Below, piece after piece: positions 1-64,000 of a stretch of DNA of 64,000 bases. The notes under the pieces were generated by a model. The model searched no databases. It was given only the letters and a program-made list of their open reading frames with translations, and was not told the DNA's origin. The DNA comes from a virus: positions 1-64,000 of the IMG/VR virus record IMGVR_UViG_3300033991_000123, one strand, 5' to 3'. A program made the position numbers and the translations under genes. Every line of letters begins with the position of its first letter. Position 1 is the stretch's first letter.

Positions 1-7457: not shown

Positions 7458-7561
7458 TTTGCCCCTCTTTGAGTATTTGGGCGCGGTAGGGATAAGCACG
7501 CTGTGCGTGCTAGCGGCCCTTTCGGGTGCGCAAACCGCGCCCATAGATGGATAGTATTCAT
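7445..7561 (-). CDS. Possible leader peptide, 38 aa
   Basis: ATG 7561 follows GGAG by 9 nt and the frame stops 12 nt inside the next gene's start, a geometry suited to translational coupling. However, the frame is dictated by the palindromic GC-rich element it crosses, so its coding status is doubtful. If translated, ribosome transit would unfold the leader structure. Confidence 0.3.
   Translation of the reverse strand: MNTIHLWARFAHPKGPLARTACLSLPRPNTQRGAKWKT
7479..7542 (-). ncRNA. GC-rich three-way-junction leader element
   Basis: Closing arms GGGCGCGGT (7479-7487) and ACCGCGCCC (7534-7542) enclose two hairpins: AGCACGC/GCGTGCT (7495-7511, 3-nt loop) and CCC/GGG (7517-7526) whose minus-strand loop is GAAA. 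It is an island of high GC in AT-rich DNA and lies in the 5' leader of the leftward operon, ending about 22 nt before ATG 7457. No catalytic hammerhead core (CUGAUGA) is present. A cis-regulatory RNA or a dispersed palindromic repeat are both possible. Confidence 0.5.
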
Positions 7562-7598
7562 AGTAGGAGGCTCCTTCGGCCTTTTCTCAATAAATAAT

Positions 7599-7627
7599 AA
7601 AATACCATCAAAAAATAAATAATTCAA
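7599..7627 (-). promoter_or_regulatory. Leftward promoter of accessory operon
   Basis: On the minus strand TTGAAT (7622-7627), 17-bp spacer, TATTTT (7599-7604). It is back-to-back with the rightward promoter at 7645-7673 and would transcribe the structured leader and genes down to 4916. Confidence 0.5.
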
Positions 7628-7644
7628 GATAAAAAAAATAGGTA

Positions 7645-7673
7645 TTGACTATTATTTCAAATTAAATTATTAT
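7645..7673 (+). promoter_or_regulatory. Rightward virion-operon promoter
   Basis: TTGACT (7645-7650), 17-bp spacer, TATTAT (7668-7673). It is the best rightward promoter before the morphogenesis genes. The predicted start near 7680 falls inside the DnaA-box array 7677-7707, so binding there would block it. Confidence 0.65.
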
Positions 7674-7676
7674 TAA

Positions 7677-7707
7677 TGTGGATAACTTGTGAATAACTTG
7701 TGGATAA
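7677..7707 (+). repeat. Triple DnaA-box array, 11-bp phased
   Basis: TGTGGATAA (7677-7685), TGTGAATAA (7688-7696) and TGTGGATAA (7699-7707). The outer two are exact DnaA consensus boxes in reverse orientation. Starts are spaced exactly 11 bp. An AT-only stretch (about 7650-7675) lies directly beside them, as expected of a duplex-unwinding element. A DnaA-dependent origin or a DnaA-controlled promoter is inferred. Confidence 0.65.
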
Positions 7708-7978
7708 CCATCATTTAACCTATCGCTGCAAAAATGGTGCCTCTCATCTAAAAGAGGGGACGCAGGTGGATGGAAATATTGTGGCGTTCATAGGGAAAAA
7801 CACGATCGTCGTGCGGTGCGGCGATCGAAAATGTCGAGCGTGGAATGTTCTAAAATTCCAATTACCCGGCATCGATCTCGATCTGCGGCAGGCAGGGGTA
7901 ACGCAAACGGTAATTGCTGATCCAAATATTGTATTCAAAAGCGCTCGGGCACCCGTGATTATCGACGAGGGGCAATAA
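7700..7978 (+). CDS. Zinc-ribbon (Com-like) small protein, 92 aa
   Basis: The only start in frame near the 5' end is GTG 7700, which lies inside the third DnaA box and about 20 nt from the predicted transcript start, with no clear SD. The product begins with YRCKNG and later has VRCGDRKCRAWN, reminiscent of the Com-type zinc ribbon of phage Mu although one expected Cys of the first pair is missing. The TAATG overlap with the portal gene suggests coupling. A translational-regulator role is speculative. Confidence 0.5.
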   Translation: MDNHHLTYRCKNGASHLKEGTQVDGNIVAFIGKNTIVVRCGDRKCRAWNVLKFQLPGIDLDLRQAGVTQTVIADPNIVFKSARAPVIIDEGQ

Positions 7979-10014
7979 TGGCTGATATGACGGAATCGGC
8001 CCGGATAATTTCCGATTTTGAGGCTGCTGTTAAGGCGCATCAGGCCGATTTGACGCGGGCGTGGGAGGTTTGGGAGGCTTATTTCGCGGTATCCGGTGGT
8101 CAGTGGGAGAAATCGAAACGGGAGGATTTGCGGCAACAGGCCCGGCATCCCTGGCAATTCGACGTTCTCGGGCCGAAATTGGATACCCTGGCCGGTAGTC
8201 TATCTGCGGAACTCCCCGATTTTGATTGGTTGCCGGTCGAAGGTAATATCACCCAACCGATCGAGGCATGTCGCGAGCGGTATTACGGCGATAAGGAATT
8301 ATTTAATTACGATGACGTTTTGCTTCGAACGATCCGCGACGGCTGCGTACATAGCGGCTGGGTGCAACTAAGAGAATCGCAGCGATATCAAAAAACCGGA
8401 AATATTGCGTTGGAGGTATGTCGTCCAGGCTATATTATCGCCGATCCGTATTGGGTGACGGACGATGATCGTAATCTAGAATGCCTATATAAGGTATACT
8501 ATTTCCTTCCCGAACAAATCGCCTTACGATACCCAAAAAAATCAGAAGAAATCCGTCGCGCGATTCGCGATCGGAAGCAACACGGGCAACAATATAATTC
8601 GAATATCAATACCGAATCCCGCGACGAACAGCAGCGAATGTATAAATCCGATGTTGGCGATCAATATCGGGTAATTGAAAAATTTTATACGAAAGAAACT
8701 GTTAGTGAACGGTTAATCGGCATGAAGGCGGATTTTGCAACCGGCCAAATGTCGGCAATCCCCTTTCCGGTTACGAAGGATCGGGCATTTCTTCAAAATT
8801 TTGCGCAAATAAACGGGATCGGATGGGATGACGTTTCGGTTGATGAGTATCGGGAAAAACGGCAGTATGTAAAAACAGTGACCGATTTAGACGACGAAGT
8901 TTTACTGGAGGACGGCGAAACCCGCGAACAGGTGAATGGCCTTTCCTTCTTCCATTTTACATGCCAGCGTTTTTCCGGGCATGATAAAGGCATTGCAGAA
9001 TCGATTTTGGATTGCCAGCGGGTAATTAATGAAAAAGAATCGTATTTGCTCGAGTATATCGCCAAGGCGGGCGGCGGCAGTGAAATTTGGAACGAGGATT
9101 TATTTAAAAACCGTGATGCACGGGAACGATTCGTAAAAAACAAAAACAAATTTGGACATGTCGAGTTCGCCGATGTGGATGGAGTGCGGACCCCTCGAAT
9201 CGCGGTGGAACCGGCTAATGTTCCGAGTGCTGTTTTTTCGGAAATTGCTCGAATGTACAACGAGACGCTGCCACTGGTGAGTCGCGTGTCCGATGCCATG
9301 AGTTCGATTAGTCAGAGTGAGGATAGTGGTGTTTTGTATGAACGCAAATACCAGATGAACCGCATTGCAAATGTGATGTATGATAAATTTGTCAAGCAAC
9401 TGGTAAACAATATTGCTGAAGCCTATTATTATCAATTCCAAATTACCTACGGCGATGTGCAGCAGGATGTAAAAACTCGATTTGGCGGATCGATTACTAT
9501 TAATAAGAAAGAAATGGTAGCGGGGTCAAAGGTTATTGTTAATGATGTTTCTTCATTGCCACGAGCGAAAGTGGTTGTTTCTGAGGCCAAATCCTCCCCT
9601 ATTTATATGTTGCGTAAAAAAATGGAGATGATTGAGATTATTAAAGCGGTTCCTCCAAACGACACGTTGCGCCTACAGGCGGCGCTAAAAATGTATTTCG
9701 AGAATATTCAAATGGCGGATGAAACACGGGCTGAAATGGAAATGGTTAATCAGCTCGAGATGCAAAAGGCCATGCTGCAACACATGACCGAGATAAGCGG
9801 GCTGCAAACACAAATTAAAAATAATCAGGTGCAGAGCACGCAAATGGATGCCATGCTAGCGCAAATGCAGATGCAAATGCAGGGACAGGGGCAGGGGCAG
9901 ATGCAGGGGCAACCGGTATCCGCGCCCCAGGTCGAACAGCCGCAAATCGAGCAATTGCAACAGCCCGAGTTTGCGCAGCCCGAGCAATCGCGCATGGAAA
10001 TGGCAATGCAATGA
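7978..10014 (+). CDS. Portal protein, P22-like, 678 aa
   Basis: The portal is the dodecameric ring at one capsid vertex through which DNA is packaged and ejected. Residues about 20-75 (WEAYFAVSGGQWEKSKREDLRQQ and PKLDTLAGSL) match the P22-family portal N-terminus. Length is close to the P22 protein (725 aa). The C-terminal 100 residues are Met/Gln-rich low complexity (MQMQMQGQGQGQMQ), suggestive of a flexible barrel extension. It begins by TAATG overlap with the preceding gene and is followed by the scaffold candidate, the usual order. Confidence 0.85.
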   Translation: MADMTESARIISDFEAAVKAHQADLTRAWEVWEAYFAVSGGQWEKSKREDLRQQARHPWQFDVLGPKLDTLAGSLSAELPDFDWLPVEGNITQPIEACRERYYGDKELFNYDDVLLRTIRDGCVHSGWVQLRESQRYQKTGNIALEVCRPGYIIADPYWVTDDDRNLECLYKVYYFLPEQIALRYPKKSEEIRRAIRDRKQHGQQYNSNINTESRDEQQRMYKSDVGDQYRVIEKFYTKETVSERLIGMKADFATGQMSAIPFPVTKDRAFLQNFAQINGIGWDDVSVDEYREKRQYVKTVTDLDDEVLLEDGETREQVNGLSFFHFTCQRFSGHDKGIAESILDCQRVINEKESYLLEYIAKAGGGSEIWNEDLFKNRDARERFVKNKNKFGHVEFADVDGVRTPRIAVEPANVPSAVFSEIARMYNETLPLVSRVSDAMSSISQSEDSGVLYERKYQMNRIANVMYDKFVKQLVNNIAEAYYYQFQITYGDVQQDVKTRFGGSITINKKEMVAGSKVIVNDVSSLPRAKVVVSEAKSSPIYMLRKKMEMIEIIKAVPPNDTLRLQAALKMYFENIQMADETRAEMEMVNQLEMQKAMLQHMTEISGLQTQIKNNQVQSTQMDAMLAQMQMQMQGQGQGQMQGQPVSAPQVEQPQIEQLQQPEFAQPEQSRMEMAMQ

Positions 10015-10042
10015 TAATTTTTTTTTCATACCTATTCACTCG

Positions 10043-10300
10043 CCGAGGCGGAAGTAAACCCCCGCAGAGCGGTAACTATCGGAGTACGTAATGGCTGAAG
10101 AGCTACGGTACGAATCAGAAACGGCGAAAGCCGATGCGATTTCTAAATTTGACGAGTCAGCGGGCAATCCCGGCGATCTCGATCGAATCATGAATGCGCC
10201 AGTTGGTCCGGCGGTTTCCGCCGAGGCGGACATAACACCCCCGCAAAGCGGAACCGAAGGGAAACCGACCGGTGAGGCGGACGTAAAATCCCCGCAAACC
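10043..10300 (+). repeat. Three imperfect copies of a ~34-bp repeat
   Basis: Copies of a GAGGCGGA-N8-10-CCCCGCA element lie at about 10043-10077, 10217-10252 and 10269-10302. The first is intergenic; the latter two encode the EADI-PPQSG and EADV-SPQTG repeats of the scaffold candidate. The motif therefore spread across the gene start. Confidence 0.55.
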
Positions 10301-11593
10301 GGCGTGATTACCGATCCGGAATCATGGGCGAAAGGGAAGGGATACGCTTCATTTGCCGAAGCGCGGAAAGCGTTTGATGAAAAGGAGGCGTTATTAAAAC
10401 GTCAACAACAGTTCATCCAGGACAAAATCAGCGCTCCGCCGCCAACGCAATCGGTAGATTACGAAAAACTACTACGGCGCAATCAGGAGTTGGAGCAATT
10501 AATTGCCGCTCAGAAACCGCCGCAAGGTGCCCCTCCCGGCCAAACAGCGCAAAAGCAAATACAGGTTACGGAAAATAAAATCGGAACGATTAAACAGGCG
10601 CTTGCCGCTAATTTGCAAAAAAAACGGGCATTGATCGCCCAGGTTCGCGAAGACCCGTCGCTACAATTAGACCCTGCGTTCATGGGTAAAAACAATGAGG
10701 TCGAGGAAGAAAAATTCAACCTCGATATGCAACTAGTTGAAGAGATGGGTTCGCTCCGTGAGTTGTACGACCAAAACTCAAAACAACTGACGGAATATAA
10801 AGAACGGGGCGAAAAGGTCGTAGAAAATGAGCGGCGCAAGCAGCTTTATGAAGCCGAAATGGACGAAATAGATAGTTTCGTCGGCAATAAAGCGCATCCG
10901 GAATTTGCCTTTTCCGAAGGCAAGGATTCTCGAACGGTGGAGGTTGAATACGTGGCGTGGGCGAATAAGGTCGCTAGCGCGCTGTACGGCTCTGCCGTTA
11001 ATATGGTTCGATCCGAAAAGGACCGCGAAGCGGTTGCGTATGCGCTAGATAAACTGAGTCAAAAAGACCCGGAAATAATTAACGCCTGCACCGCTGCCGG
11101 AATACCGGTTGAACCGACCGAGGATATCCGGAAATACCTTGATGTATGTGAACTTTTGGATCATCGGGATGGTGTCAAGAAAAATCCCATAACAGGCGTG
11201 AAAGAGCAACAGTACCGCGTCACGCGAAACCAGCAAACCGGCCAATTTGAAAAAACGCCGGTACGATTTCCATCCATTGAGGATGCGTATGTGCATAGGC
11301 TTGCCGTTGACGGTGAATATAATAAACGGATCAAGGATGCCTATACGCGAGGCGGTAAGGATATGTTGGTCGCGTCTCAAAAACGCACGCAAGCCCCGGT
11401 TACGCTTGATAACGCCGGTGGGGCGAGCGGGGTAGATGTCGGTCTTGCACTGTCGCCGCAACAGGCCATAGAGACGTTATCGAAAATAGACGAGAGCGAG
11501 GCGTTCCGGCGCAAATTGGCCGGTGATCCGAGTTTGTGGAATCAATACGAAAAGGCGATGGAAGTCGTGAATGCCGGAGCGCGGGCAACGTAG
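10091..11593 (+). CDS. Probable scaffolding protein, 500 aa
   Basis: Located between portal and coat genes, the standard place of the scaffold that templates procapsid assembly. The sequence is highly charged and Gln-rich with a Pro-rich N-terminal linker (to about residue 95), then long helical/coiled-coil segments at about residues 130-260 (LEQLIAAQ, LAANLQKKRALIAQ, EEEKFNLDMQLVEE). Such composition is typical of scaffolds, which share little sequence. GGAG lies 7 nt before ATG 10091. Identification rests on context and composition. Confidence 0.65.
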   Translation: MAEELRYESETAKADAISKFDESAGNPGDLDRIMNAPVGPAVSAEADITPPQSGTEGKPTGEADVKSPQTGVITDPESWAKGKGYASFAEARKAFDEKEALLKRQQQFIQDKISAPPPTQSVDYEKLLRRNQELEQLIAAQKPPQGAPPGQTAQKQIQVTENKIGTIKQALAANLQKKRALIAQVREDPSLQLDPAFMGKNNEVEEEKFNLDMQLVEEMGSLRELYDQNSKQLTEYKERGEKVVENERRKQLYEAEMDEIDSFVGNKAHPEFAFSEGKDSRTVEVEYVAWANKVASALYGSAVNMVRSEKDREAVAYALDKLSQKDPEIINACTAAGIPVEPTEDIRKYLDVCELLDHRDGVKKNPITGVKEQQYRVTRNQQTGQFEKTPVRFPSIEDAYVHRLAVDGEYNKRIKDAYTRGGKDMLVASQKRTQAPVTLDNAGGASGVDVGLALSPQQAIETLSKIDESEAFRRKLAGDPSLWNQYEKAMEVVNAGARAT

Positions 11594-11613
11594 TACGGAA
11601 ATGCACAATGGAT

Positions 11614-11653
11614 GCTAAAGGAAACAATTAGAATATAAATTACCTTTAGCAAG
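11614..11653 (+). repeat. Inverted repeat upstream of coat gene
   Basis: GCTAAAGG and CCTTTAGC form 8-bp arms around an AT-rich loop of about 25 nt, ending just before the coat gene's AAGGAG. It could be an mRNA-stabilising 5' hairpin or processing site for the most abundant virion transcript. Confidence 0.45.
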
Positions 11654-11661
11654 GAGTTTTT

Positions 11662-12915
11662 ATGGGTATCGGTGTACTTGCTCCAACTGCATTGGATGCG
11701 AATAGTTTACGAGTAGGTTTTGACAAATCGTTGCGGATGAAGTCGGTTCCGGAGGATATTTATACCGCCCTGTCGGGGCTGTATAAGGCGCAGAGCGAAA
11801 GCCGGAGCATTCCAAACGCCATTTACATGACCATCGAAGCCGAAGCGCTTGCGGGGTCGAATAGCGCGGTCGTGACAATGAAGAAGCCGCTTACGGGTGC
11901 CGGAGTTTTCGGCAACGCGGTCGCGATCGGAAACGAAGAGCGCCCGATTACGAAATCACTGCGGATGTATCGGAATAACTGCCGGAAAGTGATCACGACT
12001 CCGGGATACGGTATTCGCAAACTCGACGCGGACTACCTGAAATTGTATCCGCAGCATATCGAGGATTTGTCCGTCTGGAACAAAGAAGAAGAGGGTTTGG
12101 AAATCCGCATGGCGTTTTTGCAGACATGGGGTTATTCCCTTACGTTTGGCGACACCGCCGCGATCTGCGCGCAAAACTGGAATCCGAATATTTTCGTGTG
12201 CGGTCTTCCGATGCGGTCATGCAGCCCCGTTTATTCGGCCAACGTCGCGACGTACACGACAAACATCGTGAATACGGTCATTGCGGCGGGCGGCGGCTCG
12301 ATCCTTCCCACGATCGGGCAAACGCTGAATCAGCCGAACCTGTCGAACCTGTCGAATTTCGCCCTCGAGCGGCGGATTGAACCGCTCAATATCGCGGGCC
12401 TTCCGGGCGGCAAGGGATTCGTCGTTACGATTTCGGAGCGTCAGGCCGCGTATATTAGCGATCCCGCGTGGTCGCAGCGCAACCCCGGATCACTGATCCG
12501 CCGGGATCAACTGCCCGAAAAAACCGCCAACTGGCCGGGCGTAATCGGGTCGTACAAAGACCTGTTGCTCGTTATCGACGTGCGGCAGCCGACACTAGTG
12601 CCGACCGGTTCCAGTGCTCCGTTCGGCCTGTCCGCCGGATATTTGTGGCCGGGCGATATCGATCAGCGGTACCGGGACGACCGGGACGTTTGCGATACGT
12701 TTTATCTCCACGGCAAAAACTCGGTATGCAAGTGGGAACCGGAAAAACTGCATCACATCACGCAGGCCGACGATTACGATAATGTAATCGGACATGGCAC
12801 GGCGAGAGTGTGGGGTCACAGGATTCCCATTTACGATCAGGCGGTCCCGAACATGGGATCGTATGAGTATTGGGGTGGAGTCCTGGGTATTTGCAGACTG
12901 CCGGACTACGTATAA
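11662..12915 (+). CDS. Major capsid protein, 417 aa
   Basis: Called from position (after scaffold, before head-completion genes), size, a strong AAGGAG SD, and a dedicated terminator immediately downstream, all expected for the highest-expressed virion protein. The sequence is beta-rich, Gly/Pro-balanced and lacks cysteine clusters; an N-terminal segment (SVPEDIYTALSGLYK) resembles the start of several P22/N4-type coat families. Base composition is more GC-rich and codon choice more uniform than in neighbours, consistent with high expression. It would form the HK97-fold icosahedral shell. Confidence 0.8.
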   Translation: MGIGVLAPTALDANSLRVGFDKSLRMKSVPEDIYTALSGLYKAQSESRSIPNAIYMTIEAEALAGSNSAVVTMKKPLTGAGVFGNAVAIGNEERPITKSLRMYRNNCRKVITTPGYGIRKLDADYLKLYPQHIEDLSVWNKEEEGLEIRMAFLQTWGYSLTFGDTAAICAQNWNPNIFVCGLPMRSCSPVYSANVATYTTNIVNTVIAAGGGSILPTIGQTLNQPNLSNLSNFALERRIEPLNIAGLPGGKGFVVTISERQAAYISDPAWSQRNPGSLIRRDQLPEKTANWPGVIGSYKDLLLVIDVRQPTLVPTGSSAPFGLSAGYLWPGDIDQRYRDDRDVCDTFYLHGKNSVCKWEPEKLHHITQADDYDNVIGHGTARVWGHRIPIYDQAVPNMGSYEYWGGVLGICRLPDYV

Positions 12916-12933
12916 TCTAAAGTTGTTTTTCAG

Positions 12934-12963
12934 GCTGGTGACTTGTATGGTCACCAGCTTTTT
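12934..12963 (+). terminator. Rho-independent terminator after coat gene
   Basis: GCTGGTGAC (12934-12942), 7-nt loop, GTCACCAGC (12950-12958), then TTTTT. Perfect 9-bp stem 19 bp past the coat stop. It may attenuate read-through so that coat is made in excess over downstream tail genes. Confidence 0.9.
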
Positions 12964-12989
12964 ATGTAAAACCTAACGAAAGGTGTGTT

Positions 12990-13775
12990 ATGCTTTCCGG
13001 TTCCGAATTGGCTCTTGATAAGGCACAGATCGAACGATCGACGAATCGCCGCGCGGCTGTTATCGCTAAGGGCGGTTTAATGGGGTATAAATTCATCCGT
13101 TTGAAATTAAACAATATTCGGAAACGAAGAGTTTCGGGAGTTGACGTTTTGCGGGCCGTGGAATTCCAAAACAATGAAATGGGTGGAATTATCGATTACC
13201 ATTTAGAGCTAAGTGGCGGTGATTTGGATTTTGATTATCGGCCCGAGTTTGGCATGTATCTGTGTGACATGCTGGATACCGATCGTAACCGGCAATTTCT
13301 GGCGACTCATTTTGAGTATAAATTTTGGGATATTATCGAAAAATTCATATTCGAGGATGTGGAAGCTCGTTATCAAAAAATCAAAGAGGAATTGTTAAAC
13401 AAACTCCCCGTTGAATCCGATCAAAAAACCGATGCGCAGAAATTTTGGGATGAAGTGCGGGAACACGAGGAAAAGATGCGCCGGATGACCAGAGGAGAAG
13501 AATCGCCGACGAAACCGGATGCGCCGAAAACGTTTGAAACGGATACTCCCCCTGATACGCAGGCAACGGCCGCATTAACAGCAACGGTGCAGCCGAAAAA
13601 ACGAGGTTGGCCCGCCGGGAAACCGCGACCCGCATACAAGCTGACAAATGGAAGGCGGATAGAAATAAAACAAAAATTGAACGCCCCGCAACCAGAGCCG
13701 GAGGTTAGCGACGCATTGCGGTTTGCGCCCGCCCCGGAGGCTCACGGTGTAGGGGTTGGAGTGAATGCGCCCTAA
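12990..13775 (+). CDS. Structural-operon protein with basic C-terminus, 261 aa
   Basis: SD AAAGG precedes ATG 12990. The N-terminal ~150 residues are globular (IDYHLELSGGDLDFDYRPEFGMYL; FWDIIEKFIFEDVEARYQKI). The C-terminal 110 are disordered, Pro/Thr-rich, with an AT-hook-like basic patch (KKRGWPAGKPRP near residue 205). Position between coat and the gp4-like adaptor suggests a head-completion or DNA-contacting protein, but no family is recognised. It overlaps the next gene at TAATG. Confidence 0.65.
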   Translation: MLSGSELALDKAQIERSTNRRAAVIAKGGLMGYKFIRLKLNNIRKRRVSGVDVLRAVEFQNNEMGGIIDYHLELSGGDLDFDYRPEFGMYLCDMLDTDRNRQFLATHFEYKFWDIIEKFIFEDVEARYQKIKEELLNKLPVESDQKTDAQKFWDEVREHEEKMRRMTRGEESPTKPDAPKTFETDTPPDTQATAALTATVQPKKRGWPAGKPRPAYKLTNGRRIEIKQKLNAPQPEPEVSDALRFAPAPEAHGVGVGVNAP

Positions 13776-14467
13776 TGGCTACCACGAGTGAACTATTGAC
13801 GATTTTGCAGGAGCAATTCAAAGGCTGGAACGTTGACGGTCCTCGAGGGCTCCTGCATTATCTGAATACCGCCCATCGCATTTTACGGCAATCCGATGCC
13901 GAACAAATGGTATACATTGACGAAGCAACCGGCAAGCTCCCCTATCTGACGACTGTTGCCGGAACGTACAGTTATTCATTGCCGGATAATTGCTGGAAGT
14001 TGTCAGGAGTGTTTGTCGAGCAGGGTGTAAGCTCGGAACTATTGGACCCGTATGGTTCGACGGATTACGGGTTTCGGGTTTCCGTCTCTGGCAAGGTCGA
14101 ATGGCATACGTTTTCGGGCACTATCTACCGGCGGGTACTGCTCGTGCGTTCATGGCCCTGCACTGAAACAACGAACGCCCGTCTTGTGTTTATGGGCGAT
14201 CCTGGCGATTCGACGGCGGTGTATAATATCCGATATTTCAAAAAAGCGACCGATATCGTTTCGGATTCGATTCAAATCGATATCGAACCGCCGCACGATG
14301 AAACGATACTCATACCGGCGGTTTGCAAACTCATTGAGGGGGTGCAACACGGAAATTACCTCGAAGCGAGAAAGGAAATTTTGACGGTCTGGAAACCGCT
14401 GTATTGGAAAGAAATGAACGGCGGAGAACAGGGATTGGATACGGACACCGACGATCGGGGTTACTAG
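13775..14467 (+). CDS. Head-tail adaptor, P22 gp4-like, 230 aa
   Basis: The helical N-terminus (LLTILQEQFKGWNVDGPRGLLHYLNTAHRIL) followed by a beta-rich middle (TVAGTYSYSLPDNCWKLSGVF) matches the general pattern of short podoviral adaptor proteins that bind under the portal. Length is somewhat above P22 gp4 (166 aa). Starts by TAATG overlap and ends by overlap with a GTG start, in a translationally coupled chain. Assignment is by pattern and order. Confidence 0.6.
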   Translation: MATTSELLTILQEQFKGWNVDGPRGLLHYLNTAHRILRQSDAEQMVYIDEATGKLPYLTTVAGTYSYSLPDNCWKLSGVFVEQGVSSELLDPYGSTDYGFRVSVSGKVEWHTFSGTIYRRVLLVRSWPCTETTNARLVFMGDPGDSTAVYNIRYFKKATDIVSDSIQIDIEPPHDETILIPAVCKLIEGVQHGNYLEARKEILTVWKPLYWKEMNGGEQGLDTDTDDRGY

Positions 14468-15564
14468 TGATCCATTATACAATCGGTGTGGGCGGAGATT
14501 ACGCTGATTTTAATTCTGCGGTAAATGCACTGGCCGCTATTTTATGGCCTGGATTAACGGATGATTACGAATTTGAGGTTATTTCGAATCTAACCAATTC
14601 AACCGCATATTCCGGTGGTGTTGTTTATTTAAATTATCACACAGTAAAATTTTACTCCTCGGTGCCACATCTCGGCAATCCATTAAAAGGCAATATAATT
14701 ACTTGTACACGAACGGCTACTATTGCAACAGCACAATCGGTCGAAGGGCGGGGAACGCTGATTTTTGAAGATTTGTATTTTAAAGCTAATCCGGGTTTTG
14801 GTTCGGAACTTGTTAGAATTCAAGTTGCCATGGAATTCTTTGAGTATATTCAATGGAAAACAAGGAAGACTGTAATTAAAAATTGCATGTTTGATGGGAA
14901 TGGAACAGCGCAGATATCTTTAAAATGCGCAAGTGCGGAATATTCGCTCTGGGAGTTGTCTAATTTGAAAATTTGGGGGCATCAATTTTGGGGATTAAAT
15001 TTTGGATATTCAGGAATTCTTGTTAATCCTGGAGAAACATCAAAATTTATTGAAAACGTAATAATTTTTAATGATGTCAATGGTTCGGTCGGAATGTTAA
15101 GTAACGGTCTAGGGGATTCGGGGGGTGACGATACCTATTATAAAAATGTAATTTCGTGCCGAAACGGGGCAACCGGATCGGATTGGTTTACAGGGATGCA
15201 GGCTGCGCGTTGTATAGTTGATAATTGCGCTTCATCCGATGCAACATGCCCGGTAACGTTCGGCTCGAATAACCTACGCAACATAGTAACCGTTAATGAA
15301 TTTGAATCACTCGACGATACCAATCCGAATTTCCTTAAACTGAATAACGGGCAACTTGTCGCCGATCCTATTGCCGAACCCGATCGCGGAGTTAAACCGC
15401 TTCGGGTTCGATTTACCGGCAATATCGATTACGTATGGCCGTCCGGACAAATATATAATGCCGGAACAATCCCCGCTCTAACTATAAACGATATCGCCGG
15501 AGCACAGTACGGTAGATACGGTTATTATCCCATTGGTTGCCATAATGCGGAGATAGTCTACTAA
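14467..15564 (+). CDS. Beta-helix virion protein, 365 aa
   Basis: I chose GTG 14467, overlapping the upstream TAG, giving the N-terminus IHYTIGVGGDYADFNSAVNAL, a typical beginning of right-handed beta-helix proteins (pectate-lyase fold). Repeating short strands (VIKNCMFDGNG, LWELSNLKIWG, KFIENVIIFND, YYKNVISCRN) fit helix coils. Such proteins bind or cleave surface polysaccharide as fibres or tailspikes. No catalytic residues can be assigned. It ends TAATG into the nozzle-like gene. Confidence 0.7.
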   Translation: MIHYTIGVGGDYADFNSAVNALAAILWPGLTDDYEFEVISNLTNSTAYSGGVVYLNYHTVKFYSSVPHLGNPLKGNIITCTRTATIATAQSVEGRGTLIFEDLYFKANPGFGSELVRIQVAMEFFEYIQWKTRKTVIKNCMFDGNGTAQISLKCASAEYSLWELSNLKIWGHQFWGLNFGYSGILVNPGETSKFIENVIIFNDVNGSVGMLSNGLGDSGGDDTYYKNVISCRNGATGSDWFTGMQAARCIVDNCASSDATCPVTFGSNNLRNIVTVNEFESLDDTNPNFLKLNNGQLVADPIAEPDRGVKPLRVRFTGNIDYVWPSGQIYNAGTIPALTINDIAGAQYGRYGYYPIGCHNAEIVY

Positions 15565-17696
15565 TGGGCCGCAAAAACTATCTCCCTGGATCAAATGAAT
15601 CCGATCGGAAAATGATCGAATTCAATCAAAATTCATTTGCCAGCGGTTTGATCCAGGATTTCCCCGCCTCACAAATCCCCGATAATGCAATTGCGGAAGG
15701 TAAAAACGTAGTAGTTTATCCGAAAGAAATCCAGGGGCGGCTTGGAACCACGCTGTATTCTACGGTTGAATTACCTCCCCTTACCGGCAAAACCGGATTG
15801 GTTGCAATTAAAACCGGTTACATCATAACGTGTACGAGTAATATTTTTACCGACGATGACGTAGGCAATTACTGGGTGTGGCCCGGCACCGAAACAACCC
15901 ATGAAGAAATCATTCGCTATATAAACGGCACGCATGTCGAAGTCGCGACTAGTGGCGACCGCGTTTTGACTACCGGTTGTTATATGCGCGGCAAGGTAAA
16001 TTTATGGAAATTTCATTCCGTTCAAAATGTATGGTTATTTTTGCTCGGTACCGAATTTTGGATTGCCGATCGCGATATCACCTCATTTACGCTGGTGCCC
16101 GTTATTTCCCTTGGTTATACGCCGTTTAGTAGTGTAAGTCAAGCCGAAGAGTTTGATAATCAATCATGGATAGTATTTAATAGCGCGGGTCATTGGCACA
16201 TAACGTTTTATCAAAACATGTGGCTGGCGTGGAAGAGAAACATTCCAATTCCAAATATCTATATTCCGGAGATTACCGGCAGCGGGTCGTATGAATATGG
16301 GTATATTTATTCGGTTGCACGGCTTACGGAAATGGGTATTTTCATTGATCGTCTAACACCCTCAAAAATCGAACTTGAAACGGGGACGAATACCTGGAAC
16401 GATAAATACGAGGATTGGAGCGATATAAACGTTTCAGCGCCAATCTCCGCCAGTTCCGGTCAGGTAATCGGGCCGTTATTTCTTCCGATAATCAGTGGCC
16501 CGGATGATATCGAATATCAACATCACCTAACACATTATCCAATTTATCGTACATGCGACAAAATTAATAAATACCAATCGGGACAATATGAAGCGGTTTT
16601 AAATAACCCGCAACGGTTTGTTTGGGCGAAGGATTTGCGCATTTGCGGGGCGATGTTTGCCCGTAAATATAACGGCCATATCTTATGCCGGTACGGGCAA
16701 TTCGAAGAGGCGGATATCGGCAGCGTTGTGCAGTGGGAAAACGGCGATCGTGATACTATAATAGATTACATCGCGCCGGATGACGTGGTTATCGATCATG
16801 TAATGTATTACGATATCGATACCGACTATATGGCCTGCGCAATTGGAAATGGTCAGGTTGTTCGGGCATCGCAAAGCGGCACGACGGTAACGCGCACGCA
16901 CGGGAATACCTTTAGCGCGAACGATGTGGGCGAAACGATTACGTGGTCTACCGGATACCGATCGTATATAGCTGCATACATTTCCGCTAACGAGGTGACG
17001 GTATACGACGATAACGATCGCGTATCGCAGGGGTGTACATTTCGGCCTACTCACCGTCATTATTATGATATTGTGGATGATGATACGCTGAAAGCGCGAA
17101 TTCGTGATTTATCGTGCCGCAACAGGTTTTTGCAGCCTATGCCTGAAGTAAATGACGGTATTGTCGTACCGGGGTTTGTAATTACTGCACGGCGTGGCGA
17201 AAAAGACGTTTATTATTGTGCGTGGGAAAATTATCATGAATATTTGGCAAGTTTTTATAATCCTGCCTACCAGTTAAGTTCGGCTATTAAAGACCCGATT
17301 CAAAAACTGTTAAAACATCCGAATCGATTTACGGCGTTGTGCCAGAACAACAAAACATGGTTTGGACCAATAAATCTTTCCGAAGAGGTTGTTCTGGAAG
17401 AAGTAAACGTTATCGTGCCGCTATTGAGCGGTATCGATGTCCTGGACGCTGCCGTGGGATGTTTTGATTTTGGTTCAATACAGGAAATTGATAACGGAAT
17501 GTATGTAATGCTTACTTCGGAACCGAGTGGCGTTGGATTGCGGCGTTTTAATGGCATGAGTTTTGGTCCGAACGAATTGGAGATTCCTAAATTCGGACAT
17601 ACCACGATTCAAACGTTATTGGAAAAGTTGCAGAAGGCTACCGCCTCAATCTACGATGCCATTGCGGGGTATATCGTGTGGGGAAGGGATAAGTAA
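15564..17696 (+). CDS. Tail nozzle/stabilisation protein-like, 710 aa
   Basis: After a 16-residue lead the protein reads MIEFNQNSFASGLIQDFPASQIPDNA.. then NVVVYPKEIQGRLG, the characteristic start of podoviral tail-tube/nozzle proteins (P22 gp10-like beta-propeller family: N...GL, ipdna, N.....G...RrG). Beta-rich throughout. Met17 (15612) is an alternative start. It would form the hexameric tail nozzle below the adaptor. Coupled by TAATG overlaps at both ends. Confidence 0.7.
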   Translation: MGRKNYLPGSNESDRKMIEFNQNSFASGLIQDFPASQIPDNAIAEGKNVVVYPKEIQGRLGTTLYSTVELPPLTGKTGLVAIKTGYIITCTSNIFTDDDVGNYWVWPGTETTHEEIIRYINGTHVEVATSGDRVLTTGCYMRGKVNLWKFHSVQNVWLFLLGTEFWIADRDITSFTLVPVISLGYTPFSSVSQAEEFDNQSWIVFNSAGHWHITFYQNMWLAWKRNIPIPNIYIPEITGSGSYEYGYIYSVARLTEMGIFIDRLTPSKIELETGTNTWNDKYEDWSDINVSAPISASSGQVIGPLFLPIISGPDDIEYQHHLTHYPIYRTCDKINKYQSGQYEAVLNNPQRFVWAKDLRICGAMFARKYNGHILCRYGQFEEADIGSVVQWENGDRDTIIDYIAPDDVVIDHVMYYDIDTDYMACAIGNGQVVRASQSGTTVTRTHGNTFSANDVGETITWSTGYRSYIAAYISANEVTVYDDNDRVSQGCTFRPTHRHYYDIVDDDTLKARIRDLSCRNRFLQPMPEVNDGIVVPGFVITARRGEKDVYYCAWENYHEYLASFYNPAYQLSSAIKDPIQKLLKHPNRFTALCQNNKTWFGPINLSEEVVLEEVNVIVPLLSGIDVLDAAVGCFDFGSIQEIDNGMYVMLTSEPSGVGLRRFNGMSFGPNELEIPKFGHTTIQTLLEKLQKATASIYDAIAGYIVWGRDK

Positions 17697-19150
17697 TGCA
17701 ATACATACAATCCGTACTATGGGAATTTGGTGATGGCCGTACCAGTACGGAGCTTAATCCTGTACACACGTATGCAATGCCAGGGCGGTACAAATGGTGG
17801 TTAATCGTTACCGATCTTTTCGGCAATACAATAATTACGTTTGGACTAATTCGCGTTTATGATTGGGATTATTCCGCAGCCGATTCCCTGCATGTCGCCG
17901 ATACGGATAAGTGCTATCGTTTTGCGATGGCCCCTAATCAGGGGGTTGGCGCGGCAGTATGGCATGGGGATCAATGGCTATGGCCGACGGCGTACACCGG
18001 TACGTGTAAGGGGTTTGACGCGGGCGGAAATACGCTGAGCTTGGTTTTGAATAATGGCAATGGCCGGTTTTATCGAATTGGTGTAAAGGATGTTTGGCAG
18101 GATCGGGTAGGCGCGTATGGCGGCAGCGATATCCCATGCTCCTTTAAATTAAAGGAACATGTCGCGCCTCCGGGTGAGTATCAGGAAATCGAGCATATCG
18201 AATCCCATATACACATGCGCCCCTTTTGGGAGAAAAATCGATCCGAATCCGGTTTTACTTCAGAAGGGTTTTTGTCGAATTACGCGCTTGGTTTGCAGAT
18301 GTATGAAAATGGCGAACCGACAACGCCAAGCGCGAAGCTGCAACAAGTACCCCGGTATGGCGATTATGTTATGCGTGAGCGCGTGGAGGCTCGCCGCCTA
18401 CAACTCGAGGTGTTGATAGACGTTTCTTCGTGGCGTTGCATCATGGCGCAGCAGCGCATGGTTGGTATTGATAAGGCAGCGGGACCGGATTTTGATTATC
18501 CAAGCGAAACAAATTGGCAATATGAATTTCGTACGCCGGATTTGTGGTTATCGCGTGATAGTGCCCGCCCCACGCTGAACAGGGCAACCGGTAGCAATTT
18601 TAGCGGCACCCATGACGTTTTTGGAATCGGACCGGACGGGTATTCGAATACGGCATTAAATTTTGCTGTTGGGCAAGGGCTATTTGCCACGGGATGCGCG
18701 TTGCTTGCGAGTGATTTTACCCTCAGTTTGTGGGTTGGCAATATCGGGCCAACGCCAATTACCCTGTGGCGAATGGATGTCAGTGACGGCAATACATTGA
18801 CGATACGTTTAGTGTTAATCGGCGCAACGTATGCAATCCAATGGAACGACGGAACAACCGGCGACACGCGGACGCTTTCGTGGAATGGCGTCGGATGGGT
18901 GCATATCGCGGTAGAGCGTAATGGGGTGACGTTACGGGTATTTGAAAATGGAGTGCAGCTTAGCGCTACGCCTATGATTGACGCGACGCTTGGGTATGGC
19001 GGCACCGTTTATTTCGCTGAAAACTCAATTTGCACGATATTTGACGTGAGGCGCGTTGCTCGAGCGATAAGCGCGGCGGCGCTCGCATATTATTATGACG
19101 ATGTTGTAAACAATAACGGCAACGGCGGCCTGTTACCAATACGCCGATAG
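17696..19150 (+). CDS. PKD plus LamG-like virion adhesin, 484 aa
   Basis: Residues about 4-55 form a PKD domain: WEFGDGRTSTELNPVHTY then MPGRYKWWLIVTD. The C-terminal 190 residues (ALNFAVGQGLF, FTLSLWVGN, WVHIAVERNGVTLRVFENGVQL, YFAENSICTIFDVRRVAR) fit a LamG/concanavalin-A-like jelly roll that binds glycans. PKD and LamG modules occur in surface-binding and carbohydrate-active proteins. Its place among tail genes makes it a virion decoration or receptor-binding candidate. Confidence 0.75.
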   Translation: MQYIQSVLWEFGDGRTSTELNPVHTYAMPGRYKWWLIVTDLFGNTIITFGLIRVYDWDYSAADSLHVADTDKCYRFAMAPNQGVGAAVWHGDQWLWPTAYTGTCKGFDAGGNTLSLVLNNGNGRFYRIGVKDVWQDRVGAYGGSDIPCSFKLKEHVAPPGEYQEIEHIESHIHMRPFWEKNRSESGFTSEGFLSNYALGLQMYENGEPTTPSAKLQQVPRYGDYVMRERVEARRLQLEVLIDVSSWRCIMAQQRMVGIDKAAGPDFDYPSETNWQYEFRTPDLWLSRDSARPTLNRATGSNFSGTHDVFGIGPDGYSNTALNFAVGQGLFATGCALLASDFTLSLWVGNIGPTPITLWRMDVSDGNTLTIRLVLIGATYAIQWNDGTTGDTRTLSWNGVGWVHIAVERNGVTLRVFENGVQLSATPMIDATLGYGGTVYFAENSICTIFDVRRVARAISAAALAYYYDDVVNNNGNGGLLPIRR

Positions 19151-19158
19151 GAGGATGT

Positions 19159-20070
19159 ATGCCTGTTTTTGAAAGAACGGTTAATTTTTTTACCGCACTT
19201 GGCATTGAAGGTATTCAGGCTGTCGAATACAATAAAAACATGTATGCGTTCGGCGGATTTAATGGAGCGGTATATAGCGGAGCTACATTTTTTTCACCGA
19301 ACGGCCAAGATGTAAGTGTAGTCAACGCAAATAACGATGCCACTTCATTTACCGCCCGCGCCCATCATCGCGGTGTAGTTCATGATGGAAGAATCGCGCT
19401 TGTGGGTGGCTACAACGGAGTGGCGGCGTTTTCCGATGTGTGGCTGTACGACAACGGATGGACGCGGGTATGCACCAATTTTGGAAGGGCATTATTCGGG
19501 CATGCGTTATACTCATACGACAATCGGCTTTTCGTGGTCGGCGGAACCGATGGCACGAATGAATATGGCGAATGTTGGGCGTCGTATGACGGTACGAATT
19601 GGCGGCAACTCGTGTCGGGATATTCTCTTTTACAGCGGGCGTTTGCCGGATATTGCGTATACGACAATAAAATGTGGTTAATCGGAGGGTGGGACGGAGC
19701 GGCGGCGATTAGTGACTGCTATTGCTCCGTCAACGGTATCACCTGGGAACGGCAGGAGCTTCCCGCAGATTTTCCCGCGCTTTTGGGTCATACGGTTACG
19801 GTTTTCGATAATAAAATGGTATTGATTGGCGGCGGCACCGCGTATTCGCAACGCGCAATTAGCGGTGTCGGCGGCAATTTGTGGTATTCGTTCCATGGTG
19901 CCGAATGGATCAGGGGCGCGGATGATTTGGAGTTTTCACGGGCGTTTCATGCCGCATTCGCGTATACCGATAAACAGCGTCTTGTTGTTTCGTGCGGAAC
20001 CGACGGGACTAATCGGTATGCCGATATCTGGCAAACTCGAGGTTGTGAATTTTTAACTAGGGCGTGGTAA
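19159..20070 (+). CDS. Kelch-repeat beta-propeller protein, 303 aa
   Basis: About six kelch-type blades are visible by the recurring GG doublet followed by W/Y: YAFGGFNG, ALVGGYNGVAAFSDVWLYD, FVVGGTDGTNEYGECW, WLIGGWDGAAAISDCY, VLIGGGTAYSQRAIS and VVSCGTDGTNRYADIW. Length suits a single propeller. Kelch proteins mediate protein or glycan binding; in this context a fibre head or host-surface ligand is likely. GGAGG precedes ATG 19159. Confidence 0.85.
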   Translation: MPVFERTVNFFTALGIEGIQAVEYNKNMYAFGGFNGAVYSGATFFSPNGQDVSVVNANNDATSFTARAHHRGVVHDGRIALVGGYNGVAAFSDVWLYDNGWTRVCTNFGRALFGHALYSYDNRLFVVGGTDGTNEYGECWASYDGTNWRQLVSGYSLLQRAFAGYCVYDNKMWLIGGWDGAAAISDCYCSVNGITWERQELPADFPALLGHTVTVFDNKMVLIGGGTAYSQRAISGVGGNLWYSFHGAEWIRGADDLEFSRAFHAAFAYTDKQRLVVSCGTDGTNRYADIWQTRGCEFLTRAW

Positions 20071-20243
20071 TGCAAAATATTCCGTTATCGTTTGATCCAT
20101 CGAGCAAGGATCAAGCGCGGATTAACCGGGAATTAACGGAGGTTATCCGTCAGTTGTGGAAGCGAATGGTTTCGGTCGAAAAGCAATTAGGTGAAGCTAT
20201 CGCAACTATTAAGAAATTAAATATTACGAAAGAGGACCGCTAA
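20070..20243 (+). CDS. Small coiled-coil protein, 57 aa
   Basis: Starts at ATG 20070 overlapping the kelch stop (TAATG) and runs to TAA 20241-20243. The middle is a continuous amphipathic helix (ELTEVIRQLWKRMVSVEKQL, then GEAIATIKKL), likely an oligomeric coiled coil, perhaps a tail-fibre connector. AGGAGG of the next gene follows the stop directly. Confidence 0.7.
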   Translation: MQNIPLSFDPSSKDQARINRELTEVIRQLWKRMVSVEKQLGEAIATIKKLNITKEDR

Positions 20244-20253
20244 AGGAGGCTTT

Positions 20254-20589
20254 ATGGGTGGATTGAATGCCGAATTTCCGTCACAGGTAAAAATTCGCAT
20301 TGAGGATAAGTGGCTGGATGACTACAGGGATGTTGATAACGCTTGTGTAGATGTGCGCGATCTGGATTCAACGAATGTCGGCAGGCGAATGAGGCCGCGC
20401 GGAATTTTAATCGGATTGAACCGGGTCGATGCGACGGCGACCACCGCGACGGTTAAGGGTGTTCTGTGGGATGAGAATAAGGCGCAGGCGGACACTTTTA
20501 CGCTGGCGATCGGTGTCGTTCATCCGCTGGCATTTAGATTCATTTATGCAAACGGCACAACCGGACGTTGGATTAAGGTGCTTGGTTAA
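20254..20589 (+). CDS. Hypothetical virion-operon protein, 111 aa
   Basis: GGAGG lies 7 nt before ATG 20254. Beta-rich, no cysteine besides one near residue 30, with a well-mixed composition (KIRIEDKWLDDYRDVDN; GILIGLNRVDATATTATVKG). It sits between the coiled-coil gene and the ejection-protein block, suggesting a minor structural component. Family not recognised. Confidence 0.65.
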   Translation: MGGLNAEFPSQVKIRIEDKWLDDYRDVDNACVDVRDLDSTNVGRRMRPRGILIGLNRVDATATTATVKGVLWDENKAQADTFTLAIGVVHPLAFRFIYANGTTGRWIKVLG

Positions 20590-20606
20590 TTAATAGAGGA
20601 TACACT

Positions 20607-22688
20607 ATGAATACAGTTAGTCCGCTAAAGGCATTTGTCGATAAAATGCGGCAAAAAAACACGGTTCCGGTAAATGGCGCAATGCCAAAAAACCTGTATG
20701 CCACGCCGATTTATTCGCGGTATGTTGGCAATACGGGGATGGGGAATGACGGTGCCGTGCAGCCCCAAAATCCGGCCGCGATGATGAATACCGCCCAGGG
20801 GCCGCGCGTGTTGCATGAAGGTGAAGATCTTTATCAACAGCAATCCGGCGCGGTAAACGTTGTGCCAGCGGAAGCCTCCATAACGCCCGTTAATGGTGCC
20901 ATGGCCCGTGCCGTCAGTGGTTTGCCTGGATACGCTATGGGGGGGACGGGGATTCTTCCTGTACCGAGGGCGCTGAAGGGACCACCTTCAATTACCGCTC
21001 CAAAACCAGCGGAACAGCCGTTGCAATTTGCGCCTACCGGAGGCACTCCGCCGCAAGTGACAAAACCGCAACCGACGGATACGCCACTACAATTTGCCCC
21101 ACCTTCATCGGGGATTACAAAGCCGACGCCGACGTATGAGCCGTTGCAACTTGCGCCAACTACCGGACTAGAGCCGGTATCTACTCCCCCGCAAGTGAAA
21201 AAGGAAGAGCCGCCAATAGAGGCGCTGCAATTTGCGCCAACTACGCAAACTGCGCAGCCGTCACCGTACGAACAATATGGCACGGCACTTGGGAAATTGA
21301 GCGGTTATATGGAAGGCGGTTCTCCGGCGTTGAAGGCCATTCAGGATAAATATTTATCTGACCTCAAGGCCACACAAGGGGTATCGCAGCGGATGACCGG
21401 GTTTGAATCGGCACAATCAGGAGCCGCCCCGGAAGTGGCAGCGGCGCGGCAGGCTATGGGCCGGGCGGTATCGGGTGCGCAATTATCCGAAGCGGAATCA
21501 CAAATGGCTGCGAACGAAATGCAGCAGATGGAACAAGCGGCGAAGGATGTTGCGTCTATTGGTTTGGCGGGCGCTCAGTATGAAACCGGCAAGGAGCAAT
21601 GGGAAAAAACGTTTGGGCAGACACAGCAGCAAATTGATTATACGCAAGGAATGGAAACAATAAAAACATTGATGGCCGCTGATCCAGGGATGGGACCGGA
21701 AACCATTAAATCGATAAACGATATTGCCAAAAAGTTTGGATTTACGTTTGATGCAAAATCTTTAACTACCGCCGGAAATTCCACAAAGTTTGCAATCGGA
21801 ATGGATCTTATAACCAAGGGTGTTGCGTCCGGCATGACGGCGGCGGAAATTAAAGGCTCTCTGACCGCAATGGGGGTATTGGATGTGATGGAAGCCGCGT
21901 TTCCTAACGGCGGTATTGACGCGATGGTTGGAAAAATGTCAACCAATGCAATAGATAAAGAGTGGGCTGATATTGAATCATCTCAAATGTTTAAAGGGTT
22001 AAGTGATACCGTGCAAAAACAATATAAAACCGTATGGACCGTAATGAAGCTCGGTGGCGGCACGGATTTAATTTCAATTGACGAAAACGGCAATATTGTA
22101 TTTCATCTTGATAAATTGCCGGGCAACAAATCGGGAGAAACGTTACCTCCGGAACAAGGGCCGGGTTCCGCCGTAGGCGACCTATATATTGGTTCGGATG
22201 GTAAGATTTATAAAAACGAAGGTAAGGGCAAAAAAGGTGGTTTAATTGATCCGGCAGGGTTGACCAAAAAAGACCTTGTTGGAAAAACCTCCGATGACCC
22301 TGTAGTGCAAAATGTCATGAAGAATATGGATTTGACATCTAATCCAAAATCGCTATGGGGTACCGGGGATGCAATCATGGGAACCGGGAAGCTCATAAAG
22401 ATAAAAGACCCGGCCGACCCTACCAAGGAAATACTGGTTACGTATGATAGTAATTACAGCAAAAAAACAGGTAAAAGTTTAAAGGACATTTCCCTTTGGG
22501 ATGCTGCCAAGGGGGCTGTCAAGGGTGCTGTCAAGGGGGCGATTGCAGGTGGTCCGAGTGGGGGCGCGGCCGGAGCAATTGGTGGTGGATTGGGTGGGGT
22601 GTATAATACCATAAAAGAGCCTGGTAGCGTAGGCGTAATGGTCTTTACAACACTTGATGGTCGCAAAATAGAAATTGAAGCTGGATAG
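20607..22688 (+). CDS. Probable ejection protein with PLQFAP repeats, 693 aa
   Basis: First of four large genes in the position of internal virion (ejection) proteins. Residues about 120-215 hold four copies of a P-L-Q-[FL]-A-P unit in Pro/Thr-rich linkers spaced about 24-27 residues. A long helical region follows, and the C-terminal end carries a glycine zipper (KGAVKGAIAGGPSGGAAGAI) that could insert in membranes. P22 gp7/gp16/gp20 and T7 gp14-16 are analogous by position; sequence homology is not visible. Confidence 0.6.
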   Translation: MNTVSPLKAFVDKMRQKNTVPVNGAMPKNLYATPIYSRYVGNTGMGNDGAVQPQNPAAMMNTAQGPRVLHEGEDLYQQQSGAVNVVPAEASITPVNGAMARAVSGLPGYAMGGTGILPVPRALKGPPSITAPKPAEQPLQFAPTGGTPPQVTKPQPTDTPLQFAPPSSGITKPTPTYEPLQLAPTTGLEPVSTPPQVKKEEPPIEALQFAPTTQTAQPSPYEQYGTALGKLSGYMEGGSPALKAIQDKYLSDLKATQGVSQRMTGFESAQSGAAPEVAAARQAMGRAVSGAQLSEAESQMAANEMQQMEQAAKDVASIGLAGAQYETGKEQWEKTFGQTQQQIDYTQGMETIKTLMAADPGMGPETIKSINDIAKKFGFTFDAKSLTTAGNSTKFAIGMDLITKGVASGMTAAEIKGSLTAMGVLDVMEAAFPNGGIDAMVGKMSTNAIDKEWADIESSQMFKGLSDTVQKQYKTVWTVMKLGGGTDLISIDENGNIVFHLDKLPGNKSGETLPPEQGPGSAVGDLYIGSDGKIYKNEGKGKKGGLIDPAGLTKKDLVGKTSDDPVVQNVMKNMDLTSNPKSLWGTGDAIMGTGKLIKIKDPADPTKEILVTYDSNYSKKTGKSLKDISLWDAAKGAVKGAVKGAIAGGPSGGAAGAIGGGLGGVYNTIKEPGSVGVMVFTTLDGRKIEIEAG

Positions 22689-22698
22689 GAGTATTATT

Positions 22699-23031
22699 AT
22701 GGGAGTAGAAACAGCGGCATTAATGGGCGGTAATATTTTGGGGTCGTTAATCGAAGGTGGGGTAAATCTTTACATTTTCGAACAGCAGAAAAAAATGGCG
22801 GGGGAGCAGAATCGGATGCTGGGCCGTCAGTACGAACAGGAGCGCACAGACAGGCTGGCAAGTGAACGCTGGCAACAGAATTTTGCGAAGGACCAGCAGG
22901 CATTTACCGAGCATCAACAGAATTTAGCTAACATGCGTTCCTGGGCGAAAGATTTCGAAAACACAGTCAACCGGAACCAGGAATTGAAAAATAATCTGGT
23001 TGCAATTTGGAATAAATCGAGGAGTGGGTAA
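22699..23031 (+). CDS. Small internal virion protein, gp14-like, 110 aa
   Basis: I chose ATG 22699 (AGGA 8 nt upstream) instead of 22675. An N-terminal hydrophobic, Gly-rich stretch (AALMGGNILGSLIEGGVNLYIF) is followed by Gln-rich helix (EQQKKMAGEQNRMLGRQYEQ). This layout, short hydrophobic head and Gln/Ala coiled coil, is common to podoviral internal proteins such as T7 gp14. It likely joins the trans-envelope channel. Confidence 0.6.
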   Translation: MGVETAALMGGNILGSLIEGGVNLYIFEQQKKMAGEQNRMLGRQYEQERTDRLASERWQQNFAKDQQAFTEHQQNLANMRSWAKDFENTVNRNQELKNNLVAIWNKSRSG

Positions 23032-23032
23032 T

Positions 23033-24349
23033 ATGCCGCAGCAAATCGTACAGGTTGATTATTCTCCGTTGCAGGCCGCTGGCCGGGCTTTTGGGCAAAT
23101 TCCCGGACAAATCGCGTCGGGCATCGCGCAATATGAAAAGTCGGGCAAAATAAATGCCCGCAATCAACAGTTGTATAACGAGGCGGTTAATTTCTTTAAT
23201 CGTGCCGGTGTTGATTATGACCCGGAATCGTTGCGGCCACAACCCGGAGAAGAAAATTACGAGGAACGGGCGAAAAAAGCTACTGTTCCCGTGGTGGGGC
23301 AATTGGCCGCGCGAGGGGTTGATGTAAAAGCGCTTGTTGATAAACTCAAAGCGCCTACTATCGCGTGGGATCAAATCGATTTGCTTCTGAAAACTCAGGC
23401 GGGACAAAAACGGCAGGAAGCGATTACGACGGCCACGGGCGCGGCACTGGGGCCGGGCCGAGCCATGAGTGAAGCGGAAGTTGGAGCCATGGGCATTTCA
23501 AAATTACCGGCGGAACAGTATGCGGCAATGCTTACTGAACCGGCAACTTTTGGCCGCGTGTTTGGCCGTCCCGCCCCTAAAACCGAGTCTGAATTTTACG
23601 GTCGCGCAGCCGAGGAATTTGGAAAATTACCCGACGTTTCAGCGGAAGATATCGCGGCGAATCCTTCGTTTGCCTTGGCGCAAAAACAATTTGGCGCGAG
23701 AACCGAAGAATCGAAATACGCTGCGGCGCAGGATGAAAAAACCCGGCAAATGCGCCTAAAGATGGCAATGGATATTTGGGATAAAGTCAAGGCAGGCAAT
23801 AAAGTTTATAAAGCCGGAACCCTGGTTGATAAGCCCGAGTTTTACGATATTTTCGAAAACCCCGAAGTGTATTCAGTTGAAACCGGTGTCGCCCCACGTG
23901 CTCCTGGTGGGCGTGGAACCGATAGGGATCGAATTCCGGCATCACTCGAACAGGCTAACAGGGCTGAAACGCAGCTTAATCAGTTGCGTAGCGGTCGCGA
24001 TATGCTCGGAAATAAAATCCCCTATAACGAAGATGAGTACCGCGCAAAACAGAATGAAGTTGCAATGTGGAAGTTGGCTGGCGATCTAGAGGTGAGAGAT
24101 AAAACGTTTGACGAAGCCTACACCATGGCAACCCGTGCGATTGATATAAATATGGTTATCGATGAAGCAAAGCCAAACGAACCGGTCGTTTATGATGAAA
24201 GTGGAAAAGTACAGGGGTTGAACTGGGCTAACGCAAAGGTCCGCCAAGGTTTAATTGCGGCCGTTTTGGCCGGTGGTACTGCTGCCGATGTTTTGTCAAC
24301 CATGCGTAAATTGCGAGGGTTGAATCCGCCGCGATTAGTTGCCCCTTAA
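23033..24349 (+). CDS. Probable ejection protein, 438 aa
   Basis: Starts at ATG 23033, 2 bp after the upstream stop, with GAGG upstream. The N-terminal segment (PLQAAGRAFGQIPGQIASGIAQYEKSG) is amphipathic; the rest is helical, charged and cysteine-free. Position between the gp14-like gene and the transglycosylase giant suggests the middle component of a three-protein ejection channel. No domain recognised. Confidence 0.55.
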   Translation: MPQQIVQVDYSPLQAAGRAFGQIPGQIASGIAQYEKSGKINARNQQLYNEAVNFFNRAGVDYDPESLRPQPGEENYEERAKKATVPVVGQLAARGVDVKALVDKLKAPTIAWDQIDLLLKTQAGQKRQEAITTATGAALGPGRAMSEAEVGAMGISKLPAEQYAAMLTEPATFGRVFGRPAPKTESEFYGRAAEEFGKLPDVSAEDIAANPSFALAQKQFGARTEESKYAAAQDEKTRQMRLKMAMDIWDKVKAGNKVYKAGTLVDKPEFYDIFENPEVYSVETGVAPRAPGGRGTDRDRIPASLEQANRAETQLNQLRSGRDMLGNKIPYNEDEYRAKQNEVAMWKLAGDLEVRDKTFDEAYTMATRAIDINMVIDEAKPNEPVVYDESGKVQGLNWANAKVRQGLIAAVLAGGTAADVLSTMRKLRGLNPPRLVAP

Positions 24350-24370
24350 ACCCAGGCGATAAAAATAATT

Positions 24371-27300
24371 ATGGATTATTTAACTGATCTCGAAAAACAA
24401 ATTGCGCAGTCGATGGGTTACGCTCCGGAATCGGGTGAATCAACGCCCGAACCGTCCATACAAGAACCGGGTAAGAAATTTACATTTACACCGGGTGTAT
24501 TAAAGTGGGAAAATACGATCAATCAACATTTGCAGCAACAGCCAAATGTAGATTCCGATCTCGTAAAAGCGGTGATGCAACAGGAGTCGGGTGGACAAAA
24601 CGTGACCTCGCACGCGGGTGCGCATGGGCCTATGCAGCTAATGCCCGCTACCGCAAAGCGGCTCGGTGTTGATATAAATAATCCGGAAGAAAACGTCAAA
24701 GGGGGCATTTCCGAGCTATCGCAACTTTTAAAAGAATTCGGTGGTGATAAACGCAAGGCCCTTGCTGCGTACAACTGGGGCGGCGCTCGTAAGGCATTTA
24801 AAGAACATCCGAACGATTGGGAAAATTATTTACCCGAAGAAACAAGTGGTTATTTACAAAAAATCGGCGCAATGGTTAGTCTTGGGAAGCCCCAAAACAT
24901 TGAAGAAATTATCGCCCGCTCAATGGGTCTTGAGTTGCCGAAGGAAGAAGGAGCGGCGGCACCGGTTACGCCCGAAACCGATTCTGGATTTCAGCAATAT
25001 TTGCAAAAGTACGGTGTGAAAGATTTTGGTGATCCTCGCAGTCATTACGATTATTATGCCGCGTATAAAGCCGGTGCGATTCCGCAAAAGTGGTCTGAAG
25101 CACCCGCAGCGGATCGACAAGAAGATGTGGCACAGGGTCGATTTGCCCCTGGTGGAGATATGCAGGGGGCTTCTCCGGATCAATACATGTGGCCTGATGA
25201 GTATAAACTACAAGGGCATCCAATACCGCCCCGTGCCCCCGATCAAATAAATATAACACAACCGAAAGCTCCAAAAATACCCGAGCGCATTCCGCTTGAT
25301 TTCACCAATTACGGGAAAGACCCTTCCGAAATAAAGCCTCCGATGCCGGACGTTACCACGGAGGAGGGGTTACGGCAAAGCGTAAAAGAGGCCGGTCCGA
25401 TTGATGCTTTTTTTGCGGAAATGGGTCATGCCATGTCGTTCGCAAGTGATACGGACGCCGATAAAATCAGGCAAGAGCTATTTCCAGCTTCAGCAACGGT
25501 AGGCACGGGTGTTGGGATGGTTGCCCCCGCGTTGATCCCAGGTGGTGTATTTACAAAACTGGCAAAATTGCGTAAGATCGCCCAGGTTATCGGTAAATAC
25601 GGCAAGGCGGGTAAAGCGGCTTTTGATGCGATGAGTCGTATGTCGATAACAGGCGGTGATTATGCGGTTCGAAATCGAGACGCGCTTTTTTCGAATGATC
25701 CTGCGGTGCGCGAAAAGGCCATCAAGGGGCTAGTTGCCGCCCTGGCCGCTTCCGGTGCCTCTGTAGCGCCGGAAATTTTAAAAAGCGGATGGTGGCAACC
25801 GATTTTGCAGGGGCTTACCGCTGGCGCTACAAACGTCGCCGCGCAAAAGGTAACAGGGGAAGACCCTTTATCTACGGAAGCGGCAGCGAGTACAATTTTT
25901 CAGACGGTTTTGTCTGGTGTGTTTGGGCTAGGGATGGCGAAATCTGGCAAGCCAAGCATTAAAAAAGGCGAGGGCGAAGCGTCGATAATTCCCGAAAAGT
26001 GGGAAGGGGCGGCAACGCCGGAGGAGATGGGGGCGCGGCAACGTGGGGTTACCGAAGCATCTGTAAAACAGCAGAACGAGCAATTTCAACAAGAGGCGCA
26101 GCAGCGATTTGCGAAAGAAGAAGAAAGTGCGGCGGAAATAGCGCAAAGGGTTAAGGGTATTGAAGAGCAACAACGACAGAGGATGAGGGAAACCTTTTCG
26201 TTGTCAGAGGGTCGAGAGGCACGACGAGCGACCGTTGAAGAGGGCATGTATTCGGCTCCGCCTTCCGAAGAGCAGGTTTTAGTTAATCAGATTAAAGAAA
26301 AATACGGTGATGCTCGACCGACAAAAAACCAGGTGATGCAGGATTTTGGAGTAGGAAAGCGCGAAGAAGCGGCAGCGCTAATAAATAAAGCGTATGGTTT
26401 ACCACAACAACCAGAAGGAGGCTTAAATGTACAGCAAGAAGAAAAAGGGCGGATGCAAATAGCTGATGTTCCACGTGAACAAACAGTATCGGAGCCGCCG
26501 AAACCGGCGGCTCTTGCTACCCCTGAACCGCAACCAATGGTGAGTGGAGTTGAGGGCAAAAATATAACTGTAGAAAATCCTGATCCGCTTCTTGGGGAAT
26601 TGGGTTTTACAAAATCAAATAAAAGTATTGATTTTGATAATGTAGATAAAGATTTATCGACGGGAACAATTTCTGATGGATCAATTGCCGTAGTAGATTT
26701 AACCAATTTAGGGAAACTCAATAAGGCCGTTGGGCATGATGAAGCGGATAAAATCATTAAAGAGGTTGTATCAATATTGAATAAACATATCGATCCGCTT
26801 GGTTCGCCAACAACGCAAATTCGTAAAAATAGGACCGGCGGCGACGAGCTGACTATTATCGCTCGTAATATTGCTCCCGACAAGTTGGATAATGTCCTCT
26901 ATGCCGCTAGAGATGAAATCGATGCTTTTGTTGCAAATAAAGAAATCGATTTTCATGGAAGAAAAATAAGGCTATCGCAACTTGGGCATGCCAAGGAAGA
27001 CGATTTGGTTACCGGATCAATGACTATCGATCCGGGTGTTGCGGGAATTAAAGAATTTGAAAGCGCAAAAGGGGCTGCTATTGTTGCCGATAAGCGGTCA
27101 TACGCTCATGCGGCAGAGAGAAAAAGGGCGGCGGCGCAAAAAAGTCTTGAAAATGGCGTGGAATTTGTTTATAATACAGAGGAGGGGCAATACCGCCAAT
27201 TACCCGCCGTGGTTGGCAAAATAATTAAAGAAAAGATTCGTAATGGCGAATGGGATGCAAGCGCACCCTACGGAGTTCTGGAACAAAAAGCCCTTGAATT

Positions 27301-30112
27301 AATAAATAAAGGTGGAACCTATGAGCGTATCCGACCGGTACAGGCATCAACACAAAGAGGTGATGCAAGAATTATCGAAAATAGGGTTCCGCCCGAAATC
27401 TCCGAACCCGCAGCAGCCGCCCAGCGTGCCCCCGAGCCAGTTTCAGCAGCCACAACCGCCGCAGAAGCCCCGCGAACAGAAGAAAGCCGCATAGGGGTTT
27501 ATACCCCAAAGCCAGAACAAATTGAGCCTGCGAGGCCCGTTCCGGTCGCAACGGAGGCGAAAGCCGAAGGGAAAACGAACCAGGAACAGGCCCGGGCTAT
27601 TGAAGCGCCCGAAGAGGGTAAGCGCTTAACTCCTGGCGACGTGAAACCTGATGAAGAGCCGAACCCGCAACTAATGGGCGGCGTCTCCCCTACCAATTTG
27701 CCGAAGTACGTCCAGCATTTCAATATTGAAAAATCGCCGGATATGGATAATCGGCTTTTGCTGGCGAAGCAAGCCGAACAATATGCCCCGGTAATCCAGG
27801 CGGCGCGAGATGTGCCGGTGCGGCGGTGGGATGAAGTTACACGCCTGTCGCAGCAAACCGGCGTTTTGGCCCGAGGTATCAACCGGCGGGTTGGAAAAGC
27901 GTTAAGCGATCGCGAATTGCGGGCAATTAACGATCATCTCGAGCAAGTGACGGACGATTATAAAAACGCATTAAAACAGTTTGAAGGGCAAAGGGCACAA
28001 GGGAAAGTTACCGATAACGATCGCATTGCTCTAGCTGAACTGGCAAATTATCATGCTTTCGTTTTGGCCCAAGCTACCGGAGCGAATTCCGAAGCTGGGC
28101 GTGCGCTTGCTATTTTACGCCAAATTCGCAACGCAAAAAATCAGGCGGAATCCCTGGCTGACTTATCAGAACAAATCAAAAATGGCGGGTTTGACGATAA
28201 GGATATTACGAAGCTGGTAAATTATATTAATAAATCGAAAGACCTGTCCGCTATCAATAAAGCGCCGTATTGGAAAAAAACACTTAATTCGATGTATGAG
28301 ATTTGGTTGAATTGGGGGTTGTTATCGAATCCCGTAACGCATACGGCCAATATCACTTCAAACGCGCTTACTTCCCTTATTCGTACCGCAGCCGAAAAAC
28401 CGGTTGCCACACTGGTTGATCCATTTGTAGCCCGCATACAAAAACGTAAAACCGAACGGTTTATGGGTGAAATTTTCCCCGAAGTACAAGGGCAACTCAC
28501 CGCTATTACAAGAATTTTTGGGGCCGGGAAAACCGGGCTTGATCAGGGCGGCATCAAAACGATGATCCGGGCGATCGGCAGGGAGTTCGAGCAAGTGCAA
28601 GGAATGTTTGGCGAAAAAATTGAATATCCTGCACAAATAAGGGGGCTCGCCGGTGAATTAATTCGTGGTCCCGGCAATGCTTTGCAAGCAGGAGATTTGG
28701 TTTTTAAGAAAATTGTTTACGAAGGTGAAGTTTTATCGCGAGCATACCGACAGGCCAGGATTGAGGGGTTGCGGGGTGGTGCCTTTAAGCGTCGCTCGGA
28801 GGAACTGGTTAAAAAAGTCGCCGATCCGGCAACGGAAGATAAAATAGCCGCGCAGATACGCAGAGCGTCGATGCAGGAGGCGCAGTACCGCACCTATACA
28901 CAGGCGCTTGGTAATATTGGCAGAAATATAATGCGTACGCGAAATGCTATCCCAGGCGCACGATATATCGTACCGTTTATTCGTACCCCACTTAACATTT
29001 TAAAATACGGTTTGGAGCGTTTGCCGGGAACTGGCTACTTAACATTATATAAAAAAATTACAAGCGGGGAAATAAAAGGTGCCGAGATTTCCGACCAAAT
29101 AGCAAAGTTGATCGTCGGGCACATAATGGCGATTCCGATGGTACTAGCGGCCCGTGCCGGAATAATCACGGGGTCGGGGCCGGAAGACAAGAACGAACGG
29201 AAGGCGCTCGAGGCGTCCGGTTGGCAACCATACGAATTTAAGCTCCGTGATTTGGCATATAGTTTTCGCCGTCTCGAACCCCTAGCCACGATATTAGGAA
29301 TCGCCGCCGATTTTGTTGAAATAGCCCGTGCCACAAAGGATGAAGATAAGTTATCGGGACTTGCCGCCCAATTGGCCGGATCGATTGCAAAAAACATTAC
29401 TAGCAAAACCTTTACCGAACAGGTCGCGCAATTTTATAGCGCAATCCAAGACCCGGAACGATATGGGACGGGATTTGTCAAGCGATTTGCTACGTCTTTG
29501 GTGCCCGGTGTTGTTCGCGGCGTCGCGCATTCAATGGACCCGCGCTATCGGGGCAAAGAGACGTTAGGAGAATACGTACAATCGGTAATTCCCGGAAAAA
29601 GCCAGGAACTTCCACCCAAACGCGATGTGCTTGGCAAGGAAATCGAAAAGGAAGGCGGCTTTTTGTGGAATTTCGTTGTGCCTATTCGGGTACGGAAAAA
29701 CAAAAGTAACCCAGTTTTGGGTGAAATAAACCGGTTGCGCGTGCCCTTGTCGATGCCGTCAAAAAAAATATACGGCCAGGAATTAACAACAAAACAGTTT
29801 GACGAGTATGGGAAAATCGCGGGAGAACAAACGTATAAATTATTGGAGAATTTGATCAATAGTCCATCATATAAAAATATGAACGACAATTTGCGCTCGG
29901 AGTTTATCAAAAAAAAGGTTGCTACCGGACGCGATCAGGCTCGAAAAATACTGAGCGGCAAATATAAATTTTCAGCGATATCCAATATTGACAAAGCTCT
30001 TGAACGTCAAGGTTACACTGGCGAAGAGTTGCGTCAGCAACGGGAGTTGTATTTGAAAAAAATGGGAATATCAGTCGATGAAGAAGAAGATCGTACAAAT
30101 TATGCCGAATAG
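24371..30112 (+). CDS. Giant ejection protein: lytic transglycosylase + GGDEF-like domain, 1913 aa
   Basis: Residues about 55-165 are an SLT lytic transglycosylase: catalytic Glu72 in QQESGG, GPMQLMP at 86-92, AYNWG at 133-137; it would open peptidoglycan during DNA entry. Residues about 753-900 resemble a GGDEF domain: IAVVDLTNLGKLNKAVGHDEAD followed near residue 823 by TGGDEL, keeping the first metal Asp, the guanine-binding Asn and the later Asp of PleD-type cyclases. Residues about 1300 onward are a helical region with a hydrophobic stretch near 1579 (HIMAIPMVLAARAGII). The architecture recalls T7 gp16 and polyvalent proteins. Whether the GGDEF domain is active is unknown. Confidence 0.8.
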   Translation: MDYLTDLEKQIAQSMGYAPESGESTPEPSIQEPGKKFTFTPGVLKWENTINQHLQQQPNVDSDLVKAVMQQESGGQNVTSHAGAHGPMQLMPATAKRLGVDINNPEENVKGGISELSQLLKEFGGDKRKALAAYNWGGARKAFKEHPNDWENYLPEETSGYLQKIGAMVSLGKPQNIEEIIARSMGLELPKEEGAAAPVTPETDSGFQQYLQKYGVKDFGDPRSHYDYYAAYKAGAIPQKWSEAPAADRQEDVAQGRFAPGGDMQGASPDQYMWPDEYKLQGHPIPPRAPDQINITQPKAPKIPERIPLDFTNYGKDPSEIKPPMPDVTTEEGLRQSVKEAGPIDAFFAEMGHAMSFASDTDADKIRQELFPASATVGTGVGMVAPALIPGGVFTKLAKLRKIAQVIGKYGKAGKAAFDAMSRMSITGGDYAVRNRDALFSNDPAVREKAIKGLVAALAASGASVAPEILKSGWWQPILQGLTAGATNVAAQKVTGEDPLSTEAAASTIFQTVLSGVFGLGMAKSGKPSIKKGEGEASIIPEKWEGAATPEEMGARQRGVTEASVKQQNEQFQQEAQQRFAKEEESAAEIAQRVKGIEEQQRQRMRETFSLSEGREARRATVEEGMYSAPPSEEQVLVNQIKEKYGDARPTKNQVMQDFGVGKREEAAALINKAYGLPQQPEGGLNVQQEEKGRMQIADVPREQTVSEPPKPAALATPEPQPMVSGVEGKNITVENPDPLLGELGFTKSNKSIDFDNVDKDLSTGTISDGSIAVVDLTNLGKLNKAVGHDEADKIIKEVVSILNKHIDPLGSPTTQIRKNRTGGDELTIIARNIAPDKLDNVLYAARDEIDAFVANKEIDFHGRKIRLSQLGHAKEDDLVTGSMTIDPGVAGIKEFESAKGAAIVADKRSYAHAAERKRAAAQKSLENGVEFVYNTEEGQYRQLPAVVGKIIKEKIRNGEWDASAPYGVLEQKALELINKGGTYERIRPVQASTQRGDARIIENRVPPEISEPAAAAQRAPEPVSAATTAAEAPRTEESRIGVYTPKPEQIEPARPVPVATEAKAEGKTNQEQARAIEAPEEGKRLTPGDVKPDEEPNPQLMGGVSPTNLPKYVQHFNIEKSPDMDNRLLLAKQAEQYAPVIQAARDVPVRRWDEVTRLSQQTGVLARGINRRVGKALSDRELRAINDHLEQVTDDYKNALKQFEGQRAQGKVTDNDRIALAELANYHAFVLAQATGANSEAGRALAILRQIRNAKNQAESLADLSEQIKNGGFDDKDITKLVNYINKSKDLSAINKAPYWKKTLNSMYEIWLNWGLLSNPVTHTANITSNALTSLIRTAAEKPVATLVDPFVARIQKRKTERFMGEIFPEVQGQLTAITRIFGAGKTGLDQGGIKTMIRAIGREFEQVQGMFGEKIEYPAQIRGLAGELIRGPGNALQAGDLVFKKIVYEGEVLSRAYRQARIEGLRGGAFKRRSEELVKKVADPATEDKIAAQIRRASMQEAQYRTYTQALGNIGRNIMRTRNAIPGARYIVPFIRTPLNILKYGLERLPGTGYLTLYKKITSGEIKGAEISDQIAKLIVGHIMAIPMVLAARAGIITGSGPEDKNERKALEASGWQPYEFKLRDLAYSFRRLEPLATILGIAADFVEIARATKDEDKLSGLAAQLAGSIAKNITSKTFTEQVAQFYSAIQDPERYGTGFVKRFATSLVPGVVRGVAHSMDPRYRGKETLGEYVQSVIPGKSQELPPKRDVLGKEIEKEGGFLWNFVVPIRVRKNKSNPVLGEINRLRVPLSMPSKKIYGQELTTKQFDEYGKIAGEQTYKLLENLINSPSYKNMNDNLRSEFIKKKVATGRDQARKILSGKYKFSAISNIDKALERQGYTGEELRQQRELYLKKMGISVDEEEDRTNYAE

Positions 30113-30148
30113 AGATAGGATTATTTTAACCTAAAAGGAGAAACTATC

Positions 30149-30712
30149 ATGGCTACGCTTTTAGAGTTGGCGCAGGAAGTAGAAACTACGTATCAGGGTT
30201 CGTTGAGTAATTCGGTTGTAGTGTGTCGCCCGCAAATGGGACAACCTTTAAGTGACACGAACTATCCGTTTTATAGAGAAACGGGTAGCGTCGATGAATT
30301 CGCCCAATCTGGGCTTATTCAGGGATACATTATAGTTAAAGCGAAAACATCTTCCGCTGGCGATATCTCAATGTTGCAAATCGGATGCGTAAAGCGCCAA
30401 AATAACAATAACGCGGAATTAACCACGGAAGGTAGAAAATTTTTAGATGATTACAAAAAAAGTTACCGTCCGTTTGATACTGAGGACGGATCGTTGTGGA
30501 CCCATGTTTTGAATCATTTCGCGACTACCCGGAACTTGCGATTTGTTGTAAAGATCGATGCAATTACCGGCACTCCGGCCAGGGGGCGGGTAAATGGTTT
30601 GCATTTGGTTGGCGATGGAATTACCGATACGACGGCCTATAATGAATATTGGGCATTTGAAGCGACGGCCCCTTATGACACACCGGGAAATATTAAATCG
30701 TGGAAGTATTAA
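30149..30712 (+). CDS. Hypothetical virion-operon protein, 187 aa
   Basis: AAGGAG precedes ATG 30149. The product is soluble and beta-rich with a single early helix (LLELAQEVETTYQGSLSN). No signal or membrane segment. It sits between the giant ejection protein and the fibre genes, so it may be a tail or fibre-base protein. No family recognised. Confidence 0.6.
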   Translation: MATLLELAQEVETTYQGSLSNSVVVCRPQMGQPLSDTNYPFYRETGSVDEFAQSGLIQGYIIVKAKTSSAGDISMLQIGCVKRQNNNNAELTTEGRKFLDDYKKSYRPFDTEDGSLWTHVLNHFATTRNLRFVVKIDAITGTPARGRVNGLHLVGDGITDTTAYNEYWAFEATAPYDTPGNIKSWKY

Positions 30713-30723
30713 TGAGGTAATTT

Positions 30724-32307
30724 ATGGCTATACGCACATGGAGTAGTGCCGGTTCTACCGACATGAACGATGGAGCAAATTATTCTGGCGCGGGCGCTTT
30801 GCTGGCTACAGATGATTTAGTATTTGATGGCACATCCGTTATAAATGCAACGGCAACGGCGGGGCTATCGGTACAAAGCGTTTCCATCGTTGCCGCATAT
30901 ACGGGCGCTTGGTCTATTTCCGGGCAAACGCTTACCGTCGCACTCGGATTTTCGGATGACGGGGGCGGGGGTACGCGGAATTATGGGAATGGGATTACGG
31001 CGAACGGGGCGAGTTCAACGGTACATTTTGGAAGTACGCTCGGGGCGGTGACGGCAACGAGTTGCGTGTTGACGATGAACGGTACTACGGCGATGGTGTT
31101 GGATGATGATAAGGGGATTACATTCAAATCACTGACGCTTGGGGTGGCTGCGGTTGTAACGAGCAGTGGTGGGGCGCAAAGTACATTATCATTTGGAACA
31201 GGAGCCCCATTAACAATAGGAGCTAATGCAACATTTACAGTTAATAGAGCGCTTTACGTAATTACAACAGGCGGAAATGATATTCATAATATTGGTATTG
31301 GTGCAACATTTAATGGCACCGCACAGATTGATTGGCAATTAAATGGAGGTGCTATTGGTGCAAATGTTCCTGCAATCACATACACTGGTAGCGGTACACA
31401 AGTTTTTAGAGTTTCTTCCTCCGGAACGCAGGGTTTTACTTTTACAGGTCATCAAAATTATGGAACTGCTACAGTAAGATTTCGCGGAAATCAATCAGGT
31501 GCAGTAACATTAACATTTAATTTATCTACATATAATTTAATATGCGGGACATTCCAGTTTGGCAACGATGCTGCTGTGACGGGAACTGTTGTTTTAAACG
31601 CAGGTTCCGGCACACATTCCGTATCGGTTTTCGACGGTGCAACTGTTAATGGAAATTTAGGCACAACTAATGTTAACCTTCAATCCTCCCAATGGTCCTG
31701 TTCCGGCAGTTGGACCTTTGGTTCCAATCATACCGTCAATCCCGGCACTTCCACCGTCACCATCACCAACACTTCCACCGTCACATCAAACGGTAAATCC
31801 TTCTACAATTTCGTTATCAACGCCGCAGCCCGCACCATTACCCTTTCGGGTGCTCTCACCATTGCTACCGGCGGCACTCTCACAGTAACCGCCTTTACCG
31901 CTTTTGCCGGTAACCAGTATATTATCTTCGCAGGTTCCGGTTCTATCAGCATCGCAACCGCAGTTTCAAACCGTCTCCGCACCGCCGTTGCGGGCAGCAC
32001 GATCACCTGGACTACTGGCACGAACATTTGGACCATTCCCGCGTATACGGCTAATGATTGGGGCGGTGACGCCTCTGCGGATGTCGCATGGCGCTCTTCA
32101 ACGCCGGGAACCCAGTATCGCATTCTCGCTCCCGCTGGCGTTGTGGTGAGCAATATGAATCCGCAAGACAATCTGAACTCCGGAACGGACATCAACGCGA
32201 TGGATGGCACCAGCAGGGACGGCGGCAATAATATTGGTTGGCTGTTCCCGGCAGGCGGGAGTGCAAGAATTTCGCGTTCTCGAATAGCTATTTCGACGGG
32301 AATATAA
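30724..32307 (+). CDS. Gly/Thr/Ser-rich beta-solenoid fibre protein, 527 aa
   Basis: The whole protein is built of short strands rich in Thr, Ser, Gly, Asn and Ala (SWSISGQTLTVALGF; STVTITNTSTVTS; TITLSGALTIATGGTL), typical of autotransporter-like passenger repeats or phage fibres. DNA composition shifts sharply along the gene: G-rich to about 31180, A/T-rich to about 31560, C/T-rich from about 31670 to 32000, indicating a mosaic origin. A receptor-binding fibre shaft is the likely role. Confidence 0.7.
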   Translation: MAIRTWSSAGSTDMNDGANYSGAGALLATDDLVFDGTSVINATATAGLSVQSVSIVAAYTGAWSISGQTLTVALGFSDDGGGGTRNYGNGITANGASSTVHFGSTLGAVTATSCVLTMNGTTAMVLDDDKGITFKSLTLGVAAVVTSSGGAQSTLSFGTGAPLTIGANATFTVNRALYVITTGGNDIHNIGIGATFNGTAQIDWQLNGGAIGANVPAITYTGSGTQVFRVSSSGTQGFTFTGHQNYGTATVRFRGNQSGAVTLTFNLSTYNLICGTFQFGNDAAVTGTVVLNAGSGTHSVSVFDGATVNGNLGTTNVNLQSSQWSCSGSWTFGSNHTVNPGTSTVTITNTSTVTSNGKSFYNFVINAAARTITLSGALTIATGGTLTVTAFTAFAGNQYIIFAGSGSISIATAVSNRLRTAVAGSTITWTTGTNIWTIPAYTANDWGGDASADVAWRSSTPGTQYRILAPAGVVVSNMNPQDNLNSGTDINAMDGTSRDGGNNIGWLFPAGGSARISRSRIAISTGI

Positions 32308-32309
32308 TT

Positions 32310-33308
32310 ATGGCGCTGGACCTTGGGGAAACATGGGTTGATTTGGGGAGTCCTGACGCAACACAATTTAATGTTTTTGCCGTGGCTTCGCTTGGAGGCT
32401 CGGTTGTGGTTGCGGGAACAGGTCCGGATGCGAAAATTTATCGCTCTAGCAACTACGGGTTAAACTGGGTAAATTTAGGTGCACAGGCCGGAGAACAGTC
32501 AATATATTCCCTCGCCTCGCTCGGGGGAGGAATAGGATTGGCCGGGACATGGCCGTCGGGGAAAATACTACGGACCACGAACTATGGGATTACGTGGACG
32601 GATTTAGGCAGTCCCGATCCAGGAGAAATATACGTTCTTTCTCTTGTTTCACTCGGGGGAGGAATAGCGTTGGCCGGAACGGCTACTAATGGGCATATTT
32701 ATCGGTCTACTGATTATGGCTTAACGTGGGTGGATTTAGGCAGCACCGGAGAATTTGGAATATATTCCCTCGCCTCGCTCGGTGGTGGGGTAGCGTTGGC
32801 CGGGTCAGCGACCAGTGGCGTATTGTTTCGGTCTACTGATTATGGCGCGACGTGGGTAAACATGGGTTCCCCAGGATCAATGTCGTATATGTTCGCTCTT
32901 GCCAATCTTGGGGGTGGAATTGCATTGGGCGGCGGGATGCAAATTTTCATGGGTGCGTTTGATAAAATGATACGATCCACAAATTACGGTTTAACGTGGA
33001 CGGATTTAGGCAGTCCCGCCGGTGATGTATCCATCAGCGCTCTTGCTTATCTTGGTTATGACATCGCAGTTGCAGGAACAAGCGCAAATGGGAAAATATT
33101 ACGATCAACAGACCTTGGGGCAACATGGGCGGATTTGGGTCCACAATATGGGGAAATGACCATAGAAGATATAGCGTATGTTAATAACGGAATAACGGTT
33201 GCGGGTACAGCCGCGAGTGCGAAAATATTACGATCGGTCGGCCATTTACCCGTAGTTATTCCAAAAAGAATTTTACAATCTCGTATTAAAATAGCGGGTG
33301 GATTTTAG
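32310..33308 (+). CDS. BNR/Ycf48-like beta-propeller fibre protein, 332 aa
   Basis: I chose ATG 32310, 2 bp after the upstream stop, over the longer 32238 frame. Seven or so repeats of about 45 residues have the form [IL]-x-R-S-T-[DN]-Y-G-x-T-W-x-[DN]-[LM]-G-S followed by SLGGG-[IV]-A-L-A-G-T, a BNR/Asp-box-like propeller seen in sialidases and photosystem factor Ycf48. Repeats are near-identical at the DNA level too. A sialidase active site cannot be assigned. Likely a host-binding head attached to the preceding fibre. Confidence 0.8.
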   Translation: MALDLGETWVDLGSPDATQFNVFAVASLGGSVVVAGTGPDAKIYRSSNYGLNWVNLGAQAGEQSIYSLASLGGGIGLAGTWPSGKILRTTNYGITWTDLGSPDPGEIYVLSLVSLGGGIALAGTATNGHIYRSTDYGLTWVDLGSTGEFGIYSLASLGGGVALAGSATSGVLFRSTDYGATWVNMGSPGSMSYMFALANLGGGIALGGGMQIFMGAFDKMIRSTNYGLTWTDLGSPAGDVSISALAYLGYDIAVAGTSANGKILRSTDLGATWADLGPQYGEMTIEDIAYVNNGITVAGTAASAKILRSVGHLPVVIPKRILQSRIKIAGGF

Positions 33309-33317
33309 GAGGCATTT

Positions 33318-33833
33318 ATGGGTAGCAAACCTATCGATAAAACATTTGACCTTAAACCGGGCTGGCAAAAAGCAATTTTAGCGTTATGGGAATCGGGCGC
33401 GACGGATGAAGAGGTCCGTGCGTGGATTCAAAAGCAACGCGGGTTTATTAACGATTACATTTTCGATTATTGGCGCGAAAATGTTCCTGAGTTTGGCAAG
33501 GTATATGAAAAGGGGCAAGTGCTTAAAAAGGCATGGTGGATGCAGCAGGGCCGGGAGAATATCGGCAATTCCCGGTTTAATACTCCCCTATTCATGCGTA
33601 TGCTGTTTGCCACATGCGGCATCCGTGGCGAACCGAAAGTTGTCGAAAACCGCAAATATAGCGCAATTGATTTAAGCCAGCTTGGAACTGACGATTTGGA
33701 ATCGCTGCAAAAAATAATGGAAAAGGCTAAAAAGAAAGAACAAGAACAAGCGCAACAGGAGGAGTACGGAGAAATAGCCAATGCTCGCATCGCAGTATTT
33801 AGAGGCGGCCGTAAGCAGCGGTCTATCGCTTGA
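33318..33833 (+). CDS. terS: Terminase small subunit candidate, 171 aa
   Basis: It directly precedes and overlaps the large terminase gene by 53 bp. The N-terminal 50 residues contain a helix-turn-helix-like segment (WQKAILALWESGATDEEVRAWIQKQ) of the kind that recognises pac/cos DNA. The C-terminus is a charged helix (IMEKAKKKEQEQAQQEEYGE) that could contact the large subunit. GGAGG precedes ATG 33318. Sequence identity to known TerS families cannot be judged; context is the main evidence. Confidence 0.7.
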   Translation: MGSKPIDKTFDLKPGWQKAILALWESGATDEEVRAWIQKQRGFINDYIFDYWRENVPEFGKVYEKGQVLKKAWWMQQGRENIGNSRFNTPLFMRMLFATCGIRGEPKVVENRKYSAIDLSQLGTDDLESLQKIMEKAKKKEQEQAQQEEYGEIANARIAVFRGGRKQRSIA

Positions 33834-35844
33834 TTTTATAGAGCGGGAAATTGCTCGACGGAAGCACTATAATTTTATAAAGCATTTGTGGGTCGGCAGC
33901 GATCAATTTATTGATGGCCGACATATCCGAATCATTTGCGATCGGATCGATAAGGCTATTGAGGATTTTCGACAGGGAATTTCCACGTTTTTAGTAATTA
34001 AAGTACCATTTCGGCATTCAAAATCAACAATCGTTTCCAGGTATTTACCTCCAAATTTTATAGGAAAATTTCCGGATAAAGAAGTTATGGTCGCCACATA
34101 TTCGGCTTCGCTATGCCGCACGTTTTCACGATTTTCCCGAAACATCATGCGCAGCGAGGAGTACCAATGGCTATTTCCGGACGTGCAGCTTTCTTCTGAG
34201 GAGCAATCGGTTGATGTATGGGGTATTGAAGGGCGGCAAGGGAAGGTTCATTGGCTAGGTATCGGCGGATCGATTACCGGCAAAGGCGGTTCTCTTATTA
34301 TTATCGATGATTTTTTCAAAGGTCGCGAGGAAGCCGCAAGCGAACTGGTCCGAGGAAAAGTTTGGGATTCTATCATTAATGAACTACTCACCCGTCGCGC
34401 CGATCCCTGTATTTCGATTATCCTGGCGACACCCTGGCATTTGGATGACCCGTTTGGGCGCATTAAAGAACAAATGCGACTGAGTAGCAGTTTTCCGCAG
34501 TTCGAAGAACTGGTATTTCCCGCAAAAAGCGAAGCCTATCCGACTGGATACCTATGGCCTGAAAAGTTCGGGGCGGAATGGTATGAATCGCAGTTTGCTA
34601 CCCTGGGGCCATATTACGCGGCGGCACTATTGCAGTGTGATCCGACTCCGCGATCAGGAAATATGTTTCGGGTAGATAAATTAAAATTTTACAAATCGCC
34701 GCCGGATGATGTGCAGTGGACTCGAGGGTGGGATCTGGCCTCGAGTGAAAAAAGCCGCACGTCCAGCGATCCGGATTATACCGTGGGAATTCGCTTGGGG
34801 GTGCGCTGGATCGCTTCCGGGGTTGAGGGGCAAGCTATCCCCATTCTGTATGTTGATGATCTCGTGCGCGGCCGCTGGGAGGCGCTACAACGTAAAAATA
34901 TTATTCGAGACAATGCGATTGGTGATGGAGACATTAACCTGGGCGTGGAGTCGTTTGGCGGGTTCAAAGATGCCTATACTGAAATGAGCCAAATTTTAGC
35001 CGGATTGCGTATCGTTAAAAAGCTGCACATGCCCGGCGATAAGGTTTCAAAATGGGCACCGCTCGAGGCGGCATTCGCGGCCGGGAACGTTTATTTGCGA
35101 GAAGCTCCCTGGAACCAGGATTTCATTCAAGAGTTTTCCGTCGCCCCAGATGGAAAGCACGACGATATCGTGGATGCCCTATCCGTGGCGTTTGCCCTGC
35201 ATAATCCGGGCATCAAACAGGTGTGGCCGTCGTTTGCCGCTATTCACACAATTAAAATGGAGATTCAATGGGATCAAGTTGGCCCTTATTCGACGGCGCA
35301 CGTAGGGGCCTTATCGCTACAAAAGGATTTGAGCTTAAATTATTTGGGTGGATTGTGGGATGATAAACTGCAAAAGCTATACGTGTATGGCTGTTTATCC
35401 TGGGCTAGCTGCAATCAAACCGACGTGGTTGAAAAACTGGTTGCAGCAATGAAATTGGATAAATTTCGATTGGATAAATTGATTGGTTCTGAAAATATGT
35501 TTTCGCAAAATGCGTGGGAGCATTCCGTAGCCCGGCAAATCAACCGGCAGATTAAAGATAAAAATCTCCCCGAAGCGGTGACGGTCCGGGAACCATTGCA
35601 CTTTAATTTTTATGGGGCGATTCAGCAGGGAGAAGAGTTGTTCCGGCAGAATTCAATCCTATTAAATAATGATCTGGTCGATGTCCATCGGCAATGGAGA
35701 TCATGGGTAATTTCGAAGGGCAAACCCGCTACGGAGGATTGTGGTTATTGCGAGGCGTTATGCCTCATTATTGCCGAATTAAACCGTAAAAAGAAAATAA
35801 CTATTGCGGAGCCAAAACAAAAAGATTATATTAAAATAGTATAA
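33781..35844 (+). CDS. terL: Terminase large subunit with extra RNase H-like domain, 687 aa
   Basis: The packaging motor ATPase/nuclease. Walker-A variant PFRHSKST lies near residue 78, Walker B LIIIDDFF near 178, coupling motif ILATPWH near 217. The nuclease domain carries Asp in WDLASSEKSRTSSDPDYTVG (near 320), VDDLVRG and GKHDDIVDAL (near 457). After the usual end (about residue 480) come 200 more residues that repeat the nuclease layout: GGLWDDKLQKLYVYG, a later GSENMF, and TEDCGYCEALCLI, suggesting a duplicated, perhaps inactive, RNase H fold. Start chosen from AGGAG context inside terS. Confidence 0.9.
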   Translation: MLASQYLEAAVSSGLSLDFIEREIARRKHYNFIKHLWVGSDQFIDGRHIRIICDRIDKAIEDFRQGISTFLVIKVPFRHSKSTIVSRYLPPNFIGKFPDKEVMVATYSASLCRTFSRFSRNIMRSEEYQWLFPDVQLSSEEQSVDVWGIEGRQGKVHWLGIGGSITGKGGSLIIIDDFFKGREEAASELVRGKVWDSIINELLTRRADPCISIILATPWHLDDPFGRIKEQMRLSSSFPQFEELVFPAKSEAYPTGYLWPEKFGAEWYESQFATLGPYYAAALLQCDPTPRSGNMFRVDKLKFYKSPPDDVQWTRGWDLASSEKSRTSSDPDYTVGIRLGVRWIASGVEGQAIPILYVDDLVRGRWEALQRKNIIRDNAIGDGDINLGVESFGGFKDAYTEMSQILAGLRIVKKLHMPGDKVSKWAPLEAAFAAGNVYLREAPWNQDFIQEFSVAPDGKHDDIVDALSVAFALHNPGIKQVWPSFAAIHTIKMEIQWDQVGPYSTAHVGALSLQKDLSLNYLGGLWDDKLQKLYVYGCLSWASCNQTDVVEKLVAAMKLDKFRLDKLIGSENMFSQNAWEHSVARQINRQIKDKNLPEAVTVREPLHFNFYGAIQQGEELFRQNSILLNNDLVDVHRQWRSWVISKGKPATEDCGYCEALCLIIAELNRKKKITIAEPKQKDYIKIV

Positions 35845-35859
35845 AAAAAATACTATTTT
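35833..35859. terminator. A-tract inverted repeat after terL
   Basis: AAAATAGTAT (35833-35842), seven A, ATACTATTTT (35850-35859). Perfect 10-bp arms overlapping the terL stop. It is AT-only and symmetrical, so it could terminate either way or be an operator; a similar A-spaced repeat lies at 57990-58014 near the regulator gene. Confidence 0.5.
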
Positions 35860-35882
35860 GATTAAAATAATATACGCGGAAT

Positions 35883-36236
35883 ATGGTACAGAATAAACCA
35901 GAACACCGTCACGTCGATTGGCGAGATTTAAATCTAATCCCCCGGTTAGTTTCAATCGTTTTACCCGACCAGAATAAAGTTGTAGGAACCGCGTTGTTTT
36001 TTCACAACAACGAAGGCGGCGCTATTTTATGGGATATCTATATTGAACCCGAATATAGACGGCAGAAATTTGCATCTCATTTATTGGCTGCGGCTAAAGA
36101 AATGTTTGCCAAAATAGAAACCGATTGGAAAAGCCAAGGGGGCCATGATTTATGCATAAAAAATGGTTTTCGGTCACGAAAATTCGATGGGTTGCGACTG
36201 ATTTGGGAGAAGGTTGAAATTAAAAAGGAGGAATAA
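35883..36236 (+). CDS. GNAT-family acetyltransferase, 117 aa
   Basis: A small N-acetyltransferase: the acetyl-CoA pyrophosphate loop region appears as YIEPEYRRQKFASHLL (near residues 58-73), preceded by the strand GAILWDIYIEP. The C-terminus (IKNGFRSRKFDGLRLIWEK) matches the final strand of the fold. The canonical Q/RxxGxG/A loop is degenerate (RRQKFA). The substrate is unknown. The SD is weak. It lies between terL and the glycan cassette. Confidence 0.7.
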   Translation: MVQNKPEHRHVDWRDLNLIPRLVSIVLPDQNKVVGTALFFHNNEGGAILWDIYIEPEYRRQKFASHLLAAAKEMFAKIETDWKSQGGHDLCIKNGFRSRKFDGLRLIWEKVEIKKEE

Positions 36237-36237
36237 C

Positions 36238-36396
36238 ATGCCCGCGAAGATTGAAAAAATGGATGGCGGTTATAAGGTATCTACACCGAATATGGTGCAT
36301 GCAAAAAAGACCACGAAAGAAAAGGCAAAAAAACAACAGCGACTATTAAACGCGATCGATCATGGTTGGCGACCAACCAAAACGGCGGGGCGATAA
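36238..36396 (+). CDS. Small basic protein, 52 aa
   Basis: AGGAGG lies 6 nt before ATG 36238. The product is Lys-rich (KKTTKEKAKKQQRLL) with an N-terminal KMDGGYKVSTPN pattern seen in small phage proteins. It ends by TAATG overlap with nanE, placing it at the head of the glycan operon. No function assigned. Confidence 0.65.
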   Translation: MPAKIEKMDGGYKVSTPNMVHAKKTTKEKAKKQQRLLNAIDHGWRPTKTAGR

Positions 36397-37085
36397 TGTT
36401 TCCGTCCGGTGTGATAGTCAGCATCCAACCTCACCCACAAAGTGCGTTGAGTAATCCCGCATCGATAATCGCGATTGCCAGAGAGTGCACTACGTGGGCA
36501 AGTGCCCTGCGGATTGAGGGCAATAACGTTTCGATTGTCGCCGATTCTGTAAAAATCCCGATCATTGGTTTGCGTAAAACAAAAATTAACGCGCTCAATA
36601 CGTTAATTACCGCACGTATTGAGGAGGCTAAGACAATAGCGGAATTCGGCGCTCACTACGTGGCTATGGAATGCACTGATCGATGCGATCCCGAACGTAT
36701 AGGGTGGAGTGTTAGTTTCGGCATCAAAGTCATCGCCGATGTGGCGGATGTTGAACATGCCATAATGGCTGAAGAAATGGGTTGTGTCGCGGTAACAACC
36801 GCGCTATCCGGGTATATAAATAAAGTAACGCACTCGTTCGTTGGGCCGGATATCGCCCTGGTTGAAGCGTGCGTAAAAAAGGTTAAAATACCGGTGATCG
36901 CCGAGGGGCGGTACTGGACTCCAAAGCAATTAGGGGAGGCCCGAGATGCGGGAGCGTATGCCGTGTGTGTGGGAGCCGCGATCACTGATCCGAAAGTACT
37001 TACTTTACATAACAAAATTTGTTTTGATGGATCGTGGAAGGACTTGGCAAAAAATGAATATCGAGACCTTGAATATACCAGATAA
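36396..37085 (+). CDS. nanE: N-acylglucosamine-6-phosphate 2-epimerase, 229 aa
   Basis: NanE interconverts GlcNAc-6-P/ManNAc-6-P. The start ATG 36396 overlaps the upstream stop (TAATG). Visible family motifs: VSIQPHP near residue 7, ADSVKIPIIGLRK (about 48-60), the AMECTDR site (IALDAT-R equivalent), IADVADVEHA, VAVTTALSGY, VIAEGRYWTPKQ and CVGAAITDP. Length matches bacterial NanE (about 225-230 aa). In most bacteria NanE is catabolic; beside neuB and neuA it would instead supply ManNAc-6-P for sialic acid synthesis. It overlaps the next gene by 32 bp. Confidence 0.85.
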   Translation: MFPSGVIVSIQPHPQSALSNPASIIAIARECTTWASALRIEGNNVSIVADSVKIPIIGLRKTKINALNTLITARIEEAKTIAEFGAHYVAMECTDRCDPERIGWSVSFGIKVIADVADVEHAIMAEEMGCVAVTTALSGYINKVTHSFVGPDIALVEACVKKVKIPVIAEGRYWTPKQLGEARDAGAYAVCVGAAITDPKVLTLHNKICFDGSWKDLAKNEYRDLEYTR

Positions 37086-37818
37086 TTTTAAATTGCTTGC
37101 GTTAGGCAGCGGCAATTTTGATCATCATGATGATGGATGGGTAAATCTTGATTACACATTTGAAACAACCAAAAGTAAAAGAAACTGGGATAACATTGAT
37201 ATTAAGCACAACCTTATGTGGGCGCGCCCCCTTCCGCTGCCTGATAACCGGTTTCGTGGTGTTTATACCGAACATGCATTAGAGCATTTGACGGAAAGCG
37301 CCGTCGGGTATACAGTCAAAGAGGTTTTTCGTATTTTGCAGCCGGGTGGAACGTTTCGAATCGCCGTGCCTGACGCGCAGCGATTTTGGGATATTGTTAC
37401 TGGTATAGACCGTGTAGCCGAGGAATTTCCGTCAGTGTGGCGACCAAAATATCAAATAAACACTAAGGAACAGGTGTTTTTGGATGCACTGCTTACCCCG
37501 TTGCGGGGCACCATTACCGACCAAGAGGTTCAAAAAATAATATCTACAAATTCAATGCACAATGCATTAGCAATTTTGCAGCGTCGAATGGGCGAAATAA
37601 CAGAGCAGTATCAAAGCGATCACCCGGGGGCACATATTTCGTGGTGGGATTACGATAAGCTCTCATTTTTATTGGATACCTATGGGTTTGTTGATATATC
37701 AAAACCGTTAGCTCGAAATGAATCCCGGTATAAGGCGTTTCGCAAGGGATATATCGATCGAACCGCGTTTAAATGTACGATCAGAATAGAAGCGAGCAAG
37801 CCGTGCCCGAACGAGTAA
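37054..37818 (+). CDS. SAM-dependent methyltransferase, 254 aa
   Basis: ATG 37054 lies within the nanE 3' end and begins MNIETLNIP. Class I methyltransferase features: the motif-I-like LALGSGNFDHHDDGWVNLD (residues about 14-32), DIKHNL, then YTEHALEHL and VFRILQPGGTFRIAVPD, the classic motif of glycan/Methyltransf_11 enzymes in O-antigen clusters. It may O-methylate a sugar. It ends TAATG into neuB. Confidence 0.8.
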   Translation: MNIETLNIPDNFKLLALGSGNFDHHDDGWVNLDYTFETTKSKRNWDNIDIKHNLMWARPLPLPDNRFRGVYTEHALEHLTESAVGYTVKEVFRILQPGGTFRIAVPDAQRFWDIVTGIDRVAEEFPSVWRPKYQINTKEQVFLDALLTPLRGTITDQEVQKIISTNSMHNALAILQRRMGEITEQYQSDHPGAHISWWDYDKLSFLLDTYGFVDISKPLARNESRYKAFRKGYIDRTAFKCTIRIEASKPCPNE

Positions 37819-38639
37819 TGATAGTCGCGGAAATCGGTTGCAATCACATGGGATCGTTCGAAGTTGCCAAACGAATGATCGAAGAAGCAAAGGCATGTGG
37901 TTGTAATTATGTCAAGTTTCAAAAGCGACATCTTGGCAGTATCTCTAAAGAGATTGCGGAAAAACCATACATTAGCGAGCACTCATTTGGCGATACGTAC
38001 CTTGACCATAGGGCCGCGCTCGAGTTTAACGGGATGCAATGGAAAGAACTTCAAGCGCATGCGGAGCGCGTAGGCATTGGTTTTTTTGGCACAGCGTTTG
38101 ACCTAGAATCCGCTCGTTTTTTGAGTAATTTATCAGTGCCGTACCTTAAAATTGGTTCGGGACAGATTCGAGATTTAGAATTTTTAAGAGCTGTTGCCGA
38201 AATCGGCAATCATCCGCCGATTGTCGCGTCAACGGGCATGTGTACCGTCGATGATATTTTTAATATGTTTACATCGTTTGACGGCAAGGTAGAAATTTTC
38301 ATTCATACTACCTCTTCGTACCCATGTCCGGAAGATGAGGTTAATTTGAGGGTAGGGTTACAATATCCCTATGTGCCGTGGGGTCTATCCGGCCACTATA
38401 TTGCCGGTAATGGGGCCATTGAAGCCGCCGCCGTAGCGCTTGGGGCTGTGTATATTGAACGTCATTTTACACTTGATCGCACCTGGAAGGGAACGGATCA
38501 GGCCGCATCCTTGGAGCCGGTAGGAATGATAAATGTGGTAAAGGCGATACGCATTGTGGAACGGGCGCTTGGGGATGGAATTAAACGAATTATGCCAAGC
38601 GAAATGCCGGTGATAGAAAAGTTAGGGTTGAGTAAGTAG
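37818..38639 (+). CDS. neuB: N-acetylneuraminate (nonulosonate) synthase, NeuB family, 273 aa
   Basis: NeuB condenses ManNAc or a related hexose with phosphoenolpyruvate. Motifs: IVAEIGCNHMGS at residue 2, YVKFQKR, FFGTAFD, YLKIGSGQI, ASTGMCTVDDI, HTTSSYPCPEDEVNL, WGLSGHY and IERHFTLDRTWKGTDQAASLEP. ATG 37818 gives the usual NeuB start by TAATG overlap; ATG 37773 is an alternative. It stops at the linker (KRIMPSEMPV), so the C-terminal SAF (antifreeze-like) domain of typical 340-350-residue NeuB proteins is missing. Since that domain helps cover the substrate in dimers, activity may differ. Confidence 0.9.
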   Translation: MIVAEIGCNHMGSFEVAKRMIEEAKACGCNYVKFQKRHLGSISKEIAEKPYISEHSFGDTYLDHRAALEFNGMQWKELQAHAERVGIGFFGTAFDLESARFLSNLSVPYLKIGSGQIRDLEFLRAVAEIGNHPPIVASTGMCTVDDIFNMFTSFDGKVEIFIHTTSSYPCPEDEVNLRVGLQYPYVPWGLSGHYIAGNGAIEAAAVALGAVYIERHFTLDRTWKGTDQAASLEPVGMINVVKAIRIVERALGDGIKRIMPSEMPVIEKLGLSK

Positions 38640-38641
38640 GT

Positions 38642-39211
38642 ATGAGGATTTTAGTCGCTTGTGAATTTAGCGGTGTGGTTCGTGATGCTTTTTTAAAAAA
38701 AGGCCACAATGTTATGTCTTGCGACTTGTCGCCGACAGAAAGACCGGGGCCGCATTATTGTGGCGATGTGGAGCCGCTACTTAAACAGCGGTGGGATTTA
38801 TTGATCGCTCATCCGCCATGCACATTTTTATGCAACAGTGGTGTGCGTTGGTTATATGAGATACCTGGCCGATGGGCGAAAATGAAATTAGCTTCTCAAT
38901 TTTTTCTTAACTGTCTTAATGCTAATGCCGAGTTTGTGTGTGTTGAAAATCCGATTCCACATAAACATGCAAAAAAAATTATTTGCAAACCGTATAATCA
39001 AATTATACAACCGTGGCAATTTGGACACGGAGAAACAAAATCAACTTGTCTGTGGTTAAAAAACCTTCCGCTTTTGCGACCAACAAAAGTAGTTGATGGA
39101 CGATATCATCGAATACATGAAATGTCTCCTGGTTTAAATCGTTCAAAATTACGTTCAGTTACTTACGAAGGAATTGCAGCCGCATTTGCTGATCAATGGG
39201 GTGATTTATGA
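38642..39211 (+). CDS. C5-cytosine-methyltransferase-like small phage protein, 189 aa
   Basis: Starts MRILVACEFSGVVRDAF, the SAM-binding first motif of a short methyltransferase-like family frequent in phages. It has HPPCTFLCNSGVRW, where PPC is the catalytic loop of cytosine-C5 methyltransferases, and VENP, the ENV-equivalent. The target recognition domain is absent, so it is shorter than true methyltransferases. It may modify phage DNA, or another nucleotide. Composition is more AT-rich than neuB, and it interrupts the sugar genes. Confidence 0.75.
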   Translation: MRILVACEFSGVVRDAFLKKGHNVMSCDLSPTERPGPHYCGDVEPLLKQRWDLLIAHPPCTFLCNSGVRWLYEIPGRWAKMKLASQFFLNCLNANAEFVCVENPIPHKHAKKIICKPYNQIIQPWQFGHGETKSTCLWLKNLPLLRPTKVVDGRYHRIHEMSPGLNRSKLRSVTYEGIAAAFADQWGDL

Positions 39212-39534
39212 GTAAAATTCGTTTTTTCGACATCGACAATACAATTTGCCAAACGAACGGGACCGATTACGAAACCGCCGCGCCGATTGCGGAGCGTATT
39301 AAAAAAATCAACGCCCTTTATCGTGCCGGTGATCGGATTGTATACTGGACGGCTCGAGGGGCGCTTCTTGGCCGCAGTTGGACTGAAATGACCAAGCAGC
39401 AGCTTTATAATTGGGGGTGTAAATACCACGAATTGCGCGTGGATAAACCGTTGTATGACACATTCGTGGATGATCGTAATTTTAATGCAGATGTTTTGGA
39501 TGATTTAAAAATATGGGAAAAAATCGTCAAATAG
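39208..39534 (+). CDS. HAD-family phosphatase-like protein, 108 aa
   Basis: DxD motif in FFDIDNTICQ (near residue 7), a Thr motif in VYWTARG (near 47), and FVDDRNFNAD (near 90) supply the HAD catalytic elements. The small size lacks a cap domain. Such proteins are common in capsule loci. Between neuB and neuA it could dephosphorylate a phosphorylated intermediate (ManNAc-6-P or Neu5Ac-9-P), completing the pathway, which is inference. ATGA overlap with the upstream gene. Confidence 0.8.
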   Translation: MSKIRFFDIDNTICQTNGTDYETAAPIAERIKKINALYRAGDRIVYWTARGALLGRSWTEMTKQQLYNWGCKYHELRVDKPLYDTFVDDRNFNADVLDDLKIWEKIVK

Positions 39535-39698
39535 ATTTATCGAAAAAATCTATAGATTGGCTGGAAAGCAATCTGTTTACGTGTGATTGGCAAGGAGCGG
39601 AAGCAAAGAAAATGGTTCTTTTGGAGTTGTTGCGAAGAGATCCGAATTATAAACCGATATTAAAGCGAGAAGGCGCGGTTCGGGAGATCGATGAATAA
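39513..39698 (+). CDS. Small hypothetical protein, 61 aa
   Basis: Starts inside the 3' end of the HAD gene (22-bp overlap) and overlaps the next gene by 8 bp, typical of the coupled cassette. The product is Lys/Glu-rich helix (IDLSKKSIDWLESNLFTCD). No family recognised; it may only couple translation. Confidence 0.55.
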   Translation: MGKNRQIDLSKKSIDWLESNLFTCDWQGAEAKKMVLLELLRRDPNYKPILKREGAVREIDE

Positions 39699-40479
39699 AG
39701 TTTGCATTACAACCGTTGTGGATGAACACTATGCCGCATACATACCGTTGTTTTGTTGGTGTGTAAAACAGGTATACCCGGCGTATTCATGCAAAATTTT
39801 TACTCGCAATATTGACGTTATTCAGAATTTGTTTTTAAATACTGAGTTTATCCCGTTGTTTGAAGATTTTCCTCGTTATTCATATAATACAATTGCTCTG
39901 CGGTTTGTTATTCCGCCAAAATATTTCGATAAATTCGATTATGTTTACGTAACCGATATTGATATGATGATTATGCCGGAACGCATAAGTATTGAGGATT
40001 TTCATTGCGGGGAAATGGTTTCTACGGGACTCCCCTATTCTAATTCCCTCCGTAATGTGCATCACTACGCCGGATATCAATCGCTCAGTGGGCTGCATTT
40101 CGCTTCTCGGGCATGGTTTATGAAAACCGAAGCCGAACGCCTAAAATATTACGATTTATTGCAGCGCGGCTTAGTAGGGTTGTATCGGGAATACGATGGT
40201 ATAATGCTCTATCGCATGGCCCGAAATAGCGGTCTGGGGATACCTAAAAAGTATAAACTCAAGAAACGGCACCACGGCATTCATTTAGGGAATTTTAGAT
40301 TGTATAACACAAGGGAAGCGTGGGAATCACGGATACCGCCTGAATACAGATCGCAATGGCAATCCTGGGAGTGTGATCCGGAATTTAGCGAAATAATAAA
40401 ACATTGTCGGATAAAAAATAAAATGCTTGATAATCAACTGACTACCCTTCACGATTTTATTAGGAACCCCGGTATATGA
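39691..40479 (+). CDS. Glycosyltransferase, GT8-like, 262 aa
   Basis: N-terminal NKVCITTVVDEHYAAYIPLF, then a D-x-D metal motif in YVTDIDMMI (near residue 92), resemble GT-A enzymes of the GT8 type that use UDP-sugars. A later H-rich segment (KRHHGIHLGNF) fits the C-terminal acceptor/metal site. It has no signal or membrane segment, so it acts in the cytoplasm. Its donor and linkage are unknown. ATGA overlap into neuA. Confidence 0.7.
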   Translation: MNKVCITTVVDEHYAAYIPLFCWCVKQVYPAYSCKIFTRNIDVIQNLFLNTEFIPLFEDFPRYSYNTIALRFVIPPKYFDKFDYVYVTDIDMMIMPERISIEDFHCGEMVSTGLPYSNSLRNVHHYAGYQSLSGLHFASRAWFMKTEAERLKYYDLLQRGLVGLYREYDGIMLYRMARNSGLGIPKKYKLKKRHHGIHLGNFRLYNTREAWESRIPPEYRSQWQSWECDPEFSEIIKHCRIKNKMLDNQLTTLHDFIRNPGI

Positions 40480-41225
40480 AAACAATCGGCATCATCACCG
40501 CTCGAGGCGGATCAAAGGGAATTCCCGGCAAAAATATTAAATTGTTTGCCGGGAAACCTTTGATCGCTTGGACCATCGAAGCGGCGCGAAGCGCGTATAT
40601 GCTGGATTATGTAATCGTATCTACCGATAGCCATGAAATTGCGGCAGTGGCCCGTCAATATAAGGCCGACGTTCCGTTTATCCGCCCAGGTTATTTAGCC
40701 AAAGACGACACGCCGCACATAGACGTTATTTTGCACGCCTTGGATGAAATAGGGTATGATCGGTTTACTCATTGCTGCCTATTGCAACCAACCTCTCCCT
40801 TGCGCACCTCAGACGATATTGACGAGGCGTGTATTTTGGCGAGCAAGCGTAAAAGCAAAACCGTTGTAAGTGTTTCTGAAAACCGTCAATATCCGCTTAT
40901 TTTGCCAAGTGCCGTTTTTGGGTATCTTATTCGCCCTCGACATTTAAAACAACGCTATTTACCGCGACAGGCCATTTTGCCGCGCAGCTTTATTAATGGG
41001 GCAATTTACGTAAATACTATCGAACAGCTACTTAAAAAACGTTCTGTGTATTCGTGGCTTATGTGCGGTTATCCGATGCCCCTGGAACGGTCTATGCAAA
41101 TCGATACACAATTAGATTTTGATATCGCTGAATATCTGATGATAAAAACCATAGACGCAAAAGAACATAAAACCGAAGCAATAGCGCAAGGTCAGCAAAT
41201 TCAATCTGATTTTTTATTTTTATGA
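40476..41225 (+). CDS. neuA: CMP-N-acetylneuraminate (nonulosonate) cytidylyltransferase, 249 aa
   Basis: NeuA activates sialic acid with CTP. Diagnostic motifs: IGIITARGGSKGIPGKNIK (residues about 4-22), PLIAWTIEAA, VIVSTDSHEIA, LLQPTSPLRTSDDI (about 108-121) and KSKTVVSVSEN. Length is near the catalytic core size of bacterial NeuA (about 220-230), so it lacks the C-terminal esterase domain of long NeuA proteins. It is coupled to the glycosyltransferase upstream and the acetyltransferase downstream. CMP-activated product would feed the sialyltransferase-like genes at 43.9 and 46.3 kb. Confidence 0.9.
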   Translation: MKTIGIITARGGSKGIPGKNIKLFAGKPLIAWTIEAARSAYMLDYVIVSTDSHEIAAVARQYKADVPFIRPGYLAKDDTPHIDVILHALDEIGYDRFTHCCLLQPTSPLRTSDDIDEACILASKRKSKTVVSVSENRQYPLILPSAVFGYLIRPRHLKQRYLPRQAILPRSFINGAIYVNTIEQLLKKRSVYSWLMCGYPMPLERSMQIDTQLDFDIAEYLMIKTIDAKEHKTEAIAQGQQIQSDFLFL

Positions 41226-41761
41226 AAACACGCATAAGTATTGGAAAGCACACCTACGGTGAACCAAGGATATACGGTAAATCTGCGCATTGTATAATTG
41301 GCAAATTTTGCAGTATCGGGGAAAATGTGCGAATAGATATCGGTAACGAACATAATCCCAAAAACATTTCAACATTTCCGTTTAACGTAAAATTTCCGGA
41401 GATAGCCGGGCATATAGAAACTCATCCTGTATGTAGGGGCGATGTCATTATTGAAAATGACGTGTGGATAGGTTTTGATGCCATCATTTTAAGCGGTACT
41501 CATATTTATAATGGGGCTGTAATAGGTGCAAATTCGCTCGTGCGCGGTGATGTTATGCCGTATACGATTCATGCCGGTACGCCTGCGGAGTTTAAGCGGT
41601 ATCGGTTTCCATCCGACAGGGATAGGGGCATACTGCAACTAGTGCAATGGTGGGATTGGCCGGATGAATTATTGTTTCGTAAGGACGTTATGGAAATACT
41701 CATGGGTAATGATGTGCAGGCATTATATAAGTTTTGGGAAAGGCATTTGCCGCATGCTTAA
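41222..41761 (+). CDS. Hexapeptide-repeat acetyltransferase, 179 aa
   Basis: A left-handed beta-helix acyltransferase: repeated [LIV]-G-x-x-x-x hexapeptides (IIGKFCSIGENVRIDIG; VIIENDVWIGFDAIILSGTHIYNGAVIGANSLVRGD) with the CatB/LacA-type end MPYTIHAGTPAEFKRYRF. It transfers an acetyl group from acetyl-CoA, possibly to sialic acid (like NeuD/OatWY) or another sugar. ATGA overlap with neuA. Confidence 0.85.
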   Translation: MKTRISIGKHTYGEPRIYGKSAHCIIGKFCSIGENVRIDIGNEHNPKNISTFPFNVKFPEIAGHIETHPVCRGDVIIENDVWIGFDAIILSGTHIYNGAVIGANSLVRGDVMPYTIHAGTPAEFKRYRFPSDRDRGILQLVQWWDWPDELLFRKDVMEILMGNDVQALYKFWERHLPHA

Positions 41762-42422
41762 GGTAATCGTGTGTGGCTATCACACAGAAGATGAACAGTT
41801 GCAAAAATGTTTTGATTCGATTAGGATGCAAAGTAAAGAATACCATTTTGTACTTTCTCTTGATCCTGATTCACCGCAACGCAGGTATTTATTAAAAAAT
41901 ACTCGTTGCGCCATTGATTCTTTTCCGATATTATTGCCGAATGATGTTATTGTTTGTATTGATGCCGATGATTGGCTTATCGATGAAGATACCTTTCGAA
42001 TCATTCATGATGCATACGAAGAAAATCCGAATCTCTTACTTACCTATGGCAGTTATGTAAATCTTAGTAGTAATAAGCGGGGAAAATTCTGTGGCGAATA
42101 TCTTCCTGACGAATCGTTTCGAACGTCCCCCTGGCGGGGTAGTCATTTGAAAACTTTTAAATACAAATTATGGCAAGCGCTTCCGAAAACGCAATTACAG
42201 TGGGATAATGGTGAATGGTTCAAATGCTGCGCGGATCGGGCCATGATGATCCCTATGATGGAACTGGCCGGACACGATCGGATTAAATATATCGATATGC
42301 TTTTGTATTGTTACAACGATTTAAACCCTGAATCGGTGTGGAAAACTAATCGAGAACTAAGCCTTAAAACCAGGGATTTTATTGCGGCTCGATCGCCGCT
42401 ACAACGACTCGAGACAATATGA
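41754..42422 (+). CDS. Glycosyltransferase, GT2-like, 222 aa
   Basis: ATG 41754 overlaps the acetyltransferase end by 8 bp. A Rossmann-like start (LKVIVCGYHTEDEQLQKCFDSI) and the metal motif CIDADDWL (near residue 65) indicate a GT-A glycosyltransferase. It is shorter than typical GT2 enzymes and has no membrane segment. The substrate is unknown. Confidence 0.75.
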   Translation: MLKVIVCGYHTEDEQLQKCFDSIRMQSKEYHFVLSLDPDSPQRRYLLKNTRCAIDSFPILLPNDVIVCIDADDWLIDEDTFRIIHDAYEENPNLLLTYGSYVNLSSNKRGKFCGEYLPDESFRTSPWRGSHLKTFKYKLWQALPKTQLQWDNGEWFKCCADRAMMIPMMELAGHDRIKYIDMLLYCYNDLNPESVWKTNRELSLKTRDFIAARSPLQRLETI

Positions 42423-43171
42423 GCGCATTACCAAAGGTAAGCATTGTAATTACCTTGTATAATTATCACGATTATATTTTGAATACGATTGAATCTTGTT
42501 TAGCGCAGGATTATAAGGGTGAAATTGAGGTAATTGTAGTGGATGACGCCAGCACCGATCTGGGACCGCAATGGGTACAACGAGTTTATGGCGATAGAAT
42601 CAAACTGATCAAATTTGAACGTAATTGCGGGTATAGCGTTGCCAAAAACGAAGGCATCAAAATGAGCAGCGGGGAATTTATCACCACGATTGACGCTGAC
42701 GATATGCTCACCGACGATAGTATCAGTATTCGCGCCCAGATTCTGTTAAAACAGCCGGACGTATCGGTGGTTCATGCCTTGGCCTGGGTAATCAAGGGAG
42801 AGGGAGATCGGGTTTATTGGACTAAGCGATATCGGAAAATTCATGTAGCGCAAAACCGGAAAATCCATGCGCAAACAGTAATGGTTAGGCGGTCGATATA
42901 TACAAAATACGGAATGTATGATGAACGGTTACGATCACGCGCTGATAATGAAATGTGGTGGAGGTTGCAAAACGTGGCGCGTATAGGTGATCAGTTTTAT
43001 TTTTTGGAACAACCTGTAGCGTTTTATCGCAAGCATTCAGCTTCAATGGTTGAATATCGGAAAAAACATCCGTTATACAATTTGACGGTTTCAACGATTT
43101 TGGAAGAGCAAAAAAACATGCGCCTAACCCAGGGTATCACGCGCGAAAATACGAGGTTTTTAAAGCGATGA
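42419..43171 (+). CDS. Family 2 glycosyltransferase, 250 aa
   Basis: Canonical GT2 features: VSIVITLYNYHDYILNTIES at the N-terminus, VIVVDDASTD (near residue 41), NCGYSVAKNEGIKMSSGEFI and TIDADDML (DxD, near residue 92). A C-terminal EQPVAFYRKHSASM segment is usual in O-antigen/capsule GT2 proteins. Cytoplasmic. ATGA overlap upstream and ATGATG overlap downstream. Confidence 0.9.
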   Translation: MSALPKVSIVITLYNYHDYILNTIESCLAQDYKGEIEVIVVDDASTDLGPQWVQRVYGDRIKLIKFERNCGYSVAKNEGIKMSSGEFITTIDADDMLTDDSISIRAQILLKQPDVSVVHALAWVIKGEGDRVYWTKRYRKIHVAQNRKIHAQTVMVRRSIYTKYGMYDERLRSRADNEMWWRLQNVARIGDQFYFLEQPVAFYRKHSASMVEYRKKHPLYNLTVSTILEEQKNMRLTQGITRENTRFLKR

Positions 43172-43908
43172 TGAAATTTAAACATTATATTGTGACCAGG
43201 TTTAACATTGGCTTGTATCAATTGATAAACGTTGATCCGCAAAAATGGTTTAATGAGCGCATTAAGGTTTTCGCCGATATTACTGTTCCATCAATACGCA
43301 AGCAAACATGCCAAAATTTTGAATGGGTTCTGCTTTTTGACCAGCAGACCCCGACCGATCATGCGCGTAAAATGAAAAACGTTCTCGAAAGCATTCCAAA
43401 TGTTCGCAGCCTATTTCTTTCGCTGCCGAAAGATTGGGTATTTAAAAAATATAGCGAGCGGGGATCGGTTACGGCTAATTATACTCCTCTCGTAAAATAT
43501 ATACAGCCACAAAGCAAGTATTCTCTACAAACTCGTCTTGATAACGACGACGCCCTGATGCCTGATGCCGTTGAAAAAATCCAAATGAACGTCATAACGG
43601 CTAAAAACCGTTATATCGTTGATATCCGACTAGGATATATTTTAGATACACTAAAAAAGCACGCATTTAACGCGGTGCATCCGATCGGATCGCCATTTCT
43701 GAGCCTGTTTCAGACAAATAATAAAAATACAATTTCAGTATATAATAACATGCATCGCAGCATGGTAAAGGATGTTCACGTGCGTACAATTAATGAGCGT
43801 TTATGGGTAATGCACGTACATGGCAATAATGTGTCGAACCGAGTATTTGATTGGATGGCGCAAAAACAAATTAACTATAACGAATTATTGGGGACGATCA
43901 CACAATGA
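43168..43908 (+). CDS. Putative rhamnosyltransferase-like protein, 246 aa
   Basis: The order FKHYIVTRFNIGLYQ, then NERIKVFADITVPSIRKQTCQNFEWVLLFD and LQTRLDNDDALMPD fits the putative rhamnosyltransferase family (Rhamno_transf type), where R-L-D-x-D-D is the metal/nucleotide motif. The C-terminus carries HVHGNNVSNR as in relatives. It probably adds a sugar to the same glycan. Overlaps at both ends by 4 bp. Confidence 0.75.
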   Translation: MMKFKHYIVTRFNIGLYQLINVDPQKWFNERIKVFADITVPSIRKQTCQNFEWVLLFDQQTPTDHARKMKNVLESIPNVRSLFLSLPKDWVFKKYSERGSVTANYTPLVKYIQPQSKYSLQTRLDNDDALMPDAVEKIQMNVITAKNRYIVDIRLGYILDTLKKHAFNAVHPIGSPFLSLFQTNNKNTISVYNNMHRSMVKDVHVRTINERLWVMHVHGNNVSNRVFDWMAQKQINYNELLGTITQ

Positions 43909-44630
43909 TTTTATTATCTAAAGAAGAATTTATCGCAACAAAGTCAAGTGACACGCTGGCTTTATTAGGTTCCGGCTATTCCATTAATTCGATATCAAGA
44001 TTTGGATGGGAGTATATTATTAACGAATGTGACTCAATCGCGTTTAACTATTTTTATAAATATAAACGAATCGATATTATCCCTACGTATTATTTGATTG
44101 ATGAACATGGAGTAAACCCAAAAAAGATTACTCCAAACACAACCGCCCAGGACGTAATCGATCATGTTCGCGCAAAGTATTTGATTATTAAAAATCGCAA
44201 TAATCCAAACGAAATAGTAAACTATGCCCGAGATCACGAGGTTTTCAAGCAGTCCGGAATAATCGTCAATCAGTTGCATAAAAATGGTAAATATGAGGAT
44301 TTGGATAAGGATTTTTATTCTGACGGGGTTTATTCGGGCAAAAGCTGTATTTTCAATGGTATACATTTGGGTATTTGGAATAATTATAAACGTGTCATTT
44401 TATACGGTGTAGATTTGTACGATATGCGTTATTGCTGGATGCCCTACAACGAGGAATGGGAATGCGTAACCGTTGATGGAAAAAGCATGCACGACCAACA
44501 CCCACAGGCTATCGCAATCGTTGAACGAATGGCTGCTATTTCACAAAGATATCCGGGAACGGAATTTTGTATTCATAATCCACGATCACTACTAGCGGGA
44601 GTATTACCGTTGTGGAACGTGTTTCAATAG
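43905..44630 (+). CDS. GT42-like putative sialyltransferase, paralogue 1, 241 aa
   Basis: The order of motifs parallels Campylobacter Cst-II (GT42): an N-terminal LALLGSGYSINSI (Cst: nucleotide-binding GNGPSL), AFNYF in place of CNQFY, then SGKSCIFNGIHLGIWNNYKRVILYGVDLYDMRY (Cst: SGIDFYQ region), then an HDQHPQAIAIVE block (catalytic His equivalent) and IHNPRSLLAGVLPL (CPNSLL-type end). It is similar along its length to the gene at 46330. CMP-sialic acid from neuA is the expected donor. Homology is inferred from motif order. Confidence 0.65.
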   Translation: MILLSKEEFIATKSSDTLALLGSGYSINSISRFGWEYIINECDSIAFNYFYKYKRIDIIPTYYLIDEHGVNPKKITPNTTAQDVIDHVRAKYLIIKNRNNPNEIVNYARDHEVFKQSGIIVNQLHKNGKYEDLDKDFYSDGVYSGKSCIFNGIHLGIWNNYKRVILYGVDLYDMRYCWMPYNEEWECVTVDGKSMHDQHPQAIAIVERMAAISQRYPGTEFCIHNPRSLLAGVLPLWNVFQ

Positions 44631-45361
44631 TAATCCCTAATTTTAATTGCCCGTATCTATGGGCGGCAATACGGTCCTGTGTGAAACAGACATACCAAAA
44701 TCTCGAAATAATAATTGTCGATGATGCATCAACAGACAGAAGCGGTTTAAACTGCGTGCAGGAATTTAACGATACCCGTATACGATTCATACAAAGAGAA
44801 ACAAATGGGGGTTCTGCCGCCGCCCGTAATACCGGGATTCGTGCCGCAACCGGTCAGATTATTGCTTTTTTAGACGCCGATGATATGCTTATGGAAAACT
44901 CCGTCGCAAAACGAGTGGCCATATTACAACGATTTGCTTTTGTTGGTATTGTTTGCTCGTATACGTACGTTGTCTATGGTGAGTGGGCGGTAAAGCACTA
45001 CAAAAAATACCATGAATGCTATGCCATTAAAGAAGGCAAATTGGTTCCGTCTCCTACGGGAATGATTCGAAAATCACTTATCGATCAATACGGCTTTTTT
45101 GATGAAAGAATTTGGTTTAATGAAGACCGCGAATTTTGGGGACGCATGATTGTAACCAATAAAATCCCGACGATTAAATTGGCAATTCCAACGGCATATT
45201 ATCGCAAACACGATTCAAATAAATTAAGCACCATGCACAACGCCGACATGCTGGATAAATTAAAAACCAATGATATAATTCCATTCTGGAAAAACTTCGA
45301 ATACCTTTCTGACGCGAGTGATGCGTTACAGCTTATTAACATTTTAAAAACGGATGAATAA
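44612..45361 (+). CDS. Family 2 glycosyltransferase, 249 aa
   Basis: GTG 44612 overlaps the upstream gene by 19 bp. GT2 motifs: VSIVIPNFNCPYLWAAI, IIIVDDASTDRSG, NGGSAAARNTGI and FLDADDML (near residue 90). The C-terminal YYRKHDSNKLS fits capsule GT2 enzymes. Related to the GT2 at 42419. It stops with ATAATG against the GT4 gene. Confidence 0.9.
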   Translation: MERVSIVIPNFNCPYLWAAIRSCVKQTYQNLEIIIVDDASTDRSGLNCVQEFNDTRIRFIQRETNGGSAAARNTGIRAATGQIIAFLDADDMLMENSVAKRVAILQRFAFVGIVCSYTYVVYGEWAVKHYKKYHECYAIKEGKLVPSPTGMIRKSLIDQYGFFDERIWFNEDREFWGRMIVTNKIPTIKLAIPTAYYRKHDSNKLSTMHNADMLDKLKTNDIIPFWKNFEYLSDASDALQLINILKTDE

Positions 45362-46299
45362 TGCGCGTATTATTTCCTGATATCTCAAATCCCTATGGTG
45401 GCAAGGGATGGTTTTTACACGGACTTGTCGCCAAGTTAAGGCAGATAGGCGTACAGGTAACACATGATGCGCATGATGATTACGATGTTAGTTTGGAAAA
45501 TATACGAATACGAACCAAAACCAAACGGCCAATTGTAGTGAGGCTTGACGGTGTATACCATGATACTTCTATTCCGTGGGCCGAGAAAAACGCGAGTTTG
45601 AAAGATGCGGCGGAACGAGCAACGGCAATCGTGTGCCAAAGTGAATACGGTAAACGAATGGTACGGGAATATTTAAATGCCGACGAATCTAAAATATCAA
45701 TTATTCATAATGGTACCGATTTGAACGCAGAAACGATCGATCCCGAATTAACCCATCAACATAATTTTGTTGCCCTGTCGGTATGGCGACCACATAAGCG
45801 CCTCGAGGACATTATAAAAGCATTTTTGGTTGCCGATATCCCCGATTCCTGTTTACGAATTTTGGGGAAAATGGGTGCCGGTATGACCGATGATATTTAT
45901 CGATACGCTTCCGATCGGGTTGTTTTTATGGGTCAAATTACCGATAGGCCACGCTTGCTCGGTTACCTGAAAACCGCTACAGCCATGATACATCTATGTT
46001 GGTTTGATTGCTGCCCCAATTCAGTTGTAGAAGCGATCGGACAGCGATGCCCGGTAATTTGCAGTAATGAAGGCGGCACGCATGAGCTTGTAGAACCGAG
46101 CAACGGGATAGTGTTGCCGCTTGATCGGCAGTATGATTTAAAGCCGGTCGATTTGTATCAACCCCCGCCCGTCGATATTAACAAGGTGGCGGAAGCCATG
46201 CATATTATTGTCCGAGTAAAACCACCCATATTTAATTCTCATGTTGATATTAACCGCACGGCGGCGTTTTATAAAAAGGTGTTTGAATCGGTGCTATGA
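45361..46299 (+). CDS. Family 4 (GT-B) glycosyltransferase, 312 aa
   Basis: A GT-B enzyme: N-terminal GGKGWFLHGLVAKLRQIG, central ISIIHNGTDLN (near residue 117), HKRLEDIIKAF (K of the phosphate contact), VVFMGQI, then the E-x7-E-like C-terminal site WFDCCPNSVVEAIGQRCPVICSNEGGTHEL. Slightly short for GT4 (usual 350-400 aa) mainly at the N-terminus. The sugar is unknown. Confidence 0.85.
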   Translation: MRVLFPDISNPYGGKGWFLHGLVAKLRQIGVQVTHDAHDDYDVSLENIRIRTKTKRPIVVRLDGVYHDTSIPWAEKNASLKDAAERATAIVCQSEYGKRMVREYLNADESKISIIHNGTDLNAETIDPELTHQHNFVALSVWRPHKRLEDIIKAFLVADIPDSCLRILGKMGAGMTDDIYRYASDRVVFMGQITDRPRLLGYLKTATAMIHLCWFDCCPNSVVEAIGQRCPVICSNEGGTHELVEPSNGIVLPLDRQYDLKPVDLYQPPPVDINKVAEAMHIIVRVKPPIFNSHVDINRTAAFYKKVFESVL

Positions 46300-46329
46300 A
46301 ACCTTATCATGCTAAAAAGGATATAAAAA

Positions 46330-47052
46330 ATGAACATATTAACCTCGGATTCGTTTCGCAGTAAAAAGCAACATTCAAAACTTGCCATATTCGGAACAGG
46401 TTATTCTATCAATTATATCACTCCTGATCAATGGGTTAAAATAGAAACCTGTTATGATACCTTGGGAATAAATTGGATGCTTAAATTAAAAAAACCTATG
46501 ACATGGTATATTGTCAGGGAACAATGCGCTACCCCGAAAAGAATTGAGCCGGGACATACCTTAAATGATTTTATTGAATTGATGGCTTATCAAAAAAATG
46601 CATGCAAAATTGTTAAGGATATAGGATATCAAAAAAACAATTATCAACATGCAAAAAATATTAATAATTATGAAGGTGATGGTTATATTTTCAATGAGAT
46701 ACGATATGAATGCGATGTCAAAAGTTTTAAACATTCCGATATGTTTAAGGAAGGAATTCATCATGGACGGGGAACTATATGGGATGCATTGCATTTTGCG
46801 ATTCAAATGAATTATGAAGAAATAATTTTTGGCGGTATTGATCTTTATGATAATAGATATTTTTATCTCGGTTATGATGAAATTTTAGAACAAGTAAAAA
46901 ACGAAGGAAGAGATCAAAATAGTCCCCATCTTCTTTCTAAGAGAACCCTTAAAATAGTTCAAGATACTATTGAATATTATAAACTTCCGATGGCAACGAT
47001 TAATCCAAAATCCACGCTAAACACAATAATGCCTGTTTGGAATGAAACATGA
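46330..47052 (+). CDS. GT42-like putative sialyltransferase, paralogue 2, 240 aa
   Basis: Parallel to the 43905 product: LAIFGTGYSINYIT at the N-terminus, GINWM, then GIHHGRGTIWDALHFAIQMNYEEIIFGGIDLYDNRYFY, an SPHLLSKRTLKIVQ block and INPKSTLNTIMPVW at the end. Paralogues sharing DLYD-x-RY and N-P-K/R-S-L suggest two linkages or two acceptors. Codon use is distinctly more AT-rich than in the first copy, so they were not produced by recent duplication. AAGG precedes ATG 46330 after a 30-bp gap. Confidence 0.6.
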   Translation: MNILTSDSFRSKKQHSKLAIFGTGYSINYITPDQWVKIETCYDTLGINWMLKLKKPMTWYIVREQCATPKRIEPGHTLNDFIELMAYQKNACKIVKDIGYQKNNYQHAKNINNYEGDGYIFNEIRYECDVKSFKHSDMFKEGIHHGRGTIWDALHFAIQMNYEEIIFGGIDLYDNRYFYLGYDEILEQVKNEGRDQNSPHLLSKRTLKIVQDTIEYYKLPMATINPKSTLNTIMPVWNET

Positions 47053-48008
47053 GAACGAACCCCTTTGACGCAATTTATAAACAATGTAATTCAACGGATT
47101 ATTTATTGAAATTAAAAAATCCACTCGTTTTTCCGAGGTGTTTGGATATAGAAGTTACTAACCGTTGTAATTTACAATGTTTAATGTGTCCAACCGGAAA
47201 CGGTATGAGCAAAAGAGCAACGGGTCAAATGTCGGGGGATATTTATTTAAAAATAATAAATGAAGCTGAAAAGTATAATGCCGCTATTCGATTTATTCGT
47301 TGCGGAGAACCCACGCTTCATAAAACACTAATTGATTTTATTAAATTGGCAAAAACAAAAAATATTCTGTGTCACTTGAATACGAATGGCGCGATACTTA
47401 CAGAAAATTATATAATCAAAATACTAAATTCCGGATTGGATAGTATTAAATTTTCCCTACAGGGGATTAATTTGTTTGGGTATAACGAAATGCGGTTAGG
47501 TGGAAATTATAATGCTATAATAAATTCAATAAAAACCCTTTATGCCTTAAGGGGTAATGAAAAAAAACCTTATATACATATTTCAACAACCGTTACCTGC
47601 GAAAAACAAAACGAAATAAAACAGTTTAAAAAAGAAATGAAGAGCTTTTGTGATTTAGTTACCGTGGGCAAGACTGTTCTTGATTATATAAATATAGAAG
47701 AAACCACTCTTGATGCGGCTAAAAAAACAATTCTTGCCAATTTAATGCGCAAAGAATCCGTCAATAAAATACATCCCCATTGCCCAGAAGTATTTGATAA
47801 ACTGTCTATTGATTGGGACGGTTCAGTTACCGCCTGTTGTTGGGATTATAACAGGTATATGTTAATAGGGTATATTGGAACGCACTCATTGAAAGAAATT
47901 TGGGAATGCAAAAAACTTAATGCGTATAGAAATATTCTTTACAATATGAATCACGATAGTCTTAAATTGTGTAAAAATTGTTACGATTATATAGAACTTA
48001 AACATTGA
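47049..48008 (+). CDS. Radical SAM/SPASM protein, 319 aa
   Basis: CNLQCLMC (C-x3-C-x2-C, near residue 41) binds the SAM cluster; RCGEPTLHK (near 86) is the GGEP equivalent; the C-terminus has CCWDYNRY...GTHSLKEIWE and CKNC, the SPASM pattern for auxiliary Fe-S. SPASM proteins in glycan clusters can dehydrogenate or epimerise sugars or act on peptides; the substrate is unknown. AT-rich like its upstream neighbour. ATGA overlap. Confidence 0.85.
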   Translation: MRTNPFDAIYKQCNSTDYLLKLKNPLVFPRCLDIEVTNRCNLQCLMCPTGNGMSKRATGQMSGDIYLKIINEAEKYNAAIRFIRCGEPTLHKTLIDFIKLAKTKNILCHLNTNGAILTENYIIKILNSGLDSIKFSLQGINLFGYNEMRLGGNYNAIINSIKTLYALRGNEKKPYIHISTTVTCEKQNEIKQFKKEMKSFCDLVTVGKTVLDYINIEETTLDAAKKTILANLMRKESVNKIHPHCPEVFDKLSIDWDGSVTACCWDYNRYMLIGYIGTHSLKEIWECKKLNAYRNILYNMNHDSLKLCKNCYDYIELKH

Positions 48009-48077
48009 AAGAACGGTGCCGCACTTGTCATTGCGGGTAGAAGCAATAAAAACTCAAAAACCACAAAGGGGTTTATC

Positions 48078-49187
48078 GTGAAACGATGTATAAAATGCTT
48101 AAAACCAAACACTCTGCCGGGGGTTGTTTTTAGCGCGGATGGAGTTTGCCCAGCTTGTGAGCGTTTTGAAAATCGCAAAAATATAGATTATTCAAAACGA
48201 CGTGAATTTTTAACTCGTCTCTGCGATGAGTTTCGGAGGACAAATGGAAAATACGATTGCATTATCCCTGTTAGCGGCGGCAAGGATTCGTATTTTCAAA
48301 CGTATCTTATGACTCAGGTTTATAAAATGAATCCATTACTGGTATGCGTTACCGATCCGTTTGAGCATACCGGCGCGGGAACGCATAACTATCAAAACCT
48401 AGGCCGTGCGTTTGGATGCGATATGATAACCCTTACCCTGAATCCGGAGTTTGTCGCAAAATCATCCGTTGCAACATTCCGGGAACTTGGTTCGACCAAC
48501 TGGGCGGTAGATAAAGCGATTTATGCGTGGCCGCTGAACGTTGCTCTTGAAAAGGATATACGGTTAGTTGTTTACGGTGAAAACGTCGCATGGGAATATG
48601 GGGGCATGAATGCCGAAGATACGTACAATGCAAACAAACAGATCAATAACGATGTGGTTAAAGGTGATGGCGAGGAAATCATTAAACTATGTGATCCGGA
48701 GCAAAAAAATTATAATGCACTACGCTATCCCAGCACCACAATGTTTGATATGTCGGGAGTGCAAGCTATTTACGCCTCATATTTTTACCCCTGGAATGAT
48801 TTAATCAATGTAGCGGAAGCGGAAAAATGGGGATTCCGTTGCCTTGGCGAGGAGTGGAACCGCCAGGGGTTTTTAGACGATTACGCGCAAATCGATTCGG
48901 TTGGATATCTCTTCAATTATTATTTAAAATTTATGAAATACGGCATCGGTCGCGTTGTCGATATCGGGAGCCGGTGGGTTCGATACGGCAAAATAACCAA
49001 GGAACAATTGGCTGCGCAAATCGAACATAAGGAAGGCCGTCAAGACGATCGTATAGTGCGTGACTTTTTGCGTGTCACAAACCTGGGTCGCGAAGAGTTC
49101 CTGAAAATTATGTCAAAATGGTGGAATTACGACATTTTCGAAATCGATCATTGTGGCGGTTGGCACTGGAAAGACCCAATTTTGTGA
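48078..49187 (+). CDS. N-acetyl sugar amidotransferase, WbuX/PseA-like, 369 aa
   Basis: GTG 48078 has AAGGGG 7 nt upstream. An N-terminal zinc-knuckle pattern (CIKCLKPN..GVCPACERF), then the PP-loop ATP-pyrophosphatase motif PVSGGKDSYFQTY (near residue 66). Later blocks EYGGMNAED, YFYPWNDL and SRWVRYGK fit the family that converts N-acetyl to acetamidino groups on nonulosonic acids or O-antigen sugars (PseA, LegA, WbpG/WbuX). It usually needs a glutaminase or NH3 source, which I do not see here. Confidence 0.85.
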   Translation: MKRCIKCLKPNTLPGVVFSADGVCPACERFENRKNIDYSKRREFLTRLCDEFRRTNGKYDCIIPVSGGKDSYFQTYLMTQVYKMNPLLVCVTDPFEHTGAGTHNYQNLGRAFGCDMITLTLNPEFVAKSSVATFRELGSTNWAVDKAIYAWPLNVALEKDIRLVVYGENVAWEYGGMNAEDTYNANKQINNDVVKGDGEEIIKLCDPEQKNYNALRYPSTTMFDMSGVQAIYASYFYPWNDLINVAEAEKWGFRCLGEEWNRQGFLDDYAQIDSVGYLFNYYLKFMKYGIGRVVDIGSRWVRYGKITKEQLAAQIEHKEGRQDDRIVRDFLRVTNLGREEFLKIMSKWWNYDIFEIDHCGGWHWKDPIL

Positions 49188-50359
49188 ACGAACACTTATT
49201 AAATATGATCCCGCTGTTTTTCGGGCGGATCGGCTCATGGTGGATAGACCGAATGGCGCTTGCTGAATTTTGCTGCAATCGTGACTTAGAATCAGTAAGC
49301 GCCATTCATATTGGCATGACAAATGTTTCACGTGAAACTATTTGTCAACGCTGTACCATGTTTGGATTTCCATATGAGCAAACAGATGACGAAATTGTTA
49401 CGGTAATGTTTGGTAAACCGATCCACATCATTATATACGAACGTGAGCGCAAACAATATCTAACCGGTGGTATTTACGGAGAGTGGGTACGATGTAGCGA
49501 TGAACGCGCTGCGGAGCTACGAAACAAAAATCCGTATATGACCGCTGCTGGCATGTGGAGAGTTCCTTATTCGCAGACCTTTCCGGCCGAATATTATTTG
49601 CCGTATTGTCCGGGATTCGTACTGGATCAAATTGTCCCAGGATGGTTCCAAACGATTAAACATAGGCCGTTTAGCTGGGGGATAAACGATCATTTTTTTG
49701 ATGAGGCTCGAGCAAAAAACGGCGTAGAGTTATTGGCTCAGTTGTATGAATGCGGGCGTAAGGCCAAAATTGATCACGCGATGTTTATCGGCTTTGGAAC
49801 ATTACTTGGGGCTATTCGCCACGGCGGATTTATCCCGAACGACCGCGATATGGACATGTGTATTTTGGCTGATCGTATATCCGTTGACGCCGCGCTTGCA
49901 TACATTGAGGCGTGCCAGGCTGCGGGACTAGGTGAGCACCGATGGCGTGCGCCGGAGTTCCGGGCGGATACAGGGATGCCATTATGGTTTTCGCTGGGGC
50001 CAAAAAACCCTGTGTCCGAATCGGGAGTTAAATGCTGTCAATGGTTTTGGTTTAAGCATGGTGGTTACTGGTGGCATAGTAAGGGCGCTCAGTGGATATC
50101 CCCAAGCAAGTTTAATCCACACAAAGTAGCGTACACACAATCCGACGCCGCGATCGCCAAAGGGATACCGGAAGGATGCGTTAATCGATTAGTCGAGCAT
50201 AATTTCTTAGGGCTACCAGTTTTGGTACCGAGCACGGCCGGAAGATGTCTTGATGAATGGTATCCCGGTTGGCCGGTCCCTCGAGAGGGTGCCAGCGCCC
50301 ATACATATCATTTGGTGGTAGGTAACTGGCATGATGAACGAACTTGGCGCGTTAGCTAG
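49184..50359 (+). CDS. LicD-like phosphotransferase, 391 aa
   Basis: Start GTG 49184 overlaps the upstream TGA (GTGA); the longer 49118 frame is less likely. LicD motif GFGTLLGAIRHGGFIPNDRDMD lies near residue 205 (G-T-L-L-G-x-R-H, D-x-D-x-D), a nucleotidyltransferase-fold site that transfers phosphocholine or a similar phosphodiester to glycans. The N-terminal 180 residues are unlike short LicD proteins and may recognise an acceptor. It precedes and overlaps a cytidylyltransferase, which could make its CDP-linked donor. Confidence 0.75.
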   Translation: MNEHLLNMIPLFFGRIGSWWIDRMALAEFCCNRDLESVSAIHIGMTNVSRETICQRCTMFGFPYEQTDDEIVTVMFGKPIHIIIYERERKQYLTGGIYGEWVRCSDERAAELRNKNPYMTAAGMWRVPYSQTFPAEYYLPYCPGFVLDQIVPGWFQTIKHRPFSWGINDHFFDEARAKNGVELLAQLYECGRKAKIDHAMFIGFGTLLGAIRHGGFIPNDRDMDMCILADRISVDAALAYIEACQAAGLGEHRWRAPEFRADTGMPLWFSLGPKNPVSESGVKCCQWFWFKHGGYWWHSKGAQWISPSKFNPHKVAYTQSDAAIAKGIPEGCVNRLVEHNFLGLPVLVPSTAGRCLDEWYPGWPVPREGASAHTYHLVVGNWHDERTWRVS

Positions 50360-50843
50360 TCGTATTTTAACTCAAGGGGCCGACGAATATGCGTGGACAA
50401 ATCATTTACCTATGGCGAGGTGGACTATGGATGCAGCAGCAAGGGAATTTTTATATGGCCGCGAAAGCAGCACCTTGGGGAGAATTGCTCTTTTTTCCGG
50501 GCGTTTCGACCGGCCGCATATCGGACATATAATTCAAATTATGAGGCTAGGTCAGCGGTTCAGTCGTGTGGTTGTGCCGGTGCTAGATTATCCCGAACAA
50601 CGATACCCGGTACAATACCGGGTGCAGATTTTGTCCGAAGCGCTTGCGATGGCGCGGGGCAACTATTCGATTGTTTCAAATAAGTGCCATTTTGCGAAAA
50701 TTACTCGAGAAGAGGCCCTCGAGTTTGAGTTTGATGTTTATGTTGGCGGAAACATTGACTGTATTCGGAATATGGAGCAGCTTGGATTTGAAACCTTGTT
50801 TGTATCTCGAGCGTATGATTACAGCGCATCGGCGGAGCGGTAG
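50331..50843 (+). CDS. HIGH-motif cytidylyltransferase-like protein, 170 aa
   Basis: The nucleotidyl-transferase core is visible at IALFSGRFDRPHIGHIIQIM (near residue 50), with HIGH, as in TagD and related cytidylyltransferases. The terminal block VDYVYVGGNID.. reads as FDVYVGGNIDCIRNMEQL. It probably makes CDP-glycerol or another CDP-alcohol. It overlaps the LicD-like gene by 29 bp and is the last gene of the cassette; ATG 50334 is an equal start. Confidence 0.8.
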   Translation: MMNELGALASRILTQGADEYAWTNHLPMARWTMDAAAREFLYGRESSTLGRIALFSGRFDRPHIGHIIQIMRLGQRFSRVVVPVLDYPEQRYPVQYRVQILSEALAMARGNYSIVSNKCHFAKITREEALEFEFDVYVGGNIDCIRNMEQLGFETLFVSRAYDYSASAER

Positions 50844-50845
50844 TA

Positions 50846-51271
50846 TCAATATCTGGTGAAACCAGTTCCGCATCCCTTTTTAAACGAACCCTTGGGGATG
50901 AATTTAAATAGTTCAAACGCGATAGGATTGTCCGCCCAACAAATCCCCACAAACGCGCAGCGGGGATCTATTTTCGCCATCCAATCCCGCTGGTCCTTTT
51001 CCAGGCGACTAGCGGGCATTGTGTTGCCACGAACCTCTTTGACTTCCACCGCGCGGTATAGTGGGTACTTGGTGGGGCCTATTTGGACGCATTCGTAGCC
51101 GGTATAATCGGCGACGCCTCCGCCTCCACGGCAATTGATAACGGTTGGTTTATTGAGGTACACAACACGGGTTTCCGGTTGAGTCCGAACCATAATCCAG
51201 CCATTTTCTCGAAACCATTGTTCGGCTAGCTGCTCCCCTACGCTGCCTTGCGAATATGGGCGCGAGGACAT
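50846..51271 (-). CDS. Holliday-junction-resolvase/PD-(D/E)xK-type nuclease, 141 aa
   Basis: Residues: GSVGEQLAEQWFRENG (near 9-24), GVADYTGYE (near 52, candidate Asp) and AVEVKEVRGNTMPASRLEKDQRDWM (near 72-96), matching the E-x-K and Q-rich C-terminal helix of RecU-like or VRR-NUC phage nucleases. It may resolve recombination intermediates. Direction is leftward, convergent with the glycan cassette (3-bp gap). Confidence 0.75.
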   Translation of the reverse strand: MSSRPYSQGSVGEQLAEQWFRENGWIMVRTQPETRVVYLNKPTVINCRGGGGVADYTGYECVQIGPTKYPLYRAVEVKEVRGNTMPASRLEKDQRDWMAKIDPRCAFVGICWADNPIAFELFKFIPKGSFKKGCGTGFTRY

Positions 51272-51411
51272 ATTCGTTCTATCCTCCGCATCTCGAGTTG
51301 GAGTTCTGCCAGAATTTTTTTACATCGCTTGCTGGCGCGTCTGGCTTTGCATTGATTAGCGTGCAATTTGCCGCGTAGGCGGCCCAACTGCTCCAATAAT
51401 GGTGGGTGCAT
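51238..51411 (-). CDS. Small helical protein, 57 aa
   Basis: I chose ATG 51411 (GAGG 7 nt upstream) within a longer frame. The product is basic and helical (KARRASKRCKKILAELQLEM), with a 34-bp overlap of the nuclease start. A small DNA-binding or coupling peptide is possible. Coding status moderate. Confidence 0.45.
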   Translation of the reverse strand: MHPPLLEQLGRLRGKLHANQCKARRASKRCKKILAELQLEMRRIERICPRAHIRKAA

Positions 51412-51476
51412 AGGTGCCTCGTAGTTGGTTTTAAAGATGCATTTCGGATTATACAGTCTTGGTAAAAAGGGGTCAA

Positions 51477-51510
51477 GAAAAAAATAAAGCCGCCCCAACT
51501 GGAGCGGCTT
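51477..51510 (-). terminator. Rho-independent terminator, leftward
   Basis: On the minus strand AAGCCGC, a 10-nt loop, GCGGCTT, followed by TATTTTTTT. It ends transcription of the integrase from the right and separates it from the nuclease genes. Confidence 0.85.
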
Positions 51511-51527
51511 AACTTGAGTGAATGCCG

Positions 51528-51747
51528 TAGCGCAAAATAGCGCAAAATAGCGCAAAAATGTTCCGGGTTGGTCCTGCTTGGTCGTTGGTTTTTGAGGAAT
51601 TTGATGAAATTTCGCGGTTTTTGAGGTAACGCACTATCTTTTGAGTCCAGTACGTCTACCAATTTCGTCACTTCGGCACAATAAAAATCAATAACTTGCA
51701 GACTTACCTTTCTTCCGTCAGCCCCCCAATAGCGCAAAATAGCGCAC
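51528..51747. other. attP: Candidate attP region with arm-type direct repeats
   Basis: Three tandem copies of TAGCGCAAAA (51528-51557) lie on the left and two copies, the second partial (51730-51747), on the right of a tRNA-Leu half at 51636-51677. Flanking direct repeats of about 10 bp around a core are the layout of lambda-type arm sites for a tyrosine integrase. The region lies between the integrase stop and the leftward terminator. Confidence 0.75.
51636..51677 (-). other. tRNA-Leu 5' half: probable attP core
   Basis: Reading leftward from 51677 the sequence is like the start of a tRNA-Leu gene: GCCGAAGTG, then AAATTGGTAGACG and CTGGACTCAAAA across the anticodon stem-loop. After the loop similarity stops: the 3' stem half does not pair fully (GATAG against CTGGA) and no variable arm, T-arm or acceptor follows. 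Phages integrating at a tRNA carry such a partial copy in attP. It is not a functional tRNA. Confidence 0.75.
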
Positions 51748-51751
51748 TTTT

Positions 51752-53020
51752 TCATGTTTCTGCCCCCGACACTTCCGACAAACGAGATTTGTACGCTTGA
51801 CGAATGACGAATTGTACGTCGCTTAACGCCATGCCCTTTTCCTGTGCCATTGCAAGCAATCCTTGTACCAATTCCTCCATTCCCTCCGGAATCGCTTGCG
51901 TGGTCCCGGCAACTGAGCGCTGACGGGCTTCGTCGATCACATCATACGCCGCACTAACAGCGCTTGAAGAATGTCCCATATTACGCATCGTTGCCGCAAA
52001 ATCTGCACCTTCCACGCTCTTTCTAGTGCGATACGAATGCCGATGATTGTGCGCTTTAAACCGGCAGTATTTTTTATTGCCGGTTTTTATAGCGTATTTA
52101 TCCGCCCAAATTCTAATGGAATGGGAAAAGGAATTTTTTGTAACCACTCCACCATATTTTCCGCGAAATACGATATCGTCGTTTTTGCCGCTAGTAAAAT
52201 ATTCTATCCACAACTCTTCTAAAACAGGTTCCATTTCAGGATCATAAAAAACTACCTTGGCCCGGTTTTCTTTGAGGTCGTTAGCTTGGAATGTAATTTT
52301 ACGCTCCTTTCTGTTGATTCTGGACCAACGCACGCCTTTTAATTCCCCTGGCCTTAACCCGGAATAAAAACACATCATCGCGGGACAATATAAATGTTTT
52401 GGAAATGTCGCGACCATCGGCAGAAACTCTTCCGTCGTAAGAGAGACTGCTTCGTAATCATCAAAACGGCGGAGTTCTTTCGCCAGTTGGTCGGTTTTCC
52501 CGCAGCATCGGGTCAGCGGATTAAATGAAACAAAGCCTTCATCGATTCCCCAATTAAATATTCGAACGCCATATCGCATTATTTTTTTTACGCTTTTTGC
52601 ACCTAATTGCGTATGCTTCCAAGCTCCGCGTTTTGGGGTTTCTATCGGGGTGCGGATGGCAGCAAGTAGCCATTTTTTAAAATCAGTTTTATCGAACTGA
52701 TCGCATCGATAGTGGCCCCAACGGCGGATTAATATATCTACATAGTACGCATTTGAGGTGGCCCTAGTCAGGGGAACCAAATAATCGTCTCGGTATTTTG
52801 CAGCTAATTCCCCAAAAGTTAAATCGGGGTTCTGCATGTGCTTCGCTTTAATCCCAAGAACGTTAGTAAGTCCGCTACTTTCAAGGAGCCGTTTGGCACA
52901 GAGCTGGTCGTACAGCTTTTGCGCCTCTTTTTTTGGTAGGTATTTGTTGTGAGACTTCCCCAACTCATCCCGCCAAAAAACCCGAAAAATACCATCCTTA
53001 TACGGTGTTATGCTAGCCAT
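51752..53020 (-). CDS. int: Tyrosine-recombinase integrase, 422 aa
   Basis: I chose ATG 53020 (AAGGA 7 nt upstream). The catalytic set is visible: Arg in CFYSGLRPGELKGVRW (near residue 215), H-x-x-R in HNHRHSYRTR, His in MRNMGHSSSAVS and the nucleophile Tyr in SAAYD. N-terminal arm-binding and SAM-like core domains precede. It would recombine attP with a host tRNA-Leu gene. The attP candidate lies immediately downstream. Confidence 0.9.
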   Translation of the reverse strand: MASITPYKDGIFRVFWRDELGKSHNKYLPKKEAQKLYDQLCAKRLLESSGLTNVLGIKAKHMQNPDLTFGELAAKYRDDYLVPLTRATSNAYYVDILIRRWGHYRCDQFDKTDFKKWLLAAIRTPIETPKRGAWKHTQLGAKSVKKIMRYGVRIFNWGIDEGFVSFNPLTRCCGKTDQLAKELRRFDDYEAVSLTTEEFLPMVATFPKHLYCPAMMCFYSGLRPGELKGVRWSRINRKERKITFQANDLKENRAKVVFYDPEMEPVLEELWIEYFTSGKNDDIVFRGKYGGVVTKNSFSHSIRIWADKYAIKTGNKKYCRFKAHNHRHSYRTRKSVEGADFAATMRNMGHSSSAVSAAYDVIDEARQRSVAGTTQAIPEGMEELVQGLLAMAQEKGMALSDVQFVIRQAYKSRLSEVSGAET

Positions 53021-53095
53021 GCGTATCCTTTCCAAGTGGCAAGGACCGCGAAACATAACGCGCTATCCAAAATATATAATAGTAGCTGCAAAAAA

Positions 53096-53335
53096 TCAAG
53101 ACCGTACATAACGCTTATAGGTCGTCATCCAGCGATCGATTGTTTCGGGTCGCCAGTACATCGCCGATTGGGATATTCGGAAATCCGGCGGCGGTAGTTT
53201 TCCTTGGCGAATCCATTTAAAAATCGTGTGTACGGCGGGTTTTCCGTCTTCTGTGGTACAATCAAAATAAATCGCTAGTCGCCGCACTGTAAAAAGCTGT
53301 TTGTTTTCTACGGATTCATTTTCTGTTTCCACCAT
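53096..53335 (-). CDS. HTH_17/excisionase-like protein, 79 aa
   Basis: A MerR-type winged helix: FTVRRLAIYFDC, then HTIFKWIRQGKLPPPDFRIS and WRPETIDRWM, the pattern of AlpA/Xis and HTH_17 proteins. Its place just upstream of int in the same direction suggests it is the recombination directionality factor or a regulator of int. No SD is obvious on its own; ATG 53335 follows the upstream gene by 3 bp. Confidence 0.75.
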   Translation of the reverse strand: MVETENESVENKQLFTVRRLAIYFDCTTEDGKPAVHTIFKWIRQGKLPPPDFRISQSAMYWRPETIDRWMTTYKRYVRS

Positions 53336-53338
53336 ATT

Positions 53339-54037
53339 TCACCTTCCCGTGAAACTCGTTTTTTTTAATATCTCGACCCTGATTCCGGGGGCCTCAAACG
53401 TTCCTCCTCGCTCCTTCGCGCGGGCGATTAGTTTTTTCTCGTTCAGGTCAACGAAGTGCGTTTCGCCGGATACCATGCACCATTGAAGAAATATTTTTAG
53501 ATTGTCGCAATGTACATGCGGGTCGTCAATCTGTCGCACCCCCCTTTTAGAGTCCCGGTTTTCGGGCGCGATGTACGGAGCAACCAGCATCGCGGCCTGA
53601 CTGGTATACATATCGGCATTTTCGGGATCAATTTCGGCTAATTTTTCGAGGTCTACCCGTTGTCGTTCCACCTCCTGCGCTGCCTCTTCCTGTTGTATGC
53701 GTTGCCGCTCCCTGTTCTCTCGCTCCCATTTTGTAAGCCCGTCCTGGAGGATTTTTTTATAGTGTATTATTTTTCCTATTCGCTCCCTGAATGGCTGTTC
53801 TCTTTTTTCAACCATTCCTTGCAACCTTTTAATTTGCTCCTTAAAATCCGCGACCTCGAGCTCCAATTGATGCTTTAAATTAGTTTCGAATTTCTGCAAT
53901 TCGTTGCCGAGAAATCGGGAATTCGTTGCCTGTGGTTCGGTTTCAATGTTGTATTCAATGATGGTAGATAGTAAAAAATCATCTACCGCCAATAGAGCGC
54001 GAGCGCCCGTTTCGGTGAACAGTTCGGTTAAATCCAT
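53339..54037 (-). CDS. Coiled-coil phage protein, 232 aa
   Basis: Residues about 45-130 form a long coiled coil (KFETNLKHQLELEVADFKEQ; LQGMVEKREQPFRERI). The C-terminal part is globular with a Cys/His set (DDPHVHCDNLKIFLQWC). Between the exonuclease and Xis-like genes it could assist recombination, but no function is known. One-bp gap to the exonuclease gene. Confidence 0.65.
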   Translation of the reverse strand: MDLTELFTETGARALLAVDDFLLSTIIEYNIETEPQATNSRFLGNELQKFETNLKHQLELEVADFKEQIKRLQGMVEKREQPFRERIGKIIHYKKILQDGLTKWERENRERQRIQQEEAAQEVERQRVDLEKLAEIDPENADMYTSQAAMLVAPYIAPENRDSKRGVRQIDDPHVHCDNLKIFLQWCMVSGETHFVDLNEKKLIARAKERGGTFEAPGIRVEILKKTSFTGR

Positions 54038-54038
54038 A

Positions 54039-54677
54039 TTATACCGCCTTTAGTAAATTGTGCGCTGACTGAAAAACAATCCAATCCTCCGGATGGTTTT
54101 TACGCTGTTCGGGATGAAATCGATTTTCTTCAAATCGTACTGATTCCCGTATGATAATTTTATTTTTTGTTAATTCTGGAAACACCTCCCGCAACAAAAC
54201 CTCGTATGCGGCGGTTTGGTAATCCCAGTAATCCATTTCAGCCGTTGCGGTTTTCCAATCCACCAGCAACAGTTCATTGTCCATTTCGAACACCGCATCC
54301 AACGTACCGGCATAGTGAAACCGCGTACTACATAGCGGATACTCCACCAAAAATCGTCCTTCCTCATCGGTCGCGACCGAATAATTGCTTCGCAATTCGC
54401 GCCACTTATGCCATTGCTCGATGTAGGTGTCAAACGGCTCCGGGAAACTGATGGTTTTTCCCGCTAAAATACCCGCTATAATTGCGTGAAATCCCTTGCC
54501 GAATACGCGGGCACTTTCGTTGTTCTTGAAAAAATTTCCCACAATCGGAACGAATGCGTCACCACGTTTCACCGCGACTGATGATAATATTTGAGTTACC
54601 GATAGAAGACCAGCCCCTTTCCATAGATATGCGTGCAGGATGGGGTCGAATAATAAATTAGGATATTGTTTGTACAT
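54039..54677 (-). CDS. PD-(D/E)xK exonuclease, 212 aa
   Basis: Motifs: FHYAGTLDAVFEMDNELLLVDWKTA (near residues 115-140) supplies Asp in GTLD and the D-x-K pair in VDWKTA, followed by DYQTAAYEVLL, the Q-x3-Y motif. This is the RecB/Cas4-like nuclease core of phage exonucleases that pair with an annealing protein. The neighbour at 55043 may be its partner. Confidence 0.85.
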   Translation of the reverse strand: MYKQYPNLLFDPILHAYLWKGAGLLSVTQILSSVAVKRGDAFVPIVGNFFKNNESARVFGKGFHAIIAGILAGKTISFPEPFDTYIEQWHKWRELRSNYSVATDEEGRFLVEYPLCSTRFHYAGTLDAVFEMDNELLLVDWKTATAEMDYWDYQTAAYEVLLREVFPELTKNKIIIRESVRFEENRFHPEQRKNHPEDWIVFQSAHNLLKAV

Positions 54678-55041
54678 TTTCTAAACAATCCTCCTGTAGT
54701 TCTTCCGTGGGTATGGGTATCTCTTTTACAAGCGCCTTCGTGTCCGTACGATACCATGATTTTTTGTTTTGCATGAAATCATAAATAATGATACATTCGA
54801 TAGGGCGCTTGTCCGTTTTGGCGGTGATTTTTTGGTTAATCTCTTCAATCGTTTGTTCGATTGTCTGAATTGTTTTTTTAATTTTTCTACGTTCCATTCT
54901 ATAGCTTTGTTTTTTTTGTTCTATGGTGGTAAAACAATCTTTTTTAATATTTGTTAAATCGCTCAGTTTTGTTAAATATTGGCGCACGGTATACTCATCT
55001 AACGCGCAATCTAAATCCAATGTTTCTGTTTTTTGTCGCAT
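54658..55041 (-). CDS. Coiled-coil phage protein, 127 aa
   Basis: Overlaps the exonuclease by 20 bp and follows the annealing-protein candidate by 1 bp. Residues about 40-75 form a Lys/Glu/Ile-rich helix (RRKIKKTIQTIEQTIEEINQ). The C-terminal part (IECIIIYDFMQNKKSWYRTD) has a beta strand with conserved-looking aromatic residues. Unknown function. Confidence 0.65.
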   Translation of the reverse strand: MRQKTETLDLDCALDEYTVRQYLTKLSDLTNIKKDCFTTIEQKKQSYRMERRKIKKTIQTIEQTIEEINQKITAKTDKRPIECIIIYDFMQNKKSWYRTDTKALVKEIPIPTEELQEDCLENVQTIS

Positions 55042-55042
55042 T

Positions 55043-56110
55043 TTATTTCTCCTTGGTTTGCAGTGCTTGTATTACTTTTTGCTGCTCTGTAACCGGCACA
55101 TCCCCCGCGCTTGGAATTCCAAATGTTGCAAATAACCAATCGTTTGCTTTAGCGACGCTTAGGGTTTTTGTGGCGGCTATGGAATAAAACAGCTTTGCGA
55201 AATCGCTAACCGTTTTTAATTTTTGATTGATATCACGTACCGATGTCGCTAATGTTTCCGGAGTGGGAGCGGGTGCGGGTGGTACGGAAGTTTCGGCCGA
55301 AGGTTCCGCTGGTGGTACAATCACGGGTTCCTCTATTTTTATTTCGGTTAAATTAACCGTGGGTTTGGATTGTTTTTTTTCCACTCGAAACGCCTCGTCG
55401 ATCGTCGTGTCGCCGTCTTTGATCGCGGTATAAACACCGATCAGGTCTTCGATTTCCGTCACTCCGATATCCTCGAGGGAGGGTTTTTGGCAATAAGCCA
55501 AAATTTCCTCCACGCTCACGGACATTTTGGCAAACGCTTCCGTCATTTGCTGGCGTCGTTGCGCCGTTGTTTTTGCGTTTCCGAGCGCGGTTTTTTTTGC
55601 TTGATCGTAAATCGATTTAATATAAACTCGAGGGATAGCCTTAAAAATCGCGTTGCGAAAAGCGATTGAACAGGCGGCGTTTTTAGTTACGGCAATCATA
55701 TCCTCCGAAAAGGTCCGGCCGTTCTTATCGCAAATTCGCCGGGTTATCTCAATCGATCCGCCGATGTTTTTTTCAACGTCAAAAAAGAATCCTTGCGCCG
55801 TGACAAACCTGTCGTTTTCATCTATTATCCGTGCTCCGTAGCGTAAATTTCCCCAGGAACAGGCGCAAATTTCAGCCAACCGAACGCTTTCCCCTTCGAT
55901 GTACTTCACCGTTCCGTCCGCGTTTTTACGTTTTAGTTTATAAAAACACGATGCGGCTGTTTCTTCGTCCATCACCGCCATTGTCAGCGCTTCTTGACGG
56001 AATTTCGCGATCGATCGCGGATATTTTTTCGCCGTCGCGACCTGAATATCAATTTCCGCCCGATTAATCTGTTCGATCGCTGTCGAACTAGCTACCAGTA
56101 GTTCATCCAT
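55043..56110 (-). CDS. Candidate recombination/annealing protein, 355 aa
   Basis: The N-terminal 200 residues have a pattern I know from phage proteins near RecB-like exonucleases: EIDIQVATAKKYPRS, then DEETAASCFYKL, IEGESVRLAEICACSWGNLRYG and MIAVTKNAACSIAFRNAIFKAIP. It probably functions like RecT/Redbeta ssDNA annealing, by context. The C-terminal 90 residues hold a Pro/Ala linker and a final helix-rich tail. ATG 56110 overlaps the next gene by 8 bp. The family may be uncharacterised. Confidence 0.65.
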   Translation of the reverse strand: MDELLVASSTAIEQINRAEIDIQVATAKKYPRSIAKFRQEALTMAVMDEETAASCFYKLKRKNADGTVKYIEGESVRLAEICACSWGNLRYGARIIDENDRFVTAQGFFFDVEKNIGGSIEITRRICDKNGRTFSEDMIAVTKNAACSIAFRNAIFKAIPRVYIKSIYDQAKKTALGNAKTTAQRRQQMTEAFAKMSVSVEEILAYCQKPSLEDIGVTEIEDLIGVYTAIKDGDTTIDEAFRVEKKQSKPTVNLTEIKIEEPVIVPPAEPSAETSVPPAPAPTPETLATSVRDINQKLKTVSDFAKLFYSIAATKTLSVAKANDWLFATFGIPSAGDVPVTEQQKVIQALQTKEK

Positions 56111-56306
56111 TCAAAACCTCCAAATCGTTTAAGTGAAAGAGAAAAAAACCGATTTTATGTATTTTTTTTGGAACCGGCAATTGAAATAATTGTGATCCAA
56201 TTGGAATAACCTCAAGTATCTTTCCCTGATACTGGTTCATCCTCGAATTCCAATAAATAGGGGATTTCCGTTTGAGTTTTTTGATCCGGACCTTGATCTT
56301 TGTCAT
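56103..56306 (-). CDS. Small basic protein, 67 aa
   Basis: A strong GGAGG lies before ATG 56306, inside the 3' end of the preceding gene. The product is Lys/Arg-rich at its N-terminus (KIKVRIKKLKRKSPIYWN) and then hydrophobic-beta. It probably binds nucleic acid or is a small accessory protein. Overlaps recombination genes on both sides. Confidence 0.65.
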   Translation of the reverse strand: MTKIKVRIKKLKRKSPIYWNSRMNQYQGKILEVIPIGSQLFQLPVPKKIHKIGFFLFHLNDLEVLNG

Positions 56307-56868
56307 GCATACCTCCGTGGCGAGTTAATCGTTTGGTGCGAAGGATTTGATTATATCGCAATAAATAGTGCAGTAGATATCCGGGCATCGATACGTCGGT
56401 TTTATACGCCTTCTCGAACCCAGCTAGCCAGTGATCCACGATCGGCGACCATGTTTTAGGCCTCCCGAAGGCTGCCCATTCATCGATCGACATCGGGGTA
56501 GTACTACCCAGGGGGTCGGTGGCGACCAGTCCTTGGCGGTGCCATTCCGTTAGTTCAGAGAGAAATTCCATCATTGCACGAAACTCCTCGCTCGACCCGG
56601 CCCCCTCGACCGTTTTTTTCCAGGAGTTTTTTTCTGCCTCAGCTTCAATCGTGGCAATTTCCTTCTCGATCATCCCGGAGATGTTTTGGGGGATTTTGGG
56701 TTGTTCTTGAAGTCGCCGAATAATTTCTCGAGATTTTCTCTCTCCAATTTTTGCGAACAGATCACGAATACCGCGATCTACAAGTTCCGGCAACTCCCGT
56801 TCGCGCATCAGCGCGATTTTGGCGCATAACTCAGTTTTCCAATCACGGGTTGCCATGTCGGTGATCAT
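56212..56868 (-). CDS. Hypothetical early protein, 218 aa
   Basis: Helical and charged in the first 90 residues (ELPELVDRGIRDLFAKIGER; NISGMIEKEIATIEAEAEKN), with a middle EWHRQGL/DPLGSTTPMSIDEWAAF block. No cofactor or nuclease motif stands out. It is coupled to the replisome organiser upstream by a 4-bp overlap and to the small basic gene downstream. The longer Met choices (56868 or 56856) are equivalent. Confidence 0.65.
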   Translation of the reverse strand: MITDMATRDWKTELCAKIALMRERELPELVDRGIRDLFAKIGERKSREIIRRLQEQPKIPQNISGMIEKEIATIEAEAEKNSWKKTVEGAGSSEEFRAMMEFLSELTEWHRQGLVATDPLGSTTPMSIDEWAAFGRPKTWSPIVDHWLAGFEKAYKTDVSMPGYLLHYLLRYNQILRTKRLTRHGGMHDKDQGPDQKTQTEIPYLLEFEDEPVSGKDT

Positions 56869-57608
56869 TCACCACCCCCGGATAGGTAATTCGTCATTTT
56901 TACGCGCGGGTTATTGCGAGCATACCGTTCCCAGGTGATGATGCAACATCGCCAGGATTTAATTTTATTGCCGTGTTTATCCACCCATCCAGACTTACCG
57001 TAATGAGCAATAAAAGCCTCCGGGTCTATGCCGTTTTGCCGGGAGTCACAATACTGTCGAACCTCCTCTATCGTCGGAGGTATGGTTTCCGTATCGCGAT
57101 GGCGTTTGCGCTGTTTAAGCTCTGTTGATGAATCCACTCCAAGTTTTGCTAAATCTGCCTCAATTTTAGCCATATTATTAATATTTAATATTTCTTTTTC
57201 TTCTCTTTCTTCTCTTTCTTCTCCTTCTCTAGATGTGTCCACCCGTTGTCCTCCCGTTGTCCTCCCGATGTCCAAACTCTGTCCTCCCGTTGTCCTCTCA
57301 CCGTTATAAAGCTCCCAATTTAAAAGAGTTATAATGGTGTATCGGTTGTCCGATTTCAAGCCTATAATTTTCAAATGAGAGAGTTTTTCCAAACGGTTGC
57401 GAATTGTGCTAGGTTTTTCCTTTAAACGAGACGCCAAAGAATAGCGTCCGACAATGACTTGTCCTGGTTCGAGGCGTACACCATAAACAAATGATGGTTT
57501 GGCTTGTACGTGGACTAAAATCCACAAAAAAAGTTGGCATAAACCCGCGTTATACATCAATAAATTGTCCTGTATTTTACGCCACAACTTAACGTAGCCG
57601 CGATACAT
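56865..57608 (-). CDS. Replisome-organiser/DnaD-like protein, 247 aa
   Basis: N-terminal ~100 residues (YVKLWRKIQDNLLMYNAG; RLEPGQVIVGRYSLASRLKE; STIRNRLEKLSHLKIIGLKS) form a winged-helix DNA-binding domain. The middle is an acidic low-complexity stretch (EEREEREEKE near residue 130). The C-terminus (IEEVRQYCDSRQNGIDPEAF; HYGKSGW; SWRCCIITWERY) matches the helicase-loader tail found in phage DnaD-like proteins. It likely opens replication, perhaps with host DnaA. Confidence 0.8.
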   Translation of the reverse strand: MYRGYVKLWRKIQDNLLMYNAGLCQLFLWILVHVQAKPSFVYGVRLEPGQVIVGRYSLASRLKEKPSTIRNRLEKLSHLKIIGLKSDNRYTIITLLNWELYNGERTTGGQSLDIGRTTGGQRVDTSREGEEREEREEKEILNINNMAKIEADLAKLGVDSSTELKQRKRHRDTETIPPTIEEVRQYCDSRQNGIDPEAFIAHYGKSGWVDKHGNKIKSWRCCIITWERYARNNPRVKMTNYLSGGGE

Positions 57609-57872
57609 TTAAACACGTCCGGGGATCGATAGTCCACGTTTTTTTAATTCGGATTGAACTAGCGAAACCGCTTTTTTGATGTGCGGTTCGAGCCATGCCG
57701 GGCATGGTTTATTACCTAGGCAGTAATCCGCAATTAAATAGCGTTTATACTCCCGGACGCCTTTTCGCTTGTGTTTGGAAGTGGCGGTATATTTATTTAC
57801 GAGTCTCGTTACCAGGGTATAATAGGCCCTCGGTGCAACCTCGATCGTAATATCAAACAGGTCGTCACGCAT
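57609..57872 (-). CDS. Hypothetical early protein, 87 aa
   Basis: First gene of the leftward early operon behind the divergent promoter region. The product is basic and helical with a Cys/Trp pair (LGNKPCPAWLEP). No DNA-binding motif is certain, though the position is where Cro-like regulators often lie. Its stop abuts the organiser's start. Confidence 0.6.
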   Translation of the reverse strand: MRDDLFDITIEVAPRAYYTLVTRLVNKYTATSKHKRKGVREYKRYLIADYCLGNKPCPAWLEPHIKKAVSLVQSELKKRGLSIPGRV

Positions 57873-57917
57873 AAATTTTCCGTATTATAGATTGTTATGG
57901 GTGAGTATAAATAAGTA

Positions 57918-57946
57918 TTGACTTTTATTCATCTGTATGGTATATT
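57918..57946 (+). promoter_or_regulatory. Rightward regulator promoter
   Basis: TTGACT (57918-57923), 17-bp spacer, TATATT (57941-57946). It points at the gene starting at 58052. Confidence 0.65.
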
Positions 57947-57977
57947 ATATAAAATACTATTCTGAATGAAACAGAAT
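57944..57977 (-). promoter_or_regulatory. Leftward early promoter with operator
   Basis: On the minus strand TTTCAT (57966-57971), 16-bp spacer, TATAAT (57944-57949). The -10 overlaps the rightward -10. The dyad ATTCTG-N7-CAGAAT (57959-57977) covers this -35, so a repressor bound there would shut the leftward operon. Confidence 0.55.
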
Positions 57978-57989
57978 AATTTAGTTTTA

Positions 57990-58014
57990 AAATAATATAA
58001 AAAATATATTATTT
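57990..58014. repeat. A-tract inverted repeat near the switch
   Basis: AAATAATATA (57990-57999), five A, TATATTATTT (58005-58014). Perfect 10-bp arms upstream of the regulator gene. It resembles the repeat at 35833-35859 in arm length and A spacer. An operator or a DUE-like element is possible. Confidence 0.5.
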
Positions 58015-58051
58015 CAATAGTTTTAATATTTTTTTAAAAGGGGATAGGTAT

Positions 58052-58504
58052 ATGATAAAAAAGACGCCAACGGAGCGGGTAAAACAGCTAATAGAAAAAA
58101 TAATCACACAAAAAAGGCTGCACAATACCATCGGCGTCAGCAAGTGGCTGTCGAAGGGTAAGAACCCCAATTATCTTAATGGATATCTTAAGCAGAATAC
58201 AAAAAATTTGTGGCCGTTCATAGACCGGCTCATCGAAGATAAGGAGGATTTAAATATTTATTTTGACAATCCAGTTTTGGAAAAAGAAAACAAGGATATG
58301 GAGATATTGCGGGCGGAGCTTCGGCAATCGCGCGAACAAATAATAGTACTTGAAAGGGAATTAGAGCACGCAAAGAAAATGGTAGGGGAAAAACAAAAAG
58401 AGTTTAATGATTTATATAAAAGCAATTTACAGTTGATGAAAGACCAAAGCGATTTAACCCGACAGGTTTTAGCAATCGTCAATAAATCATCGGTAAAAGG
58501 ATGA
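58052..58504 (+). CDS. Candidate lysogeny regulator with coiled coil, 150 aa
   Basis: The only rightward gene in the right third. The N-terminal 65 residues (TERVKQLIEKIITQKRLHNT; GVSKWLSKGKNPNYLNGYLK) could be a divergent HTH; residues about 75-135 are a continuous coiled coil (MEILRAELRQSREQIIVLER). HTH plus dimerising coil and its divergent position fit a phage repressor. AAAAGGGG precedes ATG 58052 at 8 nt. No established family recognised. Confidence 0.6.
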   Translation: MIKKTPTERVKQLIEKIITQKRLHNTIGVSKWLSKGKNPNYLNGYLKQNTKNLWPFIDRLIEDKEDLNIYFDNPVLEKENKDMEILRAELRQSREQIIVLERELEHAKKMVGEKQKEFNDLYKSNLQLMKDQSDLTRQVLAIVNKSSVKG

Positions 58505-58852
58505 TACCGTTCCGGTTTCTTTCCATTCTTTAAGGGCGGCTTCTGTCGCCCATTGGGCAATTCTGTGCCCAATGGACTTGTAATCCCGCTTATGTGCGCG
58601 GCACAATCGATTAAATTCTGTAGCGGTAGAATCCGCCACACTAATACAAATATTACAATTACCATTTGATTTTTCTCTATCTTTTTGATAGAGAAATTCG
58701 CAACCCTTCTCTTTTATCATTGAGAACGCTTGCTTTAATCCCCATTCGATGCAGCGACTTTGCAGACCGCAATGCATATCTCCGTCATCGTCAACGACGC
58801 GCTGTATGTTTTGTTTATTTTCTACTGAAATTCTAATTGTTAATCTCATCAT
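58487..58852 (-). CDS. Hypothetical protein, 121 aa
   Basis: Overlaps the regulator end by 18 bp (convergent) and is coupled by ATGA-type overlap to the gene at 58849. Two Cys pairs (CGLQSRC, CNICI) and a helical C-terminus (WATEAALKEWKE). An N-terminal strand-helix (MRLTIRISVENKQNIQRVV) hints at a ribbon-helix-helix-like start. Function unknown. Confidence 0.6.
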   Translation of the reverse strand: MMRLTIRISVENKQNIQRVVDDDGDMHCGLQSRCIEWGLKQAFSMIKEKGCEFLYQKDREKSNGNCNICISVADSTATEFNRLCRAHKRDYKSIGHRIAQWATEAALKEWKETGTVSSFYR

Positions 58853-59376
58853 ACGTACCTAAATAATGCCGAAAAGCGCTGTGATCCATAGCGTATGTCG
58901 CCAATGGGTTTGAAAGAAAATCTTTCATACAATCCCACCAACCCGGGGACACACGTTACCCAGGCCGTTTTATAGTTATTTTCGAAAACAATCCCGGCCG
59001 CGCCGTTCATTGTTTTTTGCAAAACATGGTAGGTGGTTTTTTTATTCAGTGACCTATCTAGACGAAGCCCCCCGATTTCGCATGCCGGGAGCATGGTATC
59101 CCGGAGCGTAATAGTGGGGGTAAGTGCCTGAAGATAGCGATAAATATTTTGATTTGAAGAAACCAGCGCGGCCGCCTCGATGGGTAGCTGCTGAATATAG
59201 GTTTGTTTTTTAATTACCCGCGCAACCCCTACCACGCTATTGTTAATCCTACATAATATATATATCGATTGATGGCGATACGATCTTTCGGTATTGTCAA
59301 CATCTAATCCTAGCTGTTCGATTTTACTCGAGACTAAAGGGGGAAGTTGCCTCCCATCAATGACAAGCAGATCCAT
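58849..59376 (-). CDS. GNAT-fold acyltransferase candidate, 175 aa
   Basis: A GNAT or LuxI-type N-acyltransferase by its middle and end: AACEIGGLRLDRSLNKKTTY (near residues 100-125), then YKTAWVTCVPGLVGLYERFSFKPIG. The E-x-G-R/G-L-x-x-D-R-S pattern recalls acyl-homoserine-lactone-synthase-like acyltransferases, where a conserved Glu-Gly-Arg precedes the strand, though here the first Arg is replaced by Gly. No acyl-CoA loop is certain. The SD is weak. Its substrate is unknown. Confidence 0.55.
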   Translation of the reverse strand: MDLLVIDGRQLPPLVSSKIEQLGLDVDNTERSYRHQSIYILCRINNSVVGVARVIKKQTYIQQLPIEAAALVSSNQNIYRYLQALTPTITLRDTMLPACEIGGLRLDRSLNKKTTYHVLQKTMNGAAGIVFENNYKTAWVTCVPGLVGLYERFSFKPIGDIRYGSQRFSALFRYV

Positions 59377-59387
59377 TTTTTTGCTTT

Positions 59388-59828
59388 CTATTTTATTTTC
59401 TTGTGCTTTAATGTACTGCGTTTATTGGGTACGATATTTTCTCCAAGGAGTTCTTTTAAAAAACCGATTGTTTCTTTTCCGGTTTTTTTGTTGCTTTCAT
59501 TTACCTTCAAGAAGCTATTTTTATTTTTAATTAAATCCCAAATTCCCGCCCGTTTAAGTAAATTAATGAACGCAAAGAGAATGTTTTTGTTACGGCTCCA
59601 ACGCTGCTCTTCGAAACCGTAATCTAGGTAGGAAATTTTGTTTTGGTACCTATATTCTACGGGACATAAAACGTACCCCGTAGGCTCTCTTTCTAACACG
59701 ATACTGATTGTCTTTCCAAGGATAGTTTTATACGCAGTAATAGAATTCGGACTGCTGTCTATTTTCCAACCATACGACGTTCCGCTTTCCAGTAAAGATG
59801 CAATTGTGTCTTGATGGGATTGTCTCAT
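59388..59828 (-). CDS. Hypothetical protein, 146 aa
   Basis: AAAGGAG lies about 12 nt before ATG 59828. N-terminal helix (DTIASLLESGTSYGW), beta-rich middle, Lys-rich helical C-terminus. No motif recognised. Part of the leftward accessory series. Confidence 0.6.
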   Translation of the reverse strand: MRQSHQDTIASLLESGTSYGWKIDSSPNSITAYKTILGKTISIVLEREPTGYVLCPVEYRYQNKISYLDYGFEEQRWSRNKNILFAFINLLKRAGIWDLIKNKNSFLKVNESNKKTGKETIGFLKELLGENIVPNKRSTLKHKKIK

Positions 59829-59845
59829 AAATAAATCAATCTCCT

Positions 59846-60214
59846 TTAATATTCTCTGATTTCGATATACCTTTCCTTACTACTTTCTTTGGTCACTTCG
59901 ACCATTTCAAACTTCACCCTTCCATTATCTTTCAGCACATCTAAAAATTCTTTGAGAACTTCACGGGCTTTCCCTCTCACCTCTTTCTCTTCTTTTGAAA
60001 AAATGGTTAAATAAACGGTTCTTTTTTCTCCTTTTTCTTTTTTCAGCCTCCTTCCGCCTTTTGGGATTTTTAAATAGTAGAAACACCCCTGCGTCACGGC
60101 AAACCGGTTTTTCGTTTCGGCCATAAACTCCGAATAAGGACGGTTTGGATTTTCCATTATCCACGTCCTGATCTCTTCCCTCTCACTGTCTGTAATATTG
60201 GTTTTTTTGACCAT
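59846..60214 (-). CDS. Hypothetical helical protein, 122 aa
   Basis: ATG 60214 follows AGGA by about 12 nt; ATG 60232 is the alternative with no SD. The N-terminus (TNITDSEREEIRTWIMENPN) is HTH-like in texture, the middle is strongly basic (KGGRRLKKEKGEKR), and the C-terminus is helix-strand (EVLKEFLDVLKDN). A DNA-binding role is plausible but unproven. Confidence 0.55.
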   Translation of the reverse strand: MVKKTNITDSEREEIRTWIMENPNRPYSEFMAETKNRFAVTQGCFYYLKIPKGGRRLKKEKGEKRTVYLTIFSKEEKEVRGKAREVLKEFLDVLKDNGRVKFEMVEVTKESSKERYIEIREY

Positions 60215-60248
60215 ATAGACCGCAGTCCTCATGGTTGATGCGTTAATA

Positions 60249-60341
60249 CTAGCTAGATTTTTTATTTAAAGCAAATAGCACGGTGAGCACAACATACAGA
60301 ACTAGAACCACCGCATACACTACGGCTATTAATAGTTCCAT
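60249..60341 (-). CDS. Single-pass membrane micro-protein, 30 aa
   Basis: ATG 60341 has GGGGGT 4-9 nt upstream and the frame ends with TAG at 60249-60251. Residues 3-24 are a hydrophobic run (LLIAVVYAVVLVLYVVLTVL) followed by NKKSS, a C-terminal positive end. It fits a small inner-membrane protein, such as an exclusion factor or holin modulator. Too short for most gene callers. Function unknown. Confidence 0.6.
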   Translation of the reverse strand: MELLIAVVYAVVLVLYVVLTVLFALNKKSS

Positions 60342-60399
60342 AATGACCCCCAGGTATTTTGATTCGAAGAGACAATCGAAGAGGTTGAAGCGGGCATAT

Positions 60400-60579
60400 A
60401 TCGCTCCTTGGTTGAGAGTTTAAAATATAATTGCATATTATCGTTTATGCAAGAAAAAGGTGTATAAGCTATTGTTTTTAATCATCCTCTTATTTTAATT
60501 AATTTATTTGCATTACTACCATGGCACATATTATATTATTACCGGTCACAGTGTGTCCATATATATCGCTGGTTGAGAG
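60400..60579 (+). repeat. Direct repeat TGGTTGAGAG in AT-rich gap
   Basis: ATATATCGCTCCTTGGTTGAGAG-like sequence near 60397-60418 recurs as ATATATCGCTGGTTGAGAG near 60561-60579. The rest of 60342-60540 is AT-rich and shows no gene. Confidence 0.45.
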
Positions 60580-60617
60580 GATAAGGGGTCAATTTTCGAG
60601 TTGGCCCCTTATTTTTT
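60543..60617 (+). ncRNA. Candidate small RNA with terminator
   Basis: A promoter-like TTGCAT (60508-60513) and TATATT (60532-60537, 18-bp spacer) precede a ~75-nt segment ending in a strong hairpin AAGGGGTCAA / TTGGCCCCTT (60583-60610, one G-U) and ATTTTTT. No rightward gene lies ahead of it, so the terminator implies a small rightward transcript, antisense to the strand of the neighbouring genes. Confidence 0.4.
60583..60617 (+). terminator. Rho-independent terminator, rightward
   Basis: Ten-bp stem (60583-60592 with 60601-60610), 8-nt loop, followed by A and six T on the + strand. On the minus strand no T-run follows, so it is rightward. Confidence 0.8.
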
Positions 60618-60622
60618 GGTTA

Positions 60623-60913
60623 TTAAATACGGCGTAAGTTATTATAAACGGTGTCAACGGTTTTAATAATCTCCTGCAAAACATTTTCTATACAGTTTTC
60701 TCGATCTTCTTTAGTTGGGTTTATTTTGAAGCGATCATCCCAATCATCGACATATTTCGCGGCAAGTTCTTTGCACGTGGAAATATCCTGTTCGCTCAAT
60801 GTGGTGCCTTCAAAACCACTCCCTAGTATTACTCCGATTGCTTCGGCCCCCGCGTCAGTTACGTAGCCGTTCCAATCGCGAGCTTTCAACATGGTTTCTT
60901 TAAGCCAAGCCAT
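60623..60913 (-). CDS. Hypothetical protein, 96 aa
   Basis: AGGAGG lies 5 nt before ATG 60913. Acidic, helical (DISTCKELAAKYVDDWDDRF; NCIENVLQEIIKTVDTVYNN). Its leader (ATAAGTCCTCCTG on the + strand) is shared with the gene at 61642. No family recognised. Confidence 0.65.
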   Translation of the reverse strand: MAWLKETMLKARDWNGYVTDAGAEAIGVILGSGFEGTTLSEQDISTCKELAAKYVDDWDDRFKINPTKEDRENCIENVLQEIIKTVDTVYNNLRRI

Positions 60914-60943
60914 AAGTCCTCCTGGTTAATATTATATTCTAGA

Positions 60944-61642
60944 TCAATCATTAATTCCGTAATTCATTTCATCATTCATCCGTTTCAATTCGCGTGCCTG
61001 GGTTTTAGCCGTTGGTTTCGGAGCATAATTGCCGCAATCGCCGAAACAATACGAGTCGCATTGATAGCAGTATCCCGGTCCGTGGGTTTCCGGTGGTTCC
61101 GGTTCCCTGGGCGTCGCATGTTTGGTTTTCGCATCGGCGATTTTTGAAAGGATTTCTTCATCCGATTGATCTCGATTATCGACATCGTGTTCGGTTGTGA
61201 GAAGCTGGCGGCAAGCGGCCAGGATAACAATATCGGCTTGTGTGATATCGCCATTCCATTCAACGTTGCTGTAATCTCCCCATCCGCGCGAAGAAAGGAA
61301 AATCGTACCGCGATTGCGCTCGATACGCGCCTTTTCTTCCGCTTGTTTCTGCTCTTTAGCATCGGCGGCGATTTTTGCCGGATGTTTAATCCATGCGTCA
61401 TCGTCGCCCGCCCATAGTCCATTAGAGTTGTCGCCAAGACGAGTGTAAGCCTCGGTCGGAATATCAGACCAACGTTGCGCTTTGACCGCATCGGCGGATT
61501 TGGCTTTAATTGCGGGATCGGTGATTCCAAGCAGCGGTCTTCCCTGATACCACAACGTGCCGTTGTTTTTAATTTCTATTGCAGTTGCGGGTACTCGCAG
61601 TTTTTCTATTCCGTCTCTTACAATATGCAGACATCCTTTCAT
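60944..61642 (-). CDS. Hypothetical phage protein, 232 aa
   Basis: AGGAGG precedes ATG 61642. The N-terminal 80 residues contain an ATAIEIKNNGTLWYQGRPLLG beta block; a GWGDYSNVEWNGDITQADIV segment follows mid-protein, and near the C-terminus a Cys cluster (CYQCDSYCFGDCG) probably binds zinc. Function unknown. Confidence 0.65.
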   Translation of the reverse strand: MKGCLHIVRDGIEKLRVPATAIEIKNNGTLWYQGRPLLGITDPAIKAKSADAVKAQRWSDIPTEAYTRLGDNSNGLWAGDDDAWIKHPAKIAADAKEQKQAEEKARIERNRGTIFLSSRGWGDYSNVEWNGDITQADIVILAACRQLLTTEHDVDNRDQSDEEILSKIADAKTKHATPREPEPPETHGPGYCYQCDSYCFGDCGNYAPKPTAKTQARELKRMNDEMNYGIND

Positions 61643-61675
61643 AAGTCCTCCTGTTTTGGTGGTTATTTCATCATG

Positions 61676-62059
61676 TTAATACAAGGGTGCGTTTACCGAG
61701 CATTTCCATACCCGGCAAGGGATTTTGCAATGCACTGCACTATGCGCGCGCGGCCAATCCTGATCAAAGAACCAAAACGGTTGTTCTTCCTTCCCTTCAG
61801 TTAGTGTACAGGTGGATTTTGGTACGCTTCGATACAGGGACCCGGAAAACGAAATGCAACATTTGCCGATATAAAAACTGCCGCCGGTTGAGGTTTGAAT
61901 TTCCCAACCATCTTCTAATCGCCATATATACGAAACGCGGCGTTTTGTACCATCGGCAAAAATTATTACGTCGCCGGTTTCTATGTCGGTTGAAGATTCA
62001 AACCATGATTTGCGTTCTTCATGAATTTTCGCGTTTTTTGGGTCATTGAGAGAATACAT
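61676..62059 (-). CDS. Hypothetical protein, 127 aa
   Basis: AGAGG of the shared leader lies 5 nt before ATG 62059. Residues about 27-60 form a small barrel pattern (TGDVIIFADGTKRRVSYIWR), as in SH3-like phage proteins. The C-terminal half has several Cys. No function assigned. Confidence 0.6.
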   Translation of the reverse strand: MYSLNDPKNAKIHEERKSWFESSTDIETGDVIIFADGTKRRVSYIWRLEDGWEIQTSTGGSFYIGKCCISFSGSLYRSVPKSTCTLTEGKEEQPFWFFDQDWPRAHSAVHCKIPCRVWKCSVNAPLY

Positions 62060-62080
62060 AAACTACCTCTTTCTATTCAA

Positions 62081-62266
62081 TTATTTTAATTTAAGATTTT
62101 CCTCTTTAACCGCATACCAGGGGGTATCCGTTGGTTCCAGGTAGTATCCGTAACCGGATTCGCTATAGGAAATTGAAGTAACAGCGACAATTTTTCTTTC
62201 ACCTATAAATACCCCGTAGTCATTGGTGTAGAGAACGTTATCGCCAGCGTTAAATTTTGCGGGCAT
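62081..62266 (-). CDS. Small beta-barrel-like protein, 61 aa
   Basis: AKFNAGDNVLYTNDYGVF.. is typical of SH3-like barrels in phage small proteins. Preceded by the shared leader CTACCTCTTTCTATTCAATT (+ strand). Unknown function. Confidence 0.6.
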   Translation of the reverse strand: MPAKFNAGDNVLYTNDYGVFIGERKIVAVTSISYSESGYGYYLEPTDTPWYAVKEENLKLK

Positions 62267-62278
62267 AACTACCTCTTT

Positions 62279-62476
62279 CTATTCAATTGTGATAAAACCT
62301 ACTTTGTTTCCGTTGCTGTCGCGCAATGGGCAAACATAGGGCGGCGATTCAAGGGCCGGAAAACCGTCCATAATACCCCCGGCGATATCTGCCGCCCTAT
62401 TGATAATTCTCGTTAGTTCGCCGGGATTGTCGGTAAAAGCGGCATTTCCGGTTTCAATGCTGATAGTAATTTTCAT
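62279..62476 (-). CDS. Small phage protein, 65 aa
   Basis: ATG 62476 (AAAGGGG upstream) preferred over the longer frame. Starts KITISIETGNAAFTDNPGEL, with a later CPLRDSNGNKVGFITIE, a pattern of small phage proteins with a TDNP motif. Unknown function. Confidence 0.6.
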   Translation of the reverse strand: MKITISIETGNAAFTDNPGELTRIINRAADIAGGIMDGFPALESPPYVCPLRDSNGNKVGFITIE

Positions 62477-62489
62477 GGCATGCCCCTTT

Positions 62490-62651
62490 CTATGCATTTA
62501 ATTTTTTTAAGATTTTACGCAAAAGAATAGTCGCGGTTTTAACATCACGAATTTTTTTTCGGATATCCTTATTTGGTTTAAGAATTGGTTTTTTTTGCTC
62601 TTTTAATTTTCGACGCAAAATATGCCGAAATTGTTTTTTTTGAGGTTTCAT
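62490..62651 (-). CDS. Very basic small protein, 53 aa
   Basis: A frame too short for the usual cut-off: ATG 62651, TAG at 62490-62492, AAGGA about 12 nt upstream. Over a third of residues are Lys or Arg (QKKQFRHILRRKLKEQKKP), so it would bind nucleic acid if expressed. Preserved spacing between neighbours supports it. Confidence 0.5.
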   Translation of the reverse strand: MKPQKKQFRHILRRKLKEQKKPILKPNKDIRKKIRDVKTATILLRKILKKLNA

Positions 62652-62655
62652 GGTT

Positions 62656-62829
62656 CTATTTTTTTTCCTTTGTTTTTTCCTTGATGTATAGATCTATCCA
62701 TTGAGATAGCGCGTGATTGATTTGCCGTACCAATGTGCGGCTTTCATCCTCAGCTATTTTTTTCATCGCGGCGTGAATTTCCTTGGTGATTCTTAAATAA
62801 ATTATTACCTTGTTTTCGCTTTCATTCAT
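62656..62829 (-). CDS. Ribbon-helix-helix regulator, 57 aa
   Basis: ATG 62829 has AAAGGA 7 nt upstream. KVIIYLRITKEIHAAMKKIA is the strand-helix-turn of Arc/CopG RHH proteins, followed by ESRTLVRQINHALSQWIDLY as the second helix. It likely binds DNA as a dimer, perhaps repressing nearby genes. Confidence 0.75.
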   Translation of the reverse strand: MNESENKVIIYLRITKEIHAAMKKIAEDESRTLVRQINHALSQWIDLYIKEKTKEKK

Positions 62830-62887
62830 GGTGATTCCTTTAAATAATGTTATTAAAGTAATGTTACCGCACACAAGCAAACCCCTT

Positions 62888-63334
62888 TCAGCAGTTTTTT
62901 ACTTCATCGGAATAGACCAACTGATAATCATAATCATTCGGCCCGGTTTTCAAAACAAATACGGACTCTTTCTCTCCATAGAATTGATCGATATCGATAA
63001 TGGGATATTTTCTATTGGCGAAACCGCGAAGCCAACTGGAGTTTTTCCGTTTCAATTTCGCCAGTGGCTGAACTATCGGCGATAAACCAAATTCTTGCAG
63101 GACCAATTTCCGGCAATCTACCGGAAGAATGCCAAATTCGATTTTCTTCCCATTGTGGTTTCCAGGCTGGCCGGAACCATGTTGACCAAATCCTTGCGGG
63201 TGAAACGGACGTTCGGACATGCCAACGCAAGTATAAAAGCGCTTTCCCGAAACCGTTTTTTCAACATAATCGAAATAAACCGTATACCTATCGGCAGTTT
63301 TCCCTCCGTTGTCGTAAATGGCTAAAATGTTCAT
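62888..63334 (-). CDS. Hypothetical phage protein, 148 aa
   Basis: The N-terminus MNILAIYDNGGKTADRYTVY and the HPQGFGQHG segment near residue 50 are typical of a small phage protein family of unknown role (with GFGQH as a signature). It follows the shared CCTCTTTCTATT leader. No cofactor motif. Confidence 0.65.
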   Translation of the reverse strand: MNILAIYDNGGKTADRYTVYFDYVEKTVSGKRFYTCVGMSERPFHPQGFGQHGSGQPGNHNGKKIEFGILPVDCRKLVLQEFGLSPIVQPLAKLKRKNSSWLRGFANRKYPIIDIDQFYGEKESVFVLKTGPNDYDYQLVYSDEVKNC

Positions 63335-63378
63335 ACCGGCACCCTCTTTCTATTGATTTAAGATTCCATATAGGGCAA

Positions 63379-63603
63379 TTATGTTTTCCCCAAGCGCAAA
63401 TCTTTAATACAGCGTTCAATATCGCACTCATGACACTGCACGATAAACGATTTCGATCCATATGTTTTTAGCCATATACTCACCAATGGGTGTATGGATT
63501 TGCTGATATGAGTTATTATTCGCGGTCCTTCGCACCTATCAAATTCATCAATAGTCGATTGCATCAAAATATCGCCCCCGTAATAACATGAATATTTTTT
63601 CAT
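63379..63603 (-). CDS. Small Cys-containing protein, 74 aa
   Basis: ATG 63603 with AGAGG upstream. Four or five Cys (CYYGG, CEGP, QCHECDIERC) include a C-x-x-C pair, so a metal site is possible. No family recognised. Confidence 0.6.
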   Translation of the reverse strand: MKKYSCYYGGDILMQSTIDEFDRCEGPRIITHISKSIHPLVSIWLKTYGSKSFIVQCHECDIERCIKDLRLGKT

Positions 63604-63648
63604 AATGCCTCTTTCTATTCGTTTAAAATCCCATGCATTACTCCATGA

Positions 63649-64000
63649 TTATTTGGTAATTTCGATCTTATTTTCCATCGCTTTCGCGATTGCCGTTTTT
63701 GAGAATCCAAGCTCGGTGAGTAATTCCGTTAATTCCTCCAATTGCTCTTTCGCAAGTATTTTAATATATCTATTCTCAGAATCGCTTTCGATTCCCCATA
63801 ATCCGCTGGATTGAATAGTAAATGAAACGCCGGTTTTTGTCATTGTGATTTCAGCTTCGGCATGAGTGCCGAAAAATCCCCATTGCCCGGCAATAAGTGC
63901 TTCCATGCGCTTAAAGTCTTGTAGGCCGTATTTCTTATATTCTTTCGTTCCGGGTTTTTCCCCGCCCGCATACGGTTTAAAAAAGCGGTATGTTCTCCCT
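63649..64000 (-). CDS. Hypothetical protein, partial at window edge
   Basis: The frame stays open from the stop at 63649 to the window end, through residues FFKPYAGGEKPGTKEYKKYG upstream of Met 63906, so the real start lies beyond 64000. At least 116 residues are visible; the C-terminal half is helical and acidic (ILAKEQLEELTELLTELGF). Unknown function. Confidence 0.55.
   Translation of the reverse strand, partial: GRTYRFFKPYAGGEKPGTKEYKKYGLQDFKRMEALIAGQWGFFGTHAEAEITMTKTGVSFTIQSSGLWGIESDSENRYIKILAKEQLEELTELLTELGFSKTAIAKAMENKIEITK

Follow-up and report, generated by a model that had tools for sequence, protein, structure and literature searches.

A probable phage attP containing the 5′ half of a tRNA-Leu(CAA) gene downstream of a tyrosine integrase gene

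Positions 51528–51749 of the window (the 64,000-base stretch analyzed here, which is the first part of a 68,505-bp virus record) very probably form the attP of an integration-capable phage, whose tyrosine integrase would recombine the anticodon-loop region of a tRNA 5′ half with the tRNA-Leu(CAA) gene of a host. The assignment draws on the families and catalytic residues of the integrase, a tRNA half that stands above chance, and clustered, near-symmetric repeats, together with a closed genome, an excisionase-like gene beside int, and the same order of elements in the cyanophages S-CBP3 and P-SSP7. Most tRNA-targeting elements carry the 3′ half of the gene, and the tRNA keeps its own promoter, whereas the present phage carries the 5′ half; the rebuilt tRNA would therefore lie downstream of int, cut from its own promoter. 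The 5′-half configuration is rare but already documented. This phage adds a further case of the layout (int, tRNA 5′ half, terminator), apparently unrelated to the cyanophages in which it has been tested experimentally and combined with clear arm-like repeats. The sequence-only reading of this DNA commented neither on the rarity of a 5′ half nor on what it would mean for the promoter of the rebuilt tRNA. In minus-strand order, the site and its surroundings comprise:

53096–53335, minus strand: candidate excisionase-like HTH gene (79 aa), directly upstream of int
51752–53020, minus strand: int, tyrosine integrase of 422 aa (PF00589, phrog_1)
51730–51749, minus strand: int-side arm-like repeats, on the plus strand reading as exact TAGCGCAAAA (51730–51739) and degenerate TAGCGCACTT (51740–51749); putative Int binding
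51639–51677, minus strand: tRNA-Leu(CAA) 5′ half, presumed attP core, matching real tRNA-Leu(CAA) 5′ halves
51626–51616 and 51597–51587, minus strand: a pair of exact 11-bp direct repeats, CCTCAAAAACC, in the stretch from the core to the three-repeat arm
51528–51557, minus strand: three contiguous exact arm-like repeats TAGCGCAAAA (plus-strand reading); putative Int binding
51487–51510, minus strand: intrinsic-terminator-like stem-loop of 10 pairs, then TATTTTTTTC
51476–51448, minus strand: promoter-like TTGACC-17-TATAAT
51271–50846, minus strand: gene with a sub-threshold VRR-NUC match

Read on the minus strand, 51677–51639 (GCCGAAGTGACGAAATTGGTAGACGTACTGGACTCAAAA) corresponds to nt 1–39 of a tRNA-Leu(CAA) gene and stops with the final base of the anticodon loop, CTCAAAA (51645–51639). 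Five real tRNA-Leu(CAA) 5′ halves match this 39-mer at 30–35 of 39 positions, against 21–24 of 39 at the next best place for the same halves elsewhere in the window, on either strand; the half is far above chance. It begins 74 bp past the int stop on the same strand, in agreement with the earlier claim of a tRNA-Leu 5′ half running through the anticodon loop just downstream of int. Neither a whole tRNA gene nor a 3′ half (matching T arm and 3′ acceptor strand) was found in the 64-kb window. ARAGORN made no call on the phage DNA alone and called tRNA-Leu(caa) once a generic tRNA-Leu 3′ half of our own making had been appended to the 39-mer, a result that shows only compatibility with a Leu 3′ half; the D stem of the joined tRNA is paired (ACG/CGT). 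The phage sequences on either side of the loop, ACTGGA and GATAGT, retain ACT/AGT as an outer inverted repeat; to the right of the loop, a normal tRNA of this type would have TCCAG.

The int product matches PF00589 (E = 7e-12) and phrog_1 (E = 9e-37). Its likely start is the ATG at 53020, preceded by GGAAAGGA, and a longer frame runs from 53056. In an alignment with four integrases, R223, H324, R327, and H350 were invariant and Y359 was assigned by position. Other phage and plasmid integrases are only remote relatives, at 19–24% in alignment. Residues 1–64, modeled alone, were predicted to form three strands and a helix (pLDDT ~90 over residues 1–40), the known arrangement of the arm-binding domains in lambda and Tn916 integrases; the structural match of this domain to the Tn916 integrase N-domain was not significant (E = 0.6). 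The full-length model, built without an alignment, was poor (pLDDT 39), so its fold matches were not used. The 79-aa HTH protein encoded upstream of int matches the phrog_597 DNA-binding protein (E = 1e-7) and the phrog_66 excisionase/regulator (E = 0.006), with PF12728 (HTH_17) below the cut-off (E = 0.004), and is a candidate excisionase (recombination directionality factor).

The window holds five exact copies of TAGCGCAAAA (0.24 expected), four of them at the attP and one at 42846; repeats scattered all over the genome would have counted against the earlier reading. Among the 260-bp stretches of the window (step 20), nowhere else does any 10-mer occur four times; when the region was dinucleotide-shuffled, a 10-mer attained this count in 6 of 2000 shuffles. 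That reading placed three repeats on one flank and two on the opposite flank. The three are contiguous and exact, but of the two on the int side one is exact and the other, TAGCGCACTT, has three mismatches to TAGCGCAAAA. The degenerate copy also changes the extent of the feature: the proposed start at 51528 stands, and the proposed end at 51747 gives way to 51749. The terminator-like site at 51510–51487 and the excisionase-like gene had escaped that reading, as had two further exact 11-bp repeats, GGTTTTTGAGG at 51587–51597 and 51616–51626 (CCTCAAAAACC on the minus strand). These repeats lie 29 bp apart, contain the loop heptamer CTCAAAA, and are possible accessory sites, either for Xis or as weak Int sites.

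The TAGCGCAAAA blocks are putative Int arm-binding sites. The attP of phage lambda has direct arm-type repeats of ~10 bp around its core, with a contiguous block of three on one flank and a pair on the opposite flank. The present site resembles it, at the level of sequence, in having repeats so arranged on both sides of a core, next to a tyrosine recombinase gene with its catalytic residues. Unlike in lambda, the core falls within a tRNA gene, and the repeat sequence is unrelated. The centers of the three-repeat and two-repeat blocks lie 99.5 bp and 97.5 bp, respectively, from the loop center (51642), a near-symmetry that appears to fit an anticodon-loop crossover, this loop being among the known subsites (PMC4383910). 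An IMG/VR search found neither the doubled repeat as a 20-mer nor the core with its phage flank.

The exact 39-mer had no match in IMG/VR or in genome_contigs (~85,000 species genomes); these searches took in a single genome for each species and, in genome_contigs, contigs of at least 3 kb only. This says that the host is unrepresented in the collections searched, not that the host is without the site. A degenerate 33-mer found one tRNA-Leu(CAA), in Magasanikbacteria, with a different acceptor stem. Magasanikbacteria as host was unsupported: beyond the acceptor stem, that genome has no such integrase, and no near match occurs across the phylum (nothing within 3 mismatches in 379 genomes). Five IMG/VR matches to a tRNA-Leu pattern proved to be complete tRNA genes rather than halves, and no prophage, attL, or attR was found in these searches. 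The missing exact match among ~85,000 species genomes is what a remnant would also give, with the site disused after drift of the host tRNA or of the integrase. Such decay is unlikely, however, given that int is intact with its catalytic residues, the ACG/CGT D stem is still paired, and the three repeats are contiguous and exact. Moreover, the absence of the host is expected because the phage itself is almost without relatives in the collections. IMG/VR searches with int, the terminase, and a phrog_3657 protein returned zero relatives, and the portal had a single remote IMG/VR match (a segment at 24%). For a functional attP, the 39-bp half would be usable as a probe for the host of this phage.

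The record begins and ends with the same 87 bases, and this exact direct terminal repeat supports a complete, unintegrated phage genome. In a genome closed in this way there is no adjoining host DNA, and the site is for this reason read as attP. Phage-like genes flank it on both sides, and the view that it is an unintegrated attP and not attL or attR was upheld. A prophage end, bordered by host DNA on one side, would look alike in placing a tRNA fragment beside int, but the phage-like genes on both sides and the exact 87-bp repeat that closes the record make it very improbable. It is scarcely credible that 51279–51755 (minus strand) is a protein-coding gene following int, with an incidental likeness to tRNA: the frame is open for 158 codons from an ATGA start overlapping the int stop, but its codon score is −0.02 against 0.15–0.33 for eight genes scored nearby, it has no family match, and it passes through the repeats and the terminator-like site. 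Group I introns occur in the anticodon loop of tRNA-Leu, and the break in or at this loop would suit the 5′ exon of a split tRNA gene, but the chance of this is negligible, as no Rfam family reaches its cut-off in the window, a lax scan of 51450–51800 gave no group I intron, no matching T arm and 3′ acceptor strand are present, and a terminator-like site follows the half. On this evidence, the group I intron, the protein-coding frame, and the prophage end were all rejected.

If the site is an attP, Int bound at the TAGCGCAAAA arms would exchange strands at the 7-bp anticodon loop. One prophage end would then join the phage 5′ half to the host 3′ half and restore a whole tRNA-Leu downstream of int, and the other would keep the host promoter with the old 5′ half left as a fragment. 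The rebuilt tRNA would be transcribed from phage DNA. No sigma-70-type promoter was found in the 74 bp before the tRNA half, so transcription would come from int read-through or from a promoter of another type, unrecognized in those 74 bp. Four terminator-like sites were found in the region versus 2.8 expected from shuffles, that at 51510–51487 having the strongest stem. It would stop the int transcript just past attP in the free phage, and integration would shift it to the far prophage end. We tentatively propose, as a possibility short of even odds, that the int transcript of a lysogen is the precursor of the host tRNA-Leu(CAA), and that this coupling was reached independently in cyanophages, pTN3, and the present phage. 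If true, the host would rely on lasting transcription through int, because no promoter was seen before the half and integration would displace the terminator, and losing int expression would be costly. The layout raises a testable question, namely how a lysogen expresses a tRNA gene severed from its own promoter.

In T7-like cyanophages such as P-SSP7, S-TIP37, and S-CBP3, int is followed directly by a 39-bp first half of tRNA-Leu; integration in this group has been shown experimentally and is reported to need int and attP (PMC8776855). Their ability to integrate need not equal classical lysogeny. These phages were found by blastn with the 39-mer. The half starts 81 bp (S-CBP3) and 91 bp (P-SSP7) past the int stop on the int strand, compared to 74 bp here; in both phages it stops at the loop and does not belong to a complete tRNA, and a terminator-like site comes within ~41 bp after it. 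A similar half and a terminator-like site are also present in P-SSP2, with int unannotated. The present phage shares with the cyanophages the order of int, tRNA-Leu 5′ half, and terminator-like site on one strand with no complete tRNA nearby; its own half ends at the anticodon loop without a 3′ half and directly follows int on that strand. In contrast, the cyanophage integrases have 254–290 aa (422 aa here), their alignment with the present enzyme is confined to the catalytic domain (21–23%), and the S-CBP3 and P-SSP7 sites are without direct repeats of at least 10 bp. The cyanophages belong to the Autographiviridae, whereas the terminase and portal of the present phage have only remote matches, to other phage groups. 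The phage is apparently unrelated to the T7-like cyanophages in which the 5′-half layout has been tested. In P-SSP7 (L017, 2448–2475) and P-SSP2 (L018, 2446–2474), a promoter-like site ending in TATAAT was observed ~20 bp before the half. The attP of these two phages may bring its own tRNA promoter, with the proviso that chance alone gives comparable numbers of these sites in such AT-rich DNA.

The archaeal plasmid pTN3 has 41 bp in common with the 5′ half of a tRNA-Leu with anticodon CAA (PMC5495485). According to a review, pTN3-like integrases use the 5′ half, the rebuilt tRNA is expressed from the promoter of the integrase, and such an arrangement is uncommon in bacteria (PMC8371274). The present phage resembles pTN3 in the tRNA-Leu CAA 5′ half and in a rebuilt tRNA that would be parted from its own promoter. 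The two differ in that the pTN3 att site is inside the integrase gene, which is disrupted on integration, whereas this attP lies past the int stop; int ends at 51752, before the half at 51677–51639, and is not a suicidal integrase of the pTN3/SSV type. In the Islander collection, 159 of 3919 islands (~4%) displace a 5′ tDNA fragment and 3760 displace a 3′ fragment (PMC4383910). The product predicted here, an intact tRNA at one end and a 5′ fragment at the other, is that of the 5′-fragment islands, but the present element has no known integrated copy. tRNA-dependent lysogeny involves a very short core and a whole phage-encoded tRNA of the same isotype (PMC10865867), whereas the tRNA-like stretch here is 39 nt and no tRNA gene occurs in the 64-kb window.

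Other regions of the genome also drew attention. A block of sugar genes at 40476–50843, unusual cargo in a 68-kb phage, encodes cytidylyltransferases, family 2 and group 1 glycosyltransferases, a rhamnosyl-transferase-like protein, a LicD-like protein, and a radical SAM/SPASM protein. A virion-type protein of 1913 aa (24371–30112) contains an SLT transglycosylase domain and a GGDEF match above the cut-off (E = 7e-7). Within the DnaD-like helicase-loader gene at 56865–57608, an 11-bp direct repeat, TGTCCTCCCGT, is present at 57225–57308 in six degenerate copies, which resemble origin iterons inside an initiator gene. The G-poor intergenic stretch of ~1.35 kb at 3527–4880 contains recurring short motifs (e.g., TACC, ATAC, and TTAC). 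Its self-likeness peaks at 5, 10/11, 16, 21, 26, 31, and 36 bases, a period of ~5.2 bp or half a helical turn, and identity at lag 26 is 46% versus 25% in a 20-kb control stretch.
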